Positions 1 through 64,000 of a DNA stretch of 64,000 nt are shown piece by piece (positions within the stretch are counted from its first letter, which is position 1; each line of letters opens with the position of its first letter). Origin of the DNA: Pigmentiphaga kullae (GTDB lineage: Bacteria > Pseudomonadota > Gammaproteobacteria > Burkholderiales > Burkholderiaceae_B); contig NZ_SGXC01000001.1 of the NCBI RefSeq assembly GCF_004216695.1, positions 806,001-870,000 of the forward strand, read 5' to 3'. The notes below the pieces were generated by a model. That model worked only from the letters and a program-made list of their open reading frames with translations, was not told the origin of the DNA and did no database searches. Made by a program: the position numbers and the translations under genes.

Positions 1-1374
1 AGTTCCGGCTTCGACTTTCCCGCGGGCCGGCTGACCGTCAATCTCGCGCCCGCCGACCTGCCCAAGGAATCCGGTCGCTTCGACCTGCCCATCGCGGTGG
101 GCGTGCTGCTGGCGTCCGGACAGATCGCCATGCCCTCGCTGGCCGGCCGCGCCCGCGCGCGGGACGCGGTCCCGCCGCTGGCCCGGCTGGTGCTGGCCGG
201 CGAACTGTCGCTGACCGGCGCGCTGGTGCCCATTTCGGGCGCCCTGGCCATTGCCCTGTCGTTGTCGCGGCGCCAGCCGGGCGCCGAACTGCTGCTGCCC
301 GCCGGCAGCGCCGGACAGGCGGCGCGGGTGCCCGGGCTGCGGGTCTACGGCGCCGCCACGCTGCGCGACGTCGTGGCACACCTGGAGGAAAAGCAGGTGC
401 TGGCCGCCACGGCCCGCCGCGTCGATGCCACGTCCGGCCCGCCGCCCTGCCTGTCCGACGTCAAGGGCCAGTACGGCGCGCGGCGCGCGCTGGAGGTCGC
501 GGCGGCCGGCGGCCACAACCTGCTGATGCTGGGTCCGCCCGGTTCAGGCAAAAGCATGCTCGCGCAGCGCCTGGCCGGGCTGCTGCCACCCCTGCGCCAT
601 GACGATGCGCTGGAAGCCGCCGCCATCGCCAGCCTTGCCCCCGGTCCTGCTCCAACTTTCGGCTTGCGCCCCTTTCGCGCGCCGCACCACTCCGTATCCG
701 GCGCCGCCCTGGTCGGCGGCGGCACTCGCCCCCGGCCAGGAGAAATCACCTACGCCCACCTGGGCGTGCTGTTCCTGGACGAGTTGCCCGAGTTCGGCCG
801 GCACGTGCTCGACACCCTGCGCGAACCGCTGGAAACCGGCCGCGTCTCCATCGCGCGAGCCCAGCACCGCACCGAGTATCCCGCGCGCTTCCAGCTCGTG
901 GCCGCGATGAACCCCTGCCGATGCGGCTGGCACGGCAGCAACGTGAAGGCCTGCGCCTGCACGCCCGACCAGGTGGCCGCATACCGCGCCCGCCTGTCCG
1001 GTCCGCTGCTCGATCGCATCGATCTCCAGGTCGAGGTCCCCGCCGCCGGCGACGACTGGGCCGACCTGCCGCCCGGCGAACCGACCGACGCCGTGCGCCC
1101 GCGCGTCGAAGCCGCCCTGGATAGGCAGCATCGCCGCCAGGGCTGCGCCAATGCCGCGCTCGCGCCCGGGCAGGTCGACGACCACTGCCATCCCGATACC
1201 GCCGCGCGGGCCTTGTGGAAGCAGGCCATGAAGCAATTCGCGTGGTCGGCGCGCACGGCGCACCGGGTCTTGAAGGTGGCGCGGACGGTGGCGGACCTGG
1301 CCGGCGCGGAAGAAATCGGCAGCCCGCACATGGCCGAGGCGGTGCAGTTCAGGCGGCCGCTGCGGGAGCGGTGA
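1..1374 (+). CDS. comM: ComM/YifB-family Mg-chelatase-like AAA ATPase (3' part)
   Basis: The reading frame is open from base 1, so the start lies upstream; 457 codons are visible. The protein has a Walker A motif GPPGSGKS at about codon 178, a Walker B/sensor region with LFLDELPEF near codon 256, and the Cys cluster CRCGW...CAC near codon 307, in the arrangement of the YifB/ComM family (N-terminal Lon-protease-like fold, magnesium-chelatase AAA core, C-terminal chelatase domain). Family members are hexameric helicases that promote branch migration during natural transformation. The gene ends 170 bp before the diguanylate cyclase and has no visible operon partner. It is not a metal chelatase despite the domain name and should not be linked to the CobN-like gene at 6-10 kb. 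Confidence 0.93.
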   Translation, partial: SSGFDFPAGRLTVNLAPADLPKESGRFDLPIAVGVLLASGQIAMPSLAGRARARDAVPPLARLVLAGELSLTGALVPISGALAIALSLSRRQPGAELLLPAGSAGQAARVPGLRVYGAATLRDVVAHLEEKQVLAATARRVDATSGPPPCLSDVKGQYGARRALEVAAAGGHNLLMLGPPGSGKSMLAQRLAGLLPPLRHDDALEAAAIASLAPGPAPTFGLRPFRAPHHSVSGAALVGGGTRPRPGEITYAHLGVLFLDELPEFGRHVLDTLREPLETGRVSIARAQHRTEYPARFQLVAAMNPCRCGWHGSNVKACACTPDQVAAYRARLSGPLLDRIDLQVEVPAAGDDWADLPPGEPTDAVRPRVEAALDRQHRRQGCANAALAPGQVDDHCHPDTAARALWKQAMKQFAWSARTAHRVLKVARTVADLAGAEEIGSPHMAEAVQFRRPLRER

Positions 1375-1544
1375 ACAAGCCTCCGCCAAAGTCCATCAAC
1401 AATCGGCGCGCTCCTCTCGACCACCGCTTCGATGTAGTCCTACAATCGCGGACGCTCAAACACGCCCCGGGTTGCTCATCCCTCCTATGATCGCCTGTCC
1501 TCCTGTTCGACGAGATCCGATTCCCACCCTCCAGCCGGTGCGAC

Positions 1545-2672
1545 ATGAGTGTTGAGTTCGTCATCGGAGTGCTGAACACGTCCATGTCGGCGATCTTCGG
1601 CGCAAGCCTGCTCGCCCTTTGGTACTACCAGCGCGAACTGGGCTACATCGCCATCCTCGTTGGTTCGTACGCGGTCAGAATCCTTTCCTTCGGCAGCCTG
1701 TACGCCGCCTTCGCGCTGGACCAGCTGGAGCTGCGGATGGTCGCCAACGGGTTGATCCTGGCAGCCACCGCTCTGCTGTCCGTCGCGATTTCCAGGCGGC
1801 TCCGGCTGCGGCCCCATTACGGTAGCCTGGCGGCCATAATGACGATCTCGCTGGCAGCCGGATGCTTCTTCGTGTTCGCCCAGGACAACCTGCCCATCCG
1901 GGCCGCGGTCATCAATCTCGGACTCGCCGCGATCTGTTTCGTGATGCTGACCGACCTGACCCGACGCCATCAACGCACGCCGGTCGAGCAACTGCTGTTC
2001 GCCCAGATCGTCATCGCGTTCCTGAGCTTCGTCTCGCGTCCACTGACCTTCCTGATTCCCTGGATCGAGCCCGCGCAGTCCGAAGCCGTCTACTGGATCG
2101 TGGTGTCGATCTCGGACACGCTGATCTGCTCGACGCTGGCGGCAGCCATCTTCGCGGTCATCGCCGTCGACGTAATGGACCGGTTCAAGGCGGAAGCCCA
2201 GATCGACATGCTGTCCGGCCTGTTCAACCGCCGCGGCTTCGAATCGCGCGCCCAGCCCTTGCTGGCACGACAGCCCGGCGGCGAACCCGCCGCCCTCATC
2301 CTGACCGACCTCGATCACTTCAAATCGATCAACGACCGCTTCGGGCACCTGGATGGCGACAAGGTCATCCGGGCCTTTTCCGACATCCTGAAGGACAAGG
2401 CGCCGCGAGATGCCATCGTCGGACGCATAGGCGGCGAGGAATTCGCGATTCTGCTGCCGGCCGGACTGGGCGCCGCTGCCCACGCCATGGCCGATACCGC
2501 CCGGACCGCGTTCAAGGCGACTGCGCCAGGGATCTTCGCCCACGCCTGCCACCCGACCGCGAGCTTCGGGATCGCTGTCGCCCGCACGGGCGACAGCCTG
2601 CTGGCCCTGATGGAGCGAGCCGATCGCGCGCTGTACCGGGCGAAGAACGAAGGACGGGACTGCGTCCGGTAA
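1545..2672 (+). CDS. Membrane-anchored GGDEF diguanylate cyclase
   Basis: This 375-residue protein has about six to seven hydrophobic segments in residues 5-210, followed by a GGDEF domain with the active motif GGEEF at about residue 296 and the substrate region LTDLDHFKSIND. It should make cyclic di-GMP from two GTP at the inner membrane. The residues five before GGEEF are PRDA rather than RxxD, so the usual product-inhibition I-site is absent. No PAS, GAF or periplasmic sensor domain is recognisable; the signal is presumably read by the membrane part (a MASE-like sensor is possible but not assigned). It stands alone, in the same direction as comM and the GntR gene. Confidence 0.9.
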   Translation: MSVEFVIGVLNTSMSAIFGASLLALWYYQRELGYIAILVGSYAVRILSFGSLYAAFALDQLELRMVANGLILAATALLSVAISRRLRLRPHYGSLAAIMTISLAAGCFFVFAQDNLPIRAAVINLGLAAICFVMLTDLTRRHQRTPVEQLLFAQIVIAFLSFVSRPLTFLIPWIEPAQSEAVYWIVVSISDTLICSTLAAAIFAVIAVDVMDRFKAEAQIDMLSGLFNRRGFESRAQPLLARQPGGEPAALILTDLDHFKSINDRFGHLDGDKVIRAFSDILKDKAPRDAIVGRIGGEEFAILLPAGLGAAAHAMADTARTAFKATAPGIFAHACHPTASFGIAVARTGDSLLALMERADRALYRAKNEGRDCVR

Positions 2673-2832
2673 GACTGACCCTGCGGATGCGCTTCGATGA
2701 CAGCGCCAGGCCGCCGGAAACCGATCTGTGGCTTATCTGCCCGGGGGTGGATCAAACCGGTAGTACCATGCACGCTTGCCGGCCGCCCGCCGCGTCCGGC
2801 CGTCGATACATGCAAGGGAAGATCCACAGCGC

Positions 2833-3567
2833 ATGCGCTCCATAGGCCGCACACGAAGTCTGTCCGAAGAACTCGTGCAGCTCATGTCCGAAAAAATCCA
2901 CGGCAAGGTGTGGAAGCCGGGCGACAAGCTGCCGACGGAAGCCGAGATCATGCAGGAGTACGGCGTCAGCCGCACGGTGGTGCGCGAGGCGATCTCGCGC
3001 CTGCAGGCCGCGCGCATGGTCGAGACCCGGCACGGCATCGGCACCTTCCTGCTGGAGCCGCCGGTGACGCCGCTGCGGCTCGATGCCAGGGATGCGGTCA
3101 CGATGCTGGACGTGATGGCGGTGCTGGAGCTGCGCATCACGGTCGAGACCGAAGCCGCCCGGCTGGCCGCCGAGCGGCGCACCGAGCAGGACTTGGCTGA
3201 GCTGCGCGGCGCGCTGGCGGACTTCGAGGCGCAAATCGAGCCGGGCGGCGACACCGTCGCGGCGGACCTGGCCTTCCACCAGCAGGTGGCCATCGCCACC
3301 GGCAACCGCTATTTCCACGAGATCCTGGCGCAGATGGGGGCCACCATCATTCCCCGGACACGGGTCGACACCGCGGAACTGGCGCGCGATGACCGGCGGG
3401 CCTACCTGGCGCGGGTACATCGCGAGCACCAGGCCATCTACGAGGCCATCGCCCGCCAGGACCCGGACGCCGCGCATGCCGCGATGCGTGCCCATCTGGC
3501 CCGAAGCCAGGAAAAGCTGCGGCAGGCCTATGCCGCCGGCCAGGGCGACGAGAACCCGGCCACCTAG
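2833..3567 (+). CDS. FadR-subfamily GntR transcriptional regulator
   Basis: This 244-residue protein has an N-terminal winged helix-turn-helix (about residues 12-75, with the typical GDKLPTEAEIM and SRTVVREAISRLQ) and a C-terminal FCD ligand domain. The metal-site signatures are DLAFHQQVAIATGN and HREHQAIYEAI. The ATG at 2833 is chosen because AAGGGAAG lies about 11 bases upstream; a longer frame from 2776 lacks such a site. It lies 112 bp before the glucarate-pathway dehydratase in the same direction, so control of sugar-acid catabolism by a keto-deoxy-aldarate ligand is the simplest inference. The effector cannot be read from the sequence. Confidence 0.88.
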   Translation: MRSIGRTRSLSEELVQLMSEKIHGKVWKPGDKLPTEAEIMQEYGVSRTVVREAISRLQAARMVETRHGIGTFLLEPPVTPLRLDARDAVTMLDVMAVLELRITVETEAARLAAERRTEQDLAELRGALADFEAQIEPGGDTVAADLAFHQQVAIATGNRYFHEILAQMGATIIPRTRVDTAELARDDRRAYLARVHREHQAIYEAIARQDPDAAHAAMRAHLARSQEKLRQAYAAGQGDENPAT

Positions 3568-3679
3568 CGTCTCCGCGAGCGTCCAACGATGTCAGGCGAC
3601 CATTGCCTTCCCTCCATTTAAGTTGTACGATGACTGACGACATATCACTTGCTGCCCCCTTTCATCACCGGATGCCGCC

Positions 3680-4591
3680 ATGACCCCTCAAGAACTGAAG
3701 GCCACGATTTCCCAGGGATTGCTCTCGTTCCCCGTCACCGATTTCGACCAGAACGGCGATTTCGCGCCCAAGGGCTACGCCGCCCGGCTGGAATGGCTGG
3801 CTCCCTACGGGGCCAGCGCGCTGTTCGCGGCGGGCGGCACGGGCGAGTTCTTTTCGCTGACGCCGGCCGACTATTCGACCGTGGTGAAAACGGCGGTGGA
3901 CGTGTGCGAGAAGCGCGTTCCCATCCTGGCGGGCGCCGGCGGCCCCACGCGCACGGCCATCGCCTATGCGCAAGAGGCGCAGCGGCTGGGCGCCAAAGGC
4001 GTCCTGCTCATGCCCCACTACCTGACCGAGGCCAGCGAAGCCGGCATCGAGGCCCACGTGGAAGAGGTCTGCAAGTCGCTGGACATCGGGGTGATCTTCT
4101 ACAACCGCGCCAACTCGCGGCTCGGGCCGGCGGCGCTGTCGCGCCTGGCGGACCGCTGCCCCAACCTGATCGGCTTCAAGGACGGGATGGGCGACATCGA
4201 GGCCATGGTGCGCGTGCGCCGCGGCCTGGGCGACCGCTTCGCCTACCTGGGCGGACTGCCGACGGCGGAGGTCTACGCGGCGGCCTACAAGGCGCTGGGC
4301 GTACCCGTGTATTCGTCGGCCGTGTTCAACTTCATTCCCAAGACCGCGATGGCGTTCTACCACGCCGTTGCGCAGGACGACGCGCAGACCATCGGCCGGC
4401 TGCTGGACGATTTCTTCCTGCCCTACCTGGAGATCCGCAACCGCCGTGCCGGCTACGCGGTCAGCATCGTCAAGGCCGGCGCCCGCCTGGTCGGCCACGA
4501 CGCGGGCCCGGTGCGCGCGCCGCTGACGGACCTGGACCAGGACGAGATGCAGCGCCTGGCGGCGCTGATCGAGAAGGTGGGCGGGCAGTAG
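3680..4591 (+). CDS. kdgD: 5-dehydro-4-deoxyglucarate dehydratase
   Basis: This 303-residue DHDPS/NAL-superfamily TIM barrel matches the KdgD branch along its whole length. KdgD dehydrates and decarboxylates 5-keto-4-deoxy-D-glucarate to 2,5-dioxopentanoate in the oxidative D-glucarate/D-galactarate pathway. Visible features are the N-terminal [10 protein letters not shown] block, the GGTGEFFSL loop, the conserved tyrosine in [10 protein letters not shown] and the Schiff-base lysine in IGFKDGMGD (about residue 171). The usual partners (glucarate dehydratase, ketoglutarate semialdehyde dehydrogenase) are not in the window; only the FadR-type regulator is adjacent. It converges on the APC permease with a 4-bp gap. 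Confidence 0.92.
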
Positions 4592-4595
4592 GCGG

Positions 4596-5987
4596 TCAGC
4601 CCAGGCTTTCGGGATCCAGGCGCGCCGCTTCCCGGCGCCGCGCCAGGAAGGTGACGCCCCACATCACCACCCCCAGCGCCAGCAGCCAGCCGGCCACTTC
4701 GTACTGGATGGGATCGCGGCCGGTGAACGGCGTGACCATGAACAGGCACACGATCGCCCCCAGTACGGCCAGCGGCGCCCAGGTACGGAAATGCGGATGG
4801 CCGACGCCGTCGCGCCTGAGCACCAACACCGCGACATTGACGAACGCGAACACGCCCAGCAGCAGCAGGGCCGTGGTGCCGCCCAGCGCGCGGATCGCCT
4901 CGGAGTCGCTGGCGGCGGACACCAGCACGATCAGGCCCACCGCCAGCGCGGTGGTGAACAGGATGGCGGACCAGGGCGTCTGCGTGCGCGCGTGCACGTG
5001 CGACAGGAAGGCCGGCAGCACGCCCTGGCGCGACATGCCGTACAACAGGCGGCTGGCCATCATCATGTTGATCAGCGCCGAATTGGCGACCGCGAACATG
5101 GAGATGACCGGCATGATCACTTCCATGGGCAGATCGGGCGCGGCGCGCTTGACCACCAGCACCAGCGGCGTGGAACTGGCGGCCAGTTCGCCCACGGGGA
5201 TCAGCGCCACGGCGCAGATGGAAACCAGCACGTAGATGGTGGCCGTGAGCCCCAACCCGGTCAGCAGCACCTTGGGGAAGATCCGGTTGGGATCGTGGGT
5301 TTCCTCGGCCATGTTGACCGAGTCCTCGAAGCCCACCATGGCGTAGAAGGCCAGCGCGGTGGCCGAGGTGATGGCCAGGAAGACACTCTTGTCCTCGGGC
5401 GTGTCGAAGGCCACCACGCGCGAGAAGTCGGCCTGCCCCCCCGCGATCGCGTAGAAGCCCAGCAGTATCACCAGCAGCAGGCCGCTCAGCTCGACCAGGG
5501 TCAGCACCACGTTGGTCTTCACGCTTTCGGACACGCCGCGCAGGTTCACCAGCATGACCAGCACCATGAAGCCCACCGCGCCCAGCGTGACCAGGGCCGG
5601 ACTGGCTTGCATGCCCAGGGACACGAACAGGTTGGCGGCGAAGGCCTGCGAGGCGGTCGAGGCCGAGGTCAGGCCCGAGCACATGACGGTGAAGCAGATG
5701 ATGAAGGTCAGGAAGTGCAGCCCGAAGGCCTTGTGCACGTACAGCGCCGCGCCCGCCGCACGGGGATACTTCGTGACGAGTTCGAGATACGAGAAGGCGG
5801 TAAGCAGGGCGATCAGGAAGGCGGCCAGGAAAGGCGCCCAGGCCGCCCCGCCCACTTCTCCGGCCACCTGGCCGGTCAGGGCATAGACGCCGGTACCCAG
5901 GATGTCCCCAACTATGAACAGCAACAACAACTTCGGCCCCATCACCCGTTTCAAGGGGGTATCGCCCGAGCCTTGCTTTTCGGTCAT
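4596..5987 (-). CDS. APC-superfamily amino acid permease
   Basis: This is a polytopic inner-membrane protein with about 12 hydrophobic segments. The first segment has the APC substrate-loop pattern GDILGTGVYALTG, followed by GGAAW. The family imports amino acids or related amines by symport or exchange; the substrate cannot be assigned. An in-frame ATG at 6017 would add ten residues, but the ATG at 5987 has GAGG six bases upstream and is preferred (463 residues). The gene converges with kdgD and is separated from the CobN-like gene by about 120 bp, so it is probably a single-gene unit. Confidence 0.88.
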   Translation of the reverse strand: MTEKQGSGDTPLKRVMGPKLLLLFIVGDILGTGVYALTGQVAGEVGGAAWAPFLAAFLIALLTAFSYLELVTKYPRAAGAALYVHKAFGLHFLTFIICFTVMCSGLTSASTASQAFAANLFVSLGMQASPALVTLGAVGFMVLVMLVNLRGVSESVKTNVVLTLVELSGLLLVILLGFYAIAGGQADFSRVVAFDTPEDKSVFLAITSATALAFYAMVGFEDSVNMAEETHDPNRIFPKVLLTGLGLTATIYVLVSICAVALIPVGELAASSTPLVLVVKRAAPDLPMEVIMPVISMFAVANSALINMMMASRLLYGMSRQGVLPAFLSHVHARTQTPWSAILFTTALAVGLIVLVSAASDSEAIRALGGTTALLLLGVFAFVNVAVLVLRRDGVGHPHFRTWAPLAVLGAIVCLFMVTPFTGRDPIQYEVAGWLLALGVVMWGVTFLARRREAARLDPESLG

Positions 5988-6107
5988 CGCCGGCCTCTTC
6001 GCGTCTGTGCTGGTCATCCGATTCTAAATGGCGGCGCCAGGGGTGGAAGCGGCGGCGATGCAACCGAATGTCTCTCTCGCGGCGAATCCGGGAACGGGAT
6101 CTCCCGG

Positions 6108-9100
6108 CTACCAGCGAGGCTTGCGAGCGGCGCCGGCCCCCAGGAGCAGCAAGGCGCAGCCGGCGGCCAGCCAGGCGGTCAGGGGGAATGCCGCATCCGG
6201 CGAGGCCGACGCGGGGCGCTTCTCCTGCAGGGCGAAGCCACGCACTTGCCGCCGGCCGGACGCTTGCGCCTGACCGGCGGGCCCGGGAGACGCAGCGCCG
6301 GCCGGCGAAGGCGCGGCGCCGACCGCGAGCCTTTCCTGACGCGCATGGCAGGCCGCCTGTGCGCAATGGGCGCCATGCGCCGCGGTTTCCTGCGCCAGCA
6401 GTTGCTCCAGCTGCGCACGGACCTGATCACCGGCCGCCCACTTGCCGCGCTCGATGGCGTCGAGCAGCGCGCCGATCAGTTGCTGGCGCGCATGCGGGTT
6501 GTGCCGCGCGAAGTAGTCCCGCAGGCCAAGCCGGTACGTGTCGTCCACATAGATTTCCTTGACCGCCTGCCAGTCGCCGTCGGTCACCAGTTCGGGCGTG
6601 GTCACGTCCCACAGCAGAAGATGCTCGGGGAGCTGCGCCATGTAGCGGGCGCCGTTGTAGCCGCTGGCCTGCATGGCGCGGATCCAGGCGGGATTGAAGT
6701 AGCGGCTCTGCAATTCCGCGCCATAGCTGCGGGCCAGGTCGTCGATGCGTGCCTGCCCGGGACGGGGGTCCTTCAGGTCCGCGATATAGTTGGCGACGGC
6801 GCGCCCCGTGCGTTCGCGTACCGCCATGCCAATCCCCCCCAGATAAGCGGCGGCCATGGGCGTATCGAGCAGGCCATAGACGTTGGAGCTGCGGCTGAAC
6901 ACCGCGGCATCGACGCCGTCGAGCTGTACGCCGAAGCCGGCGCCGTCGGACTCGCCCTGGGCGCCGCCGCCGTAGGCGTGCGACATCCGGTCGGCGTAGA
7001 GCCCGGCAAGACGGGCGTCGGTCCATTCGGCGCCCGCCTTGATGGCGAACTGGGTCGATGGGGAATACGCGCCGGGGGCGGTCGAGTAGACTCGCCGCAG
7101 CGCCCGGCGGCGTGCCTCTTCTTCAGGCAGGCCCTGGCTCGCGAGCAGCGCGATCGCACTCGTGCTGGCGGCCCGCACGGCGTTGTCCGGTTCGTCCGCA
7201 CCCGCCGCCAGCGCGACCGCCCTGGCGATCAGCTCGATCTTGTCGCGGAAGTGATCGCGGTAGGTTCCCGAGGTCGTCACCAGAACGTCCACGCGTGGCC
7301 GGCCCAGCGCGGCACGGCTCTCGAGCTCCACGTCCACTACCTCGCCGCGCGGATTCCAGACCGGGCGCACGCCAAGCAGCCGCAGGATCTGCGCCTCGAT
7401 CGCGCCCTGGTTCTGCGCCGACTCGCCGGACCACAGCACGAAAGCCACCTTGCGCGGCGGCTGGCCATGTTCGAGCCGATACGTGGCCACCAGGTCGTCG
7501 GCCAGGCGAACGCCCGTCTCCCATGCATCCCGCGTAGGCAGGCGACGAGTGGCCAGCGTATAGGGGTTGCGGCCGGGCGGCAGCGCATCGGGATTGCGCA
7601 CGGCGTCGGCCATCGGACCCGGCTCGATGTACCGGCCCTGCAAGGCGTCGACGATGGCATCCATCTCGCGTGGCGCCTGCTCGATGCGCCGGGCATAGTC
7701 ATCGATGCGGGCCCGCATCCCGTCGGCAAGCGCCGGGCCGGACGCTTGTCCATCCAGCGCCGCGCGCACCACGGCGAGCGCCGGTGGATGCTCCGCATCG
7801 CCAGCGACCATGGCGTGGACCATGCGCGCCTTGGTCTCGGCGTCCGGGACCTGGCCCAGCACGTGGCCGCCGGCGGGCATCACGGCGCGCGCCACCTCGT
7901 CCAGGTAGCGGCGCAGCGCGCGCTCCAGTTCGGGCCATTGCGCCCGCGCCGGATCCAGCCCGAGGTCGCGGGCCAGCGGCTGCGCGAGCCGCCTGGCTTG
8001 CGCGTGCCCGGCCCGCGCATCCGCGGCGGCGTCGAGCGCGTCGCGCATCGCTTCGAGCCCGGGCGGCAGGCCGCCCTGGACCAGCGGCGGCATGAAGCCG
8101 GTGGTCACCGCCATCGCCCGGCGTTTGTTGCCCACGCCACCGTTGGCTTGCAGCGGCGTGGGCTGGATGTGGGGAAGGTCGCCGGCCAGCGCGCCGATCC
8201 AGTCGTCGCGCGCCGGCCCCTGCTGCTTGCCCGGCATCAGCGAGAGCTGGGTGAAGAACGGCAGATAGGCATCCGCGTGAAGATCGCGCGCCATCCACAG
8301 GTAGAACGCGATGTACTGGTGATGGGGCGGCAGCGCCTCCTTGGAGGCGAGGGCCCCGTCGTCCTGCAGATAGCCCCATACCGGATGCGGAGCCAGGGCG
8401 ATCTTGCCGAAGCGCAGCACCGGTATGGCGAGCTGGCGCCGGCCTTCGGCGTCCGTGTGCACCATGATGCGGCCCGGCGGCGGTCCCCAGCGGGCTTCGG
8501 TCTGCGCCCGCAGATCCGCGGGCAGCGTGCGGTACCACGCCAGGTAGCGCGATTCCGGAATCAGCACGAGCCCGCCCTGCCTCGCGCGCCGAGCCAGTTC
8601 GGCGGCGGCGTGCGGTCCGCTCGCGTTGGAAGCGTCCTCGGCCATGCGACGCGCGAGTTCGTGGGCGTCGGGCAGCTCGCCCGGCCCGAGGTCGTAGCCT
8701 TCGGCGCGCAGCCGCGCCAGCAGGGCCACCAGGCTGGCCTGGGCATCCAGGTAAGTATCCGGATCGCTGCCGACGTCGCCCGGATCGCCGCTTTCGCTGT
8801 GATAGGCGATCACGAGACGCTTGTCCGCGTTCGGCAGCCTGTGCAGACGCGCCCAGGCGAGCGCGCGCGATACCCGCCACGCCACCTGTCCGGCCAGCGC
8901 CACGTGCACCGGCATGCCGCGCGCATCCGGCTCGCGCGCCCCGACCATCATGGGCTCGACGATGCCGCTGGCCTCGCTCATCGCCAGTTGGCCGCTGCGG
9001 TCGGGCGCAAACCCGCCCGGATCGGAACGCCATTGCTCGGGCGTGCGGGCGTAATCCGTCGTGCAATTGAGCACCGCCACGCCCAGCCGGCGCGCCTGGG

Positions 9101-10004
9101 CCACGCCCGCCGCGTGATCGGCATAGTCGATCTGGCTGGCGCACAGGATCAGGACGTCGATGGCGGGCCGGCCGCGGGCATCCTCGAAATGCCGCAACGA
9201 TACCTGGCTGTTGCTGCGCCACATGGGCACGGGCAGACCTCCCTGCCGCTCCACCTCTTCGATAAGCGCGTCGATGACCGTCGTGTTGCCGCCCAGAGCA
9301 AGACTGCGATAGAACATCAATCCGACCCGGGGCCGCGAGGCCGCGTCGCGAAGCCGCAGCGCGGCCCAGGCGAGATAGCCGTCGAGGCTGTCGAAGACGC
9401 CGGCGTGCCGGGGATGGTAGAACGCCTGGTCCGGATAGACGATCGGCGGCTGTGGGGTCACGGCCTGGCCCAGCAGCCGGGCGGCCAGATAGTCGAACAG
9501 GCGCGCGTAGTTTTCCGCCGTGGCGTTGGCCCAGTAGCGGGAGGCATCGGGCACGGCGGCTATCGGCACGTTGCCGTCCACCCACTCGGTGCCGTTGAGC
9601 ACCAGCACCCGCGTGTGCCGCGCGGCTTGTGCCAGGCGGTTCCGGTATTGCGCCAGTCGCGGCCCGACTCCCTCGACCAGGACGAGGTCATAGCCACCCA
9701 GGTCCACGCCATCCAGTCCAGGCAGGTAACCGCCGCCCAGCCCGAAGAGGTCGATGCGGAACCGATCGCGCCGCCGGTCCACCGCCTCTTGCATGGCCGC
9801 CGGCTGCTGCGCCAGCTCGATGGAAACCACGGCGATCCTGGGCAGCGAAGGCGCCGCGCCGATAGCCGTTGCCGCGATCCCGGCCAACACGGCGCCGCAG
9901 AGGTTGGCGATCAGCCATGGCCAGATCCGGGACGGCCCATGGGCGCGCGGCGCCAACGCGAGCCGCCGCCGGCACAAGGCAATCCAACCGCCGAATGCGT
10001 TCAC
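6108..10004 (-). CDS. CobN-like chelatase large subunit, membrane anchored
   Basis: This 1298-residue protein belongs to the CobN/BchH family, the large subunits that insert cobalt or magnesium into tetrapyrroles. It differs from cytosolic CobN of B12 synthesis: there is a hydrophobic segment near residues 30-53 resembling a signal anchor and another at about 1272-1292 followed by a short basic tail, which would place the domain outside the cytoplasm. The GTG start at 10004 overlaps the stop of the DUF2149 gene (GTGA). No CobS, CobT, BchI or BchD partner is in the window. It is the last gene of the receptor-ExbB-DUF2149-CobN operon. Similar loci elsewhere are linked to zinc or other metal-complex uptake, so a role in handling an imported metal complex is likely but unproven. 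Confidence 0.88.
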   Translation of the reverse strand: MNAFGGWIALCRRRLALAPRAHGPSRIWPWLIANLCGAVLAGIAATAIGAAPSLPRIAVVSIELAQQPAAMQEAVDRRRDRFRIDLFGLGGGYLPGLDGVDLGGYDLVLVEGVGPRLAQYRNRLAQAARHTRVLVLNGTEWVDGNVPIAAVPDASRYWANATAENYARLFDYLAARLLGQAVTPQPPIVYPDQAFYHPRHAGVFDSLDGYLAWAALRLRDAASRPRVGLMFYRSLALGGNTTVIDALIEEVERQGGLPVPMWRSNSQVSLRHFEDARGRPAIDVLILCASQIDYADHAAGVAQARRLGVAVLNCTTDYARTPEQWRSDPGGFAPDRSGQLAMSEASGIVEPMMVGAREPDARGMPVHVALAGQVAWRVSRALAWARLHRLPNADKRLVIAYHSESGDPGDVGSDPDTYLDAQASLVALLARLRAEGYDLGPGELPDAHELARRMAEDASNASGPHAAAELARRARQGGLVLIPESRYLAWYRTLPADLRAQTEARWGPPPGRIMVHTDAEGRRQLAIPVLRFGKIALAPHPVWGYLQDDGALASKEALPPHHQYIAFYLWMARDLHADAYLPFFTQLSLMPGKQQGPARDDWIGALAGDLPHIQPTPLQANGGVGNKRRAMAVTTGFMPPLVQGGLPPGLEAMRDALDAAADARAGHAQARRLAQPLARDLGLDPARAQWPELERALRRYLDEVARAVMPAGGHVLGQVPDAETKARMVHAMVAGDAEHPPALAVVRAALDGQASGPALADGMRARIDDYARRIEQAPREMDAIVDALQGRYIEPGPMADAVRNPDALPPGRNPYTLATRRLPTRDAWETGVRLADDLVATYRLEHGQPPRKVAFVLWSGESAQNQGAIEAQILRLLGVRPVWNPRGEVVDVELESRAALGRPRVDVLVTTSGTYRDHFRDKIELIARAVALAAGADEPDNAVRAASTSAIALLASQGLPEEEARRRALRRVYSTAPGAYSPSTQFAIKAGAEWTDARLAGLYADRMSHAYGGGAQGESDGAGFGVQLDGVDAAVFSRSSNVYGLLDTPMAAAYLGGIGMAVRERTGRAVANYIADLKDPRPGQARIDDLARSYGAELQSRYFNPAWIRAMQASGYNGARYMAQLPEHLLLWDVTTPELVTDGDWQAVKEIYVDDTYRLGLRDYFARHNPHARQQLIGALLDAIERGKWAAGDQVRAQLEQLLAQETAAHGAHCAQAACHARQERLAVGAAPSPAGAASPGPAGQAQASGRRQVRGFALQEKRPASASPDAAFPLTAWLAAGCALLLLGAGAARKPRW

Positions 10005-10351
10005 GGCGCGCCACCCTCCGGTACGTAGACCACCTGTCCATCGGGCAGTTGGTACGCCACGCCCAGGCGCTGCCCCTCTCCCGACAACTCGCGGTCGCTG
10101 ACGCGCTCGACCTTGATCTGCTTCTTGTCCTTGCGCACGACTTCGAGCTGCCCCTCGCGCGTGGTGCGCGTGAGCGTCCATGACGCGTCCTCGCTGAACA
10201 GGTCTTGCGCTCCCAGCACTGAGAACAGCGCCACGGCCATGGCCACGATGAACGCCAGGCTGGCATCGAACAGGTTGGCCACGCCGGCCAGCGGATCGTC
10301 CGCCCGCGTACGGACGCGGCGTGGACGGGCAAAGCGCAGACCACGCCTCAT
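10001..10351 (-). CDS. DUF2149 protein, ExbD-like energy-transduction subunit
   Basis: This 116-residue protein has one transmembrane segment at about residues 25-45 preceded by a basic, Arg-rich N terminus and the motif DPLAGVANLFD, the signature of DUF2149. The remainder is periplasmic and hydrophilic. The layout matches ExbD/TolR-type proteins (short cytoplasmic tail, single helix with an acidic residue at its start, periplasmic domain). It overlaps the ExbB-like gene upstream and the CobN-like gene downstream by four bases each, which implies translational coupling and a shared complex. Proposed role: proton-driven partner of the ExbB-like channel, possibly coupling energy to the CobN-like protein rather than to TonB. 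Confidence 0.82.
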   Translation of the reverse strand: MRRGLRFARPRRVRTRADDPLAGVANLFDASLAFIVAMAVALFSVLGAQDLFSEDASWTLTRTTREGQLEVVRKDKKQIKVERVSDRELSGEGQRLGVAYQLPDGQVVYVPEGGAP

Positions 10352-10884
10352 CGATCGCTCCCGTCCCTGAGCACCTGCTCGGCGCGCAGGCGGATCGCAT
10401 CGAGGTCTTCATGGCTCCAGCCTTCGCGCACCATGGCGATCACATAGGCCACTACGCCCACCGCGATTCCCACCACCGTGCTGGAGAACGCGACCACCAT
10501 GTTGCCTGCCAGGTCCGGGAGATCGCCCCGGGCCAATCCGTTGAGCGCGGCCGCCATGGGTATCAGGGTGCCCATCAACCCCAGCGACGGTCCGGCCCGG
10601 ACGGCGAAGCGCACCGTATCGAGGCTGCGCTGGGCCGCGTTCTCCGCCTGCATCAGGATCGCTTCGAGCCGCAGGTCCGGCGCTTCCCCCCCTTCCCGCG
10701 CCACCGCTTCGATCATGGCCAGGTAGCGCGCCTGCGCCGGCCGCCGGCCGCGCAGCCGTTGCCATCCCCCGCGCGCGAACATGCCGAGCGCGACCAGTAT
10801 CCACGCCAGCAAGGCCACCAGCAGCACGAGCGCCGGATAGAACAGCAGGTTCGAGATCTGTTCGAGAAGCAGTTTCAATTCCAT
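10348..10884 (-). CDS. MotA/TolQ/ExbB-family proton channel protein
   Basis: This 178-residue protein has three hydrophobic helices (about residues 15-40, 108-130 and 140-165) and the family's conserved block SLGLMGTLIPMAAALNGLARGD followed by AFSSTVVGIAVG. The family forms pentameric inner-membrane channels that use the proton gradient with an ExbD/TolR partner. The ATG has a purine-rich AGAGAG upstream. It sits 27 bp after the receptor gene and overlaps DUF2149 by four bases. No TonB gene is adjacent, so the receptor either uses a distant TonB or the complex works differently. Confidence 0.88.
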   Translation of the reverse strand: MELKLLLEQISNLLFYPALVLLVALLAWILVALGMFARGGWQRLRGRRPAQARYLAMIEAVAREGGEAPDLRLEAILMQAENAAQRSLDTVRFAVRAGPSLGLMGTLIPMAAALNGLARGDLPDLAGNMVVAFSSTVVGIAVGVVAYVIAMVREGWSHEDLDAIRLRAEQVLRDGSDR

Positions 10885-10911
10885 GAGAGTCTCTCTTTCG
10901 CCAGGACCGGG

Positions 10912-12954
10912 TCACAGCGCGCGCGTGTAGCGCAGGTAGAAGGCGCGGCCCGGCATGATGTAGTCGGCCTTTTCGTAGTAGTCGCGGTCGAACAGGTTGG
11001 CGATGTCCACGCGCAAGGTGTCGCGCGCCGTCAGCTTCCAGCGCGCGCTCAGATCGATCACGGTGAACGATGCATTGGCGAACACGCCGCCGCGGCCGCC
11101 GGTGTAGATGCGGCCCTGGCTGTTGTCGGAGTCGTAGCGGGTGCCGTTGTGGCGCACGGTCATGGTGGCCGACAGGTCGCTGCCGTTGCTCACCGTCAGC
11201 GAGACATTGGCCTTCCACTTGGAGGCGTTGCGTATCGGCGCGGCGCCGGTGACGTCGAAGTCCTCGGCCTGCAGCAGCCGGGTGACGCTGCTCGCCACGC
11301 CCAGGCGGCCGGCCGGCAGGCCGAACAGGACGCCGGCGTCGAAGGCCAGCCGTCCCTCCAGGCCGCGCATGCGCGAGGTATCGGCGTTCTCGTAGCTGCT
11401 GATACGCTCGGCCGGCGTTTCGCTGACGATGACAGAGCGTATGCGGTCGCGGATGCGCGCGTCGAAATATGTCAGGTCGGCATCGACCTCGCGCGTGGCA
11501 TAGCCCACGCCCAGGTCGTAGCTGGTGCTGCGTTCCGGCTTCAGGCCGGGATTGCCCACGCTCAGCCGCCGCTGGCTGCCTGCGAATTCCTCGTTCTGGC
11601 CCGCCAGCTCGCTGCCCTGCGGCGGCGCGAAGGCCGTGCCCGCGGACGCATGCACGCGCCATGCCGGCGCCAGCTTGTAGACCACCCCGCCGCGGGGGTT
11701 GAAACTGGTGAAGCTCGACGAGGCCGGCGTGAAACGAGCCTTGTAGGGCGTGGCCAACGTGCTCGCATCGATCCAGTCATTGCGCGCGCCCAGCGTCAGC
11801 ACCAGGCGATCATCCAGCAGATGGCTGGCCAGCTCGGCGAACAAGCCCTTGCTGTCGCGACGCTCGTTGGGACTGTACGGCGCCGTTTGCGCTCCGGACG
11901 ACAGATACGAAAAACGCTCGGCCTCGACCCGTTGCCAATCGAAGCCATAGGTCAGCGCGAACGTCTCGTTAAGCGTCCAGGTGTCCTGGGCCTGCAAGCC
12001 CTTGTAGCGGGACACCGTGCGGCTGGACCGATAGCGCGGCGCGGCGGCCGGAACGGTCAGGTAGTTGTAGTCCTCACGCGAGGCGTAGGTGACAAGGCTG
12101 ATCTGGTGGCGCTCCGGCGTGATCCGCAGCCGCAGGTCGCCGCTGACGCGGCGGGTCTCGTTGCCCGAAGCGTTGGGCGGATCGTAGCTCAGCGGGCCCG
12201 GCGCATTGTTGGACAGATCCGCCGCGTCCACGGAAGCGTCGACGCGCACGATCTCATGAAGATCCATCCCCAGGCGCAGCCGCCCGGAAGTGCGCCGCGA
12301 ATCGCTATTGGGCCGGCGGTCGCCCGCGCCGGTACGGAAATCGCCGGCCTGCTCCACATAGCCCGCGGCCAGGTCGAAATCGGCGCGCTCGGACAGCGAA
12401 CCGCCTATCGCAACCTCGCCCCGGTACGTCTCGAACGAACCGTAGCCGACGCTGGCGCTTCCCCGCAGCGGTCCCTTCGAGTGCCGGGTGATGATGTTGA
12501 CCACGCCGCCCATGGCCGACGCGCCGTAGAGCGACGAGGCCGGCCCCTTGAGCACCTCCACGCGCTCGATGCTGTCCCGCGCGAGCGTCGTGAAACTGGT
12601 CGATCCCGACGGGCGGCCGTCCACCAGCACCAGCGTGCGCGGGTTGATGGTGAACTCGAAATTGGGACGCAGGCCGCGCAACCCGATGCCCGCAAGGCCA
12701 TTGGGATACTGGATGACGTCGACGCTGGCGTTCTTCTTGACCAGGTCCAGGAAGGTCGTGCCGACGGTCGTATCGAGCGCGTCGGCATCGATCACCTCCA
12801 TCGACGACGCCACATCGCTGGCCGATTGCTCGCTGCGGGTGGCCGTTACGACCACCGTGTCCAGCGCCTGGGAAGGCGATGCCTCCCCGGAACTCTGCGC
12901 GTACGCCAACGACGACGCGATCAAGGCAGCCAAGCCGCCCACCCCGGTTTTCAT
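10912..12954 (-). CDS. TonB-dependent outer-membrane receptor of the CobN locus
   Basis: The 680-residue product starts with a signal peptide (residues 1-24, ending AYA), a TonB box around DTVVVTATR, a plug domain (about 45-160, with RVEVLKGPASSLYG and GGVVNIITR) and a long beta-barrel. The ATG at 12954 has AGGGA five bases upstream; a GTG at 12969 is less likely. It is the first gene of the operon with the ExbB-like, DUF2149 and CobN-like genes. Receptors of this type import metal chelates, cobamides or haem; the ligand is unknown. The second receptor in the window (38723) carries the B12 riboswitch, so this one probably serves another ligand. Confidence 0.9.
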   Translation of the reverse strand: MKTGVGGLAALIASSLAYAQSSGEASPSQALDTVVVTATRSEQSASDVASSMEVIDADALDTTVGTTFLDLVKKNASVDVIQYPNGLAGIGLRGLRPNFEFTINPRTLVLVDGRPSGSTSFTTLARDSIERVEVLKGPASSLYGASAMGGVVNIITRHSKGPLRGSASVGYGSFETYRGEVAIGGSLSERADFDLAAGYVEQAGDFRTGAGDRRPNSDSRRTSGRLRLGMDLHEIVRVDASVDAADLSNNAPGPLSYDPPNASGNETRRVSGDLRLRITPERHQISLVTYASREDYNYLTVPAAAPRYRSSRTVSRYKGLQAQDTWTLNETFALTYGFDWQRVEAERFSYLSSGAQTAPYSPNERRDSKGLFAELASHLLDDRLVLTLGARNDWIDASTLATPYKARFTPASSSFTSFNPRGGVVYKLAPAWRVHASAGTAFAPPQGSELAGQNEEFAGSQRRLSVGNPGLKPERSTSYDLGVGYATREVDADLTYFDARIRDRIRSVIVSETPAERISSYENADTSRMRGLEGRLAFDAGVLFGLPAGRLGVASSVTRLLQAEDFDVTGAAPIRNASKWKANVSLTVSNGSDLSATMTVRHNGTRYDSDNSQGRIYTGGRGGVFANASFTVIDLSARWKLTARDTLRVDIANLFDRDYYEKADYIMPGRAFYLRYTRAL

Positions 12955-12972
12955 GCTTCCCTGCCCCACGAT

Positions 12973-12988
12973 GCGATTCCCGAATCGC
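12973..12988. promoter_or_regulatory. Perfect inverted repeat in the leader of the receptor/CobN operon
   Basis: GCGATTC-CC-GAATCGC is a perfect 7+7 bp inverted repeat located 19-34 bases before the receptor start codon. With the promoter proposed just upstream, it would straddle the transcription start. It may be an operator or a short leader hairpin; the sequence does not match Fur or a typical Zur box. Confidence 0.45.
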
Positions 12989-12990
12989 GC

Positions 12991-13021
12991 ACCTTAATGC
13001 AACTCTGTATCTTATGCAACT
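12991..13021 (-). promoter_or_regulatory. Putative promoter with direct repeats for the receptor/CobN operon
   Basis: On the minus strand TTGCAT (13019-13014) and TAAGGT (12996-12991) are 17 bp apart and can serve as -35 and -10 elements, giving a start near 12984 and a leader of about 30 bases. The octamer ATGCAACT (plus strand) occurs twice, at 12997-13004 and 13014-13021, with a period of 17 bp. The repeat may be a regulator site. The -10 match is weak (3 of 6). Confidence 0.4.
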
Positions 13022-13288
13022 TAGTGTCATTAAAGACGTGCAGGCATAGAACTTGGCCGCCTCGAGACGGAAAGCGCGGGCAACCCATCCGGACACGGGA
13101 GTGCCCATGGCGAACTGCCAGCGCGATCGCGTTTCGCGCTATCCTTGCCACTCGGGCGGTGCGGTCGCCGCCCTGGCTCTCGATTCCGTTTTCATGTCCC
13201 CGTCCGGTCCGGCCGGCTCCGCCGCCATCATTCCCACGCTGCCCACGCACCGTCCCGCTTCTCCGGCTTGCCCGCAAGGGAAGCCGTG

Positions 13289-14194
13289 ATGGGCGTCTTC
13301 CACATCTATTTCTCCATCCTCAGTCTGCTGGCCCCGCTCCTGGTGGTCATCGGCGTCGGCACCACCTGGGGCAAGCTGGGACACGCCTTCCCCGCCCAGT
13401 TCGTCACGGTGCTGGCCACCACCGTCACCACCCCGGCGCTGGTGTTCAACACCCTGGTCACGACCCAGCTCAGCAACGAGATCATGGCCACCGTGGCCGG
13501 CGCCACGGTGCTGGCGCTGGCCCTGTGCATGGGCGTTTCGGCGCTGGCGCTCAAGCTGTGCAAGCTGCCGGTGCGCAAGCTGCTCCAGACCACGACCTTC
13601 CCCAACGCCGGCAACCTGGGGCTGCCGATCACGCACCTGGCTTTCGGCGATGCCGGCCTGTCGACCTCGATCGCGTTCTTCGCCGTCTGCTCGTTCATCC
13701 AGCACACCGTGGGCGTGCGCACGCTGCCCAGCGCGAACGGCATGCCGGCGGCGTGGAAAAGCCCCATTCTGATCGCCTCGGTACTGGCCGTGGCCTGCCG
13801 GGTCTTCAGCTACACGCCGCCGCAGTGGATCATGGAGTCGGCCCAGTTGCTGGGCAGCATGACCGTGCCGCTGATGCTGCTGGGGCTGGGCCACGCGCTG
13901 GCGCTGATTCCCGCGGCCGGCCTGCGGCTGGGCGGCATCGTCGGCGCCATCCGGCTCGTGGCGGGACTGGCCACGGGCGCGGCGGCGGCGTGGCTGGTGG
14001 GGCTGCCGGCCGACATGATCGGCAACGTGGCCCTGCAGATGGGCATGCCCTGCGCGGTGGTCAGCTACATGTACGCGCGCCGCTATACCGACATGGGCGA
14101 CACGGCGGCGGGCGCGGTGCTGATCTCGACCGTGGTGTTCCTGGTGCTGGCGCCTTTCCTGTTGTGGCTGCTGGGCTCGCCGGTGGCGGGCTAG
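13289..14194 (+). CDS. AEC-family (auxin efflux carrier type) transporter
   Basis: This 301-residue membrane protein has about ten hydrophobic segments. The broken-helix regions NTLVTTQLS (first half) and MGMPCAVVSYMYARRY (second half) are typical of AEC/MdcF-like permeases, which move carboxylates or amino acids. It starts at ATG 13289 with AAGGGAAG upstream. It is divergent from the receptor operon and faces the AraC gene tail to tail with a 9-bp gap. The substrate is unknown. Confidence 0.88.
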   Translation: MGVFHIYFSILSLLAPLLVVIGVGTTWGKLGHAFPAQFVTVLATTVTTPALVFNTLVTTQLSNEIMATVAGATVLALALCMGVSALALKLCKLPVRKLLQTTTFPNAGNLGLPITHLAFGDAGLSTSIAFFAVCSFIQHTVGVRTLPSANGMPAAWKSPILIASVLAVACRVFSYTPPQWIMESAQLLGSMTVPLMLLGLGHALALIPAAGLRLGGIVGAIRLVAGLATGAAAAWLVGLPADMIGNVALQMGMPCAVVSYMYARRYTDMGDTAAGAVLISTVVFLVLAPFLLWLLGSPVAG

Positions 14195-14203
14195 GCCCGG
14201 CGT

Positions 14204-15169
14204 TCAGTCCTGGCCGGCGCGCCGGTGCTGCCTGGGCGTCATGCCGTAGCGGCCGCGGAAGGCGCGCGAGAAATGCGCCTGGCTGGCAAAGCCCCAGCGG
14301 TAGGCGATGTCGCCGATGGACAGCCTGCGGGTGCCTTCGCCCGCGAGTTCCTGGTGGGCCCGCTCGAGCCGCTTGTCCCAGATCCACTGGCTGACGCTGC
14401 GGTCCCGGTGGGCGAACAGGCGGTGCAACTGGCGCACGGACAGCCCCAGGGCGCGCGCCACCTGCTCGGCATCCAGCGCGGGATCGTGCAGGTGCTCGGC
14501 AATGAAGGCCTCGGCGCGCAGCAGCCGCCACGCGGCCATGTCGTTCAGTTCGCGCGCCGCGCCGGGATCGACTGCCGCGCGCAGCAGGTGGCGGGCCTGC
14601 TCGGCCACGCCGGACACGGCGTCGGCGCGCGGCCGCTCGACGAAATCCATCGCCATGGTACGCAGCGTGTTGGCCAGCAGCCGGCCGGTGCGCAGCCGGT
14701 TGTCCACCTGGATGGGCGCCGCGGGCCGCATCTCGCGCCGGCCCCGGAACAGCCGTTCGGCCTCGACCTCGACGATGATCTGGCGCATGTCGCCGGTGAA
14801 ACCGTACAGGTAGGGAATCGCATTGGAATAGACGATGACGTCGCCGGCGCGCACGGTGTAGCACTGGCCCGACTGGAACAGGAAGGCGTCGCCTTCGAGC
14901 AGGATGCAGGCGAAGACGGAATCCTTGGGGTGGGTCTTGAGCAGCGAGCGGGTCCGCTCGATGACGTGCTGGTTGCCGCGGATCTCGGTAAAGGCGACGT
15001 CGTCCGCGTCGAACACGCGGCCCTGGGCGCGCAGCCCGTGCGGATCGTAGGTCGAACAGGTCAGGCCGATCAGCTGCGAGGCGTTGTACGACTCCCAGAA
15101 TGCCAGCCGCTGGGAAGACGGCACCTGATCGGTGGAGGCCTGCGCGCGAGGGGACAGGGTCGTGCTCAT
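14204..15169 (-). CDS. AraC-family transcriptional activator
   Basis: This 321-residue protein has an N-terminal cupin-like ligand domain of the AraC-binding-like-2 type (about residues 20-195) and a C-terminal AraC/XylS double helix-turn-helix (about 215-315, with the second-HTH block IAYRWGFASQAHFSRAFR). It is transcribed away from the cupin dioxygenase operon with a 246-bp intergenic region, the usual arrangement for a local activator. The ligand is probably the operon's aromatic substrate or an intermediate; this is inferred from position only. Confidence 0.9.
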   Translation of the reverse strand: MSTTLSPRAQASTDQVPSSQRLAFWESYNASQLIGLTCSTYDPHGLRAQGRVFDADDVAFTEIRGNQHVIERTRSLLKTHPKDSVFACILLEGDAFLFQSGQCYTVRAGDVIVYSNAIPYLYGFTGDMRQIIVEVEAERLFRGRREMRPAAPIQVDNRLRTGRLLANTLRTMAMDFVERPRADAVSGVAEQARHLLRAAVDPGAARELNDMAAWRLLRAEAFIAEHLHDPALDAEQVARALGLSVRQLHRLFAHRDRSVSQWIWDKRLERAHQELAGEGTRRLSIGDIAYRWGFASQAHFSRAFRGRYGMTPRQHRRAGQD

Positions 15170-15281
15170 GGTCGTGCCCGTGGGAGAACCGCCCGGCAGC
15201 GGGGCGGATGGCGTCCAACATGGCGGCGGCGCCGCAGCTTACGCCGATGCTAGCACGGCCCACCCGGGGTCCCGGCCCGGG

Positions 15282-15383
15282 TTGACCCTAGGGGGTCTCC
15301 CCCCTGCCGCCGGCAGCCATGTCGCGCACAGTCAAATTCCCCGTCCCGCCGGGACAAGCGGCCGGACGGCGCGCTGGCTACAT
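15282..15383 (+). promoter_or_regulatory. AraC-operon control region with GC hairpin and likely -10
   Basis: Between the divergent AraC and cupin genes there is an inverted repeat AGGGGG-TCTC-CCCCCT (15290-15305) and a good -10 element TACATT (15378-15383) without a recognisable -35. A strong -10 without -35 fits an activator-dependent promoter. The hairpin's function is unknown; the exact AraC sites cannot be defined by eye. Confidence 0.35.
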
Positions 15384-15415
15384 TGGCACGATCCATGGAA
15401 GATCAGGAGGCCCCC

Positions 15416-15949
15416 ATGCTCAAGACCGCCGGCAACGAGTTCTGGCGCGACATCGCTCCCATCGCCGACGTGTTCAAGCCCGATGCCAGGCCCGAGGTCC
15501 ACATCGGCAACGCGCCCACCGACGACAGGAAATGGTATGTCCCGTTCACCGATACGGTGGCCTCGCGGCCGCTGTGGATCTCGCCTTCCGAGAACCGCTG
15601 GTGCGACATCCTGCGCGCCGACGCCGCCGGGCTGGTCAACCGCCACTACCATCCGCACGAGGTGTTCGCCTACACGATCTCGGGCAAGTGGGGCTATCTG
15701 GAGCACGACTGGATCGCCACCGCCGGCGACTTCGTCTACGAGACCCCGGGCGAGGGCCATACGCTGGTGGCCTTCGAGCACGAACAGCCGATGAAGGTGT
15801 TCTTCATCGTGAAGGGGCCGCTGATCTGGCTGGACGAGAAGGGCCAGTCCACCGGCCACTTCGACGTGCACGACTACATCGCGATGTGCCGCGCGCACTA
15901 CGAGAAGATCGGCATGGGCGCCGCCTACGTTGACACGCTGTTCCGCTGA
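15416..15949 (+). CDS. 2,4'-dihydroxyacetophenone dioxygenase-family cupin
   Basis: This is a 177-residue single-domain cupin. The iron-binding pattern is His77, His79 and His115 (in NRHYHPHE and GEGHTL), closely matching positions and length known for 2,4'-dihydroxyacetophenone dioxygenase, which cleaves the side-chain C-C bond to 4-hydroxybenzoate and formate. The ATG at 15416 follows a perfect AGGAGG with five bases between. It is the first gene of the AraC-linked operon with a solute-binding protein, an acetamidase/formamidase and an SDR. The exact substrate is uncertain because related cupins of other specificity exist. Confidence 0.8.
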   Translation: MLKTAGNEFWRDIAPIADVFKPDARPEVHIGNAPTDDRKWYVPFTDTVASRPLWISPSENRWCDILRADAAGLVNRHYHPHEVFAYTISGKWGYLEHDWIATAGDFVYETPGEGHTLVAFEHEQPMKVFFIVKGPLIWLDEKGQSTGHFDVHDYIAMCRAHYEKIGMGAAYVDTLFR

Positions 15950-16000
15950 ACCAGGCCCTCCGTGGCCGATGCGACATAACGAAAACCAGGAGACGACATC

Positions 16001-17212
16001 ATGCAACGCAGGCAATTCGCGACCTTGCTCGCGGCGGCCGCCGCCACCGCGATGGCGGCGCCGGCGCTGGGCCAGTCCGGCGCCCCGGCCGAGATCCGCA
16101 TCGGCTACGCCATTTCCAAGACCGGCGCCTACGCCGGCGGAGCCAGCACCACGGTGCTGCCCAACTACCAGATGTGGGCGGCCGACGTGCAGAAGGCCGG
16201 CGGCATCGAGATCGGCGGCAAGCGCGTGCCGGTGAAGTTCTTCGAGTACGACGACCGCAGCAATTCGGAAGAGGCCGTGCGCGCGGTGGAACGGCTCATC
16301 AACCAGGACAAGGTGGACTTCATCCTGCCGCCCTGGGGCACGGCCATGAACCTGGCCGTGGCGCCCATCCTGCACAAGCACGACTACCCCCACCTCGCCA
16401 CCACGATGATCTCGGACCGCATCCCGCAGCTGCGCGAACGCTGGTCCAATCTGTTCTTCTTCACGCTTACGTCCACGGACTATGCCAACGGCGTGGTGGA
16501 CGTGCTGACGCGGCTGCGCGAGGAAGGCAAGATCAAGGGCAGGGTCGCCATCGTCAACGTGGCCGACCAGTTCGGACTGGAGCTGTCCAAGGCCGCGCGC
16601 GAGGGCCTGAAGAAGGCGAAGTTCGACATCGTCTACGACCAGAGCTATCCGCTGGGCTCGCAGGAGTTGCAGACCATCCTGAACGAGGTACGCCGACGCG
16701 AGCCCGAGGCCTTCCTGGCCTTCAGCTATCCGCCCGACACCATGTCGCTGAACGACCAGGCCAAGGTCGTGGGTTTCAACCCCAAGGTCTTCTACACCGC
16801 GATCGGCACGGTGTTTCCCATGTTCAAGAACCGCTTCGGCGCCAATGCCGACGGCGTCATGGGCCTGGGCGGCGTCAGCGCCGAGCTGCCCGTCACGCGC
16901 GACTACCGCGAGCGGCACCGCGCCATGTTCAAGCAGGAGGCGGACTACAACGGCAGCGCCGTCACCTACGCCACCCTGCAGATCCTGGAGCAGGCCATCA
17001 CGCGCGCGGGTTCCATCGACCGCAAGGCCGTGTCCGAGCAGATCCGCACCGGCAGCTTCGAAACCGTGCTGGGTCCCGTCAAGCTGACCAACCGCCTGTG
17101 GGCCGAAGCCTCCAGCGTGGGGCAGTGGCAGGACGGCGTGTTCCAGCCCATCTCGCCCAAGACCGCCATCGGCGTCAAACCCGCGTTCTTCCCCAAGCCC
17201 GCATGGAAATGA
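16001..17212 (+). CDS. Branched-chain-type ABC transporter substrate-binding protein with Tat-like signal
   Basis: This 403-residue periplasmic type I binding protein of the Leu/Ile/Val/aromatic-acid class has a twin-arginine-like start QRRQFATLLAAA and cleavage near LGQ (about residue 25). Mature features include IRIGYAISKTGAYAGG and the long two-lobed fold. AGGAGA precedes the ATG. The stop overlaps the possible start of the amidase (ATGA). No permease or ATPase genes are in this operon; the nearest complete set is livHMGF at 23.0-26.4 kb, so it may borrow that or a distant importer. Substrate is presumably the aromatic compound handled by the cupin. Confidence 0.9.
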   Translation: MQRRQFATLLAAAAATAMAAPALGQSGAPAEIRIGYAISKTGAYAGGASTTVLPNYQMWAADVQKAGGIEIGGKRVPVKFFEYDDRSNSEEAVRAVERLINQDKVDFILPPWGTAMNLAVAPILHKHDYPHLATTMISDRIPQLRERWSNLFFFTLTSTDYANGVVDVLTRLREEGKIKGRVAIVNVADQFGLELSKAAREGLKKAKFDIVYDQSYPLGSQELQTILNEVRRREPEAFLAFSYPPDTMSLNDQAKVVGFNPKVFYTAIGTVFPMFKNRFGANADGVMGLGGVSAELPVTRDYRERHRAMFKQEADYNGSAVTYATLQILEQAITRAGSIDRKAVSEQIRTGSFETVLGPVKLTNRLWAEASSVGQWQDGVFQPISPKTAIGVKPAFFPKPAWK

Positions 17213-18234
17213 CGACGGGAGACATGACGGCGGATCACGTCCTGCGCTGCGGCCCCGGCACGGTGGTGTGGGGCTTCCTGGGCCCGGACGTGCCGCCCGC
17301 GCTGCGCATACGGCCGGGCGACACGGTGCGCATCGACACGGTGAACGCCGTGGGCGTACCGCTGCCGCCCGACGAGGCGCTGGCCTTCTTCGGGCATCAC
17401 GGCCTGCCCCTGGAAGGACCGGTGGCCGAGATTTTGGAAATCATGCGTACCGTGCCCAAGGACGTCGGCCCGCACATCCTGACCGGCCCGGTCCAGGTGG
17501 AAGGCGCCGAGCCCGGCGACGTGCTGGCGGTGGAAATCCTGGCCGTGGCGCCGCGCGAGCCGGCCTACGGCGTCAACTTCGCCCGCCCCGGCGCGGGCGC
17601 GCTGCCGGAGCTGCTGAAGGAACCCCGGCTCAAGCTGATGCGCCATGACCTGGCGGGCGGCGTGGCCCGCTTCGACGAACGCATCGCCATCCCGCTGGCG
17701 CCGTTCATGGGCACCATGGGCGTGGCGCCCACCCGCAAGGTGTCCTCGATCCCGCCCGGCCCTTTCGGCGGCAACCTGGACCTGAAAGACCTGCGGCCGG
17801 GGGCGGTGCTGTACCTGCCGGTGCAGGTGGCGGGCGCGGACTTCTTCGTCGGCGACGGGCACGCGGCCCAGGGCCATGGCGAGGTGAACCTGACCGGACT
17901 CGAAACCTCGATGACCGGCGTATTCCGCTTCGCGCTGCACAAGGCCCGCAGCCTGCGCTGGCCCATGGCCGAGACCGGCGAGCACTACATCGCCATGGGC
18001 CTGGACGAAGACCTGGATGCCGCCGCCGAACTGGCCGTCTCGCAGGCGGTGGCCGTGCTGCGGCATTTCGGAGAACTGTCCGAGGCCGATGCCTACGCGC
18101 TGTCCAGCCTGGCCGTGGATTTCGAGATCACGCAGATGGTCGACGGCGTCAAGGGCGTGCATGGCCGCATCCCCAAGCGGCTGCTGGCCGCCTGCCCGCG
18201 CGCGGCGGGCCGCCGGTGGGGCCCGCTTCCCTGA
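17209..18234 (+). CDS. Acetamidase/formamidase-family amidohydrolase
   Basis: This 341-residue protein aligns in order with the FmdA/AmdA family: an N-terminal GPGTVVWGFLGPDVPPA block, the central NFARPGAGALPELL and APFMGTMGVAP segments, then DLRPGAVLYLPV and DGHAAQGHGEV near residue 225. The family hydrolyses formamide, acetamide or small amides. ATG 17209 overlaps the stop of the preceding gene by four bases; ATG 17203 and ATG 17224 are possible. Together with a formate-releasing dioxygenase it may act on an amide or formyl intermediate, but the real substrate is unknown. Confidence 0.85.
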   Translation: MTTGDMTADHVLRCGPGTVVWGFLGPDVPPALRIRPGDTVRIDTVNAVGVPLPPDEALAFFGHHGLPLEGPVAEILEIMRTVPKDVGPHILTGPVQVEGAEPGDVLAVEILAVAPREPAYGVNFARPGAGALPELLKEPRLKLMRHDLAGGVARFDERIAIPLAPFMGTMGVAPTRKVSSIPPGPFGGNLDLKDLRPGAVLYLPVQVAGADFFVGDGHAAQGHGEVNLTGLETSMTGVFRFALHKARSLRWPMAETGEHYIAMGLDEDLDAAAELAVSQAVAVLRHFGELSEADAYALSSLAVDFEITQMVDGVKGVHGRIPKRLLAACPRAAGRRWGPLP

Positions 18235-18268
18235 ACGGGACTTCCCGACTCTTTCCAGGACACGACTC

Positions 18269-19030
18269 ATGAACATGAAAGACCAGGTCTGCATCGTTAC
18301 CGGCGGTGCCGGCAGCCTCGGGCTGCACAGCGCGCTGGCCATGCTGGAACAGGGCGCGCGCGTCCTGCTGGTGGACCTGCGCGCCGACGCGCTGGAAGCC
18401 GCGCGCGCCCGTGCGGCCGGCCACGGCGACCGGGTGGCGGTCTTCGCCGCCGACGTCGCCGACCCCGGGCAGGCCCGCGCCTACGTCGATGACGCCCTGC
18501 GGCGCTGGGGGCGGCTGGACGTGCTGGTCTGCAATGCCGGCATCAACGGCGCCATCCAGCCCATCGCCGACTATCCCGACGAGGTGTTCGACGCCGTCAT
18601 GGCCGTCAACGTCAAGGGTAGCTTCCTGGCCTGCAAACACGCCCTGCCGCGCATGGCCGACGGCGGCAGCATCGTCATCGTCTCCAGCGTCATGGGCGTG
18701 ACGGCCGACCCGGGGGTGTGCGCCTACGCCACCTCCAAACACGCGCTGATCGGCCTGATGCGCGTGGCCGCCAAGGAAGCCGCCGGCCGCGGCATACGCG
18801 TCAATGTCGTCGCCCCCGGCCCCATCGCCAACGACTTCCAGGCCGACATCGAACGCCGGCTGGGCGAGGCGCTGGGCCTGGACGCCACCCGCATGCTGGA
18901 CCAGGCCATCCCGCTGGGCCGCCATGCCCGCGTCGAGGAAATCGCCCAGACGATACTGTTCCTGGCCTCGAAACAGGGCAGCTTCTCGACCGGCAGCGTG
19001 TTCATGGCCGACGGCGGCATGCACGTCTGA
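18269..19030 (+). CDS. Short-chain dehydrogenase/reductase
   Basis: This 253-residue classical SDR has the nucleotide-binding TGGAGSLG near residue 10, NAGIN near 90, the catalytic serine in VSSVMG and the YATSK catalytic pair near residue 153. The acidic residue at the end of the second strand (LLVDLRAD) suggests NAD preference. It is the last gene of the AraC-linked operon, 34 bp after the amidase. It probably oxidises an alcohol such as an aryl-ethanol or diol precursor of the ketone, but this is inferred from context. Confidence 0.9.
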   Translation: MNMKDQVCIVTGGAGSLGLHSALAMLEQGARVLLVDLRADALEAARARAAGHGDRVAVFAADVADPGQARAYVDDALRRWGRLDVLVCNAGINGAIQPIADYPDEVFDAVMAVNVKGSFLACKHALPRMADGGSIVIVSSVMGVTADPGVCAYATSKHALIGLMRVAAKEAAGRGIRVNVVAPGPIANDFQADIERRLGEALGLDATRMLDQAIPLGRHARVEEIAQTILFLASKQGSFSTGSVFMADGGMHV

Positions 19031-19100
19031 TGCGGTGTCCGCCTCAAGTCCCGGGCAACGGGGCCGTTAATCCCGCCATGCCTCACCCGGACCCGATGCC

Positions 19101-19538
19101 ATGCCGCCCGTCACACCCATTTCCGCTTCGTTGTCGATCTCGCACCTGAGGCTGTCGAACGAGACCGATGGCCAGGCGAACGCCCCTGCCGCGGACGCCT
19201 CGGCCATTCTGCGGGGGCTGGGCGCTCCGGCCAGCGAAAAGTCCACGGCCAAGGCCGCCGAGGCGGACAGCGGCGACAGCAACGACTCGTTCGCGGTGAA
19301 AGCGCTGAAGAAGCGCATCAAGGAGCTGCAGAAGCAACTGGCGCAGGCCCAGGCGGAACTGGAGCGCGTGCGCGCCAGTTCGATGTCGGCCGAAGCCAAG
19401 GCGCGCGCCGTGGCGTCCGCGCAGTCGCGCATCAACAGCCTGGCCGGCGCGCTGCAAACGGCGATGTCCGAGTTGGCCAAGGAACTCGATCGGTCGGGGT
19501 CGGGCGCCGCCGGATCGCTGGTGGATACGCGGGCCTGA
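19101..19538 (+). CDS. FlxA-like coiled-coil protein
   Basis: This 145-residue hydrophilic protein has no signal peptide or membrane segment. Residues about 70-125 form a heptad-rich coiled coil (KALKKRIKELQKQLAQAQ, then a second helix with QSRINSLAGALQ), a helical hairpin typical of the FlxA-like family. No flagellar gene is near and the function is unknown. Its N-terminal third is low-complexity Ala/Ser/Asp. It follows the SDR by 70 bp but is probably unrelated to the catabolic operon. Confidence 0.72.
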   Translation: MPPVTPISASLSISHLRLSNETDGQANAPAADASAILRGLGAPASEKSTAKAAEADSGDSNDSFAVKALKKRIKELQKQLAQAQAELERVRASSMSAEAKARAVASAQSRINSLAGALQTAMSELAKELDRSGSGAAGSLVDTRA

Positions 19539-19541
19539 AGG

Positions 19542-20522
19542 CTATCCGCGGTCGGCCCCCTGCCCGGCCGCGTCCACCGACACCATGGCCGCGCCCGCAG
19601 CGGCCGGGCGAGGCCAGGGCGTCTTGTCGCGCATGGCCGGATCGGCCTTGAGCAGGTCGGCGATGAATTCGATGACGGCGCGCGTGCGCAGCGGCAGGTT
19701 GCGGCGCGACGGATAGACGATGTAGAGCGGCAGGCGAGCCGGCGGGAACTCCGGCAATAGCGAGACCAGCCGCCCCGCGTCCAGGTCGTCGGCCACCATC
19801 AGGTGCGACAGGATGGCGATGCCGTTGCCGCCCAGCACGGCCTGGTGCACGGCCGATGCATTGTTCGCCCGCAGCCGGCACGGCACGTTCACCGAGAACT
19901 GCCCCTCGGCGGCCTCGAACCACCAGGTATCGTCCTTGCCCCAGCGGCTGTAGACCACGCACTCGTGGTGGCGCAGGTCCTGGGGCGACCGGGGCGCGGT
20001 CCGGCCGGCCAGGTAGGACGGCGCGGCCACCAGGAAGGCCGAAGTCATGCCCACCCGCCGCGAGATCAGCGAACTGTCGTCGATGGGCCCCAGGCGCACT
20101 TCCAGGTCCAGGCCGTCCTCGATCAGGTTGCTGGTGCTGTCGCGCACCACCATGTCCAGGCTCAGGCCGGGATGGCTGTCGAGCAGGTCGCGCACGTGGT
20201 TGCAGATGTGCAGGGCCAGCGGCGCGGGCAGGCTGAGGCGGACCTTGCCGGTGGGCCGGGCCTGCTCCGGGCTGGCGGACACGCTCAGGCTTTCGGCGGC
20301 CTCGACCAGGCTGCGGGCGGCGGGCAGCAGGTTGCGTCCTTCCTCGGTCAGGACCACGCCGGTCGTGCTGCGCTGGACCAGCCGCATGCCGACGTGTTCT
20401 TCCAGCGCGCGAACCTGCCGGGAAACGGCGGGCTGGGTGACGCCGCGTTCGTTGGCGACCACCGAGAACGAGCCGGTTTCCGCGACGCGCAGGAAAGCGA
20501 GGAGCGAGGAAATCAGGTCCAT
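19542..20522 (-). CDS. LysR-family transcriptional regulator
   Basis: This 326-residue LysR protein has a winged HTH at residues 1-60 (SFSVVANERGVTQPAVSRQVRALE) and a LysR substrate-binding domain at about 90-295. It is divergent from the 4-hydroxylaminobenzoate-lyase-like gene across 150 bp, the classic position of a co-inducer-dependent activator. In known nitrobenzoate systems a LysR regulator (PnbR) accompanies the lyase, which supports a similar job. It converges on the FlxA-like gene with a 3-bp gap. Confidence 0.9.
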   Translation of the reverse strand: MDLISSLLAFLRVAETGSFSVVANERGVTQPAVSRQVRALEEHVGMRLVQRSTTGVVLTEEGRNLLPAARSLVEAAESLSVSASPEQARPTGKVRLSLPAPLALHICNHVRDLLDSHPGLSLDMVVRDSTSNLIEDGLDLEVRLGPIDDSSLISRRVGMTSAFLVAAPSYLAGRTAPRSPQDLRHHECVVYSRWGKDDTWWFEAAEGQFSVNVPCRLRANNASAVHQAVLGGNGIAILSHLMVADDLDAGRLVSLLPEFPPARLPLYIVYPSRRNLPLRTRAVIEFIADLLKADPAMRDKTPWPRPAAAGAAMVSVDAAGQGADRG

Positions 20523-20672
20523 GGCGAGCTTCCCAGGATACGCCCGCGGGCAGGCCGCGCTTCCATACTTTTTCTACGAACGATTATACGGTCGGCGCTC
20601 CTAGTGCCCCGGGTCGATAGTGCCTAGCATTCGCTCGACATGCAGGTAGACCCACACGTACAGGTAGCATCG

Positions 20673-21188
20673 ATGAACACGCAATCGGAATTGCCCACCG
20701 GCCCCAGCAAGGCCGAGATGATGCAGGCGGTCAGGGAACTGCTGGACTTCATCGGCGGCCGTCCGCTCGGCCCCGAACTGGAGGCCGCATTGAACGAGCG
20801 CTACGGCGCGCACACCGAGGGCTATGCCCGCCTGCTGGCGCTGCTGCGCCGCGGCATGGGCGAGGGCTGGTCCTGTTACGCGGAGATAGACGGCCCGGAC
20901 TACCGGCGGGGCCGGATCGCGCACGCCTCGCCCGAGACGGATGGATTCACGGTGGAAAGCGGCTGCCTGCGCAACGTGCCGGGCCACTACCACCGGCACC
21001 CGCTGGGCGAGATCAACATGATCGGCCCGGTGGACGAGACCGGCCGCTTCTGCGGCGCCGGCGCGGGCTGGAAGGTCTTTCCCCCCGACAGCTCGCACTT
21101 CCCGACCGTTACGGGCGGCATGGTCACCATGCTGTTCTTCCTGCCCGACGGCCAGATCGAATACAGGAACCCGCCTTCGGCGCCCTGA
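20673..21188 (+). CDS. DUF4863 protein, 4-hydroxylaminobenzoate lyase-like
   Basis: This is a 171-residue protein with a C-terminal cupin-like core: YHRHPLGEINM (histidine cluster near residue 110), GWKVFPPDSSHFPTVTGG and LPDGQIEY, the signatures I associate with the DUF4863 family. That family includes PnbB, which turns 4-hydroxylaminobenzoate into protocatechuate with release of ammonia. ATG 20673 has AGGTA about six bases upstream; ATG 20640 is less likely. It opens the LysR-linked operon containing the ABC importer and two reductases. The family assignment is firm, the substrate less so. Confidence 0.7.
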   Translation: MNTQSELPTGPSKAEMMQAVRELLDFIGGRPLGPELEAALNERYGAHTEGYARLLALLRRGMGEGWSCYAEIDGPDYRRGRIAHASPETDGFTVESGCLRNVPGHYHRHPLGEINMIGPVDETGRFCGAGAGWKVFPPDSSHFPTVTGGMVTMLFFLPDGQIEYRNPPSAP

Positions 21189-21251
21189 GCGGCGCTTCTC
21201 CTGCAGCACCCCGGTTCCCATCTCAACCTTCTACATCCAGGGGTATCCATC

Positions 21252-22424
21252 ATGCACGTCAAATGGCTCGCATTGCCGCTCGCAATGCTATTGGGAATGT
21301 CCGCCCAGGCCGCGGACAAGGTGAAGATAGGTTTCATCAGCACGTTGTCGGGACCGCTGGCGGCGCTGGGGACGGAAATCCGCGACGGGTTCCGGCTCGG
21401 CCTGGACGAGACCGGCAACCGGATCGGCGGCCTGCCCGTCGAGGTGGTGGAAGGCGACGACCAGGCCAACCCCGGCGTCGGCAAGCAACTGGCCGACAAG
21501 TTCATCAAGCGCGACAAGGTCGATTTCATGACCGGCGTGGTGTATTCGAACGTGATGATGGCGGTGGGCGCGCCGACCTTCGCGGCCCGGACGTTCTACA
21601 TCAGCGCCGCGGCGGGGCCCGCCTCGCTGGCCGGCGCGCAGTGCAACCCGTACTTCTTCGGGCTGGCCTGGCAGAACGACGGCCAGAGCGAGGCCATGGG
21701 CCGCCACATGAGCGACAAGGGCTACCGGCGCGTGGTCATCATGGCGCCCAACTACACGGGCGGCAAGGAAAACCTGGAAGGCTTCAAGCGCACCTTCAAG
21801 GGCAGCGTGGCCGACGAGATCTACGTCAAGCTGGGCGAACTGGACTTCGCGTCCGAGATCGCCAGGATCCGCGCCCAGAAACCGGATGCGCTGTTCTTCT
21901 TCCTGCCCGGCGGCATGGGCATCAACTTCATCAAGCAGTTCCAGGCCGCGGGGCTGGCGCGCGAGGTGCCTTACTTCGTGCCGGGCTATTCCGCCGACGA
22001 GGACACCATCCAGGCGCTGGGCGAGGCGATGGTCGGCCTGCAGAACTCGTCGCACTGGGCCTGGGACCTGGACAACGCCGCCAACCGCAACTTCGTCGCG
22101 CGCTTCCAGCAGCGCTACGGCCGGCTGCCGTCGATGTACGCCTTCCAGGGCTACGACGTGGTGCGCCTCTTGGATCGCGCGGTGGCCGACGTGAAGGGAA
22201 AGATCGAGGACAAGCGCGCGCTGCACGACGCCATCGCCGCGGCCCGGTTCGAGTCCGTGCGGGGCGCCTTCAAATTCAACACCAACCAGTTCCCGATCAA
22301 CGACTTCTATCTGCGCGTGGTGCAGAAGGACGAGTCCGGCCGCGTCACCAACAAGACGATCGGCAAGATCATGACGGCGCATACCGACAGCTATGCCGGC
22401 GCCTGCAAGATGAAGAACCCCTGA
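21252..22424 (+). CDS. Branched-chain-type ABC transporter substrate-binding protein
   Basis: This 390-residue periplasmic binding protein has a Sec signal (residues 1-20, ending AQA) followed by DKVKIGFISTLSGPLAALG, the N-terminal pattern of LivK-like proteins that bind aromatic acids. It lies between the lyase gene and the FMN reductase gene, with the matching permeases and ATPases about 0.6 kb downstream, so it is the dedicated receptor of that importer. The ligand is inferred to be an aromatic carboxylate. Confidence 0.92.
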   Translation: MHVKWLALPLAMLLGMSAQAADKVKIGFISTLSGPLAALGTEIRDGFRLGLDETGNRIGGLPVEVVEGDDQANPGVGKQLADKFIKRDKVDFMTGVVYSNVMMAVGAPTFAARTFYISAAAGPASLAGAQCNPYFFGLAWQNDGQSEAMGRHMSDKGYRRVVIMAPNYTGGKENLEGFKRTFKGSVADEIYVKLGELDFASEIARIRAQKPDALFFFLPGGMGINFIKQFQAAGLAREVPYFVPGYSADEDTIQALGEAMVGLQNSSHWAWDLDNAANRNFVARFQQRYGRLPSMYAFQGYDVVRLLDRAVADVKGKIEDKRALHDAIAAARFESVRGAFKFNTNQFPINDFYLRVVQKDESGRVTNKTIGKIMTAHTDSYAGACKMKNP

Positions 22425-22444
22425 CAGAATCACGAGGATCAATC

Positions 22445-23023
22445 ATGGCAGCTCCCAAGATACTTGCTTTCGCCGGCAGCTCGCGCGGCGCGTCGCTGAA
22501 CAAGCTGCTGCTGGCGGTGGCGGCCGACGGCGCCCGCGCGGCCGGTGCCGACGTCACGCAGATCGACCTGCGCGACTATCCCATGCCGATCTACGACGGC
22601 GACGACGAGATGCAGTCCGGCGTGCCCGACAACGCGCTGGTCCTGCGCGGCCTGATCGCCGAGCACGACGCCCTGCTGGTCGCCACGCCCGAGTACAACG
22701 GATCGGTCACCGCCCTGCTCAAGAACGCGCTGGACTGGTGCTCGCGCCCGATCAACGGCGAGGACGGCCTGCTGCCCTACCGGGGCAAGATGGTCGCGCT
22801 GCTGGCGGCCTCGATGAGCCCGTTCGGCGGCATCCGCGCGGTTACCCACACGCGCGGCATCTTCAACAAGATGGGCGCGATCGTGCTGCCCGACGAAGTG
22901 CTGCTGCCGCAGGCCCAGCATGCCTTCGACGCCGGCGGCAACCTGCTGAACGAAACCGCGCGCCAGCTTGCCCGTCAACTGGGGGCGGCGCTGGCCGCGA
23001 AGGCGGGGCGAGGCGGCTCATGA
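22445..23023 (+). CDS. NADPH-dependent FMN reductase family protein
   Basis: This 192-residue flavodoxin-like protein has the FMN phosphate loop AGSSRGASLNKLL near residue 10 and the family motif TPEYNGSVTALLKNALDW near residue 80. The family uses NAD(P)H to reduce flavins, quinones, azo or nitro groups or chromate. It sits inside the importer operon, overlapping the start of livH (ATGA), which ties it to the pathway. It may supply reduced FMN or reduce a nitro group to the hydroxylamine used by the lyase; both are inference. Confidence 0.88.
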   Translation: MAAPKILAFAGSSRGASLNKLLLAVAADGARAAGADVTQIDLRDYPMPIYDGDDEMQSGVPDNALVLRGLIAEHDALLVATPEYNGSVTALLKNALDWCSRPINGEDGLLPYRGKMVALLAASMSPFGGIRAVTHTRGIFNKMGAIVLPDEVLLPQAQHAFDAGGNLLNETARQLARQLGAALAAKAGRGGS

Positions 23024-23934
23024 GCGCGGTCATCGAGTCCGCGCTGAACGGCATCCAGTTCGGCCTGATGCTGTTCCTGCTGGCCGCCGGCCTGACGCTG
23101 GTGTTCGGCATCATGGACATGATCAACCTGGCCCACGGTTCGCTGTACATGTTCGGCGCCTACCTGACCGCCGCGCTGGTCGAGCCCACCGGGTCGTTCC
23201 TGCTGGCGATGCTGGTGGCGATGCTGGCCACGGCGGCCATCGGCATGCTGCTGGAGATGACCGTGCTGCGCACGCTGTACCAGCGCGATCACCTGTCGCA
23301 GGTGCTGGCGACGTTCGCGCTGATCCTGATCGGCAACGAAGCCGTGCGCATGATCTGGGGCCCGCAGCCGCGCCGGCTGGCGCTGCCCGAACTGTTCTCG
23401 GGCCCGGTCGACCTGGGGGCCGGCATCCAGTATCCGTCCTATCGCCTGCTGGTGATAGCCGTGGGCCTGGCGGTGGCCCTGCTGCTGTACCTGGTGGTGG
23501 CGCGCACGCGCGTCGGCATGTGGGTGCGGGCGGGTGCCTCCAACCGCGAGATGGCGACCGTCATGGGCGTGGACATCAAGCGCCTGTTCACGCTGGTGTT
23601 CGGCCTGGGCGCGCTGCTGTGCGCCGTGGCCGGCGCGTTGCTGGGGCCGCTGCTGTCGGTGCAGGTGGGCATGGGCGAGAGCATCCTGATCCTGGCCTTC
23701 GTGGTGGTCGTGATCGGCGGCATCGGCTCGATCCGCGGCGCGCTGGCCGGCTCGCTCATGGTGGGCATGGTCGATACCGTCGGCCGCACGCTGGTGCCCG
23801 ACGCGCTGGGCACGGTGTTCTCGCCATCGGTGGCCTCGAACCTGGGGCCGACGCTGGCCTCGATCCTGATCTACGTCCTGATGGCGGCCGTGCTGTTCTG
23901 GAAGCCGCAGGGCCTGTTTCCTGCACGAGGGTAG
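23020..23934 (+). CDS. Branched-chain-type ABC transporter permease LivH-like
   Basis: This 304-residue membrane protein has about eight hydrophobic segments. The N terminus IESALNGIQFGLMLFLLAAG and the segment FGIMDMINLAHGS are characteristic of LivH. A conserved cytoplasmic loop with RAGASNREMATVMGVD contacts the ATPase. The start overlaps the FMN reductase stop, and livM follows after 2 bp. It forms the channel with the next gene. Confidence 0.93.
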   Translation: MSAVIESALNGIQFGLMLFLLAAGLTLVFGIMDMINLAHGSLYMFGAYLTAALVEPTGSFLLAMLVAMLATAAIGMLLEMTVLRTLYQRDHLSQVLATFALILIGNEAVRMIWGPQPRRLALPELFSGPVDLGAGIQYPSYRLLVIAVGLAVALLLYLVVARTRVGMWVRAGASNREMATVMGVDIKRLFTLVFGLGALLCAVAGALLGPLLSVQVGMGESILILAFVVVVIGGIGSIRGALAGSLMVGMVDTVGRTLVPDALGTVFSPSVASNLGPTLASILIYVLMAAVLFWKPQGLFPARG

Positions 23935-23936
23935 AC

Positions 23937-24887
23937 ATGGCACCACTGGACCAAATCCTGGGCCGCCGTACCGGCGCCGTCCTGCTGGCGCTGGCCGTGG
24001 CCTTTCCGCTGGGCGCCGACTGGCTGGGCCAGGGCTTCTACGTCGACCTGGCCGCGCGCATCATGATCTTCGCGCTGGCGGCATCCAGCCTGAACCTGGT
24101 CATGGGCTTCGGCGGCATGGTCTGTTTCGGCCACGCGGCATTCCTGGGCATAGGCGCCTACACGGTGGCCATCCTGATGGACGCCGGCGTGGACGCGGCC
24201 TGGATCGCCTGGCCCGCGGCCACGGCGGTGGCCGCGCTGGCGGCCTGGCTGATCGGCGTGATCTGCCTGCGCACGCGCGGGGTGTACTTCATCATGATCA
24301 CCCTGGCCTTCGCGCAGATGCTGTACTACGTGTTCGTCTCGCTGAACGCCTACGGCGGCGACGACGGCATGCCGCTGGCGGCCCGCTCGGCCCTGCCCTT
24401 CGGCCTGGACGCCTCGTCCGACCTGACCTTCTACTACGTCGTGCTGGCCATCCTGGCCCTGGCCATGTGGCTGATGCAGCGCCTGGTCAACGCCCGCTTC
24501 GGCCGCGCCTTGCAGGCCATCCGCGAGAACGAGACGCGCATGGAGGCCATCGGCTATCCGGTGTTCCGCATCAAGCTCGCGGCCTTCGTCATCGCCGGCG
24601 GCGCGGCCGGCCTGGCGGGCGCGCTGATCGCGAACCAGGCCGGCATGGTCAGCCCCGGCCTGATGTACTGGACCCAGTCGGGCTCGCTGATGATCATGGT
24701 CATCCTGGGCGGGGTGGGCTATCTGTACGGCGGCGTCGTGGGCGCCGCGCTGCTGCTGGTGGCGGAAGAATACCTGTCGGGCCTGACGCTGTACTGGCAG
24801 TTGCCGCTGGGCATCCTGCTGCTGGCCGCCGTGCTGTACGCCCGCAACGGCGCCTTGAGCCTGGCCGCGAGGTGGCGCCATGGCTGA
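23937..24887 (+). CDS. Branched-chain-type ABC transporter permease LivM-like
   Basis: This 316-residue membrane protein has about nine to ten hydrophobic segments and the LivM patterns GFGGMVCFGHAAFLGIGAYT and RENETRMEAIGYPVFRIKL (EAA-like coupling loop). It pairs with LivH. Its 3' end overlaps the livG start by eight bases, indicating coupled translation. Confidence 0.93.
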   Translation: MAPLDQILGRRTGAVLLALAVAFPLGADWLGQGFYVDLAARIMIFALAASSLNLVMGFGGMVCFGHAAFLGIGAYTVAILMDAGVDAAWIAWPAATAVAALAAWLIGVICLRTRGVYFIMITLAFAQMLYYVFVSLNAYGGDDGMPLAARSALPFGLDASSDLTFYYVVLAILALAMWLMQRLVNARFGRALQAIRENETRMEAIGYPVFRIKLAAFVIAGGAAGLAGALIANQAGMVSPGLMYWTQSGSLMIMVILGGVGYLYGGVVGAALLLVAEEYLSGLTLYWQLPLGILLLAAVLYARNGALSLAARWRHG

Positions 24888-25638
24888 TTCCTGCAAGCTG
24901 CAAGTCTCCGGACTGGTCAAGCGGTTCGGCGGGCTGACCGCCACCGACCAGGCCAGTTTCGAGGTCAGGACCGGCGAGATGCACGCCCTGATCGGCCCCA
25001 ACGGCGCGGGCAAGACCACGCTGATCCACCAGATCTCGGGCGCGCTGCGGCCGGACGCGGGCCGGATCTCGATGGACGGCGCCGACATCACCCAGTTGCC
25101 CATGCACCGGCGCGTGCGCCTGGGGCTGGCGCGCTCGTACCAGATCACCAGCGTGTTCAAGGCCTTCAGCGTCCTGGACAACGTGGCGCTGGCGGTGCAG
25201 GCCCGCACGGGCGGGGCCGCCGGCTGCTGGCGCCCGGCGCGGCGCGAGGCGGACGTGTATGCGCAGGCCCGGCACGCGCTGGACCGGGTCGGCCTGGCCG
25301 CCCGCTTGGACGCCCCGACCCACAGCCTGTCCCATGGCGAGCAGCGCAAGCTGGAGGTGGCCCTGGCGCTGGCCACGTCCCCCAGCCTGCTGCTGCTGGA
25401 CGAACCCATGGCGGGGATGGGGCCCGAGGAATCCGAGGCGATGGTGGAACTGCTGCTGGGCCTGCGCGGCGAGGTCACCATGCTGCTGGTCGAGCATGAC
25501 ATGCACGCCGTGTTCCGCCTGGCCGACCGCCTCTCGGTCCTGGTCTACGGACGCGTGATCGCCACCGGATCGCCCGAGGCGATCCGCCGCAACGCCGACG
25601 TGTGCCGGGCCTACCTGGGCGACGAGGCCATCGTATGA
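24880..25638 (+). CDS. ABC transporter ATP-binding protein LivG-like
   Basis: This 252-residue ABC ATPase has Walker A GPNGAGKTT near residue 44, the signature LSHGEQRKLEVALAL near 150, Walker B LLLLDEP and a switch histidine in VEHDM. The middle insertion region SYQITSVFKAFSVLDNV is typical of LivG. It lies between livM and livF in the importer operon. Confidence 0.93.
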   Translation: MADSCKLQVSGLVKRFGGLTATDQASFEVRTGEMHALIGPNGAGKTTLIHQISGALRPDAGRISMDGADITQLPMHRRVRLGLARSYQITSVFKAFSVLDNVALAVQARTGGAAGCWRPARREADVYAQARHALDRVGLAARLDAPTHSLSHGEQRKLEVALALATSPSLLLLDEPMAGMGPEESEAMVELLLGLRGEVTMLLVEHDMHAVFRLADRLSVLVYGRVIATGSPEAIRRNADVCRAYLGDEAIV

Positions 25639-25675
25639 GCGGCATGACGAACCGCATGGAAAATGGAGAAGCGCC

Positions 25676-26386
<711 letters not shown>

Positions 26387-26421
26387 CCCCGCGCTTCGCA
26401 CATGGCACCTGGAGCAATCGC

Positions 26422-27072
26422 ATGAAACACGTATCGATGGCCGGACTGAGCGAGATGCAGCGCTACTGGCTGATCACCGGCAGCGTCGGGCCCCGCCCCA
26501 TCGCGCTGGTCACCAGCCTGGATGCGGACGGCCTGTGCAACGCCGCGCCGTTCAGCGCGTTCAACTACATGGGCGAGGATCCGCCGCTGTTCGCCATCGC
26601 CGTGGTCGCCTACGGGCAGGAAAGCCACCGGCCGGGCGAGGCCAAGGACACGCTGCGCAACATCCGCGAGCACGAGGAGTTCGTGGTGAACATGGTGGAC
26701 GAGTCCATCGTCGACCAGGCGGTGCAGTGCGGCAGCGATTTTCCCGCGCACGTCTCGGAGGCCGAGGCGGTGGGCTTCACGCTGGCGCCCTGTACCGCCG
26801 TGCGGGTGCCGCGCATCGCCGAGGCGCCGATCTCGTGGGAATGCCGGCTGTTCCGTATCCTGGACATCTCGACCCAGCGGGCCATCGTCTTCGGCGAGAT
26901 CCTGGCGATGAACTTCCGCGACGACCTGCTGGACGAAAAGGCGCTGCGCGTGGACGTCGGGCGCTTCGCCCCGGTGGGCAGGCTGGGCGGGCCGAACTAC
27001 TGCCTGACGGGCGAGCGGCGCCGCATCCCGGTGCCGACCTACATGCCGGCCACGGGGCAGCCCCGGGAATGA
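26422..27072 (+). CDS. Flavin reductase domain protein (FMN-binding split barrel)
   Basis: This 216-residue protein belongs to the flavin-reductase-like family: SVGPRPIALVTSLDADGLCNAAPFS and the FVVNMVDESIVDQ block are characteristic. Such proteins bind FMN and either reduce free flavin for a monooxygenase or act on small aromatic substrates. It is the last gene of the LysR-linked operon, 35 bp after livF with GGAG upstream. No partner monooxygenase is in the operon, so it could be a stand-alone reductase. Confidence 0.85.
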   Translation: MKHVSMAGLSEMQRYWLITGSVGPRPIALVTSLDADGLCNAAPFSAFNYMGEDPPLFAIAVVAYGQESHRPGEAKDTLRNIREHEEFVVNMVDESIVDQAVQCGSDFPAHVSEAEAVGFTLAPCTAVRVPRIAEAPISWECRLFRILDISTQRAIVFGEILAMNFRDDLLDEKALRVDVGRFAPVGRLGGPNYCLTGERRRIPVPTYMPATGQPRE

Positions 27073-27091
27073 TGCCGGCGCGCGGCCCGCG

Positions 27092-27880
27092 CTACCAGAC
27101 GACGCAGAAACCCTGTTCCAGCAGCGCCGACGGCAGGGTGGCGGCGCGCACCAGTCCCACCGCGCCGAAGGCCGCGACCACCACGCCGCCGGCGACGCGC
27201 CAGGCCGGCCGCCGCGCGCGGCGGCGCAGCCAGCCGGCGGCGCCGGACAGCGCGACCAGGTTGGGCAGCGTGCCCAGGCCGAAGGCCGCCATCGTCAGCG
27301 CGCCGGCCGCGGCGCTGCCCGCCACCAGCGCCACCGCCAACACGCCCAGCGACATGCCGCAGGGCATCCAGCCCCACGCAAGGCCGGTCAGGAAACGCTC
27401 CAGCAGCGGCCGGCCGGCGACGCGCGCGCGCACGTGGCGGCTGGGGGGCGAGCGGACGATGGCCGCCACCGCGCCGGTCCAGCCGCGCACCAGCGCGGCC
27501 CGCCACGCACCGGCCGCCGGGCCGCCCGCCGCCGCGCGGGGCCAGCCCGCGCGCGCCACCAGGGCCAGGCCGTAGACGCACAGCAGCGCCGCCCCGAAGG
27601 CCAGCGCGCCGCGCTGAAGCGGCAGCCAGTCCCGGCTCCAGATGTTGCCCCCCAGGCCACCCGCCACCGCGCCCAGCAGCGCATACGAGGCGATGCGCCC
27701 GGCATGCATGACCAGGGCCTCCAATCCCAGCCGCCACGGCGCCGCGCGCCGCAGCACCGCCAGGCGTTCGCCGTGCCGGTGCTCGACCGCCATCACCAGT
27801 CCGCCGCACATGGCGGCGCAGTGCACGCCGCCCAGCAGGCCGAGCAGGAGCACGCTGGCCAGCGCCGGCCAGCCGCTCAC
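27092..27880 (-). CDS. TauE/SafE-like membrane protein of the cbb3 cluster
   Basis: This 262-residue membrane protein has about six hydrophobic segments and the motif GGVHCAAMCGG in the first helix, seen in proteins annotated as sulfite exporter TauE/SafE family that sit beside cco genes and resemble the DsbD membrane core. The start is uncertain: the GTG at 27880 avoids overlap with the small upstream gene but lacks a good ribosome site; an ATG at 27952 is in frame. Its place in the cco cluster suggests copper or redox support for cbb3 assembly rather than sulfite export. Confidence 0.8.
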   Translation of the reverse strand: MSGWPALASVLLLGLLGGVHCAAMCGGLVMAVEHRHGERLAVLRRAAPWRLGLEALVMHAGRIASYALLGAVAGGLGGNIWSRDWLPLQRGALAFGAALLCVYGLALVARAGWPRAAAGGPAAGAWRAALVRGWTGAVAAIVRSPPSRHVRARVAGRPLLERFLTGLAWGWMPCGMSLGVLAVALVAGSAAAGALTMAAFGLGTLPNLVALSGAAGWLRRRARRPAWRVAGGVVVAAFGAVGLVRAATLPSALLEQGFCVVW

Positions 27881-27905
27881 GCCACGCCCCCACGGCCGAT
27901 CCGCG

Positions 27906-28166
27906 TCATGGCAGGTCGTCCACGTCGTTGCCGTCCGGACCCGCGCCGCCACCCGCCAGGTACAGCGTGATGGCGCTGGATACCCCGGCGATCGCCCACA
28001 GAAGGAAGAAGGCCGCGGTATAGAACGCCTGGCGCGACATCTCGACCGGGCGCCCGACGATGGTCAGGCCGCGCGGATCGAGCAGGGTGAAGACGACCAG
28101 CGCGGCGCCGGCGCTGGCCAGGAAGGCCGGCCACAGCACCCACATGCCGACGCGCCGCCATTTCAT
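27906..28166 (-). CDS. Small two-helix membrane protein in cbb3 cluster
   Basis: This is an 86-residue protein with hydrophobic segments at about residues 8-30 and 46-69 and a short acidic, Gly-rich tail. I do not recognise a family. It starts within the 3' end of the fixH-like gene (4-base overlap), so it is translated as part of the cco operon. It may be an assembly factor for the oxidase; position is the only evidence. Confidence 0.7.
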   Translation of the reverse strand: MKWRRVGMWVLWPAFLASAGAALVVFTLLDPRGLTIVGRPVEMSRQAFYTAAFFLLWAIAGVSSAITLYLAGGGAGPDGNDVDDLP

Positions 28167-28345
28167 GGCGCGCGCTCCACCACCAGCCCGCGCTTGACCA
28201 CCTTATCGACGACCGGGGGATCGTCATGCGCGACCGCCAGCACGATGGTCACGATGCAGCCCAGCATCGCCACGGCCGGCCCCGCCATCAACAGCCAGGG
28301 CCAGGGTTCCTTCCACCAGGGTCCGGCATCTTTCTGTTCCTGCAT
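28163..28345 (-). CDS. fixH: Short FixH/CcoH-like protein
   Basis: This 60-residue membrane protein matches the N-terminal part of FixH: WKEPWPWLLMAGPA, one transmembrane helix (about residues 17-40), then DPPVVDKVVKRGLVVER, which mirrors the DDYYKRGL block of FixH. The periplasmic beta domain of about 90 residues found in full-length FixH is missing. ATG 28345 has GAGGTG four bases upstream; an ATG at 28366 is possible. It lies just after ccoG. FixH helps mature the cbb3 oxidase; here only the helix and linker are kept. Confidence 0.75.
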   Translation of the reverse strand: MQEQKDAGPWWKEPWPWLLMAGPAVAMLGCIVTIVLAVAHDDPPVVDKVVKRGLVVERAP

Positions 28346-28366
28346 CCCGCACCTCGCTTTGTCCAT

Positions 28367-29800
28367 TCAAGGAACGATGAAACTCGACGTCTCGCGCAGC
28401 CCGTCCGCATCGCGGCCGTCGCGCACGATGAACTCGATCCGGTGCGTGCCCGATCGCGCCCCGTCCACGGGCAGCGACACCCGCACCGGCCACAGGCGGT
28501 TCGAGGCCGGCGCCAGTTCAATGTCGGTGCCGCCGTCGGCCCCCTGCACGCGCAGTTGCGGCAGGCCCTGCACGTCCAGCCGCACGCGCATGGCGCGCTC
28601 GGTCGCGTTCATGAGCTGCAGCTGGTAGACGTTCTCGATCATGCCGCCCTCGACCTCGCGCGCCAGCACCGAACGGTCGCGTATCACGTCCACGCGCAGC
28701 GGCTGCCGCGCCGCCAGGAGGCCGACGAACACCGCCGCCAGCGCCAGCCAGATCGCGCCGTACACCAGCACGCGCGGGCGCAGCACGCGGCGCCGCGCCT
28801 GTTTGGCATCCAGCCGCAGCTCGATGGCGCGTTCGGACGCATAGCGGATCAGGCCGCGCGGATACTGCATCTTGTCCATGACCTGGTCGCAGGCGTCGAT
28901 GCAGGCGCCGCAGCCTATGCACTCGTATTGCAGGCCATCGCGGATGTCGATGCCGGTTGGGCACACCTGCACGCAGATGCTGCAATTGACGCAATCGCCC
29001 AGGCCCGCCTCGCGTGGATCTATCCTGCGCGACCGGCTGCCCCGCGGGTCGCCCCGCACCGAGTCGTAGGTGACCACGTAGGTGTCGGAGTCCACCATCA
29101 CGCTCTGGAACCGCGCGTAGGGGCACATGTATTTGCAGACCTGTTCTCGCATGAAGCCTGCGTTGCCCCAGGTGGCGAAGCTGTAGAACACCAGCCAGAA
29201 CCATTGCCAGGGGCCCAGCGCACCCTGCCACGCCAGGCCCGCCAGCTCGCGGATGGGGCTGAAATAGCCGATGAAGGTGAACCCGGTCCAGGTCGCCACC
29301 GCCAGCCACAACGCGTGCTTGGCGCCCTTGCGCCCGAGCTTGCGCCAGGACCACGGCGCCGCGTCCAGCCGGATGCGCGCGAACCGGTCGCCTTCGGTCA
29401 GGCGCTCGATCCACATGAAGATCTCGGTGTAGACCGTCTGCGGGCACGCATAGCCGCAGAACAGCCGGCCCGCCACCGCGGTGAACAGGAACAGCGCCAG
29501 CGCGCTCAGGATCAGCAGCAGCGTCAGGTAGATGATGTCCTGCGGCCACAGCACCATCCCGAACAGGTAGAACTTGCGCGCGCCCAGGTCGAACAGCACG
29601 GCCTGCCTGCCGTTCCAGGTCAGCCACGGCAGGCCGTAGAACACCGCCTGCGTCAGGAACACCAGCGCCACGCGCCAGTGCGCGAAGACGCCGCTGACCG
29701 AACGCGGATAGATCTTGCGCCGGACCTCGTACAGCGCCTGCTCCGAACCTTCCTCGTCGCCGCCGGCGGCCGGGCAGGCGCGCTCGCGCGGGGAACTCAT
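28367..29800 (-). CDS. ccoG: CcoG/RdxA cytochrome c oxidase accessory protein
   Basis: This 477-residue protein has five or so transmembrane helices, the motif CGYACPQTVYTEIF at residue 115-128, a second Cys pair CKYMCPYARF near 222-231, and two ferredoxin-type clusters CVNCSICVQVCP (270-281) and CIGCGACIDACD (294-305). The C-terminal region is an Ig-like periplasmic domain. CcoG reduces copper(II) for delivery to the cbb3 oxidase. The start overlaps the ccoP stop (ATGA). Confidence 0.95.
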   Translation of the reverse strand: MSSPRERACPAAGGDEEGSEQALYEVRRKIYPRSVSGVFAHWRVALVFLTQAVFYGLPWLTWNGRQAVLFDLGARKFYLFGMVLWPQDIIYLTLLLILSALALFLFTAVAGRLFCGYACPQTVYTEIFMWIERLTEGDRFARIRLDAAPWSWRKLGRKGAKHALWLAVATWTGFTFIGYFSPIRELAGLAWQGALGPWQWFWLVFYSFATWGNAGFMREQVCKYMCPYARFQSVMVDSDTYVVTYDSVRGDPRGSRSRRIDPREAGLGDCVNCSICVQVCPTGIDIRDGLQYECIGCGACIDACDQVMDKMQYPRGLIRYASERAIELRLDAKQARRRVLRPRVLVYGAIWLALAAVFVGLLAARQPLRVDVIRDRSVLAREVEGGMIENVYQLQLMNATERAMRVRLDVQGLPQLRVQGADGGTDIELAPASNRLWPVRVSLPVDGARSGTHRIEFIVRDGRDADGLRETSSFIVP

Positions 29801-30726
29801 TTCGCCTCTTCGGCGGGCCGAGTCAGGCCCCAGACGTAGGCGGTCAGCAAGCGGATCTGCTGCGGCGTGAACACGTCCTCGTGTGCCGGCATCTGGTTGT
29901 TGCGGCCCTTGGTGATGGTCTCGGCGATGACGGCGGCCGAGCTGCCGTACAGCCAGACCTTGTCGGTCAGGTTGGGCGCGCCCAGCAGCGGGTTGCCCTT
30001 GCCCTCGACGCCGTGGCAGGCCGCGCAGTTCGCGCGGAAATCGGCCCGGCCGCGAGCGGCCTTGATGGGGTCGGCGGCCAGGCCCGACAGCGAGCGCACG
30101 TACTGGGTCACGTCGCCCACCGCGCGCGAGTCCAGTTGTTCGCCGAACGGGGGCATGATGCCGTGCCGCCCCTTCGCGATGGATTCGCGGATGATGTCGG
30201 GCGAAGAACCGTACAGCCAGTCGCCGTCGGCCAGATTGGGAAAGCCCTTGCTGCCGCGCGCATCCGACCCATGGCACTGCGCGCAGTTGTTCAGGAACAG
30301 CCGCTGCCCGATCTCCCGCGCCTGGGCATCGTCGGCGATGGCCGGGATCTCCATGTCCTCGAAGCGCGCGTACAACGGCTGGACCTGCTCGCGCAACTGG
30401 TCCTGCTGCGCGGCCAGCGCGCCCGTGCTGGACCAGCCCAGCCAGCCCTGGACCTTGCCCAGGCCGGGATACAGGACCAGGTAGCCCAGCGCGAAGACAC
30501 AGGACAGCAGGTACATCCACATCCACCAGCGCGGCAGCGGATTGTTCAGCTCGCGCAGATCGCCGTCCCAGACGTGGCCGGTATCGTCGACCTGGCCGCC
30601 TGGGGCGGCCTTGGAGGATTTCAGGAAGGCCCGCTGCGAGAACAGCAGCCAGACGCACCAGACGATGCCCGCCAGCGCGATCGCGCCGATGTAATAGCCC
30701 CAGAAGTCGGTAGTGAAATCGCTCAT
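29797..30726 (-). CDS. ccoP: cbb3 oxidase di-heme subunit CcoP
   Basis: This 309-residue subunit has two transmembrane helices (about residues 10-32 and 65-85) and two heme c sites, CAQCHG near residue 145 and CAACHG near 232. It relays electrons from soluble cytochrome c to CcoO/CcoN. The start overlaps ccoQ (ATGA) and the stop overlaps ccoG. Confidence 0.96.
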   Translation of the reverse strand: MSDFTTDFWGYYIGAIALAGIVWCVWLLFSQRAFLKSSKAAPGGQVDDTGHVWDGDLRELNNPLPRWWMWMYLLSCVFALGYLVLYPGLGKVQGWLGWSSTGALAAQQDQLREQVQPLYARFEDMEIPAIADDAQAREIGQRLFLNNCAQCHGSDARGSKGFPNLADGDWLYGSSPDIIRESIAKGRHGIMPPFGEQLDSRAVGDVTQYVRSLSGLAADPIKAARGRADFRANCAACHGVEGKGNPLLGAPNLTDKVWLYGSSAAVIAETITKGRNNQMPAHEDVFTPQQIRLLTAYVWGLTRPAEEAK

Positions 30727-30905
30727 TGCCCGGCATCCTTGCCTTGCGCCGCGACGGCGCTTTCGTCGGGGAGCGCGAACGGCAGCATGGCCGATTCGCG
30801 GTTGGCCTCGACGCGGGCGCGCGACCACGCCCACGCCACGATGGCCAGGAAGGTCGACAGCGCCAGCGCCGTCGCGATCGATGTCATCCAAGCGATCATG
30901 TCCAT
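30723..30905 (-). CDS. ccoQ: cbb3 oxidase subunit CcoQ
   Basis: This is a 60-residue protein with one transmembrane helix (about residues 5-27) and a polar tail, between ccoO and ccoP as in other cbb3 operons. ATG 30905 shares one base with the ccoO stop (TGATG); a GTG at 30908 is possible. CcoQ stabilises the CcoP interaction with the core complex. Confidence 0.88.
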   Translation of the reverse strand: MDMIAWMTSIATALALSTFLAIVAWAWSRARVEANRESAMLPFALPDESAVAAQGKDAGQ

Positions 30906-31540
30906 CACCGCCCCTGCTTCTTCATCGCCAGTCCCAGGCCCTGGAGGTAGGCCACCAGGGCATCCTCTTCGGTCTTGCCGGCCAGCTCACCGGCCGCCGC
31001 CGCGATCTGTTCGTCGGTATAGGGCACGCCCAGCGTGCGCAGCGCGCGCATGCCCGCCTGGACCTGGTCGCTCGCGACCGGCGTCTGGCGCAGCCATGGA
31101 TAGGCCGGCATGTTGGACTCGGGCACGACGTCGCGCGGATTGTTCAGGTGGACGCGGTGCCAGTCGTCGCTGTAGCGGCCGCCCACGCGCGCCAGGTCGG
31201 GCCCGGTGCGCTTGGAGCCCCAGAGGAAGGGCCGGTCGTACACGCCTTCGCCCGCCTCGGAGTAATGGCCGTAGCGCTGCACCTCGGCCGCCAGCGTGCG
31301 GACCTGCTGCGAATGGCAGCCCACGCAGCCTTCGCGGATGTAGACGTCCCGGCCGGCCAGGCGCAGGGCGGTATAGGGCTCCACGCCCTGGACGGGGGTA
31401 GTGGTGGAGTGCTGGAAGAACAGGGGCACGATCTGCACCAGTCCCGCGATGCTGACCACCGCGATGGTGGCCAGGATCAGCCAGCCCACGTTCTTTTCCA
31501 GCGTCTCGTGGCTGAAGAAGGAAGCGCGCTTCGATTTCAT
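30905..31540 (-). CDS. ccoO: cbb3 oxidase mono-heme subunit CcoO
   Basis: This 211-residue protein has one N-terminal transmembrane helix (about residues 19-42) and a heme c site [10 protein letters not shown] near residue 72. The motif [18 protein letters not shown] provides the axial methionine. It lies 13 bp downstream of ccoN. Confidence 0.96.
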
Positions 31541-31553
31541 GGCGATGCGCTCC

Positions 31554-33023
31554 TCAGGCCAGCCGCGGCTGGGCCGCCGCGGACACCGGGACCGGCGCCG
31601 GCACCGGCGCGTCGAACGGCCGCCGGCCGCGCGCCGTCATGACGAAGTTCCACGCCATCAGCAGCATGCCGCCCAGGAAGCACACCCCGCCCAGCAGGCG
31701 CACGAGGTAGAACGGATACGTGGCCTTGACCGATTCGACGAAGGTGTAGGTCAGGGTGCCGTCGGGTTCCACGGCGCGCCACATCAGGCCCTGCATGACG
31801 CCGGCGATCCACATCGCGGCGATATAGAGCACCACGCCCAGCGTGGCGATCCAGAAATGGAGTTCTATCATCCTGGTGCTGTACATCTGCTTCTGCCCGA
31901 ACAGACGCGGGAACAGGTAATAAAGCGAGCCGATCGTGATCATCGCGACCCAGCCCAGCGCGCCGGAATGCACGTGGCCGATGGTCCAGTCCGTGTAGTG
32001 CGACAGCGAGTTGACGGTCTTGATGGACATCATCGAGCCCTCGAACGTGGACATGCCGTAGAACGACAGCGCCACCACGAGGAACTTCAGGATGGGATCG
32101 GTGCGCAGCTTGTGCCAGGCGCCCGACAAGGTCATGATGCCGTTCAGCATGCCGCCCCACGACGGCGCCAGCAGGATCAGCGAGAACACCATGCCCAGCG
32201 ATTGCGCCCAGTCGGGCAGCGACGTGTATTGCAGGTGGTGCGGGCCGGCCCACATATAGGTGAAGCTCAGCGCCCAGAAGTGGACGATGGAAAGCCGGTA
32301 CGAATAAATGGGCCGCTCGGCCTGCTTGGGCACGAAGTAGTACATCATGCCCAGGAAGCTGGTGGTCAGGAAGAAGCCCACGGCATTGTGCCCGTACCAC
32401 CACTGCACCATCGCGTCCTGCACGCCGGCGTAGGCCGAGTACGACTTCCACATCGTGGCCGGCCATTCCAGGTTGTTGACGATGTGCAGCAGCGCGATCG
32501 TCAATATGTAGGCGCCGAAGAACCAGTTCGCCACGTAAATGTGGCGGGTGCGGCGGCGGACGATGGTGCCGAAGAACACGACGGCGTAGGCCACCCATAC
32601 CAGCGTGATCAGGATGTCGATGGGCCACTCGAGCTCGGCGTATTCCTTGCTGCTGGTGTAGCCCATCGGCAGCGTGATCGCCGCCGCGACGATGACGGCC
32701 TGCCAGCCCCAGAAGGTGAAGGCCGCCAGCGGCGCCGAGAACAGCCGCGCCTGACAGGTACGCTGCACCACGTAGTACGAGGTGGCGAACAACGCGCTGC
32801 CGCCGAACGCGAAGATGACCGCGTTGGTGTGCAGCGGCCGCAGGCGCCCGTAGGTCAGCCACGGCACGTCGAAGTTCAGCGCCGGCCAGATCAATTGCGC
32901 GGCGAGCAGCACGCCCACTGCCATGCCCACGATCCCCCACACGACCGTCATGACGGCGAATTGGCGGACGATCTTGTAGTTGAATGTTTCGCCTGAAAGC
33001 GCGCCGCTAGCGCTGTCGCCCAT
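31554..33023 (-). CDS. ccoN: cbb3 oxidase catalytic subunit CcoN
   Basis: This 489-residue heme-copper oxidase subunit I of the C family has 12 helices. The low-spin heme ligand lies in [14 protein letters not shown], copper-B and active-site histidines in [12 protein letters not shown] and AGPHHLQYT, and the heme ligands of helix X in [17 protein letters not shown] 33023 has AGGGG eight bases upstream. It is controlled by the FNR box at 33085-33098 with a predicted start at about 33050. The enzyme is the high-affinity terminal oxidase for micro-oxic growth. Confidence 0.97.
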
Positions 33024-33056
33024 GGCTGGTTCCCCTGATTCTGAATTCCCGCGCCT

Positions 33057-33098
33057 ATCATGCGCATGTACAGGGAAACCCGCCTTGATGCAGATCAA
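33057..33098 (-). promoter_or_regulatory. Class II FNR-dependent promoter of ccoNOQP
   Basis: TTGATgcagATCAA (33085-33098) is a perfect FNR/ANR box. On the minus strand a -10 element CATGAT (33062-33057, 4 of 6) starts exactly 29.5 bp from the box centre, which places the box at -41.5 relative to a start near 33050. This is the standard geometry of an FNR-activated class II promoter. The box overlaps the last codons of ccoS. Confidence 0.85.
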
Positions 33099-33289
33099 GC
33101 CTCGCGAGAGGAGCGCGCGGACGGCGGCGTTTCATCCACACCGGACGGCGTATCGTCGTCCATCAGGATGGCGTAGTCGGCGCCTTCCATGTCTTCGAAC
33201 TGGCCGTCCTGCACCGCCCACCACAGCACGACGACCACGGCCAGTACCAGCATCAGGCTGAGCGGAACCAGCAGATAGAGCGTTTCCAT
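33095..33289 (-). CDS. ccoS: CcoS cbb3 oxidase maturation protein
   Basis: This 64-residue protein has one transmembrane helix (about residues 4-24) followed by the family's conserved [13 protein letters not shown] and an acidic stretch. CcoS is needed for cofactor insertion into cbb3 oxidase. ATG 33289 shares a base with the ccoI stop (TGATG); an upstream ATG at 33307 lies inside ccoI and is less likely. Confidence 0.92.
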
Positions 33290-35787
33290 CAGCGTCGCAG
33301 CCTCCATGCGTTACCCACCACCAGCAGCGACGACAACGACATGCCCAGCGCCGCCATCCACGCGGTGATCCAGCCCGACGCGGCCAGCGGGATGAAAGAC
33401 AGGTTGTAGGCCAGGGCCCAGCCCAGGTTCTGGCGCATCACGCGACGCGCGCGGCGCGCGGTGCGCAAGGCGTGCGCCACGCCCAGGATGCCGTGGCCGT
33501 TCAGGATCACGTCGGCGCTGGCGCGGGCCAGCGGGGTGCCGGCCGCGACGGCCATGGACACCTGGGCCAGGCCGAGCTGCGGCGCATCGTTGATGCCGTC
33601 GCCCACCGCCAGCACCACCGCGCCACCGGCCTGCAGGCGCGCAACATAGTCCTTCTTGCCCTCGGGGCTGACGCCGCCCGCGTGGCTGCCGATGCCGAAC
33701 TCGGTGGCCCAGGCTGCGACCGTGCGCGCATCGTCCCCCGACACCAGATGCACGCGTTTGCCCATGGCTTGCAGCGCCCTCACCATCTCGTGGCTGCCCT
33801 CGCGCGGCGCATCCCGCAGCACGAAGCGCGCGAGCGGCCCGGCATCGCCGGCCAGCCACACCTGCGTGGCGATGGCGCCGGGCGCCACGTCCCGGCCATC
33901 GGCCACCGGCGGCAACGGCGACGTGTCGCGCACACCCGCCGCGAAACATTGGCTGCCCAGGCGTATCGCAACCCCGCCGAAGCTGGCTTGCACGCCCTGC
34001 CCCGGCAGGTGGCTGGCGTCCTGGACGTCCGGCGTGGGCAGGCCCGCCTCGCACGCCGCCGCGATCAGCGCCAGGCCCGCCGGGTGCGTGCTGCCTTCCT
34101 CCATGGCCGCCGCCAGCGCCAGGCACTGTCCCGCGCCCAACGCGCCGAATATCTCCACGCTGGCCACCGTGAACCGGCCCTGGGTCAGCGTCCCGGTCTT
34201 GTCCAGCACCACGTCGGTGACCTGCGCCAGCGTTTCCAGCGCATGTCCCTTCACCACCAGCACGCCCTTGCGGGCCAGGGCCGCCGTGGCGGCCGCCAGC
34301 GCGGCCGGCGTCGCCAACGACAGCGCGCAGGGGCAGCTGACCACCAGCACCGCGATCATGACGGGCAGCGCACGCGAGGGATCGATCCACCACCAGACCG
34401 CGCCGGTGGCCAGCGCCAGCGCGATCAGGGCCAGCACGAACGCCACCGCGATGCGATCGGCCAGCACCGCGATGCGCGGCTTTTCCTCCAGCGCCCGGTC
34501 CAGGGCCTGGATGATCCGCGCCAGCCGGGTCTCGCCGCCGACCTGCTCGACCCGCATCCATACCGGACTGCCGTTGTTGTGGCTGCCGGCGACCAGCCCA
34601 TCGCCCACGGCCTTGGCGATGGGCCGGCTTTCCCCGGTCAGCATGGCTTCGTCGACCTGCGTGGCGCCTTCGAGTACCCGGCCGTCGGCCGGCACGGCCT
34701 CGCCCGGGCCGATGCGCAGCACGTCGCCCGGACGCACCTGTTGCAAAGCGATGACGTCGGCCTCGCGGCTGGCCGGATAGTCCCGCAGCCGCGCGCAGGT
34801 GGCGGGCAGTTGGGCCGCCAGCGCGCGGCCGCCGTCCTGCGCCTCGTGGCGCACCACCAGTTCCAGATAGCGCGCCGCCAGCAGCAGGGCCACGAACATG
34901 GTGACCGAATCGAAATAGACCTCGCCCCGGTTGGCCACCGTGGCGGCCACGCTGGCGCCGAAGGCTGCCAGGATGCCGATCACCACCGGCAGGTCCATGC
35001 CCGGGCGGCCATGGCGCAGCCCGCGCCAGGCGCCCCGCATCAGCGGCCACGCGCTGTACGCCACCACCGGCAGGGTCAGCGCCAGGCTGGCCCAGCGCAG
35101 CAACTGCCACTGGTCGGGCGCGATCGAGGCTTCATGCCGGTACAGCGGCCACGCATACATCATGACCTGCATCATGCACAGCAGCGCCACCGCCATGCGC
35201 AGCAGCAGGCCGCGCTTCTCGCGGCGCAGGCCGTCGTTCGCGGCGCCCGGCTGGAAGGGCACGGCGCGGTAGCCGATGGCGGCGAACGCGTCCAGGACGC
35301 GGCCCAGCCCGGTCTGCGCCGTCTTCCAGCGCACCCGCGCCCGGCCGGTGGCATGGTTGACGTGCGCCGCCACCACCCCGGGCTGACGCTCCAGGTGCTG
35401 CTCGCACAGCCAGACACAGGCGGCGCAGCGCAACTCGCCTATCGTCAGCCAGGCCTCGGCCGTGCCGGCGTCCACGGCGCGCACGTAAAGCGATTCGATG
35501 TCGGCCTGCCCGAACGCCGCGCGCAGGTCCGCCTGCCCGTCGGCATCGTCCAGCGGACGGCCCAGGCCGTTGCGGAAGCGGTAGAAGCTCTCCAGGCCCG
35601 CGTCGTGGATGGTCTGGGCGACCGCCAGGCAGCCGGCGCAGCAGAACCAGTGCAGGTCCCCCGCGACCGACGCGCGCAGGCCGCCGCCCGCGGGCTGGCC
35701 ACAGTGATAACAGTCCGCGGACGGGGCGCTGGCGGCCGGCGCGTCCAGGGTGGCGCAAGGCAGCGAGGTCGTGTTCACGCCACGCAT
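33289..35787 (-). CDS. ccoI: CcoI/FixI copper-type P1B ATPase
   Basis: Read from the ATG at 35787 the product is 832 residues: N-terminal Cys region CYHCGQ...CCAGC (about 26-52), a metal-binding domain with CAACVW near 120, eight transmembrane helices, the ion-path motif CPC near 486, the phosphorylation site DKTGTLT near 526 and the hinge GDGINDAP near 729. It exports or delivers copper for CuB of the oxidase. The ATG lies within the predicted -10 element of the FNR promoter, so the real start is probably the GTG at 35778 (829 residues), on an almost leaderless mRNA. Confidence 0.94.
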   Translation of the reverse strand: MRGVNTTSLPCATLDAPAASAPSADCYHCGQPAGGGLRASVAGDLHWFCCAGCLAVAQTIHDAGLESFYRFRNGLGRPLDDADGQADLRAAFGQADIESLYVRAVDAGTAEAWLTIGELRCAACVWLCEQHLERQPGVVAAHVNHATGRARVRWKTAQTGLGRVLDAFAAIGYRAVPFQPGAANDGLRREKRGLLLRMAVALLCMMQVMMYAWPLYRHEASIAPDQWQLLRWASLALTLPVVAYSAWPLMRGAWRGLRHGRPGMDLPVVIGILAAFGASVAATVANRGEVYFDSVTMFVALLLAARYLELVVRHEAQDGGRALAAQLPATCARLRDYPASREADVIALQQVRPGDVLRIGPGEAVPADGRVLEGATQVDEAMLTGESRPIAKAVGDGLVAGSHNNGSPVWMRVEQVGGETRLARIIQALDRALEEKPRIAVLADRIAVAFVLALIALALATGAVWWWIDPSRALPVMIAVLVVSCPCALSLATPAALAAATAALARKGVLVVKGHALETLAQVTDVVLDKTGTLTQGRFTVASVEIFGALGAGQCLALAAAMEEGSTHPAGLALIAAACEAGLPTPDVQDASHLPGQGVQASFGGVAIRLGSQCFAAGVRDTSPLPPVADGRDVAPGAIATQVWLAGDAGPLARFVLRDAPREGSHEMVRALQAMGKRVHLVSGDDARTVAAWATEFGIGSHAGGVSPEGKKDYVARLQAGGAVVLAVGDGINDAPQLGLAQVSMAVAAGTPLARASADVILNGHGILGVAHALRTARRARRVMRQNLGWALAYNLSFIPLAASGWITAWMAALGMSLSSLLVVGNAWRLRR

Positions 35788-35827
35788 TCTGGCGGCAAGG
35801 CCGGCTGCGCGCGTTGATCCAGGTCAA
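35786..35827 (-). promoter_or_regulatory. Class II FNR-dependent promoter of ccoI-ccoS
   Basis: TTGATccagGTCAA (35814-35827) is a good FNR box. On the minus strand the hexamer CAGAAT (35791-35786, 4 of 6 to the -10 consensus) begins 29.5 bp from the box centre, giving FNR at -41.5 and a start at about 35779, one base before a GTG codon in the ccoI frame. Confidence 0.75.
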
Positions 35828-35837
35828 GCCGAAGGGT

Positions 35838-36095
35838 TCAGGCGGGCCGCGTCAGGTCTTCCAGGCGACCCAGCCAGCGCATGGCATGCTCCCGGCCGTC
35901 CCCGCACATGTCGGGTGCGGGCATCAGCGAGGCGCAGACGGCGGGGCGCTCGGGCCGGCCGAACAGCTTGCAGCGCTCGTCTTCGTCCAGCTGGATGCAG
36001 CGCATGCCGGCCGGCTTGCCGCCGGGCATGCCCGGTATCGGCGTGGAGATGGACGGTGCCGTGCAACAGGCGCCGCAGCCGGGACGGCACTCCAT
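35838..36095 (-). CDS. YkgJ-family cysteine cluster protein
   Basis: This 85-residue protein has the spaced cysteines of the YkgJ family ([11 protein letters not shown] at the N terminus, then single Cys near residues 33, 42, 54 and 64), probably binding a zinc ion or iron-sulfur cluster. Function is not known. It follows the lipoprotein gene by four bases on the same strand and ends just before the FNR promoter of ccoI, of which it is independent. Confidence 0.82.
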
Positions 36096-36099
36096 GCAG

Positions 36100-36651
36100 T
36101 CAGTCCGCCCGGACCGACTGCACGAAGGTCTGCGCCGAATCGCGGTCCAGCTCGTCTTCCCGGCCCAGGGCCACGACCTCGATCAACTGGTTCCCCAGCA
36201 GGTAGACCCGGCCCAGCAGCCAGGACGGCGTGTTCGCCACGACGCCATGCACCTCCAGTTCCACCGCCCGGCCGAGTTTGCGCGTGTCGGCGGGCGCCTG
36301 CCGCAGCGTGATGTCCTTGCGGTAGGTCAGCGTGCCGCGCAGGTTGGCCAGTAGCACCTGCTCGAAGGCGTCGGCGACCTTGGCCAGTTCGGCCGGATCG
36401 GTCAGGATGGACTCCGGCAGCGTCACCCGACCAACCGCGAAGATGGAGGTGTCCACCGGCGCGATGTCGAACGCCAGCGGCAAGGTATGGCCGGCGATGT
36501 CCACGTCGCGCTGGTCGGGCTTGGGACGGGCGGGGAAGGTGACGCGGATCGCCCCGTCGGCCGCCGGCATCTCGCGCCAGTTGTACTTGGGCGAACAGGC
36601 GGCCAACATGGCCAGGAGCAGGACGAGGCAGGCGCGGATCGGAGAAGACAT
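36100..36651 (-). CDS. Putative lipoprotein of unknown function
   Basis: This 183-residue product has a lipoprotein signal: a hydrophobic stretch followed by the lipobox LAAC, with the lipid-modified cysteine at about residue 19. The mature part has no domain I recognise. ATG 36651 has CTGGA six bases upstream; ATG 36657 is also possible. It overlaps nothing and is followed by the YkgJ gene, with which it probably forms a two-gene unit. It is divergent from the alpha/beta hydrolase. Confidence 0.8.
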
Positions 36652-36817
36652 AGGCATTCCAGCGGCAGTGTGCGGCATCGCCGCCCACCCGTCCGCGACA
36701 AAACGGTACAAGCTGTTACACGAGCCGGCCGGCCCGCTGGAAGCGGCTGAGCGACAATCCGCCTTTGAAACCCCATATACACAATAGATACGGGACAACG
36801 AATTGTCGCTGATTTCC

Positions 36818-37645
36818 ATGACGACCGCTCCGGACGGCACGCAGCTCGCGGCGTACCGCTGGGACGTGCCGCCCCGCCCGCAAGGCTACCGGCCGGCTTA
36901 CCTGCTGCACGGCCTGGGCGAACACGCCGGCCGCTACGAGGGGCTGGTGCGCTGGTTCGCCGCCCGCGGCTGGTCGCTGGCGGCGCACGACCACCGGGGC
37001 CACGGTCGTTCCGGCGGCAAGCGGGGCGCCCTGCGCGCCAGCGACGACCTGGTGGTGGATGCCGAACACCGGCTGGCCGAATACGCGCGCGAAACAGGCG
37101 CGCCGCCGCTGCTGATCGGCCACAGCCTGGGCGGCCTGGTAGCCGCGCGCGTGGCGCTGCGCGGCAACGTGCCGCTGGCCGGCCTGGTGCTGTCCTCGCC
37201 GGCCTTCAGCGTGGAACTGTCCGCCCGCCAGCGCTGGATGCTGGACATGCTGGGCGGCGTCGCCCCCGACCTGCGGGTGGGAACCGGCCTGAAGATCTCC
37301 CGGCTGTCGCACGAGCAGGCCGTGATCGACGCCTATGCCAACGATCCGCTGGTGCACGACCGGATCAGCGCGCGGCTGATGCGCTTCATCGCCGATGCCG
37401 GCGCGCAGTCGATCGCCGAGGCCTCCACCCTGAAACCGCGCACGCTGCTGATGGTGGCCGGAGACGATGCCATCGTCTCGCCCTCGGGCAGCCGGCGCTT
37501 CGCCGATTCGGGCGCGCCCGGCAAGCTGGCGCTGCGCTGGTACCACCAGGCCTACCACGAGGTCCTGAACGAATCTCAGGCGCTGGCCGCCCCGGTCTAT
37601 GCCGACATGGAGACCTGGCTGGCCACGCTGGCCGACCCGGTTTGA
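36818..37645 (+). CDS. Alpha/beta hydrolase, monoacylglycerol-lipase-like
   Basis: This 275-residue serine hydrolase has the oxyanion region LLHGLGEHAGRYE near residue 30, HDHRGHGRSGG near 63, the nucleophile elbow GHSLGG near 106, an acid in AGDDAIVSPSG and the final histidine in YHEVLNE. This motif set is that of the lysophospholipase/monoacylglycerol-lipase group. The ATG at 36818 is chosen; a TTG at 36803 would add five residues. Neighbours do not suggest a pathway. Confidence 0.85.
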   Translation: MTTAPDGTQLAAYRWDVPPRPQGYRPAYLLHGLGEHAGRYEGLVRWFAARGWSLAAHDHRGHGRSGGKRGALRASDDLVVDAEHRLAEYARETGAPPLLIGHSLGGLVAARVALRGNVPLAGLVLSSPAFSVELSARQRWMLDMLGGVAPDLRVGTGLKISRLSHEQAVIDAYANDPLVHDRISARLMRFIADAGAQSIAEASTLKPRTLLMVAGDDAIVSPSGSRRFADSGAPGKLALRWYHQAYHEVLNESQALAAPVYADMETWLATLADPV

Positions 37646-37671
37646 ACCGGCCGGCCAGAATGGGCTATCCT
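37642..37671 (+). promoter_or_regulatory. Putative promoter upstream of rnk
   Basis: TTGAAC (37642-37647) and TATCCT (37666-37671) are 18 bp apart, giving a start near 37678. That base is the A of an ATG opening a 43-codon ORF (37678-37809) rich in Arg and Ser, so the ORF could be a leaderless leader peptide or chance. The leader before rnk would be about 240 bases. The region also has a small inverted repeat GGGCTA-TCC-TAGCCC (37662-37676) overlapping the -10. Confidence 0.35.
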
Positions 37672-37918
37672 AGCCCCATGGAATCCATCCGGCGTGCCCT
37701 GTCGGCACCCGCCTCCTCGCTTCGATCCCGGTCGACGCGCATCCACGCGCGTCGCGCCTCGTCGCGCCCGTCCATCCTGTTTCCGCTCATCCCGGCCTTC
37801 CACTCCTGAGCCCGGCGATCCCCCTCCCCTCTACCGCTTTCTCGCAATCGATCGCCGGGCTTCCCGAACAAACGTCTTGAACGCCGTTTTCCCGGCACCG
37901 TTTTTTCAGGAGACAGGC

Positions 37919-38332
37919 ATGCAATCTGGCAGCCCTCACTACATCACCGTCAGCGAACTCGACTACGTTCGCCTTACCAGCCTTCTCGGCGACCGCGAGC
38001 CCGCCCCGGGCACGGCCCAGGCCGTCCTGGCCGAGGCCCTGGACCAGGCCGACCAGGCCGAGCCGCGCGCAATCCCGGCCGACATCGTCACCATGCAAAC
38101 CCGCGTGGAAGTCGAGGACGAAGGCGGCACGCGGCTGATCACGCTGTGCTATCCGAAGGAAGCCGATGCCGCCAAGGGCATGGTGTCGGTGCTCTCGCCC
38201 ATGGGCGCCGCCCTGCTGGGCGCGCAGGTGCCGGGCACGATAGGCTGGACCCCGCCCGATGGCGAACCGCGCCAGGTGCGCGTCCTGCGTATCGACTACC
38301 AGCCCGAAGCCAATGGCGACTACACCGCCTGA
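37919..38332 (+). CDS. rnk: Nucleoside diphosphate kinase regulator Rnk
   Basis: This 137-residue protein matches Rnk in length and order: a short coiled N-terminal part and a C-terminal GreA/GreB-like domain (about residues 50-130, with ITLCYPKEADAAKGMVSVLSP and LLGAQVPGTIGW). Rnk binds RNA polymerase near the secondary channel. ATG 37919 has AGGAGA six bases upstream. The 273-bp region before it contains a possible promoter and a 43-codon ORF. Confidence 0.9.
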   Translation: MQSGSPHYITVSELDYVRLTSLLGDREPAPGTAQAVLAEALDQADQAEPRAIPADIVTMQTRVEVEDEGGTRLITLCYPKEADAAKGMVSVLSPMGAALLGAQVPGTIGWTPPDGEPRQVRVLRIDYQPEANGDYTA

Positions 38333-38413
38333 CCCCTCCTGCCACGCGGCGGCCGGACAACATCCCCGCCCCGTTTCCCGCCTTGCGTCCCCTGGCCGTG
38401 CTAGAGTAGCCGC

Positions 38414-38630
38414 CGAGTCGGTGCTTCACAGTTAAACGGGAAACAGGAGGGCCCCTTCGGGACCTAACCTGTGCTGCCCCCGCAACGGTAAGCATTCGTC
38501 CCGCGTGGCCACGCCGCGCGCGACACGCCGCATCGAACCCACTGTGCCCCGTCCCGCCGCATCCTCCGGCGCAGACGCGCATGGGAAGGGGATGCGGCCA
38601 GGAATGCCAGCCCGGATACCGGCCGGCTCG
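38414..38630 (+). ncRNA. Cobalamin riboswitch
   Basis: All conserved blocks of the class I cobalamin riboswitch are present in order: GGTGCTTCACAG, TTAAACGGGAAACAGG, CCTGTGCTGCCCCCGCAACG followed by GTAAG, CCCACTGTG, TGGGAAGG and GCCAG...GATACCGGCC. The closing P1 stem can form between CGAGTCGG (38414-38421) and CCGGCTCG (38623-38630). It lies 92 bases before btuB and should repress btuB when adenosylcobalamin is abundant. Confidence 0.95.
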
Positions 38631-38631
38631 A

Positions 38632-38671
38632 CGGTCCCCAGGACCGAAAAGGGGGAAGCGCAACGCTTCCC
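38632..38671 (+). promoter_or_regulatory. Two hairpins after the cobalamin riboswitch
   Basis: CGGTCC-CCA-GGACCG (38632-38646) and GGGAAGCG-CAA-CGCTTCCC (38653-38671) are perfect stem-loops between the aptamer and btuB. Neither is followed by a T-run, so they look like an expression platform acting on translation or Rho rather than an intrinsic terminator. Confidence 0.55.
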
Positions 38672-38722
38672 GATTCGCAAGCCGACGTGCGGGGATGCGC
38701 GTCACCGAAACCGCAGGTATCC

Positions 38723-40576
38723 ATGTCATCCAGTTCCACCTCCTGGCGCCTGGCCGGCGCCACCGGCGCGCTGCTGTGCGCCGCCAACGTCCAGGCCCAG
38801 GCTCCGGCCACCGCCACCACCCTCGATCCGGTCACCGTCACGGCCTCGCGCGTCGAGCAGCCGCTTTCGCGCGCGCTGGGCGACGTCACCGTCATCGACG
38901 CCGAGACCATCCAGCGCGCCGGGCAGAGCAGCCTGGCCGAGCTGCTGCAGCGCGAACACGCCATCGACATCGGCACCAACGGCGGTCCGCAGACCACGAC
39001 CAGCGTCTTCATCCGCGGCGCCAACAGCCGCCACACCCTGGTGCTGATCGACGGCCTGCGCGTGGGCTCGGCCACCTCCGGCACCATGAGCCTGAACGGC
39101 ATAGACCCCGCCAGCGTCGAGCGCATCGAAATCCTGCGCGGCGCGGCCAGCAGCATCTATGGCGCCGACGCCATCGGGGGCGTCATCAACATCATCACCA
39201 AACGCCAGGCCGACCGGCCGCTGGCCATCAGCGGATCGGTGGGCGCGGGCAGCCACGACACCTACAAGGCCCAGGTCAACCTGGACGGCGCGCAGGGCAT
39301 GTGGAGCTACGGCCTGCAGTACGGCAAGTCCAAGAGCCGCGGCTTCAACGCCACCCTGCCGGGCAGCTTCGCCTACTACGGCGACCGCGACGGCTACGAG
39401 CAGGAAAACGCCGCCGCCCGCCTGGGCCTGGCCTGGGCCGCCGGCCACCGCATCGAGGCCAGCGTCTACAACTCCCGCATCAACGGCCAGTACGACAACA
39501 ACGGCATCGCCTACGACTCGCGCGCCGTCACGCGCGTACAGGCCTATTCGCTGTCCAGCGTGGACCGCATCACCGACACCTGGACCAGCACGCTGCGCTT
39601 CGGACGCACCGTGGACGATTACCGCGACTACGCCAGCGCCACGGCCCCGCGCGCGCAGGCGCGCACGCGCCAGGATCTGTTCACCTGGCAGAACGACCTC
39701 GCGCTGGCCGCCGGACAGAACCTGTCGCTGATCGCCGAGCACCTGCGCGAAGACGTGCTGAGCACCTCGCTGACCGGCAGCTTCCCGACCCGGCGCCGCA
39801 CCAACTCGGCGGCCGCGATCTATCGCGGCGACTTCGGCCCGCACCACGTCCAGCTCAACCTGCGCCACGACAACAACTCCCAGTACGGCGGCAATACCTC
39901 GGGCGCGGTGTCCTACGCCTACGACCTCGCGCCCGGCTGGCAGGCCACGGCCGGCGCCGGCACGGGTTTCCGCTCCCCCACCTACAGCGACCTGTACGGC
40001 TTCGGCGGCAACCCCGACCTGAAGGCCGAGAAATCGCGCAACGTGGAAGCGGGCCTGCGGTATCGCCAGGGCGGCACCACGGCCTCGATCACGGCCTTCC
40101 GCAACCGCGTCTCGAACCTGATCGTCTGGGTGGACGACGGCACCGGCAACTGGACCGGCAGCAACGCCAACGTCGACAAGGCCATCCTGAAGGGCGTGAA
40201 CGTCAGCGTCGCCCAGCAGCTGGGCGCGACCACACTGCGCGCCAGCGCCGACTGGCAGGACCCGCGCGACGCCCGCACCGGCGAACAACTGGCCCGGCGT
40301 GCCCGCGGCAGCCTGAAGCTGGCGGCCGACCACCGCCTGGGCCCGTGGCTGCTGGGCGCCGAATGGCTGGCAACCACCCCCCGCGTGGACTACGCTGGCG
40401 CGGTGGGACGCCTGGGCGGCTACAGCCTGATGAACCTGATGGCGTCCTACGACGTCAATCGCAACACGCAGGTACAGGTGCGCTGGAACAATGCGTTCAA
40501 CAAGCACTATGAACTGGCGGGCGGCTATGCGACCCCGGGTTCGACGGTCTTCGTCAACCTCAGCTACCGCCCCTGA
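38723..40576 (+). CDS. btuB: BtuB-type TonB-dependent cobalamin receptor
   Basis: This 617-residue outer-membrane receptor has a signal peptide (cleavage after VQAQA, about residue 26), TonB box DPVTVTASR, a plug domain (about 45-150, with GANSRHTLVLIDGLRVG and RVEIL-like VERIEILRGAASSIYGADAIGG) and a barrel ending in NLSYRP. The length matches BtuB (about 600). The upstream cobalamin riboswitch supports B12 uptake. The ATG at 38723 gives a clean signal peptide; a longer frame from 38687 overlaps leader sequence. Confidence 0.94.
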   Translation: MSSSSTSWRLAGATGALLCAANVQAQAPATATTLDPVTVTASRVEQPLSRALGDVTVIDAETIQRAGQSSLAELLQREHAIDIGTNGGPQTTTSVFIRGANSRHTLVLIDGLRVGSATSGTMSLNGIDPASVERIEILRGAASSIYGADAIGGVINIITKRQADRPLAISGSVGAGSHDTYKAQVNLDGAQGMWSYGLQYGKSKSRGFNATLPGSFAYYGDRDGYEQENAAARLGLAWAAGHRIEASVYNSRINGQYDNNGIAYDSRAVTRVQAYSLSSVDRITDTWTSTLRFGRTVDDYRDYASATAPRAQARTRQDLFTWQNDLALAAGQNLSLIAEHLREDVLSTSLTGSFPTRRRTNSAAAIYRGDFGPHHVQLNLRHDNNSQYGGNTSGAVSYAYDLAPGWQATAGAGTGFRSPTYSDLYGFGGNPDLKAEKSRNVEAGLRYRQGGTTASITAFRNRVSNLIVWVDDGTGNWTGSNANVDKAILKGVNVSVAQQLGATTLRASADWQDPRDARTGEQLARRARGSLKLAADHRLGPWLLGAEWLATTPRVDYAGAVGRLGGYSLMNLMASYDVNRNTQVQVRWNNAFNKHYELAGGYATPGSTVFVNLSYRP

Positions 40577-41495
40577 GCGGCGCCAGCCGCGGGCCGTTCT
40601 CGCGCTGGCACTGACCCTCGCGGCGGTACTCGGCCCGACAGCCGCGTCGGCCCAGGCCATCCACGCGCGCGACGACGCCGGCCGCGACATCGCCCTGCCC
40701 GCGCCCGCGCGGCGGGTGGTATCGCTGGCGCCCCATGCCACCGAGCTGCTGTACGCGGCCGGCGCGGGCTCGGCCATCGTGGGCGTGGACCGCTACAGCA
40801 ACTACCCGCCCGAGGCCTTGCAACTGCCCCGCGTGGGCGATGGACTGCAACCGAGCGCCGAGCGCATCGCGGCGCTGGCGCCCGACCTGGTCGTGCTGTG
40901 GGCGTATGGCGACGGACTGGCGCACGCAGGGCTGCCCGATTCCCTGCTGGAGCGGCTGGGCATCCGGCTGTACTACAGCAATCCCCGCAAGCTGGCCGAC
41001 ATTCCCGGCGCCATCGAGCGGTTGGGCGAACTGACCGGCACCCGCGCCGCGGCCCAGGCCCACGCGGCGGACCTGCGGCGGCGCCTGGAGGCGCTGGCCA
41101 CACGCTACGCGGGCCAGCGCCCCGTGCGCGTGTTCTACCAGGTGGGTTCCCGGCCCATGTACACCGTGAACGATCGCAGCATCATCGGCGATGCCCTGCG
41201 AACCTGCGGCGCCATCAACGTGTTCGGCGGCCTGCCCGCCGCCGCGCCCATGGTGGGCGCGGAAGGCGTGCTGCGGGAGAATCCGCAGGCCATCATCGTG
41301 GGGCAGGCCGGCCCCGGCGCCGATGCAGCGCTGGCGGACTGGAAGCGCTTCGGACCGGCGTTGGCGGCGGTGCCGGACAACCTGTGGGCCGTCGACCCCG
41401 ACGCCATGCACCGCCCGGGCCCGCGCATGATCGAAGCCACCGAGCGCCTGTGCGCAAGGATCGATGCCACGCGGCGGCAGGCAGCCGGACGATGA
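40527..41495 (+). CDS. btuF: BtuF-like periplasmic cobalamin-binding protein
   Basis: This 322-residue FecB/BtuF-class binding protein has the fold markers PARRVVSLAPHATELLYAAG and VGVDRYSNYPPEA, typical of BtuF, and a signal peptide whose hydrophobic core lies at about residues 24-42 (cleavage near ASA). The start is uncertain: ATG 40527 overlaps btuB by 50 bases and gives an unusually long Arg-rich n-region (about 22 residues). No BtuCD genes follow; the operon ends at the tRNA. It would hand cobalamin to an inner-membrane importer encoded elsewhere. Confidence 0.86.
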   Translation: MRPRVRRSSSTSATAPERRQPRAVLALALTLAAVLGPTAASAQAIHARDDAGRDIALPAPARRVVSLAPHATELLYAAGAGSAIVGVDRYSNYPPEALQLPRVGDGLQPSAERIAALAPDLVVLWAYGDGLAHAGLPDSLLERLGIRLYYSNPRKLADIPGAIERLGELTGTRAAAQAHAADLRRRLEALATRYAGQRPVRVFYQVGSRPMYTVNDRSIIGDALRTCGAINVFGGLPAAAPMVGAEGVLRENPQAIIVGQAGPGADAALADWKRFGPALAAVPDNLWAVDPDAMHRPGPRMIEATERLCARIDATRRQAAGR

Positions 41496-41568
41496 ACGAG
41501 GTGGAAAGCGCGGGAAAGGAAGGGGGACGTGGCAGCGACGGGGGCTGCACGAGGGGAAAAACGGGAAA

Positions 41569-41644
41569 TGGCGCGCCCGGCTGGGATCGAACCAGCAACC
41601 CCTGCCTTCGGAGAGCAGTACTCTATCCATTGAGCTACGGGCGC
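41569..41644 (-). tRNA. tRNA-Arg (anticodon CCG)
   Basis: The minus strand folds as a 76-nt tRNA: acceptor GCGCCCG/CGGGCGC, D stem GCTC/GAGT, anticodon stem CTGCT/GGCAG with loop CTCCGAA (anticodon CCG, reads CGG codons), T loop TTCGATC, discriminator G and encoded CCA. A -10 element TACAAT lies at 41660-41655, about 11 bases upstream of the 5' end. Confidence 0.96.
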
Positions 41645-41715
41645 GTAGCCGCTAATTGTACCCTGCCTGGAAAATTTCGTCTTTTGCCCCGCGCGCGCGG
41701 CCCAAAAAACACCGA

Positions 41716-41746
41716 TTGAGCCGAGCGACGCCCCTGCCGCTATAAT
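41716..41746 (+). promoter_or_regulatory. Putative promoter of the di-heme cytochrome gene
   Basis: TATAAT (41741-41746) is a perfect -10; the best -35 is TTGAGC (41716-41721) at a long 19-bp spacing. Transcription would start near 41753, leaving a 145-base leader. Within three bases of that start an ATG (41756) opens a 30-codon ORF ending at 41848; its meaning is unclear. Confidence 0.5.
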
Positions 41747-41897
41747 CAGACGTTTATGTGCGGGAAAGCAGCCGACCGGGAGGAGAAAGGCGGCGGCCCA
41801 TCCGGCGCAATACAAGTATCAAAGCAAGCAGTCAGCAAAATCCCATAAACCGTCACGTGTCGGGCGTGCCCGGCCCATAGACTTGCAGGACTTGGCA

Positions 41898-42785
41898 ATG
41901 AGCAACGCGCAGCATAATCACGAAGAAGGACATGAATCGCCGATCAGGACGCCCCGTCAGCTGATCACGGTGGTCATACTGGCTTTCGTCGTCCCCATCA
42001 TCACTATCCTGCTGCTCGTGAACTTCGTCGCCAGCGGCAACAAGTCCAACGCCGGTTCCGACGCGCAAACGCCCGAGGCCATCGAGGCCCGCATCAAGCC
42101 GGTGGCCGGCTTCGAATTGCGCGATGCCAACGCCCCGCGCGTGTTCCAGTCCGGCGAAGCGGTCTACAAGGCGGTCTGCGCCACCTGTCACGCCGCCGGC
42201 GTGGCCGGCGCGCCCAAGTTCGGCGACAGCGGCTCGTGGGCCAAGTACGTCTCCACCGGCTTCGACGCCATGCTGCAGGTCGCCCTGCACGGCAAGGGCG
42301 CCATGCCGGCCAAGGGCGGCAACCCCGACCTGGACGACTTCGAGGTCGCGCGCGCGGTGGTCTACATGGCCAACAACAGCGGCGCCAGCTTCAAGGAGCC
42401 GGCCGAGCCCGCACCCGCCGCGCCGGCCGCCACCGCGGAAGCCCCGGCTGCCGCTCCTGCTGCCCCCGCCGCCGCACCGGCCGCGCCCGCTCCCCAGGCC
42501 GCCGCGCCGGCTCCGCAAGCCGCGGCGCCCGCCGCCGCCTCCACCGCCGACGGCAAGAAGCTGTACGACTCCACCTGTTTCGCCTGCCACGGCGCCGGCA
42601 TCGCCGGCGCGCCCAAGTTCGGCGACAAGGCCGCCTGGGCGAAATACGTCGCCACCGGCATGGACGCCATGGTGTCGGTCGCCATGCAGGGCAAGGGCGC
42701 GATGCCTCCGAAGGGCGGCGCCGCGAACGCCACCGAGGCCGACATCCGCGCCGCGGTGCAGTACATGGTCGACGCAGCCAAGTAA
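41898..42785 (+). CDS. Membrane-anchored di-heme cytochrome c (c5-like tandem domains)
   Basis: This 295-residue protein has a cytoplasmic N terminus, one transmembrane helix (about residues 22-46), and two class I cytochrome c domains with CATCH near residue 95 and CFACH near 231, each followed by AG(V/I)AGAPKFGD. The two domains are clear duplicates, joined by an Ala/Pro-rich linker of about 60 residues that should span the periplasm. It may carry electrons from the bc1 complex to oxidases such as the cbb3 enzyme. AGGA precedes the ATG and a terminator follows. Confidence 0.92.
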   Translation: MSNAQHNHEEGHESPIRTPRQLITVVILAFVVPIITILLLVNFVASGNKSNAGSDAQTPEAIEARIKPVAGFELRDANAPRVFQSGEAVYKAVCATCHAAGVAGAPKFGDSGSWAKYVSTGFDAMLQVALHGKGAMPAKGGNPDLDDFEVARAVVYMANNSGASFKEPAEPAPAAPAATAEAPAAAPAAPAAAPAAPAPQAAAPAPQAAAPAAASTADGKKLYDSTCFACHGAGIAGAPKFGDKAAWAKYVATGMDAMVSVAMQGKGAMPPKGGAANATEADIRAAVQYMVDAAK

Positions 42786-42804
42786 GCCACCTCGCCCGCT
42801 TCAA

Positions 42805-42847
42805 TCCAAAAAAAACCCGACCCGCCGAAAGGGGGCCGGGTTTTTTA
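42805..42847 (+). terminator. Intrinsic terminator after the cytochrome gene (bidirectional)
   Basis: A hairpin of AAAACCCG with CCGGGTTTT around the centre GCCGAAAGGG is followed by a T-run on the plus strand and, because of the preceding A-run, also on the minus strand. It can end both the cytochrome gene and the convergent CoA-transferase gene. Confidence 0.85.
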
Positions 42848-42861
42848 TTCGGGCCACGCCG

Positions 42862-44091
42862 CTACGCGGCGGGCGGCACGAGACGCTGGATGGCTTCGTC
42901 GCTCAGGCCCAGGTAGTCGCGCAGCACGGCTTGCGTGTCCTGCCCCAGCAGCGGCGGCGCGTGGCGGTATTGCACCGGCGTGTCGGACAGGCGCAGCGGG
43001 CTGGCGACGGAAGGCGCCGTGCCCGCCAGCGGATGCGGCAGGTCCAGGCGCAGGCCGCGGGCCTGGACCTGGGGATCGTCGAAGGCCTGCTCGATGGTGT
43101 TGATGGGGCCGCAGGGCACGCCCACGGCTTCCAGCCGCTCCAGCCAGTAGTCGCGCGGCTTCTTTTCCATGATCCCGGCCAGGATGGGCACCAGCCGGTC
43201 GCGGTTGATGACGCGGTTGCTGTTGATGCTGTAGTCGGGGTGGTCGGCCAGGTCCGGCGCCTCCAGCACGCCGCAATAGGCGCGGAACTGGCCGTCGTTG
43301 CCCACGGCGACGATCAGGTGGCCGTCGGACGCCGCGAACACCTGGTAGGGCACGATGTTCTGGTGGGCGTTGCCGGCCCGCTGGGGCGCGGCGCCCGAGG
43401 TCAGGTAGTTCAGCGCCTGGTTGCCCAGCATGGCCACCACGGTGTCCAGCAGCGCGATGTCAAGGTGCTGGCCCAGGCCGCTGCGCTGGCGTTCCTGCAG
43501 CGCGGCCAGGATGCCCACCGTCGCGTACATGCCGGTCAGGATGTCGGCCACGGCCACGCCGGCCTTCTGCGGGCCGGCGCCCGGCAGGCCGTCGCGCTCG
43601 CCGGTGATGCTCATGAAGCCGCCCAGCCCCTGGATCATGAAGTCGTAGCCGGGGCGGCTGGCGTAGGGGCCGGTCTGGCCGAATCCGGTCACCGAGCAAT
43701 AGATCAGGCGCGGGTTCGCTTCCTTGAGCGAGGCGTAGTCCAGCCCGTACTTCGCCAGCCCGCCGACCTTGAAGTTCTCGATCAGGATGTCGCTTTGTGC
43801 GGCCAGTTCGCGCACCAGCCGCGCGCCTTCGGGCGTGGCGATGTCCAGCGCGACCGAACGCTTGTTGCGGTTGACGCTGAGGTAGTAGGCGGCCTCGGCC
43901 GTATCCCGGCCCTGGCTGTCCTTCAGGAACGGCGGCCCCCAACTGCGCGTGTCGTCGCCCGCTCCCGGCCGCTCGATCTTGATCACCTCGGCGCCCAGGT
44001 CGGCCAGGTTCTGGGTACACCAGGGTCCGGCCAGGACGCGAGTCAGGTCCAGGACACGGATGCCGGCCAGGGGAGAAGTGCGTGCTGTCAT
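42862..44091 (-). CDS. CaiB/BaiF-family CoA transferase
   Basis: This 409-residue class III CoA transferase has the N-terminal LAGIRVLDLTRVLAGPW, the KIERPGAGDDTR nucleotide region, and the catalytic aspartate in SRPGYDFMIQGLGG near residue 165. The family moves CoA between acyl-CoA and a free acid, often succinyl-CoA, oxalate or aromatic acids. It is divergent from the Bug protein gene at 44295, a common pair in Alcaligenaceae. The acid substrate is unknown. Confidence 0.92.
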   Translation of the reverse strand: MTARTSPLAGIRVLDLTRVLAGPWCTQNLADLGAEVIKIERPGAGDDTRSWGPPFLKDSQGRDTAEAAYYLSVNRNKRSVALDIATPEGARLVRELAAQSDILIENFKVGGLAKYGLDYASLKEANPRLIYCSVTGFGQTGPYASRPGYDFMIQGLGGFMSITGERDGLPGAGPQKAGVAVADILTGMYATVGILAALQERQRSGLGQHLDIALLDTVVAMLGNQALNYLTSGAAPQRAGNAHQNIVPYQVFAASDGHLIVAVGNDGQFRAYCGVLEAPDLADHPDYSINSNRVINRDRLVPILAGIMEKKPRDYWLERLEAVGVPCGPINTIEQAFDDPQVQARGLRLDLPHPLAGTAPSVASPLRLSDTPVQYRHAPPLLGQDTQAVLRDYLGLSDEAIQRLVPPAA

Positions 44092-44294
44092 GCTTTGCTC
44101 GAATTCGCGTGAAGGAAGGACAAGACCGCGGGGCCGGCGAATGCCGGGCAGTCCATAAGCTTACCGCAGGGGCGCGCCGTCACAAGTCGTGATGCCCCCA
44201 TTCACGCCAGGTGATTACGCCGCAGAAAGGGTCCTCGTATGCTGGCCCGACGCCAGGGACCGCCCGGTCTCCGGTCAACCAGAACGGAGGAGAC

Positions 44295-45272
44295 ATGCAT
44301 CGCCACCCGCTCATACCGGCCGCGTGGATCGCGGCCGCATTCGCCTGCGCCCTGCCGCCGCTGGCCGCTGCCCAGGACATTCCACGCAAGTCGATCACAC
44401 TGGTCGTCGGCTTCGCGCCCGGCGGCGGCGCCGACACCGCGGCCCGCCTGATCGCCAGGAAGCTGTCGGAAAACCTCGGCCGGCCGGTGGTGGTCGAGAA
44501 CAAGGCCGGCGCCGGCGGCAACATCGCCCACGACCTGGTGGCGCGCGCCGAGCCCGACGGCGCCACCATCCTGCTCGGATCGATCGGCCCGCTGGCCATC
44601 GCGCCCCACCTGATGAAGCTGCCCTACGATCCGGCCAGGGACCTGGCGCCCATCACCATGGGCGTCAACTTCCCCAATGTGCTGGTGGCCTATGCCGGCC
44701 TGGGCGTCAAGACGCTGAACGACTACATCGAGATGGCGAAAAAGCATCCCGAGAAGATGAGCTATGCCTCGACCGGCGCCGGCTCGGCTTCGCACCTGGC
44801 GGGCGAACTGCTCAACCAGCGCGCCGGCGTGAACGTCGTCCACGTGCCTTACAAGGGCGGCGCGCCGGCCATGGTGGATCTGCTGTCGGGGCGGGTCGCC
44901 TCGTATTACTCCACGCCCTCCTCGGCCCAGCCCCACATCGAGACCGGCAAGGTGGTCGCCATCGCCACGACCGGCCTGAAGCGCCCGGCCTTCATGCCCG
45001 ACGTGCCGACCATCGCGGAGTCCGGCATTCCCGGCTTCAATGCCACCAACTGGTACGCGTTCGTTGCGCCGGGCAAGACGCCGGCCGGGATACTCGATCG
45101 CTGGAACGAGGAAATCGTGAAGGTGCTGAAGGATCCCGACGTCTCGGCACAGTTGATCAAGCACGGGCTGACGCCGGATCCTATGAGCCGCGAGGAACTC
45201 GCCCGGTTCATCGCCGACGAATCGGCCACGTGGGGCGCGATCATCAAGGAGCGCCACATCACCGCGCAATAG
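44295..45272 (+). CDS. Bug-family (TctC-like) periplasmic solute-binding protein
   Basis: This 325-residue protein has a Sec signal (about residues 1-27, ending AAAQD), then PRKSITLVVGFAPGGGADTAAR, the N-terminal loop that binds the carboxylate in Bug proteins, and the later VPTIAESGIPGFNATNWYAFVAPGKTP block. Bug proteins bind dicarboxylates, aromatic acids or amides and often work with tripartite tricarboxylate transporters; no TctAB genes are in the window. GGAGGAG precedes the ATG. It is divergent from the CoA transferase. Confidence 0.92.
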   Translation: MHRHPLIPAAWIAAAFACALPPLAAAQDIPRKSITLVVGFAPGGGADTAARLIARKLSENLGRPVVVENKAGAGGNIAHDLVARAEPDGATILLGSIGPLAIAPHLMKLPYDPARDLAPITMGVNFPNVLVAYAGLGVKTLNDYIEMAKKHPEKMSYASTGAGSASHLAGELLNQRAGVNVVHVPYKGGAPAMVDLLSGRVASYYSTPSSAQPHIETGKVVAIATTGLKRPAFMPDVPTIAESGIPGFNATNWYAFVAPGKTPAGILDRWNEEIVKVLKDPDVSAQLIKHGLTPDPMSREELARFIADESATWGAIIKERHITAQ

Positions 45273-45339
45273 CTTCGCCCCTCTCCCTCCTCGATATCCC
45301 GCGCTTGCCGTCGGTGCCCGACCGGCTCATAATAGCTAG

Positions 45340-45355
45340 TAGTATAGTTTACTAT
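45340..45355. promoter_or_regulatory. Inverted repeat before the second Bug gene
   Basis: TAGTATAGTTTACTAT (45340-45355) holds two overlapping inverted repeats, TAGTA-N5-TACTA and ATAGT-TT-ACTAT. It lies about 70 bases before the TTG start at 45426 in an AT-rich pocket. Size and symmetry fit an operator of a GntR-type dimer; two UTRA-type GntR genes are nearby. Confidence 0.4.
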
Positions 45356-45425
45356 CACATTAAACCGAGCAACCGGGCAGGCACCCGGCCGCCCGCGCGT
45401 CGAGCGACGCATCGAGGAGACAAGC

Positions 45426-46400
45426 TTGAAACCCAGCCTATCGTGTGGCCTGGCCGCGGCGAGCCTGGCGCTGGCCGGCATCCAGGCCGCCCATGCCGAC
45501 GACTTTCCCGCGCGCCCCATCCGCCTCGTCACCCCCTACCCGGCCGGCCTGACGCCGGATGTCGCCACGCGCATCATGGCCGAAAAGCTGGGCAAGCTGT
45601 GGGGCAAACCCATCGTGATCGAGGCCAAGCCGGGCGCCAACGGCTTTCTGGCACTGGGCGCCGCCAAGCAGGCCGCGCCCGACGGCTATACCCTGCTGGT
45701 CGTGGGCGACGCGCACATGACCACCAATCCCAAACTGCTGGCGTCGGTTCCCTACGATCCGCAGAAGGACTATGCGCCGGTGTCGATGTTCTTCCGCGCG
45801 CCCTTCCTGTTCTACACGTCCGCCGCGGCGCCCTATGCGTCGATGCGCGACCTGATCGAAGCGGCCCGCAAGGACCCGAAGAAGATCACCTACGGCACCC
45901 CCTACGTGGGCAGCCCCGCCCACTTCGGCGGCGCCATCCTGGCCCAGGCCACGCGCACCGAGATGATGCCGGTCCACTACAAGGAAGGCGCGCAGATCTA
46001 CACGGCGGTCGCCAACGGCGACATCAGCTTCAGCGTGGCCACCATCGGCTCGGGCCTGCCGCTGGTCAAGGCCGGCAAGCTGAAGATGCTGGCCACCGCG
46101 TCGCCGCAGCGGCTGGCCGACTACCCGCAGGTGCCCACCGTGAAGGAATCCGGTGGTCCGGACCTGGCCATCGAGACCTGGGTGGGCCTGGTGGCGCCGG
46201 CCGGCACGCCGCCCGCCGTGGTGCAGAAGCTCAACGCCGGCATCGCGCAGGTGCTGAAGGATCCGGAACTGATCGAGAAGTTCGCGGCGCTGGGCATCGA
46301 ACCGCAAAGCAGCACGCCGGCCGAGCTGTCCACGCGCGTGCGCGATGAGCTGGCCGAGGTGGAAACGCGCATCAAGCGGCTGGGCATCAGCATCGAATAG
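45426..46400 (+). CDS. Bug-family periplasmic solute-binding protein, TTG start
   Basis: This 324-residue Bug protein has a signal peptide (residues 1-24, ending AHAD), then FPARPIRLVTPYPAGLTPD and the conserved PTVKESGGPDLAIETWVGLVAPAGTPP. The start is a TTG at 45426 with AGGAGAC six bases upstream; no in-frame ATG lies close. It follows the first Bug gene by 153 bp in the same direction and may bind a related acid. It converges on the GntR gene at 46431. Confidence 0.92.
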   Translation: MKPSLSCGLAAASLALAGIQAAHADDFPARPIRLVTPYPAGLTPDVATRIMAEKLGKLWGKPIVIEAKPGANGFLALGAAKQAAPDGYTLLVVGDAHMTTNPKLLASVPYDPQKDYAPVSMFFRAPFLFYTSAAAPYASMRDLIEAARKDPKKITYGTPYVGSPAHFGGAILAQATRTEMMPVHYKEGAQIYTAVANGDISFSVATIGSGLPLVKAGKLKMLATASPQRLADYPQVPTVKESGGPDLAIETWVGLVAPAGTPPAVVQKLNAGIAQVLKDPELIEKFAALGIEPQSSTPAELSTRVRDELAEVETRIKRLGISIE

Positions 46401-46430
46401 CCCGCCGTGGGCGGCGGCCGGCCGCCGCCG

Positions 46431-47204
46431 CTATTTCAGCCGCATGTGCACCCGCACGAAGTCGCTGCGGAACAGGCCCTGGGATTCATAGACCAGGACC
46501 TCGTCCTTGTCGAACACCGAGCGGGTGACCACCATGATGGCGGTGTTCACCGGCACGTCCAGCAGCTGCGCCACCTCGAAGTCGGCGTTGCTGGCCTGGA
46601 TGGTCTGCTCGGCCCGGCCGATGCGCTCGCCCGCGTGGTTCTGTATCAGCTGCATGGGCACGGGCGAATTGAACGCCTTCTTGCCGATGGCCCGGAAGAT
46701 CGTGCGCTCCACGTACGAATCGCCCACGAAATACGGAATCTGGTTGTGCTTCTGCAGCCGGCGCAGGTGCTGGTAGCCGTCGGGCGACAGCGAGCCGCCG
46801 TGGTGGTTGATCGACTGCGGCCGCATGACGGTGCTGCTTTCCAGCCATTCGATCTGGATGTCGGGCACGTGGTTGACCAGCGTGTCCCAGCTGGTCGGGA
46901 TGTCGTAGAAGACGCCGCTTTGCGGCCGGCGCAGGACGAAGGTGCCGCGGCCGCGATAGCGGCCGATCAGCCCTTCGGATTCCAGGAAACCGATGGCGTG
47001 GCGGATGGTGGCGCGCGCCACGCCTTCGTCGCGGGCCAGTTCGTCCAGCGACGGGATCTGCTGGTCCACCGCCCACTCGCCCGTCTCGATGCGCCTCCTG
47101 AAGGACATCACCAGCTTCACGTAGATGGGCGTCCCCACCTGCGCCAGGTTCGCGATGGCGGTCGACGGCGTCGTGCGGGTGGCGCGGGGCGGAGGCAGCG
47201 TCAT
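46431..47204 (-). CDS. GntR-family regulator with UTRA domain (first copy)
   Basis: This 257-residue HutC-subfamily protein has an N-terminal winged HTH (about residues 25-90, with PSLDELARDEGVARATIRHAIGFLE) and a C-terminal UTRA ligand domain (about 110-255). It is clearly a paralogue of the regulator at 47796: both end in GLFRSDFVRVHMRLK or GVFRGDFVEIHTDLK and share the PSLDEL and RGRGTFVL blocks. A CATTCTAT half-site 31 bp before its start matches the arms of the inverted repeat before hyuA, suggesting autoregulation and control of that operon. Confidence 0.9.
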   Translation of the reverse strand: MTLPPPRATRTTPSTAIANLAQVGTPIYVKLVMSFRRRIETGEWAVDQQIPSLDELARDEGVARATIRHAIGFLESEGLIGRYRGRGTFVLRRPQSGVFYDIPTSWDTLVNHVPDIQIEWLESSTVMRPQSINHHGGSLSPDGYQHLRRLQKHNQIPYFVGDSYVERTIFRAIGKKAFNSPVPMQLIQNHAGERIGRAEQTIQASNADFEVAQLLDVPVNTAIMVVTRSVFDKDEVLVYESQGLFRSDFVRVHMRLK

Positions 47205-47234
47205 GAGGCGGGATGTGCTGGTTGACTAGCCTTT

Positions 47235-47242
47235 CATTCTAT
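47235..47242. promoter_or_regulatory. CATTCTAT half-site upstream of first UTRA regulator
   Basis: CATTCTAT occurs 31 bp before the start of the GntR gene at 47204 and equals the left arm of the inverted repeat at 56286-56315. An octamer can match by chance, so this is weak alone. Confidence 0.3.
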
Positions 47243-47320
47243 CAGTGGCCTGTCCCGCGATAGGCGGCGCGGATGGTGGGCTATAGTCGGTGCTCTTCCG
47301 GCAACAAGCATCGCCCCCGC

Positions 47321-47788
47321 ATGAGTCTCGAATCCGTCCGCCATTTCCTGGCCGCCCACGCGCCCGACATCGCCATCATCGAACTCGAACACAGCACCGC
47401 CACCGTCGAACTGGCCGCGCAGCACCACGGCGTCGCCCCCGGCCAGATCGCCAAGACGCTGTCGCTGCGGGCGGGCGACCGTGAGGTGCTGCTCGTGACG
47501 CGCGGCGACGCCAGGCTGGACAACAAGAAGGCCAAGGCCGTGTTCGGCGGACGCGTGAAGATGCTGCCGGCCGACGAAGTGGCTGCCGTGACGGGGCACC
47601 CGGTAGGCGGGGTCTGCCCGTTCGGCCTGGCCACGCCGCTCCCGGTGTATTGCGACGTCTCGCTGCGGGCCTACGACGAAGTGCTGCCCGCGGCGGGCTC
47701 CACGCACAGCGCCGTTCGCATCGCGCCGCTGCGCCTGGCCGAGCTGGTCGGCGCGCAGTGGGTGGACGTCAGCCAGGAAGCGGCCTGA
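47321..47788 (+). CDS. YbaK/EbsC-type aminoacyl-tRNA deacylase
   Basis: This 155-residue single-domain protein has the YbaK-like order: STATVELAAQHHGVAPGQIAKTL, the lysine-containing DARLDNKKAK, and GHPVGGVCPFGLA near residue 95. The family hydrolyses mischarged aminoacyl-tRNAs such as Cys-tRNA(Pro). It stands between the two UTRA regulators on the opposite strand and converges on the second. It seems unrelated to the catabolic genes. Confidence 0.9.
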   Translation: MSLESVRHFLAAHAPDIAIIELEHSTATVELAAQHHGVAPGQIAKTLSLRAGDREVLLVTRGDARLDNKKAKAVFGGRVKMLPADEVAAVTGHPVGGVCPFGLATPLPVYCDVSLRAYDEVLPAAGSTHSAVRIAPLRLAELVGAQWVDVSQEAA

Positions 47789-47795
47789 CGCGCTC

Positions 47796-48569
47796 CTATT
47801 TCAGATCGGTGTGGATCTCGACGAAGTCGCCGCGGAAGACGCCCAGCGATTCGTAGACCAGCACGCCCTTGTGGTCCAGCACGGAACGCGTCACCTGGAT
47901 GACGGGTGCGCCCGAGGTCAGGTCCAGCAGGCGGGCGGTGTCGAGGTCGGCCACGCTGGCGCGCACCGTCTGCTCGGCATGGCCGACGCCGCCCGGCAGG
48001 CGGGCGTCGAGGATCTTCAGCGGAATGGGCTTGGCCAGCACGTCGGCGCCGAAGGCGGCATAGACGTTCTTCTCGATGTAGGTATGGCCGATGCCGTAGG
48101 GAATGTGATGGCGCAGCAGGCGCCGCTTGAGCGCCTGGTAGGACTCGCCCAGCGCGGCCCCCGCGTGCACCGAGGCGGGAGGCTGCGCGCACTCGTGGCT
48201 TTCCAGCCATTCGACCTCGATGTCGGGCTGCGGGCCGGTAAGTTCGTCCCAGTTCATCGGGATGCGATACCAGATGTTGGACTGGGGACGCGCCAGCACG
48301 AAGGTACCGCGGCCGCGGAAACGGCCGACCAGCCCTTCGGCCTCGAGCATGCCCAGCGCGTGCCGCACCGTGACCCGCCCCACGTCGAACTCTTCCATCA
48401 GCTCGTCCAGCGACGGAATGCATTCGTTCAACGGCCAGACGCCATTCTCGATGCGCTGGCGGAACAGCGCGAAGAGCTGCGCGTACATCGGCAGCCCGCC
48501 GCGCGGGCCGGTGTTGGCGGCGCGCGCGGAGGTGTCGGAAGCGTCGGTAGTGGGTCGTGCGGATGCCAT
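47796..48569 (-). CDS. GntR-family regulator with UTRA domain (second copy)
   Basis: This 257-residue HutC-type regulator has a winged HTH at about residues 25-92 (PSLDELMEEFDVGRVTVRHALGMLE) and a UTRA domain at about 115-257. It lies 98 bp after the RidA gene on the same strand and may be the last gene of the hyuA operon. It is a diverged copy of the regulator at 46431 with conserved ends and DNA-binding core. Ligand unknown. Confidence 0.9.
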   Translation of the reverse strand: MASARPTTDASDTSARAANTGPRGGLPMYAQLFALFRQRIENGVWPLNECIPSLDELMEEFDVGRVTVRHALGMLEAEGLVGRFRGRGTFVLARPQSNIWYRIPMNWDELTGPQPDIEVEWLESHECAQPPASVHAGAALGESYQALKRRLLRHHIPYGIGHTYIEKNVYAAFGADVLAKPIPLKILDARLPGGVGHAEQTVRASVADLDTARLLDLTSGAPVIQVTRSVLDHKGVLVYESLGVFRGDFVEIHTDLK

Positions 48570-48667
48570 GGAGCGAATCACCTGCGGCGGATGGCCAGTC
48601 TCGCGCCCCGGGGCGCAAACGCCTATTGTGCCGGGGCGCGGCGGGCGCTGGCAATCGAGCCGTCCCG

Positions 48668-49063
48668 TCACGGCGCCAGCGCGATCACGTCCAGCGCATA
48701 GTGGGCGTTGCCGCCGGGCGCCCCATTGGCATCCGCGACGCCCACGGCGATGCGCGCGGGCGGGTCCTTCGGGAAGAATTCCATCCACGCCTGATGGAAG
48801 CTCTTGCGCTTGTCCAGGTCATGCAGATAAAGCGTGACCTTCACCACGTGCCGGAGCGTCGCCCCCGACGCCGCCAGCACCGCCTCGACATTGCGCAGCG
48901 CCTGGCAGGCCTGTTCGTAGGGGTCGTCGGGCATGCGGCCGGTGGCCGGATCGCGGCCGCGTATGGCCGACAGGAACAGGAAACCTCCGGCCCGCACGCC
49001 GGGCACCATGCCAGCCATGCGGTCGGGCGCGTCCGGCGACTGCGGCATGCTCTGCCTATCCAT
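48668..49063 (-). CDS. RidA/YjgF-family deaminase
   Basis: This 131-residue RidA-family protein has GGFLFLSAIRGRDPATG, the EQACQALRNVEAVLAASGATLRHVV core and the substrate-binding arginine in PPARIAVGVAD. The glutamate typical of true RidA (EIEAIA) is replaced (ALDVIA). Family members hydrolyse enamines or imines; 2-aminomuconate deaminase of aromatic amine degradation is also in this family. It overlaps the hydrolase upstream by eight bases, so a step in the same pathway is likely. Confidence 0.88.
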   Translation of the reverse strand: MDRQSMPQSPDAPDRMAGMVPGVRAGGFLFLSAIRGRDPATGRMPDDPYEQACQALRNVEAVLAASGATLRHVVKVTLYLHDLDKRKSFHQAWMEFFPKDPPARIAVGVADANGAPGGNAHYALDVIALAP

Positions 49064-49919
49064 TCAGGAACTCCCGGATGATGGCGGCGGCGCGGTCCGG
49101 CGCGTCGGTCTGCACCTGGTGGCCGGCCCCGGGCACCCATTCTATGCGCGCGTCGGGCAGCATCTCGGCCAGCGCACGGCCGGTGGCGGGCACGGCGAAG
49201 GTATCTTCCTCGCCCCACAGGATCAGGGTCGGGATGCGCCGCGTCAGCGCGGGCAGCGCTTCCTGCCATTGGGTCTGGAGCTTGAGCACCGGGTCGTTGC
49301 GCACGAAATCGATGCCCTGCGCCATGCGCTGGAAGGCCTCGAACGCGCCGGGGCGCGTGGCGGCGCGCTGGCGATCGTCGATCAGCGCGTCGGTGATGCG
49401 CGACTTGTCGATGATCAGCGCCTCCAGCAGGCGCTTCATGCCGGCACGCGAACCGTCGTAGCCCATCAGCGCATGCATGGCCTCGTTCGGCGCCTGCTTG
49501 ATCCCCAGCGAGCCGGCGATGGTGAGCGAGGACACGATGACCAGCTTCTCGACGCGGTCCGGGTGCAGCATGGCGTAGTACACGCCAGACCACGCGCCCT
49601 GCGAATTGCCTAGCACCGAGAATTTGTCCAGGCACAGCGCATCGACGAAATCGGCGGTGTGCGCGGCGCGGCTGATCAGCCCGTAGGGGGTGGGCGCCTG
49701 CGTGTCCGTCAGGCCGAAGCCGCCGATGGAATCGGGCGCGACCACGCGAAAGTCCTTGCCCAGCAGCGGCAGCACCAGGCCCATGCCCGAGGCGCCGGAC
49801 GAGCCCGCGCCGCCGCCGTGCAGCGCCACCAGCGTGCGGCCCTGGTCGCCCGCTTCCGCGTAGTGCGTGCGCACGCCGTTGGCCAGTACCCAGCGCGATC
49901 GAATTGCCGTGTCATTCAT
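49056..49919 (-). CDS. Alpha/beta hydrolase of the meta-cleavage product type
   Basis: This 287-residue protein has the oxyanion segment LHGGGAGSSGASG near residue 34, the nucleophile elbow GNSQGAW near 105, an acid in WGEEDTFAVP and the histidine in GAGHQVQTDAPD. HGGGAG and GNSxGA are typical of BphD/MhpC hydrolases, which split ring-fission products at a C-C bond; NicD-type deformylases are related. It follows the extradiol dioxygenase by 54 bp, which fits hydrolysis of its product. Confidence 0.88.
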   Translation of the reverse strand: MNDTAIRSRWVLANGVRTHYAEAGDQGRTLVALHGGGAGSSGASGMGLVLPLLGKDFRVVAPDSIGGFGLTDTQAPTPYGLISRAAHTADFVDALCLDKFSVLGNSQGAWSGVYYAMLHPDRVEKLVIVSSLTIAGSLGIKQAPNEAMHALMGYDGSRAGMKRLLEALIIDKSRITDALIDDRQRAATRPGAFEAFQRMAQGIDFVRNDPVLKLQTQWQEALPALTRRIPTLILWGEEDTFAVPATGRALAEMLPDARIEWVPGAGHQVQTDAPDRAAAIIREFLNG

Positions 49920-49973
49920 GGTCGATGTCTCCAGTCGAAGAGATGGGCCCCGCCCGTCGCGGGGTCCGCTTGC

Positions 49974-51119
49974 TCAGTTGCCGTGCCGCGGCACCAGCCC
50001 GCGGTCGTGGTAGGCCTGCACGTAGCGCAGCCCCAGGGTGCCGGCGAAATTGCGGATCAGGAGCGGATGCACGCCCCACTCGTACAAGGTGGCCAGGTCG
50101 CGCTCGCGCAGGACGCGCCGCTCCTCGTCGTCCAGCGCATGGCCGTCGAAGGCGCCGGCGGCGTCGGCCTTCAGCGCCTCTTGCAGCGCCTGTTCCTTGT
50201 CGAAGCGGAACAGGTAGCGCTCCAGCGCGTGCCGGTCGCGCCCCGCCGCGCTGGCGTGCCCGGGCGCGGCCGCGCGCGCGTTTCCGGGCGGCAGCAACAG
50301 TTCGGTCACGCCTATCCCGGTCACCCAGGCCTGCACCGGTTCGTAGGCCGCCACCCGCGCGCCGGTGGCCCGGGCCGCGCCCGCCGCCAGCAGCCAGTTG
50401 CGGATCTCGGCCGCGCCGTTGCCGGCGCTGCGCACCACCTCCGCCGCATCCCAGCCGGCGATCTCGTCGAACCGGCCGGCGGCGAAACCTTCCAGGAAAC
50501 GGCGGTCGAAGTCGCGGTTGATGTGGCCGGTCTCGGGCATGCCGACCCAGTGGCTCAGGCCGCCGGTGCCGAGCACGGCCACGCGCGGCGCCAGTTCCTG
50601 CATGCGCAGCACCTCGCCCAGCGCGCGGCCGAAGTCCAGGCAGCGGTCCAGGCGCGGCAGCGGCTCGATGGTGCAGTTCACGTACACCGGCAGCACCGGC
50701 ACGTCCCAGCCGTCCAGCAGTAGTTGCAGCGGGCACGAGAAGCTGTGGTCCAGCGGCAGTCCGCGCGCGCCGGCCGCATCGAAGCCGGCCGCCACCATGC
50801 CCGCGTGCACCGCTTCGCCCAGGCCGGCCACGCCGGTGTAGTCGCGCTTGGGCACGCCGAATTCCCCATGCCCGGGAAACGCCGTGCCGGTGCCGATGGC
50901 GAACACCGGCAACGCGGCCTGGTCGAAGGTCAGGAAATGGTCGGTGGCCACCACCACCAGCACGTCCGGGCGTGCCGCCCTGAGCGAGGCGGACAGGGCC
51001 GCGAAGGCCTGGAACACCCGGTCGGCGCGCGCCAGGTCGTCCGGATCGCCCTTGGGCGTGCGCATCATGGCGCCGGTATGGGCCGTGGCGGCGGCCCAGA
51101 CGATCTCGCCCATGCCCAT
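49974..51119 (-). CDS. Fused LigB-LigA class III extradiol dioxygenase
   Basis: This 381-residue protein combines a LigB catalytic domain (about residues 1-270) and a LigA-like domain (about 285-380). Likely iron ligands and acid-base residues are His14 in ATAHTGAMM, the histidines in ATDHFLTF and LDHSFSCP, and the catalytic histidine in GTGGLSHWVG, with ETGHINRDFD after it. The C-terminal part has the LigA pattern ALERYLF...LYEWGVHPLLIRNFAG. Fused forms include gallate dioxygenase (about 420 residues), but this one is shorter and divergent. ATG 51119 has GGGGG about ten bases upstream; GTG 51125 overlaps the previous stop. Confidence 0.87.
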   Translation of the reverse strand: MGMGEIVWAAATAHTGAMMRTPKGDPDDLARADRVFQAFAALSASLRAARPDVLVVVATDHFLTFDQAALPVFAIGTGTAFPGHGEFGVPKRDYTGVAGLGEAVHAGMVAAGFDAAGARGLPLDHSFSCPLQLLLDGWDVPVLPVYVNCTIEPLPRLDRCLDFGRALGEVLRMQELAPRVAVLGTGGLSHWVGMPETGHINRDFDRRFLEGFAAGRFDEIAGWDAAEVVRSAGNGAAEIRNWLLAAGAARATGARVAAYEPVQAWVTGIGVTELLLPPGNARAAAPGHASAAGRDRHALERYLFRFDKEQALQEALKADAAGAFDGHALDDEERRVLRERDLATLYEWGVHPLLIRNFAGTLGLRYVQAYHDRGLVPRHGN

Positions 51120-51121
51120 GG

Positions 51122-51880
51122 TCACGCCCCCTCGTCCAGGTGACGGCGCAGGAAGTCCACGAAGCGCTCGTAGGTCAGCGCGGCCGCCTCGGGCGAATAG
51201 CGCTCCAGCGTGCTGTCCATGTAGGCATGGCGCGCACCGGGGTAGACGTGGAACGAGATCGGCGCGGGCGCATGCGCTTCCAGCGCCTCCTTCAACGCCA
51301 GGGTCTGGTCCATGGGAATGGCTTCGTCGGCCGCGCCGAAATGCAGCTGCATGGGCGCCTGGATGCGCGGCGCCAGCGCGATGCGTGAGCGGTCCTGGCC
51401 GTCGGGCGAATAGGCGGCCGGCACCACCGGCAGCGCGTACAGCACCACCGAGCAGGCCAGGTCGCGCGTGTCGGCCGCCCAGGCCAGCACCGTGCCGCCG
51501 CCCAGGCAATAGCCCAGCGCGCCGATGCGGCCCACCCGGGGCTGCGTGCGCAACCAGGCCAGCGCCGCCTGGCAGTCGGGCACCACGACCTCGTCGCGGG
51601 CGGCAATGAAGGCCTTGCTGCGCCGTTCCTCGGCGGTGGTGTAGTCCTGCGGCGGCCGGCCGCCGATGCGGCTGTACGGATCCACGGTCAGGACGATGAA
51701 ACCCTCGGCCGCGAGGCGCCGCGTTTCCTCCTGGCGATGCTCGGTCACCCCCAGGTTCTCGGGCGCGCAGACCACCGCGCCCAGCACGTCGTCGCCCTCG
51801 GGCTCGGCCAGGTAGCCGCGCACCTGGTCGCCGCCGCTGGGAAAGGTCACCCAGCGGCCATGGCTGGTTCGCTTGCTCAT
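51122..51880 (-). CDS. Dienelactone-hydrolase-family protein
   Basis: This 252-residue alpha/beta hydrolase has the DLH nucleophile cysteine in GYCLGGG near residue 123, an acid in FGAADEAIP and the histidine in GARHAYMDS. Dienelactone hydrolases open lactone rings in aromatic degradation; related proteins act on other esters. GGAGG precedes ATG 51880. The stop overlaps the possible GTG start of the dioxygenase, tying it to the ring-cleavage step. Confidence 0.88.
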   Translation of the reverse strand: MSKRTSHGRWVTFPSGGDQVRGYLAEPEGDDVLGAVVCAPENLGVTEHRQEETRRLAAEGFIVLTVDPYSRIGGRPPQDYTTAEERRSKAFIAARDEVVVPDCQAALAWLRTQPRVGRIGALGYCLGGGTVLAWAADTRDLACSVVLYALPVVPAAYSPDGQDRSRIALAPRIQAPMQLHFGAADEAIPMDQTLALKEALEAHAPAPISFHVYPGARHAYMDSTLERYSPEAAALTYERFVDFLRRHLDEGA

Positions 51881-51891
51881 CGATGCCTCCT

Positions 51892-54078
51892 TCAGGCCGC
51901 GACCTGGATGTCGAACAGGGATGCCTCGCCCTTGCGGCGCACCTCGACGTCGAGCAGCGTGGCGCAATGCGGGCAGGCGTGCTGGACGACCTCGAGATCG
52001 TGGTGGATGCGCACGCGCGGCCCCAGGTCCTCGGGTGTGGCGAGGTGGTGGCGCGCGTAGTCCTTCCAGTTCTCCGCCGCCGGCGCGATGGCGGTATCGC
52101 AGCTGTTGCAGACCAGGTAGGGCGTGCCGGCCGCGCGCACGATGCGCGCCACGTCGCCGACGATGGCCACGGGCTCGGCCTGCGCCGTCTGCGGACTCCC
52201 GTCCAGCGCCTTGCCGGCGGGCCATGCCAGCCGGCACTGGCGGATCGCCGCGCGCGCGGCGGCGGTGGCCGCCTCGTCCAAGGTTCCGCCCTTGGTCACC
52301 ACGCCGAAGATGTGCTCGGCCACACGGGCCGAGAAGGCCCCGGCCGCGACATCCGCCGCCACGCTGTCGGCCGGCCGGCCCAGCGGATCGCCCCAGCCGC
52401 CGCCGGCCGTGGGATTGCATTCGTAGACGTCGTCCTTGCCGAACTCGAACTCCGGCGGCTTGGCGTTGAACTCGACTTCCTCGCCTTGCAGCCTGTCCAT
52501 GCGGTCGGGGAACACGCCGTCGGCCAGCAGTTGGCGGATGTTGCTGTGGCGCAGGAAGCGGCGATGGTTGCAGCCACTGGGATAGCCGCCGAACAGGCCG
52601 CGCGAGGTGGGCGACTGGTAGCCGTGGCAGGCGACCAGCGATTCGACCTCGTCCACGCCGTGCAGCACGAAGGCCGCTCCGGCGGCCTGGCCGCCCACGT
52701 TGCGGCCGGCGCCCGAGCTGTCGGTGATGATGCGGCGGTACATGTACAGCACCGGCAGCTTCAGCTCGGTGGTCTCGACGTTGGGCGCGCGGCCGGCGGT
52801 GATGTTGCGCTGGCCCGAGACGCTCACGCCGTCGCGGTGCGCATAGGCGCCGCCGCCCGACAGCATCACTTCCAGGATGGGCGCGGTGGCCGGTTCGCCG
52901 TACTGGTTGCGGCCATGGATGTGGAACAGGTCCGGTCCGCTGGCCGGCGACGACTGCGCCTCGGCCAGGTAATCCGGATGCGTGGCCATCAGCTTGGAGA
53001 TGACCTCGGTGGTGGTGACCTCGACCAGCCACATCGCACCCAGCGGCCCCTGGCTGCACGGCGCGGGGAACTTGCACGAGACGATGGAACCTTCCGTGGA
53101 CAACACTTCCAGCGGCCGCAGCAGGCCCTCGTTCCACGGCAGGTCGTAGGCGATGACAGGCAGGATGCCGGCGTAGACCCCCGCCAGCAGACCCGTGCGC
53201 GTCGCGTTGACGAAGCCTGGCGCCTGCGGGTCGGACCCGGTGTAGTCGAATACGATGCGGTCGCCCTGCTTGCGCAGCTCGACGTGGATCTTGTAGATCT
53301 TGTTGTCGAAGCCGTCGTGGTCCAGGAAGGCCTGGGCGCGGAACACGCCGTCGGGCAGTTCCTTCAGGCGTTTGCGCATCTTGGTCTCGGACAGGCTCAT
53401 CATGCCGTCCATCACCGTCAGCACCGTGTCCACGCCGTACTTGGCGATGGTGTCGAGCAGGCTCTTCACGCCGATGTTGTTGGCCGCCATCAGACCCTTC
53501 AGGTCCAGGCTGATGTTGGTGGGCAGGCGCGACATGCCGGTGATGAAGTTCAGCACGTCGCTGCGCAGCTCGCCGCGGTCGATGATCTTGACCGGCGGAA
53601 TCAGCATGCCTTCCTGGCGGATGTCCTTGGCCATGGAAGCGAAGCTGCCCGGCACCATGCCGCCCACGTCCAGCTGGTGGGCGCAGGCGCCGGTCCAGCC
53701 GATGCGCCTGCCGTCGACGAAGATGGGCGCCAGCACACCCACGTCCGGGCAATGCAGCGCACCCTTGTGCGGGTGGTTGACGATGAACATGTCGCCCGGG
53801 TTGATGCCGACGGAGTCCTCGCAATCCTCGATCACGTGCTTGACCATCAGCGACAGCGAGGCTGCGTGGAAGGTCACCGTCTTGCCCATGGTGACCACTT
53901 CGCCGAAGGCGCGGTAAAGGCCGGTGTTGAAATCGGTCGCCTCGTTCACCAGCGCCGACCCCGACACCGAGGCCAGCGTGGCCGCCTGTTCGTCGGTGAT
54001 CGACAGCAGCCGGTGGCGGATCACCTCGAAGGTGATCGGGTCGACCTCCTTGGCCGTGTATTCGTAGACCTGATGCAT
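51892..54078 (-). CDS. HyuB-type hydantoinase/carboxylase B subunit with acetone-carboxylase-gamma-like tail
   Basis: This is a 728-residue protein. Residues about 12-560 form the HyuB domain (EVIRHRLLSITDEQAATL, the NPGDMFIVNHPHKGALHCPDVGV block, and GGGGWGDP-like AGGGWGDPLGRP). Residues about 610-728 form an added domain with Cys pairs CNSC and CPHC and WKDYARHH, resembling the gamma subunit of acetone carboxylase, probably zinc binding. HyuA/HyuB enzymes use ATP to hydrolyse cyclic amides (hydantoin, oxoproline, caprolactam) or carboxylate ketones such as acetophenone; the tail favours the carboxylase side. It lies 16 bp after hyuA. Confidence 0.88.
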   Translation of the reverse strand: MHQVYEYTAKEVDPITFEVIRHRLLSITDEQAATLASVSGSALVNEATDFNTGLYRAFGEVVTMGKTVTFHAASLSLMVKHVIEDCEDSVGINPGDMFIVNHPHKGALHCPDVGVLAPIFVDGRRIGWTGACAHQLDVGGMVPGSFASMAKDIRQEGMLIPPVKIIDRGELRSDVLNFITGMSRLPTNISLDLKGLMAANNIGVKSLLDTIAKYGVDTVLTVMDGMMSLSETKMRKRLKELPDGVFRAQAFLDHDGFDNKIYKIHVELRKQGDRIVFDYTGSDPQAPGFVNATRTGLLAGVYAGILPVIAYDLPWNEGLLRPLEVLSTEGSIVSCKFPAPCSQGPLGAMWLVEVTTTEVISKLMATHPDYLAEAQSSPASGPDLFHIHGRNQYGEPATAPILEVMLSGGGAYAHRDGVSVSGQRNITAGRAPNVETTELKLPVLYMYRRIITDSSGAGRNVGGQAAGAAFVLHGVDEVESLVACHGYQSPTSRGLFGGYPSGCNHRRFLRHSNIRQLLADGVFPDRMDRLQGEEVEFNAKPPEFEFGKDDVYECNPTAGGGWGDPLGRPADSVAADVAAGAFSARVAEHIFGVVTKGGTLDEAATAAARAAIRQCRLAWPAGKALDGSPQTAQAEPVAIVGDVARIVRAAGTPYLVCNSCDTAIAPAAENWKDYARHHLATPEDLGPRVRIHHDLEVVQHACPHCATLLDVEVRRKGEASLFDIQVAA

Positions 54079-54094
54079 GCTCGTCTCGATAGCG

Positions 54095-56188
54095 TTATTG
54101 GTTGCGCGCGATGGAAATCACGAAGTTGCCGTAAGGCTCCATTTCGACCGACTGGTCCGGGCCGACGACGATGGTGGTGTCGGGCCGCTCGATGATGCAG
54201 GGGCCCGCGATGGCATGGCCGGGACCCACGTCCTCGCTGCGGTAGATGTCGGCGCGGATGAAGCCGTGGCCGTAGAAATAGACCTGGCGGTCGGACACCG
54301 GCCGGTTCGAGCGGCCGGCGCCCTCGACCTGGCGCGCCGCCGGCTTGATGACCGGGGACGTGCCCTCGACCCGCACCACGGTGAACTCCACGCCCGAACT
54401 GCGCAGCGCGGTGTTCTTGCCGTAGATGCGCTCGTACTGCGCCTCGAAGGCATCGACCAGCGCGTCCACGTCGGCGGCCTGGAGCTGCCCGGCCGGCACC
54501 TCGACGCCGATCTCGTGCACCTGCTGGCGGAACCGCATGCCGATGTAGCGGTGGATGGTGACGTCGTCGCCCAGCGCTTCGCGCGCCCGGGCCTCGATCT
54601 GGCCGAAGCCCTCGTTCAGGGCGGCGATGTCGATGTGCTCGGACGCGCGCTTGAAGCGCGCCGGCGCGTGCTGGCCCACCGCCAGCGAGAACGAGCGGTG
54701 GCGGTCGCCCGTGACCGTGCCGTAGGCCGAGTGCGCCGGCCCGGTGTTGGGCACGACCACCTTGCCGATGCCGGCCACCTCGGCGTACTGGTGCGCGTGC
54801 GTGGCGCCCGCGCCGCCGTAGGCCATCAGCACGAAGTCGCGCGGATCGTAGCCGGCGCGCAGCGTGACCCGGCGCAGCAGGTCCGCCATCTGGTTGTTGG
54901 CCACCTCGCGGATGCCCGCGGCCGCCTCTTCCACGCTCATGCCCAGCGGCTCGGCCACGTACTTGCGCACGGCTTCGCGCGCGGCCTCGACGTCCAGCGC
55001 CATGCGCCCGCCCAGGAAGTAGCGCGGATCGATGATGCCCAGCACCACGTCGGCGTCGGTGATGGTCGGCTCGACTCCGCCGCGGCCATAGCACGCCGGC
55101 CCCGGCGTGGAACCCGCGCTTTCCGGGCCCACGGTCAGGTGGCCGTCGCGCACGCGGGCGATCGAGCCGCCGCCCGCGCCGATGGCCGTGACCTTGATCG
55201 ACGGCAGCGCCACGTGGAAACGGCCCACTTCGCGCACGGTTTCCAACAGCGGCTGGCCTTCCACGATCAGGCCCACGTCGAAGCTGGTGCCGCCCATGTC
55301 GGCGGTCAGCACGTTGCGGTAGCCCAGCAGGTCGCCCAGTTTCTGCGACGCCAGCACGCCGCCGGCCGGACCCGAGGTCAGCAGGTTGGCGGCCTGGAAC
55401 GCGGCCTCGGCCGCGGGCAGCACGCCGCCGCCCGATTCCATGATGGAGATCGGCCCCTGGAAGCCGAAACGCCGGATCGCTCCTTCCAGCCCATTGATAT
55501 AGCGGTGGATGACCGGCCCCAGGTAGGCGTTGATCGACGTGGTCGAGGTGCGCTCGTATTCGCCGATGATGGGCACCAGCAGCGAGGACGTCGTCACGAA
55601 CAGCCCTGGCGCCTCTTCCTCCACCAGCTCGGCCAGGCGCCGCTCGTGCGCCGGGTTGCGGAACGACCACAGCAGGCTGATGGCGATGGCCTCGACGCCC
55701 GCGTCGCGCAGTTCGCGTATGGCCTGGCGCGCCGCCGCCTCGTCCAGCGGCACGATGACCTCGCCCTTGTAGTCCACGCGCTCGGCCACGCCCTTGATCA
55801 GGTCCAGCGGCACGATGGGCTCGGGCACGCGGCGCTTCGAGAAATGCGAGATTTCGTGCGTGGGCATGCCGATCCAGCCGCCCATGGCGCGCTGGATGCG
55901 CAGCGTGTCCTCGAAGCCACGGGTGGTCAAGAGCCCCGTTTTCGCGCCCTTGCGTTCGATGAACGCATTGGTCGCGGCGGTGGTGCCGTGCGAGAAGTAT
56001 TTCAGTTCGGCCACCAGCCGGTCGGCCGGGATGCCCAGTTCCTCGGCCGCCAGTTTCATGGCGTCCAGCACGCCGCGCGTGCGGTCGTCGGGCGTCGTCA
56101 GCGCCTTGAAGATGCGCACGTCGCCGTCGTCGGACAGAAGAACGAGGTCGGTGAACGTCCCTCCGATATCCGTACCTATGTAAGACAC
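54095..56188 (-). CDS. HyuA-type ATP-dependent hydantoinase/carboxylase A subunit
   Basis: This 697-residue protein has the actin-like ATPase signature IGTDIGGTFTDLVLL at the N terminus, DMGGTSFDVGLIVEG near residue 290 and AYGGAGATHAHQYAEVAG near 455, the markers of HyuA, 5-oxoprolinase and acetophenone-carboxylase alpha-type subunits. It starts with GTG at 56188, with GGAGG about nine bases upstream. It is the first gene of the operon hyuA-hyuB-DLH-ligBA-hydrolase-ridA(-gntR), and the palindrome at 56286-56315 lies about 100 bp before it. Confidence 0.92.
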   Translation of the reverse strand: MSYIGTDIGGTFTDLVLLSDDGDVRIFKALTTPDDRTRGVLDAMKLAAEELGIPADRLVAELKYFSHGTTAATNAFIERKGAKTGLLTTRGFEDTLRIQRAMGGWIGMPTHEISHFSKRRVPEPIVPLDLIKGVAERVDYKGEVIVPLDEAAARQAIRELRDAGVEAIAISLLWSFRNPAHERRLAELVEEEAPGLFVTTSSLLVPIIGEYERTSTTSINAYLGPVIHRYINGLEGAIRRFGFQGPISIMESGGGVLPAAEAAFQAANLLTSGPAGGVLASQKLGDLLGYRNVLTADMGGTSFDVGLIVEGQPLLETVREVGRFHVALPSIKVTAIGAGGGSIARVRDGHLTVGPESAGSTPGPACYGRGGVEPTITDADVVLGIIDPRYFLGGRMALDVEAAREAVRKYVAEPLGMSVEEAAAGIREVANNQMADLLRRVTLRAGYDPRDFVLMAYGGAGATHAHQYAEVAGIGKVVVPNTGPAHSAYGTVTGDRHRSFSLAVGQHAPARFKRASEHIDIAALNEGFGQIEARAREALGDDVTIHRYIGMRFRQQVHEIGVEVPAGQLQAADVDALVDAFEAQYERIYGKNTALRSSGVEFTVVRVEGTSPVIKPAARQVEGAGRSNRPVSDRQVYFYGHGFIRADIYRSEDVGPGHAIAGPCIIERPDTTIVVGPDQSVEMEPYGNFVISIARNQ

Positions 56189-56285
56189 GAGTCTTTCCTC
56201 CAGATGCCGCCCCGGTGGGCGATCGTTCCCCGGCACACGGCCGCTGCGCGGCCGCATCCGAATCTGGCGCTATTAGAACCCGAAA

Positions 56286-56315
56286 AACATTCTATGTATA
56301 GAACTATAGAATGTT
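56286..56315. promoter_or_regulatory. 30-bp inverted repeat, likely operator of the hyuA operon
   Basis: AACATTCTAT (56286-56295) and ATAGAATGTT (56306-56315) are perfect 10-bp inverted repeats around a 10-bp spacer that itself continues the ATAG/CTAT pattern. It lies in an AT-rich stretch about 100 bp before the GTG start of hyuA. A GntR/HutC-type dimer or tetramer site is the most likely reading. Confidence 0.6.
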
Positions 56316-56381
56316 AAAAGACTAGGTAATTACCCTTTATAAAAAGAGGGAAACGTTAAACCATCCATTGAATCAAGATGG

Positions 56382-57438
56382 TCAGGATTGTTCGTCTGGC
56401 TGCCGCTGTTCGATCTGCAATCGCGCCCGTTCAATCGCCTGCTGCAACCGCTCGCCCAGCACCGCGCGCGGCGGCAAGGTGGTCAGGTACTCCGCGACGT
56501 GGATACCTGATTTGTCCAGCTCCAGTAACTCGATCTGTTCGCGTTTCTTGCCAGTGCAAAGAATGATTCCGAGTGGCGAGGCTTCCTCCGGCTCGCGTTC
56601 ATGCTTATCGAGCCAGCGCAGATAAAGCTCCATCTGCCCTTTGTATGTGGCCTTGAATTCGCCGATCTTTAATTCGACGGCCACTAGCCGGCGCAGTTTA
56701 CGGTTGTAGAACAACAGATCCAGATGGAAATCCTCATCGTCGATCTGAATGCGCTTTTGCCGTGCGAGAAAGGAGAAACCTGCGCCCAGTTCCAATAGGA
56801 AGGCCTCCATTTCACGGGTGACCGCAGCCTCCAGATCACTTTCCTGCCAGCTATCCCGCAGCCCTAGAAAATCAAGAATGTATGGATCACGCATGATCAG
56901 AGAGGGTGACATGCGCTGGGCATTTCGCAAGGTTGCCAGCTCTTTCGCGATCGTCTCGACCGGCTTTTGGGACAATGCTGTACGCTCGTATAGCATCGAA
57001 TCGATGCGTTCGCGCAGCGTGCGTACACTCCAGCGTTCGGCTCCCGCCATCTGCGCGTAGTAGTCCCGCTGCATTGGCTCTTTGAGCACCAGCAACAGGA
57101 CAAAGTGCGACTAACTCAATTGTCGCGACAATTGATTCATCCGGAAACGTGGCAGCGAACTTGACCATGCGGCGCAAGTTCTTCTCCCCGAAGCCCCGCC
57201 CGTAGTCGCGGGCAAGCTGCTCGGCCAGGGACGGCATGATTTCCTCTCCGTACCCGGCCCGCTGGCCGGCCAGCACTTCTGTGTAGATACGATAGCCAAT
57301 GCGCCAAAACAGCAGGGTCAGCTCGGCATTGATTGCCAAGGCGGCGCGACGACGCGACGCCTCGATCAGTGCTCGAATGTCGCCCAGCAGCGCCGACGGC
57401 GCTGCTAATGACGATGCGGATACCTTACGCCCGGCCAT
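56382..57438 (-). pseudogene. Broken DUF1016 (YhcG-type) PDDEXK nuclease gene
   Basis: Two frames together make a DUF1016 protein. The N-terminal part from ATG 57438 carries the DUF1016 helical domain (GFGEKNLRRMVKFAATFPDESIVAT); the C-terminal part (56382-57095) has the PDDEXK nuclease core, FHLDLLFYNRKLRRLVAVELKIGEF. Between them the expected LSRQLSW-SHF stretch is in a third frame with TAG where TGG is expected (57112-57114), and about 11 bases seem lost near the 20-bp palindrome at 57116-57135. So the gene has a frameshift and a nonsense codon. Lower GC than its neighbours suggests transfer. The C-terminal nuclease domain could still be made from an internal start. Confidence 0.82.
57116..57135. 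repeat. Perfect 20-bp palindrome at the frameshift of the DUF1016 gene
   Basis: The 20-bp sequence TCAATTGTCG-CGACAATTGA is its own reverse complement. It sits exactly where the reading frame is lost. It probably arose when a short repeated segment collapsed (inference from the expected protein sequence). Confidence 0.8.
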
Positions 57439-57528
57439 ACTTGCGCCTCCACCGTGCACCTAAATTATTTGATACCCCTGCCGTATCAAGCTGTGGCGTA
57501 GCCCAGCCCAGCACCAAGCTGAAACCAT

Positions 57529-57552
57529 CGTGAAAAGAAACCTCGCCCGAGG
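57529..57552 (-). terminator. Likely intrinsic terminator of rep
   Basis: On the minus strand CCTC-GGGC-GAGG is followed by TTTCTTTTC, just two bases after the rep stop codon. The stem is short (4-5 bp) but GC-only. Confidence 0.5.
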
Positions 57553-57553
57553 C

Positions 57554-59689
57554 TCAGTCCTTCTTCAGCAACGACTTCAGCCGATCCAGCCTTTCCTTGG
57601 CGCTGAGCCCGGGCGTGGCGTCGGCCACCTCGTCGGTCTCCAGCCCCATTTCCTTGATGAAGCGCGAAGGTTCGCGCGCGATGTCCTCGCGGCCGCGCTT
57701 GCGCTTCTTGCACCAGGTGACGTTCAGCGTGCGCCGCGCGCGCGTGATGCCGACGTACATCAGGCGGCGCTCTTCCTGCACGCGGGCTTCCAGCGATTCG
57801 GCGGCCTTGGCGGGGTCGCCTTCCTCGTCATCCTTGCCCAGGTGGGGCAGCAGCCCTTCCTCGGTGCCGACCAGGAACACGTGGGGATACTCCAGGCCCT
57901 TGGAGGCGTGCAGCGTGGACAGGCGCACCAGGTCGGGATCCTCGTCGTCGTTTTTCTCGAGCATGGTGATGAGCGCGATGTGCTGGACCAGGTCCATCAG
58001 GCTCATCTTGTCTTCCTCGGCCTTGCGCTTGAGCCAGCCCAGCAGATCCAGCACCGTCTGCCAGCGATTCTGCGCGCCGCGTTCGTCGAAGTGGTCGTAC
58101 AGGTAGCGCTCGTACTGGATGGCGCGCACCAGGTCGTCCAGGATCTCGGAGGCAGTCTCGCCCGACGGGGCGGCGTCGCCCTTGGCGGCGCCGGCGCGCC
58201 ACTGCATGCGGTTGATGAACTCGCAGAATTCGCGCAGCGGCCCGAGCTGGCGCGGTTGCAGGCGCTGCTCCAGGCCGGTCTCGAACACGGCGGTAAACAG
58301 CGGGATCTCGCGTTCGCCCGCATAGGTGCCCAGGACTTCCAGGGTCGACTGCCCCACGCCCCGCTTGGGCGTGGTGATGGCGCGGATGAAGGCCGGGTCG
58401 TCCTCGTCGTTGGCGATCAGGCGCAGGTAGGCCATGATGTCGCGCACCTCGGCCTTGTCGAAGAAGCTCTGCCCGCCCGACACCATGTACGGAATCTTCA
58501 GGTTGCGCAGCGCCTGTTCGAGTATGCGGGCCTGGTGGTTGCTGCGATACAGGATGGCGAAATCGCGCCAGTCGGCCTTCAGCTCGAAGCGCGCGGCGGA
58601 GATGCGCATGGCCACGGATTCGGCCTCGGCTTCTTCGTCGTCCATGGGGATGACGCCGATCGGGTCGCCCACGCCCAGGTCGGACCACAGCTTCTTGTCG
58701 AACAGCTTGGGGTTGTGCCCGATGACGCTGTTGGCCGCCGCCAGGATGCGCTGCATGGAACGGTAGTTCTGTTCGAGCTTGATGACGCGCAGGTTGGGAT
58801 AGTCGGTGGTGAGCTTGGCCAGGTTCTCGATGGTAGCGCCGCGCCAGGCGTAGATGGCCTGGTCGTCGTCGCCCACGGCGGTCAGCATCGCGCGCGGCCC
58901 GGTCAACAGCTGCACCAGCCGGTACTGGCAGGCGTTGGTGTCCTGGTATTCGTCCACCAGCAGGTAGCGGATGCGCGACTGCCAGCGCTCGCGCGCCTCG
59001 GCGTCGGACTCCAGCAGCCGGGCCGGCAGGCGGATCAGGTCGTCGAAATCGACGGACTGGTAGGAACGCAGGGTGGCGTTGTAGCTGCGGTAGACGCGCG
59101 CGGCGTCGCGCTCGCTGTCGGTGGCGGCCAGGCGCTCGGCCTGGTCCGGCTCGACCAGCGCGTTCTTCCAGAGCGAGATGGCGTTCTGCACGGCGCGGAT
59201 CAGGCCCTTGTCGGTGGTGGCGACCAGTTCCTGCACGATACCCATGGCGTCGTCCGCCGCCAGGATGGAGAACTGCGGCTTGAGCCCGACCTGCTTGGCT
59301 TCCTCGCGCAGCATCTTCACGCCCAGCGAGTGGAAGGTACTGATGGTCAGGCCCTTGATGGCATTGGGCGGCGCGACCGAGCCGACCCGCTCGGCCATTT
59401 CGCGCGCGGCCTTGTTGGTGAAGGTAAGCGCCGCCACGTTGCGCGCCGAATAGCCGCAGTCGCGCAGCAGATAGGCGATCTTCTGCGTAATGACGCGGGT
59501 CTTGCCGCTGCCCGCCCCGGCCAGCACCAGGCAGGGGCCGTCCAGGTAGCGCACGGCCTCGCGCTGCGCCGGGTTCATGCCGGCATCGAGCGGCGGCAGC
59601 GCGGCCGATGCGCGCCCGTCGGGCTTGTTCAGCCGCGAGTCGGCGCGGTCCATGGCACGGGTCGCGGCGGAAGAAGAAGAGGCAGTCAT
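57554..59689 (-). CDS. rep: UvrD/Rep-family ATP-dependent DNA helicase
   Basis: This 711-residue superfamily 1A helicase has Walker A AGAGSGKT near residue 58, LTFTNKAAREM, the DEYQDTN Walker B near 265, GDDDQAIYAWRGA, the NYRS motif and VFLVGTEEGLLPH near the C-terminal side. It resembles Rep more than UvrD in length and in starting NPAQREAVRYLDGP. Rep removes proteins ahead of replication forks. ATG 59689 gives about 37 residues before the helicase core; the internal ATG at 59578 would match E. coli Rep more closely, and no good ribosome site decides. Confidence 0.9.
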   Translation of the reverse strand: MTASSSSAATRAMDRADSRLNKPDGRASAALPPLDAGMNPAQREAVRYLDGPCLVLAGAGSGKTRVITQKIAYLLRDCGYSARNVAALTFTNKAAREMAERVGSVAPPNAIKGLTISTFHSLGVKMLREEAKQVGLKPQFSILAADDAMGIVQELVATTDKGLIRAVQNAISLWKNALVEPDQAERLAATDSERDAARVYRSYNATLRSYQSVDFDDLIRLPARLLESDAEARERWQSRIRYLLVDEYQDTNACQYRLVQLLTGPRAMLTAVGDDDQAIYAWRGATIENLAKLTTDYPNLRVIKLEQNYRSMQRILAAANSVIGHNPKLFDKKLWSDLGVGDPIGVIPMDDEEAEAESVAMRISAARFELKADWRDFAILYRSNHQARILEQALRNLKIPYMVSGGQSFFDKAEVRDIMAYLRLIANDEDDPAFIRAITTPKRGVGQSTLEVLGTYAGEREIPLFTAVFETGLEQRLQPRQLGPLREFCEFINRMQWRAGAAKGDAAPSGETASEILDDLVRAIQYERYLYDHFDERGAQNRWQTVLDLLGWLKRKAEEDKMSLMDLVQHIALITMLEKNDDEDPDLVRLSTLHASKGLEYPHVFLVGTEEGLLPHLGKDDEEGDPAKAAESLEARVQEERRLMYVGITRARRTLNVTWCKKRKRGREDIAREPSRFIKEMGLETDEVADATPGLSAKERLDRLKSLLKKD

Positions 59690-59777
59690 ACGGAAGCTTG
59701 GCAATCGATGGCGCGCAGCGGACGGCCGCGCGGACGGTGTTCGGAGGCGGGCATGGACGGCGGCCGGCGATCGCGCA

Positions 59778-62051
59778 TCAGATCTCCAGCGGATCGACCT
59801 CGAGGTGCCAGCGCACCCGCGCGGTCGCCGCCAGGCCGGGCAGCACGCCGGCCCAGGCGCGCAGGAAGCCCTGCAGCGCGGGACGGCTGTCGCTTTCCAC
59901 CAGCAACTGGGCGCGTTCGACATTGGCCACGCGAACCACGCGCAGCGGTACAGGATCATAGAGCGTAATGCGCGACATATCCGCGGCCTGGGACGAATCG
60001 GTCCCATCCGTCCGCTCCGTCCAGGCCCGGGCCTGCGCCAGGAAGGCCTGGGCCTGGGCCAGTTCGCGCGCCTCGGCGGTCAGCAGGGCCTGGTAGGCGA
60101 ACGGCGGCAGGCCCGCCGACTCGCGTTCGCGCAGCGCATAACGTGCGAAGCCCGCGTAGTCGTGACGCACCAGAGCCTGGTACAGCGGCTGCTCGGGATA
60201 GCCGGTCTGGATGTAGACCTCGGCGGGCGTGCCGGCGCGTCCGGCGCGGCCCGCCACCTGCATCAATTGCGCGAACAGGCGCTCGGGCGCGCGGAAGTCG
60301 TGCGAGAACAGCATGGCGTCGGCATTGAGCACGCCGACGAAGCCCAGGTTCTGGAAGTCGTGCCCCTTGGCCACCATCTGCGTACCGACCAGGATGTCGA
60401 TGTCGCCCGCGTGCATGCGCGCGAACAGTTCCTGGGCGCTGCCCTTGCGGCGCGTGCTGTCGGCGTCGATGCGCGCGATGCGCGCGCCGGGGAAAAGCTC
60501 GCCCAGGTGTTCTTCCAGCCGCTGCGTGCCACGGCCCATGGGCTGCAAGTCCTGGTTGCCGCAGTCCGGGCAGGCCATCGGCACCCGCTGCTGCCAGCCG
60601 CAATGATGGCAGCGCAGTTCGTGGCGCCCCGGGCCGCCCGGCACGCGCGGCGGCTGGCGGTGCAGCACCATGTAGGCCGAGCAGCGCGGGCAGCCGCTGA
60701 CCCAGCCGCAGGCGTCGCAATGCAGGACCGGTGCATAGCCGCGCCGGTTCAGGAAGATCAACGACTGCTCGCCCTTTTCCAGCCGCTGCGCCACGGCTTG
60801 CAGCAGGGGCGGCGCCAGGCCCTGCTGGAGCTTCACGTTGCGGGTGTCGAGCAGCCGGATGCGCGGCGGTTCGGCGGCCAGGGCCCGCTGCGGCAGGGAC
60901 AGCAGCAGGTAGCGGCCCGTCTGGGCATGGTGCCAGGTCTCCATCGACGGCGTGGCCGAGCCCAGGATAATCGGCACGCCGCGGTCGCGGGCGCGCCAGA
61001 TCGCCAGGTCGCGGGCGGAATAGCGCAGCCCTTCCTGCTGCTTGTAGGAAGGGTCGTGCTCTTCGTCCACCACGATCAGGCCCAGATCGGGCAGCGGCGT
61101 GAACAGCGACAGCCGCGTCCCCAGCAGCACCCGGGCCTGCCCGCGCACCGCCCGCAGCCAGGCTTGCAGCCGCTCGCCGTCGGCCAGTCCGCTGTGCAGC
61201 ACCGCCACCCCGCCCGTTCCCGCGATGGCCTCGAGCCGTCGGCGGAACACCTGTTCGAGCTGTGGCGTCAGGTTGATCTCGGGCACCAGCAGCATCACCT
61301 GCCGGCCTTCGCGCAGGACGCGTTCGGCCACCCGCAGGTAGACCTCGGTCTTGCCGCTGCCGGTTACGCCATGCAGCAGGACGGGCTTGAAGCCCGACAG
61401 GCCCGACAAGGCCTCCACCGCCTCCTGCTGGGAGGCGTTCAGGGTGGGCAGGGAAACCGGCGGCAGCGCGGACGTCGCTTCCGCGTTTTCAGATGCAGAA
61501 ACGTTTTCCTCTGAAGTAAGTGCCCGCTCATCGTCTGGGGCCTGATCTTTCTTGCGCCGCGTCCGCTTGGGCTTGGCCGCCCGCGCGGCCCTGGCATCCA
61601 GCCGGGCCACCGGCCCGCCCGCGGCACGCAGGCCCTGGTAGGCGGCCGGCTTGCGCAACGGTCCGGGCAAGGCGGGCAACATGACCTCGCCTAGCGGGCG
61701 CTGATAGTAATCGGCGGCAAAAGCCGCCAACTTCAGCCAATCATCTGGAAACGGGGGCAGATCGTCCAGCATCTGCACCACGTCCTTGACCTGCTCGACC
61801 GCCACCGCGGGTGCCACCGGGGTCTCGATGACGATGCCCACCATTTCCCGCCGGCCGAAGGAGACGATCGCGCGCTGCCCCACCCGCGCGCCGGCCGGGG
61901 CGCGATAGTCGAACAATCCCGCCAGCGGCACGTCCAGCGCCACGCGCACCCAGGTCGCCCCTTCCTCCCCGCCTGGCGACGGAACGAGGGACACAGGGAC
62001 GGACGGGGATGTGGACAACTGGGAAACTCCGGCGACAGACCACGGCGCCAT
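59778..62051 (-). CDS. priA: Primosomal protein N' (PriA helicase)
   Basis: This 757-residue protein has the 3'-DNA binding domain (about 30-130), a charged linker (about 155-190), Walker A GVTGSGKT near 226, DEEH near 320, the zinc-binding cysteines CDACGW.SGCPRC and CHHCGW...CPDCG (about 445-495) and the helicase C-terminal block QMVAKGHDFQN. PriA restarts stalled forks. It is about 90 bp upstream of rep on the same strand. A DnaA-box sequence lies about 80 bp before its start. Confidence 0.95.
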   Translation of the reverse strand: MAPWSVAGVSQLSTSPSVPVSLVPSPGGEEGATWVRVALDVPLAGLFDYRAPAGARVGQRAIVSFGRREMVGIVIETPVAPAVAVEQVKDVVQMLDDLPPFPDDWLKLAAFAADYYQRPLGEVMLPALPGPLRKPAAYQGLRAAGGPVARLDARAARAAKPKRTRRKKDQAPDDERALTSEENVSASENAEATSALPPVSLPTLNASQQEAVEALSGLSGFKPVLLHGVTGSGKTEVYLRVAERVLREGRQVMLLVPEINLTPQLEQVFRRRLEAIAGTGGVAVLHSGLADGERLQAWLRAVRGQARVLLGTRLSLFTPLPDLGLIVVDEEHDPSYKQQEGLRYSARDLAIWRARDRGVPIILGSATPSMETWHHAQTGRYLLLSLPQRALAAEPPRIRLLDTRNVKLQQGLAPPLLQAVAQRLEKGEQSLIFLNRRGYAPVLHCDACGWVSGCPRCSAYMVLHRQPPRVPGGPGRHELRCHHCGWQQRVPMACPDCGNQDLQPMGRGTQRLEEHLGELFPGARIARIDADSTRRKGSAQELFARMHAGDIDILVGTQMVAKGHDFQNLGFVGVLNADAMLFSHDFRAPERLFAQLMQVAGRAGRAGTPAEVYIQTGYPEQPLYQALVRHDYAGFARYALRERESAGLPPFAYQALLTAEARELAQAQAFLAQARAWTERTDGTDSSQAADMSRITLYDPVPLRVVRVANVERAQLLVESDSRPALQGFLRAWAGVLPGLAATARVRWHLEVDPLEI

Positions 62052-62132
62052 CGCCGTGGGAACTTAAAGTAAAACCTCTGAATCTTTGCTAACCCCGCCG
62101 CTCGACAGGGAATTTTTTTGCGGGCCGGAAGC

Positions 62133-62141
62133 TGTGGATAA
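62133..62141 (-). promoter_or_regulatory. DnaA-box consensus upstream of priA
   Basis: TGTGGATAA is the exact reverse complement of the TTATCCACA consensus, about 82-90 bp before the priA start. A single 9-mer match can occur by chance. Confidence 0.4.
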
Positions 62142-62201
62142 CTTTGGGGACAACCGGCGCACAAATAAGGTAATAGGACGTAGACGAAAAGTGCTTGCTT
62201 T

Positions 62202-62223
62202 GGGATCTAATGATACAGATCCC
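62202..62223. repeat. Inverted repeat GGGATCT-N8-AGATCCC
   Basis: A perfect 7-bp inverted repeat with an AT-only-rich 8-bp loop lies about 170 bp past the hemE stop and 150 bp before priA. There is no T-run, so it is not an obvious terminator; an operator is possible. Confidence 0.4.
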
Positions 62224-62394
62224 CTAAAACGTAAATAAATCAACCACTTAAAGCCTACTGCCGTGGCCCCATCGAGCTTGCAAGATACGTTCCCGGTCTA
62301 TGCCCGAATGTGCATAAGTTGAATCCGTGTGCCAGGCAATACGGGTTAGCACTGCCCTCCCGCCCCCGCATGGCGCGGACGTTGTCCACACCGG

Positions 62395-63468
62395 CTAGGA
62401 ACCCGCGCGCTGCTGGCGACTGTGCTGGTGGACGGCCTCGACCAGCACCTCGACCGCCTCGGGCGGCGTGAACTGCGAGATGCCGTGGCCCAGGTTGAAG
62501 ACGTGGCCCGGCCCCGCGCCATAGCTGTCCAGCGTGCGCGCCACCTCGGCCCGGATGCGGTCGGCGCCGCCGAACAAGGTCATCGGATCCAGGTTGCCCT
62601 GCAAGGCGACGCGGTCCCCCACGGCGGCGCGCGCCTTGCCCAGGTTGACCGTCCAGTCCAGGCCGACGGCATCGCAGCCGGATGCGGCAATTTCTTCCAG
62701 CCACAGCCCGCCGCCCTTGGTGAACACGATGGCCGGCACCTGCCGGCCATCATGCTGCCGCACCAGCCCGGCCAGGACCTGCCGGGTATAGGCCAGCGAG
62801 AACTCCTGGAACAGGCCGTCGGCCAGGACGCCCCCCCAGCTGTCGAAGATCATGACCGCCTGGGCGCCCGCCTCGATCTGGGCGTTCAGGTAGACGGCGA
62901 CCGCCTGGGCGTTCACGCTCAGGATGCGGTGCATGAGATCGGGCCGGCTGTACATCATGGTCTTGACGGTGCGGTAGTCGCTGGACCCGGCGCCTTCCAC
63001 CATGTAACAGGCCAGCGTCCACGGGCTGCCGGAAAAGCCGATCAGCGGCACGCGTCCGTGCAGGTCGCGCCGGATCTGCCTGACGGCGGCGAACACGTAG
63101 TCCAGTTCGGCCATGTCGGGCACGGCCAGATTGGCCACGTCGGCCTCGGTGCGCAGCGGGCGGGCGAAGCGCGGCCCCTCGCCCGCGGCGAAGTCCAGGC
63201 CCAGGCCCATGGCGTCGGGCACGGTCAGGATGTCGGAAAACAGGATGGCCGCGTCCAGCGGAAAACGCGCCAGCGGCTGCAGCGTGACTTCGGTCGCGTA
63301 GTCGGGATTCTTGGCCAGGCCCAGGAAGGAGCCGGCACGCGCCCGGGTGGCGTTGTACTCGGGCAGATAGCGGCCGGCCTGCCGCATCAGCCAGACCGGG
63401 GTGTATTCGGTTTCCTGGCGCGCGAGAGCCCGCAAAAAGACGTCATTCTGGAGTTTGGGCTCGGACAC
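62395..63468 (-). CDS. hemE: Uroporphyrinogen decarboxylase
   Basis: This 357-residue HemE has the N-terminal signature [15 protein letters not shown] with the substrate-binding arginines, the conserved aspartate in [25 protein letters not shown] and the C-terminal NLGHGI. It converts uroporphyrinogen III to coproporphyrinogen III in haem synthesis. The GTG at 63468 has AGGT five bases upstream; a TTG at 63483 is an alternative. Confidence 0.96.
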
Positions 63469-63511
63469 GGCGGACCTCGGCAAAGAGAAGCCTGGGATTT
63501 TACCTGGGTAG

Positions 63512-63844
63512 TCAGGCGAACTTCATCAGCAGCAGTCCGACCATCAGCAGCCCCATGCCGGCCCAGCCGGCGGGCCGGATGCGTTGGCCGAACAGGGCCC
63601 AACCGGCCAGCGCGGTGGCCAGGATGCCCAGCGCGCCCCAGGCGGCGTACGCCACCGACAACTCGATGCCCTGCACCGCCACGTACAGGCAGGCGAAGGC
63701 GCCGAACACCAGGGCGATGGACAGCGCCCCGTACAGCTTGCGGGTGAAGCCCCGCGACAGCTTCAGGAAGATGTTGGCAGCCACTTCCAGGCCCGCCGCG
63801 ACCAGCAGCATGACCCCGTGGAACCAGGTGAAGGAATCCAGCAC
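63512..63844 (-). CDS. mdtI: SMR-family efflux subunit, MdtI-like
   Basis: This 110-residue protein has four transmembrane helices. The first helix carries the essential glutamate in [18 protein letters not shown] and helix 3 has [13 protein letters not shown], close to MdtI. MdtJI is a heterodimeric pump that exports spermidine and drugs. It follows the partner gene mdtJ by 9 bp, in the same order as in E. coli. Confidence 0.9.
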
Positions 63845-63853
63845 GGTGCCTCC

Positions 63854-64000
63854 TTACCGCGAGGCGGCAAGCGCGGGAACGATGTCCTCGTCGGCGGCGG
63901 GCGTCATGCCGCGCTTGATCAGCAGGATGCCGCCCAGCACGGCGGCGATGCCGGCCGCCTTGGCGGGGCCGATGCTTTCACCGAACCAGGCCAGGCTGAC
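63854..64000 (-). CDS. mdtJ: SMR-family efflux subunit, MdtJ-like (3' end)
   Basis: The last 48 codons and the stop TAA are in the window; the gene continues past 64000. The visible SLAWFGESIGPAKAAGIAAVLGGILLIKRG is the fourth helix region of MdtJ, followed by a polar tail of about 18 residues. It precedes mdtI by 9 bp. Confidence 0.82.
   Translation of the reverse strand, partial: VSLAWFGESIGPAKAAGIAAVLGGILLIKRGMTPAADEDIVPALAASR

Follow-up and report, generated by a model that had tools for sequence, protein, structure and literature searches.

Background

The systems closest to the locus described here are the ketone enzymes Apc (ApcABCDE, Aromatoleum aromaticum) and Acx (AcxABC), the caprolactamase CapAB, and an actinobacterial microcompartment locus known as ARO. 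Apc serves acetophenone use aerobically as well as anaerobically (PMC4729919). Acx has long alpha and beta subunits and a separate acxC gene (lengths in PMC5214803). According to the sections of PMC5214803 available to us, Apc and Acx have the γ subunit whereas no hydantoinase does, and γ is held not to take part directly in carboxylation. For this reason we treat γ as a marker of carboxylation and not as proof of it.

The ARO locus places HyuA and HyuB near a ring-opening dioxygenase, and one of its subtypes also carries a 2-aminomuconate deaminase (PMC10470539). A decarboxylating role has been suggested for its HyuAB, which is otherwise unexplained in the accessible part of that paper. Two further pathways share single themes with our locus. 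The PydA/PydB route accounts for a LigB protein, a hydrolase and an imine (PMC7356986). The authors of the Hpe (hydroxyphenylethanone) study remark, in the part of PMC9618137 open to us, that they know of no other aerobic aromatic pathway with a carboxylation; the acetophenone case in PMC4729919 contradicts this idea of a sole aerobic carboxylating pathway.

A single conserved operon

The window, a stretch of 64,000 nucleotides from Pigmentiphaga kullae, holds six genes head to tail on the minus strand at 48668-56188, in the order HyuA, HyuB, DLH, LigBA, hydrolase, RidA. An earlier sequence-only reading described them as contiguous on one strand with overlaps or short gaps, and every gene lies where it was placed, with gaps of 16, 11, 2, 54 and -8 nt from HyuA to RidA. 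The enzyme identities it gave also held up, as all six genes have Pfam domains above each cut-off: Hydantoinase_A (three domains), Hydantoinase_B, DLH, LigB and LigA in one ORF, Abhydrolase and Ribonuc_L-PSP.

Upstream lies a palindrome, ATTCTATAGTTCTATACATAGAAT (56289..56312, minus strand), over a sigma-70-like promoter (-35 TTAACA, 17 nt, -10 TAGAAT) that scores 10/12. The palindrome has one match in the window and zero in shuffles, with up to 3 mismatches allowed. Its 24-nt stretch is unchanged across 7 aligned Pigmentiphaga loci; one of them (L030) has a one-base difference in the -35, and the DNA further upstream is highly variable among the seven. The Niveispirillum locus discussed below yielded no copy of the palindrome. 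Directly downstream of the operon is a candidate regulator of the GntR/HutC type (47796..48569, minus strand, ATG at 48569) with GntR and UTRA domains (PF00392, PF07702), and its position is identical in 7/7 distinct Pigmentiphaga loci examined. The palindrome's regulator is probably a GntR-type repressor that would act at this single promoter.

The gene set recurs in other genomes, where the sequence-only reading had suggested looking for it. All six genes and the GntR regulator keep their order in each of the 7 distinct Pigmentiphaga loci examined (the window, L030-L033, L048 and L051; L061-L064 repeat L030-L033), so the set is not a chance neighbourhood. HyuB, LigBA and RidA are each present in the identical 7/11 Pigmentiphaga genomes, and the genes are therefore one unit. 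Most of the set is also found on a plasmid of Niveispirillum cyanobacteriorum, which belongs to the Alphaproteobacteria (L029). There the HyuA-HyuB-DLH order and LigB plus LigA are kept, with identities of 81/82/72/67/59% for HyuA, HyuB, DLH, LigB and LigA. The Niveispirillum cluster has other α/β hydrolases, and RidA has no match (E <= 1e-8) in the 25-kb stretch. A class II aldolase belongs to the Niveispirillum version and RidA to the Pigmentiphaga version; neither is common to both. Conserved neighbours could have shown two independent operons, as the earlier reading recognized, but the parts instead stay together in two bacterial classes. These results support the view that the six genes are one catabolic operon behind a single promoter-operator.

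It is important to say how these loci were sampled. One homologue search returned only close relatives (4 loci), and what was searched at the level of order, class and phylum is a sample. HyuB matches 24 plasmid records at E <= 1e-60, and 16 of these were examined (L029, L044-L046, L053-L057, L070-L076), some having come via γ matches; the others (H44, H45, H47-H51, H53) appear to be near-copies of examined ones, judging by organism and match length. The records chosen first mostly covered the HyuB tail or carried a γ match. Seven plasmid loci were added as a fairer sample, and these have γ in three and no γ in four.

The flanking genes scanned lie at 42862-57459, and UvrD- and PriA-like genes further out were inspected by eye. 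Within 42862-57459 we saw neither a hydroxylase nor a gene whose product would form a ketone, so these flanking genes do not name the substrate. A PHROGs scan gave nothing useful.

A γ-like domain fused to HyuB

HyuA (54095..56188, minus strand; PF05378, PF01968, PF19278) is the ATP-binding alpha subunit. It has a GTG start behind TGGAGGAAAG and a hydantoinase-like length of 697 aa. Its ASKHA ATP-binding motifs, as described in PMC8453981, are DIGGTFTD at 7, DMGGTSFD at 297 and GSTPGP at 359. HyuB (51892..54078, minus strand; 728 aa; PF02538 412.9 bits) is the metal-binding beta subunit, and its D49, H109, D112 and H134 align with the metal ligands of CapB named in PMC8453981 (an Asp-His-Asp-His site). 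Caprolactamase is the nearest curated model for both subunits, at 578 bits for HyuA (CapA cut-off 1000, not reached) and 248.7 bits for HyuB (CapB cut-off 1000, not reached). It is also the top solved chain by a small margin, with 420 vs 398, 392 and 386 bits for HyuA and 205 vs 194 bits for HyuB. The curated ApcC and ApcD models give 406.5/1500 and 213.8/1500 bits, and their cut-offs are not reached.

The earlier reading missed that HyuB ends in an extra domain. At about 51904..52143 (minus strand) it carries an acetone-carboxylase-γ-like domain with a four-Cys zinc finger, CNSC ... CPHC (PF08882). Against a cut-off of 21 bits, PF08882 scores 21.7 in six-frame translation, 23.1 with the tail alone and 18.0 with the whole of HyuB; this last score is below the cut-off, which explains why the family was absent from the first Pfam scan, and it makes the Pfam evidence for γ borderline. 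A six-frame search of the genome finds PF08882 once, in this tail, and the genome has seven HyuBs. When the tail is searched against the PDB with phmmer, acetone carboxylase γ is the sole match at E <= 10 (E 0.026). With a profile made from six tails, the Apc small subunit and Acx γ come up at E 4e-5 to 1e-4, and the next match has E 0.14. A γ profile scored 14/15 loci; however, it was built on the window, L029 and L047, two more of the loci (L030 and L048) nearly copy the window, and L050 was weak (E 0.029). The predicted structure of the tail has a mean pLDDT of 45 and is too poor to use.

The HyuA tree (26 rows) agrees with the presence of γ. A γ-bearing part (19) and a γ-less part (7) separate at one branch with support 100/98, and this branch is present in 100% of 200 bootstrap trees. 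The window lies on the γ side together with Apc and Acx, and caprolactamase and N-methylhydantoinase lie on the γ-less side. On the γ side, however, the window forms no group with either Apc or Acx, and Cap and Acx are on long branches. The γ-like domain and the position of HyuA in the tree lead us to favour carboxylation driven by ATP, with a hydroxylated aryl ketone as the probable substrate, over cyclic-amide opening. The earlier reading offered both options. The first one stands, and the second is set back as first choice on the same two grounds and kept as a rival.

Other γ-bearing HyuAB genes have varied neighbours. Those of L045, L046, L053, L054 and L055 adjoin CoA ligases, SDRs or other alcohol dehydrogenases, which fits ketone routes, as expected. 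The γ-bearing HyuAB of L049 adjoins a VOC-fold protein and an aryl-acid-type AMP ligase, and that of L050 adjoins a Rieske oxygenase. L047, L056, L065 (a wider stretch of the L052 place and not a further locus) and L071 have no ketone or aromatic neighbours; L047 has aldehyde and GMC-type dehydrogenases and a sugar-type ABC importer and no ring-cleavage genes. The annotated records examined name the family's genes hydantoinase or oxoprolinase, γ present or not. If γ marks carboxylases, then these names mislead and a simple γ test would separate two chemistries.

The ring-cleavage genes and RidA

DLH (51122..51880, minus strand; PF01738 126.7 bits) is a dienelactone-hydrolase-family enzyme with the motif GYCLGG. 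Its identity is 72% in Niveispirillum and 30-34% in the other 14 plasmid records listed, and it is <60% in 265/266 records.

LigBA (49974..51119, minus strand; PF02900, PF07746) is a class III extradiol dioxygenase with the LigB and LigA domains fused. The sequence-only reading was right about the fusion in the window, but it is not universal because LigB and LigA are separate genes in L048 and L029. At the catalytic positions, which we take to be the metal and acid-base residues, 5 residues match DesB and the 4 aligned match LigB. The solved relatives at E <= 0.001 are gallate, 2,3-dihydroxyphenylpropionate and protocatechuate dioxygenases, and no 2-aminophenol dioxygenase is among them. Ten NCBIfam matches are all below cut-off, including those for gallate, protocatechuate and 3-carboxyethylcatechol dioxygenases. 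A viral-contig scan found no relative of LigBA, and its predicted structure (mean pLDDT 36) is too poor to use. An aminophenol substrate, as suggested earlier, finds no support in these solved relatives or in an operon that has no aldehyde dehydrogenase.

The next gene (49056..49919, minus strand) encodes a meta-cleavage-product (C-C) hydrolase-like enzyme. The PDB chains that match it best belong to meta-cleavage-product hydrolases (E 8.9e-31 to 1.4e-29), its nucleophile, acid and His motifs are GNSQG, WGEED and GAGHQ, and it scores below the curated BphD and HsaD cut-offs. RidA (48668..49063, minus strand; PF01042 75.3 bits) is a RidA/YjgF-family protein with the conserved Arg of PPARIAV. 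It reaches 69.4/106.25 bits against TIGR00004, short of the curated cut-off, and 33.8 bits against the 2-aminomuconate deaminase 6izh vs 60.8 bits against the best RidA-family chain. The idea that removal of an enamine nitrogen is a core step finds no support: RidA is in 7/7 Pigmentiphaga loci examined and has no match (E <= 1e-8) in the Niveispirillum stretch.

A proposed pathway and its rivals

We believe the best reading is that the operon serves the aerobic breakdown of a hydroxylated aromatic, with an aryl (methyl) ketone as the likeliest candidate, by way of carboxylation by HyuAB-γ, although we would give it a little less than an even chance. The substrate, the chemistry of HyuAB-γ, the sequence of steps and what DLH and RidA do are inferred as follows. 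HyuA would phosphorylate the enol and bicarbonate, and the metal site of HyuB would join the two to give a beta-keto acid. DLH, which comes after HyuB in both known versions, would hydrolyse the product without CoA. LigBA would then open the catechol ring, and the meta-cleavage-product hydrolase would cut the ring-fission product to hydroxypentadienoate. This fourth step is not an orthologous core step, since the window's hydrolase shares only 27-31% identity with those of Niveispirillum. General enzymes elsewhere in the genome, which encodes a 4-hydroxy-2-oxovalerate aldolase domain, would finish the hydroxypentadienoate. In the Pigmentiphaga version RidA may be an accessory, perhaps one that guards against reactive intermediates (enamines, imines or enols). 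Several findings speak against the pathway as a whole: the caprolactamase scores, the length of HyuA, the borderline PF08882 match, an operon that has no CoA ligase, thiolase, alpha' or epsilon gene, and the γ-bearing relatives whose neighbours point to neither ketones nor aromatics.

A wider claim is possible but doubtful. It holds that a hydroxyaryl ketone or the phenol ring itself is primed, in a CoA-free aerobic route, by an αβγ carboxylase that depends on ATP, uses no biotin and has γ fused to β; DLH-type hydrolysis and class III ring cleavage would follow. The same γ-bearing HyuAB would be joined to several aromatic-ring enzymes (LigBA, with the VOC-fold protein of L049 and the Rieske oxygenase of L050 as candidates). 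It would then be a priming enzyme of general use in aerobic aromatic catabolism, so far overlooked, and could account for the HyuAB of ARO. If true, a CoA-free carboxylase and ring-cleavage route would be a new logic for the degradation of aryl ketones, for example lignin-derived ones.

The rival that survives best, though we think it unlikely, makes HyuAB-γ an ATP-dependent, caprolactamase-like lactam hydrolase that opens a hydroxylated N-heterocycle of the 2-oxo-quinoline type; LigBA and the C-C hydrolase would degrade the catechol and RidA would hydrolyse the imine. The caprolactamase subunits are indeed the best curated and solved matches, but HyuB carries the γ-like domain, and both reference hydrolases sit in the γ-less clade, to which HyuA does not belong. 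In each of the 7 Pigmentiphaga genomes with RidA the gene is part of the operon, but the Niveispirillum cluster has no RidA match. Hyu enzymes with lactamase activity have been described (PMC8453981), and a gamma-lactamase of indoleacetate metabolism is mentioned in PMC5214803; against this, no molybdenum hydroxylase or other N-heterocycle enzyme is among the flanking genes scanned (42862-57459).

A second and less probable rival follows the ARO proposal. Here HyuAB would act on an aromatic upstream of meta-cleavage, carboxylating or decarboxylating a phenol-like ring, and LigBA would receive its catechol or aminophenol in this way. Phenols are enols, and enols are what HyuA-type kinases would phosphorylate; PMC10470539 provides the combination of HyuA/HyuB with a ring-opening dioxygenase, a deaminase in one subtype and the suggested decarboxylation. 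However, the aldehyde dehydrogenase, tautomerase and decarboxylase of the ARO pathway are all missing from the window operon, LigBA matches no solved 2-aminophenol dioxygenase at E <= 0.001, and RidA is closer to other RidA chains than to 2-aminomuconate deaminase.

It is improbable that HyuAB-γ and DLH are a stand-alone aliphatic ketone module sharing a promoter with an unrelated ring-cleavage module, as close γ-bearing relatives without ring-cleavage genes (L047, L065) might suggest, because both parts occur together in two bacterial classes, are present or absent together in Pigmentiphaga genomes, and γ-bearing HyuAB recurs beside other aromatic-type enzymes.

Comparison with known systems

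We recognized no pathway with exactly this six-gene set in the literature searched, most subscription journals being outside the search. The sequence-only reading knew of none either, and to this extent it stands; however, ARO is a partial precedent (PMC10470539). The 3,4-dihydroxypyridine/mimosine route (LigB-family PydA and hydrolase PydB) was considered and rejected, as the account of it in the accessible part of PMC7356986 leaves HyuAB-γ and DLH unexplained. The Hpe pathway of Rhodococcus rhodochrous GD02 resembles our proposal in the aerobic carboxylation of hydroxyaryl ketones to beta-keto acids. However, its HpeCBA, which belongs to an acetovanillone pathway, is biotin-dependent, acts after a separate kinase and is followed by CoA-dependent cleavage, and the enzymes are unrelated to those of the window, so we rejected HpeCBA as a homologue (PMC9618137, as far as it is available to us).

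Caprolactamase is the top-scoring curated and solved relative of HyuA and HyuB, and the motifs are identical. It differs in that CapA lies in the γ-less clade of the HyuA tree and CapAB hydrolyses a lactam. Acx shares the alpha-beta-γ order, the three-part make-up and the single ATP-binding subunit, but in the window γ is fused to beta, the subunits are shorter and the neighbours are ring-cleavage genes. Apc shares the family, the ATP-binding alpha, the metal-binding beta, the γ zinc finger and the ketone chemistry. Unlike Apc, the window operon has γ fused to beta and no alpha' or epsilon gene, benzoylacetate-CoA ligase or other CoA ligase, or thiolase; it has DLH, an extradiol dioxygenase and a C-C hydrolase instead.

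Like the window, the ARO locus joins HyuA/HyuB to a ring-opening dioxygenase, and one subtype has a deaminase as well. As described in the available part of PMC10470539, it has shell proteins, a 2-aminophenol/catechol dioxygenase and an aldehyde dehydrogenase; no shell protein, 2-aminophenol-type dioxygenase or aldehyde dehydrogenase is among the window genes scanned (the operon and 42862-57459), whereas DLH and the meta-cleavage-product hydrolase are features of the window. A CoA-free carboxylase and ring-cleavage route in the window, if true, would also suggest a role that could be tested for HyuAB in the ARO microcompartment.

Conservation of the operon

The six genes named in the sequence-only reading (HyuA, HyuB, DLH, LigBA, a meta-cleavage-product-type hydrolase and RidA) are all present on the minus strand at 48668-56188 of the window (G000:C1:806001-870000, part of a 6.2-Mb genome), with gaps of 16, 11, 2, 54 and -8 nt along the operon. 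The identical order, running on into the GntR/UTRA regulator GntR1, is found in the window and in six other distinct loci of the genus, L030, L031, L032, L033, L048 and L051. HyuB, LigBA and RidA are each present in 7 of the 11 genomes of the genus, the same seven for all three. Loci L061 and L062, from the same-genus genomes G941 and G942, share 271 of 283 and 314 of 325 sampled 60-mers with the Pigmentiphaga loci L032 and L033, respectively, which points to Pigmentiphaga as the genus of the window. Upstream of hyuA lies the palindrome ATTCTATAGTTCTATACATAGAAT (56289-56312), in a stretch that also holds a sigma-70-like promoter. It occurs once in the window, is absent from shuffles and is invariant across the seven aligned loci, among which the -35 of the promoter differs by one base in L030. 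The promoter-palindrome stretch is kept in all seven; the DNA farther upstream has diverged. We are nearly certain that the six genes form one unit. The operon is a real, conserved and uncharacterised pathway.

The operon is separated from the UvrD-like gene by a variable spot (56382-57459, minus strand). It holds a DUF1016/YhcG nuclease gene broken over two frames, with DUF1016_N parts in two overlapping ORFs; no match to the C-terminal part was seen in L030, L032, L033, L048 or L051, and L031 has a shortened match. At the other end two GntR/UTRA paralogues (46431-47204 and 47796-48569, both minus strand), about 47% identical, stand either side of a YbaK-type tRNA-editing gene. All six other loci of the genus retain both regulators; L033 gave no match to the YbaK gene. 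The regulators are adjoined by two TctC-type binding proteins and a class III CoA transferase (44211-46400, plus strand; 42862-44091, minus strand), whose gene number differs among the genus loci.

The γ-like domain of HyuB

HyuB is 728 aa long, and its family domain reaches to about residue 565. Within the final 100 residues are the motifs CNSC and CPHC; searched against PDB chains at E <= 10, this tail matches only acetone carboxylase γ (two sequences, E 0.026 and 0.092). A profile of six tails picks up the acetophenone carboxylase small subunit (4.3e-5) and acetone carboxylase γ (9e-5 and 1e-4), the next match being at 0.14. The Pfam γ model has one match in the genome, in the HyuB tail, at 21.7 bits (cut-off 21). 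In hmmscan the tail by itself reaches 23.1 and whole HyuB 18.0, short of the cut-off, so we regard this match as borderline. The genome encodes seven HyuB proteins, so the other six have no γ detectable by the Pfam model.

A γ profile built from the window, the Niveispirillum cyanobacteriorum plasmid locus L029 and L047 finds γ, fused or as an adjacent gene, in 14 of 15 HyuAB loci, L057 being the sole miss. That count includes L029 and L047, from which the profile was partly built, L030 and L048, which nearly copy the window, and L050, where the signal is weak. Of seven more plasmid loci, brought in to make the sample fairer, three are positive. In a HyuA tree of 26 rows, 19 γ-bearing and 7 γ-less rows are parted by one branch (100/98), recovered in 100% of 200 bootstrap trees, and none of 500 shuffles was as low; a previous tree of 19 rows gives the same picture. 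The γ-less side holds caprolactamase and N-methylhydantoinase. The γ side holds the window and the acetophenone and acetone carboxylases, whose γ label comes from PMC5214803, which places γ in these carboxylases and in no hydantoinase complex. The tree has some long reference branches, and within it the window forms no group with either carboxylase itself. We are confident that the γ domain is real. Our estimates for the unit, the domain, the carboxylase chemistry and the substrate are unmoved by the borderline Pfam score, since the assignment rests mainly on the six-tail profile, the locus scan and the HyuA tree.

Neighbours of related HyuAB genes

AMP-forming ligases and dehydrogenases adjoin HyuAB in L045, L046, L054 and L055, a butanediol dehydrogenase in L053 and a CoA transferase in L044. 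These neighbours are consistent with carboxylation of a ketone and, in most of the loci, a subsequent activation with CoA. The cytochrome P450 genes around HyuAB in L056 and the transhydrogenase genes beside it in L071 say little, and L047 and L065 have the module without aromatic-type neighbours. In two loci the γ-bearing module is tied to aromatic catabolism through different enzymes. The order in L049 is HyuA-HyuB-γ, a protein without a Pfam match (GNSGG nucleophile motif by eye), a VOC-fold protein that no NCBIfam model matches, and then an AMP ligase closest to dihydroxybenzoyl adenylate synthase (327 bits, under cut-off). L050 has HyuA-HyuB and a weak γ that runs on into a Rieske oxygenase nearest anthranilate dioxygenase (430 bits, under cut-off); a single ORF (L050:7004-8620) joins the γ-like stretch to its alpha subunit, either through a frameshift or as a genuine fusion.

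On the haloarchaeal plasmids L053, L054 and L071, a distinct gene, annotated in the records as acetone carboxylase γ, comes after HyuA-HyuB, and L054 adds an AMP ligase and an acetoacetate-decarboxylase-family gene; these systems are candidate archaeal ketone carboxylases. In Rhodococcus pseudokoreensis (L044), genes for HMG-CoA lyase and degradative HMG-CoA reductase adjoin γ-bearing HyuAB, hinting at a branched ketone substrate.

Core and apparent rarity of the gene set

The Niveispirillum plasmid carries HyuA (81% identity), HyuB (82%), DLH (72%), LigB (67%) and LigA (59%). There DLH and LigB are separated by two other alpha/beta hydrolases, and LigA is followed by a class II aldolase. This 25-kb stretch has no RidA or GntR1 match at E <= 1e-8, so the core is HyuA, HyuB, DLH, LigB and LigA, without RidA. 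Since LigB and LigA stand as two genes on this plasmid and in L048, not every locus has the fusion seen in the window. The gene set seems to be rare. Among 399 genomes sampled from the order, the window's own included, the top match to LigBA from any other genome is 38% identical. Again with that genome counted each time, HyuB turns up at E <= 1e-120 in 2 of 369 class-sample genomes and in 9 of 268 from the family; at E <= 1e-110 it is in 2 of 398 genomes sampled from the phylum.

Ring cleavage and the proposed pathway

LigBA matches gallate dioxygenase DesB (100 bits), 2,3-dihydroxyphenylpropionate dioxygenase (91.5) and LigB (81); five catalytic positions agree with DesB and the four covered ones with LigB. 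The closest matches of the operon hydrolase are meta-cleavage-product hydrolases, which makes a ketone, formed from a 3-substituted catechol, the probable product of ring fission. The same reasoning also tells against the aminophenol substrate that the sequence-only reading had entertained. The nucleophile motif of DLH is of the Cys type. RidA retains its conserved Arg but shows no specific likeness to 2-aminomuconate deaminase. The genome's one 4-hydroxy-2-oxovalerate aldolase domain lies about 89 kb before the window's left end. Across the whole genome LigBA has 18 matching places at E <= 0.001 and Hydantoinase_B has 7, counts suggesting a genome rich in aromatic degradation.

We think carboxylase chemistry the better bet for HyuAB-γ; a hydroxyaryl ketone is a tentative choice of substrate, with a little under even chances. 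Most likely, this ketone would be carboxylated at the expense of ATP, DLH would then hydrolyse the product without CoA, LigBA would open the ring, and C-C hydrolysis would come last.

Comparison with known systems

Searches of an open-access library turned up no paper describing the present gene set, in line with the earlier remark that no described pathway is known to have exactly this set. The actinobacterial microcompartment ARO locus (PMC10470539) has HyuA/HyuB adjoining a ring-opening dioxygenase, plus a deaminase in some species; the authors of that study leave HyuAB unexplained and propose that it acts upstream. An enzyme of the hydantoinase/ketone carboxylase family is already known to carboxylate a ketone aerobically: the acetophenone carboxylase of A. 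aromaticum is used with and without oxygen, according to PMC4729919.
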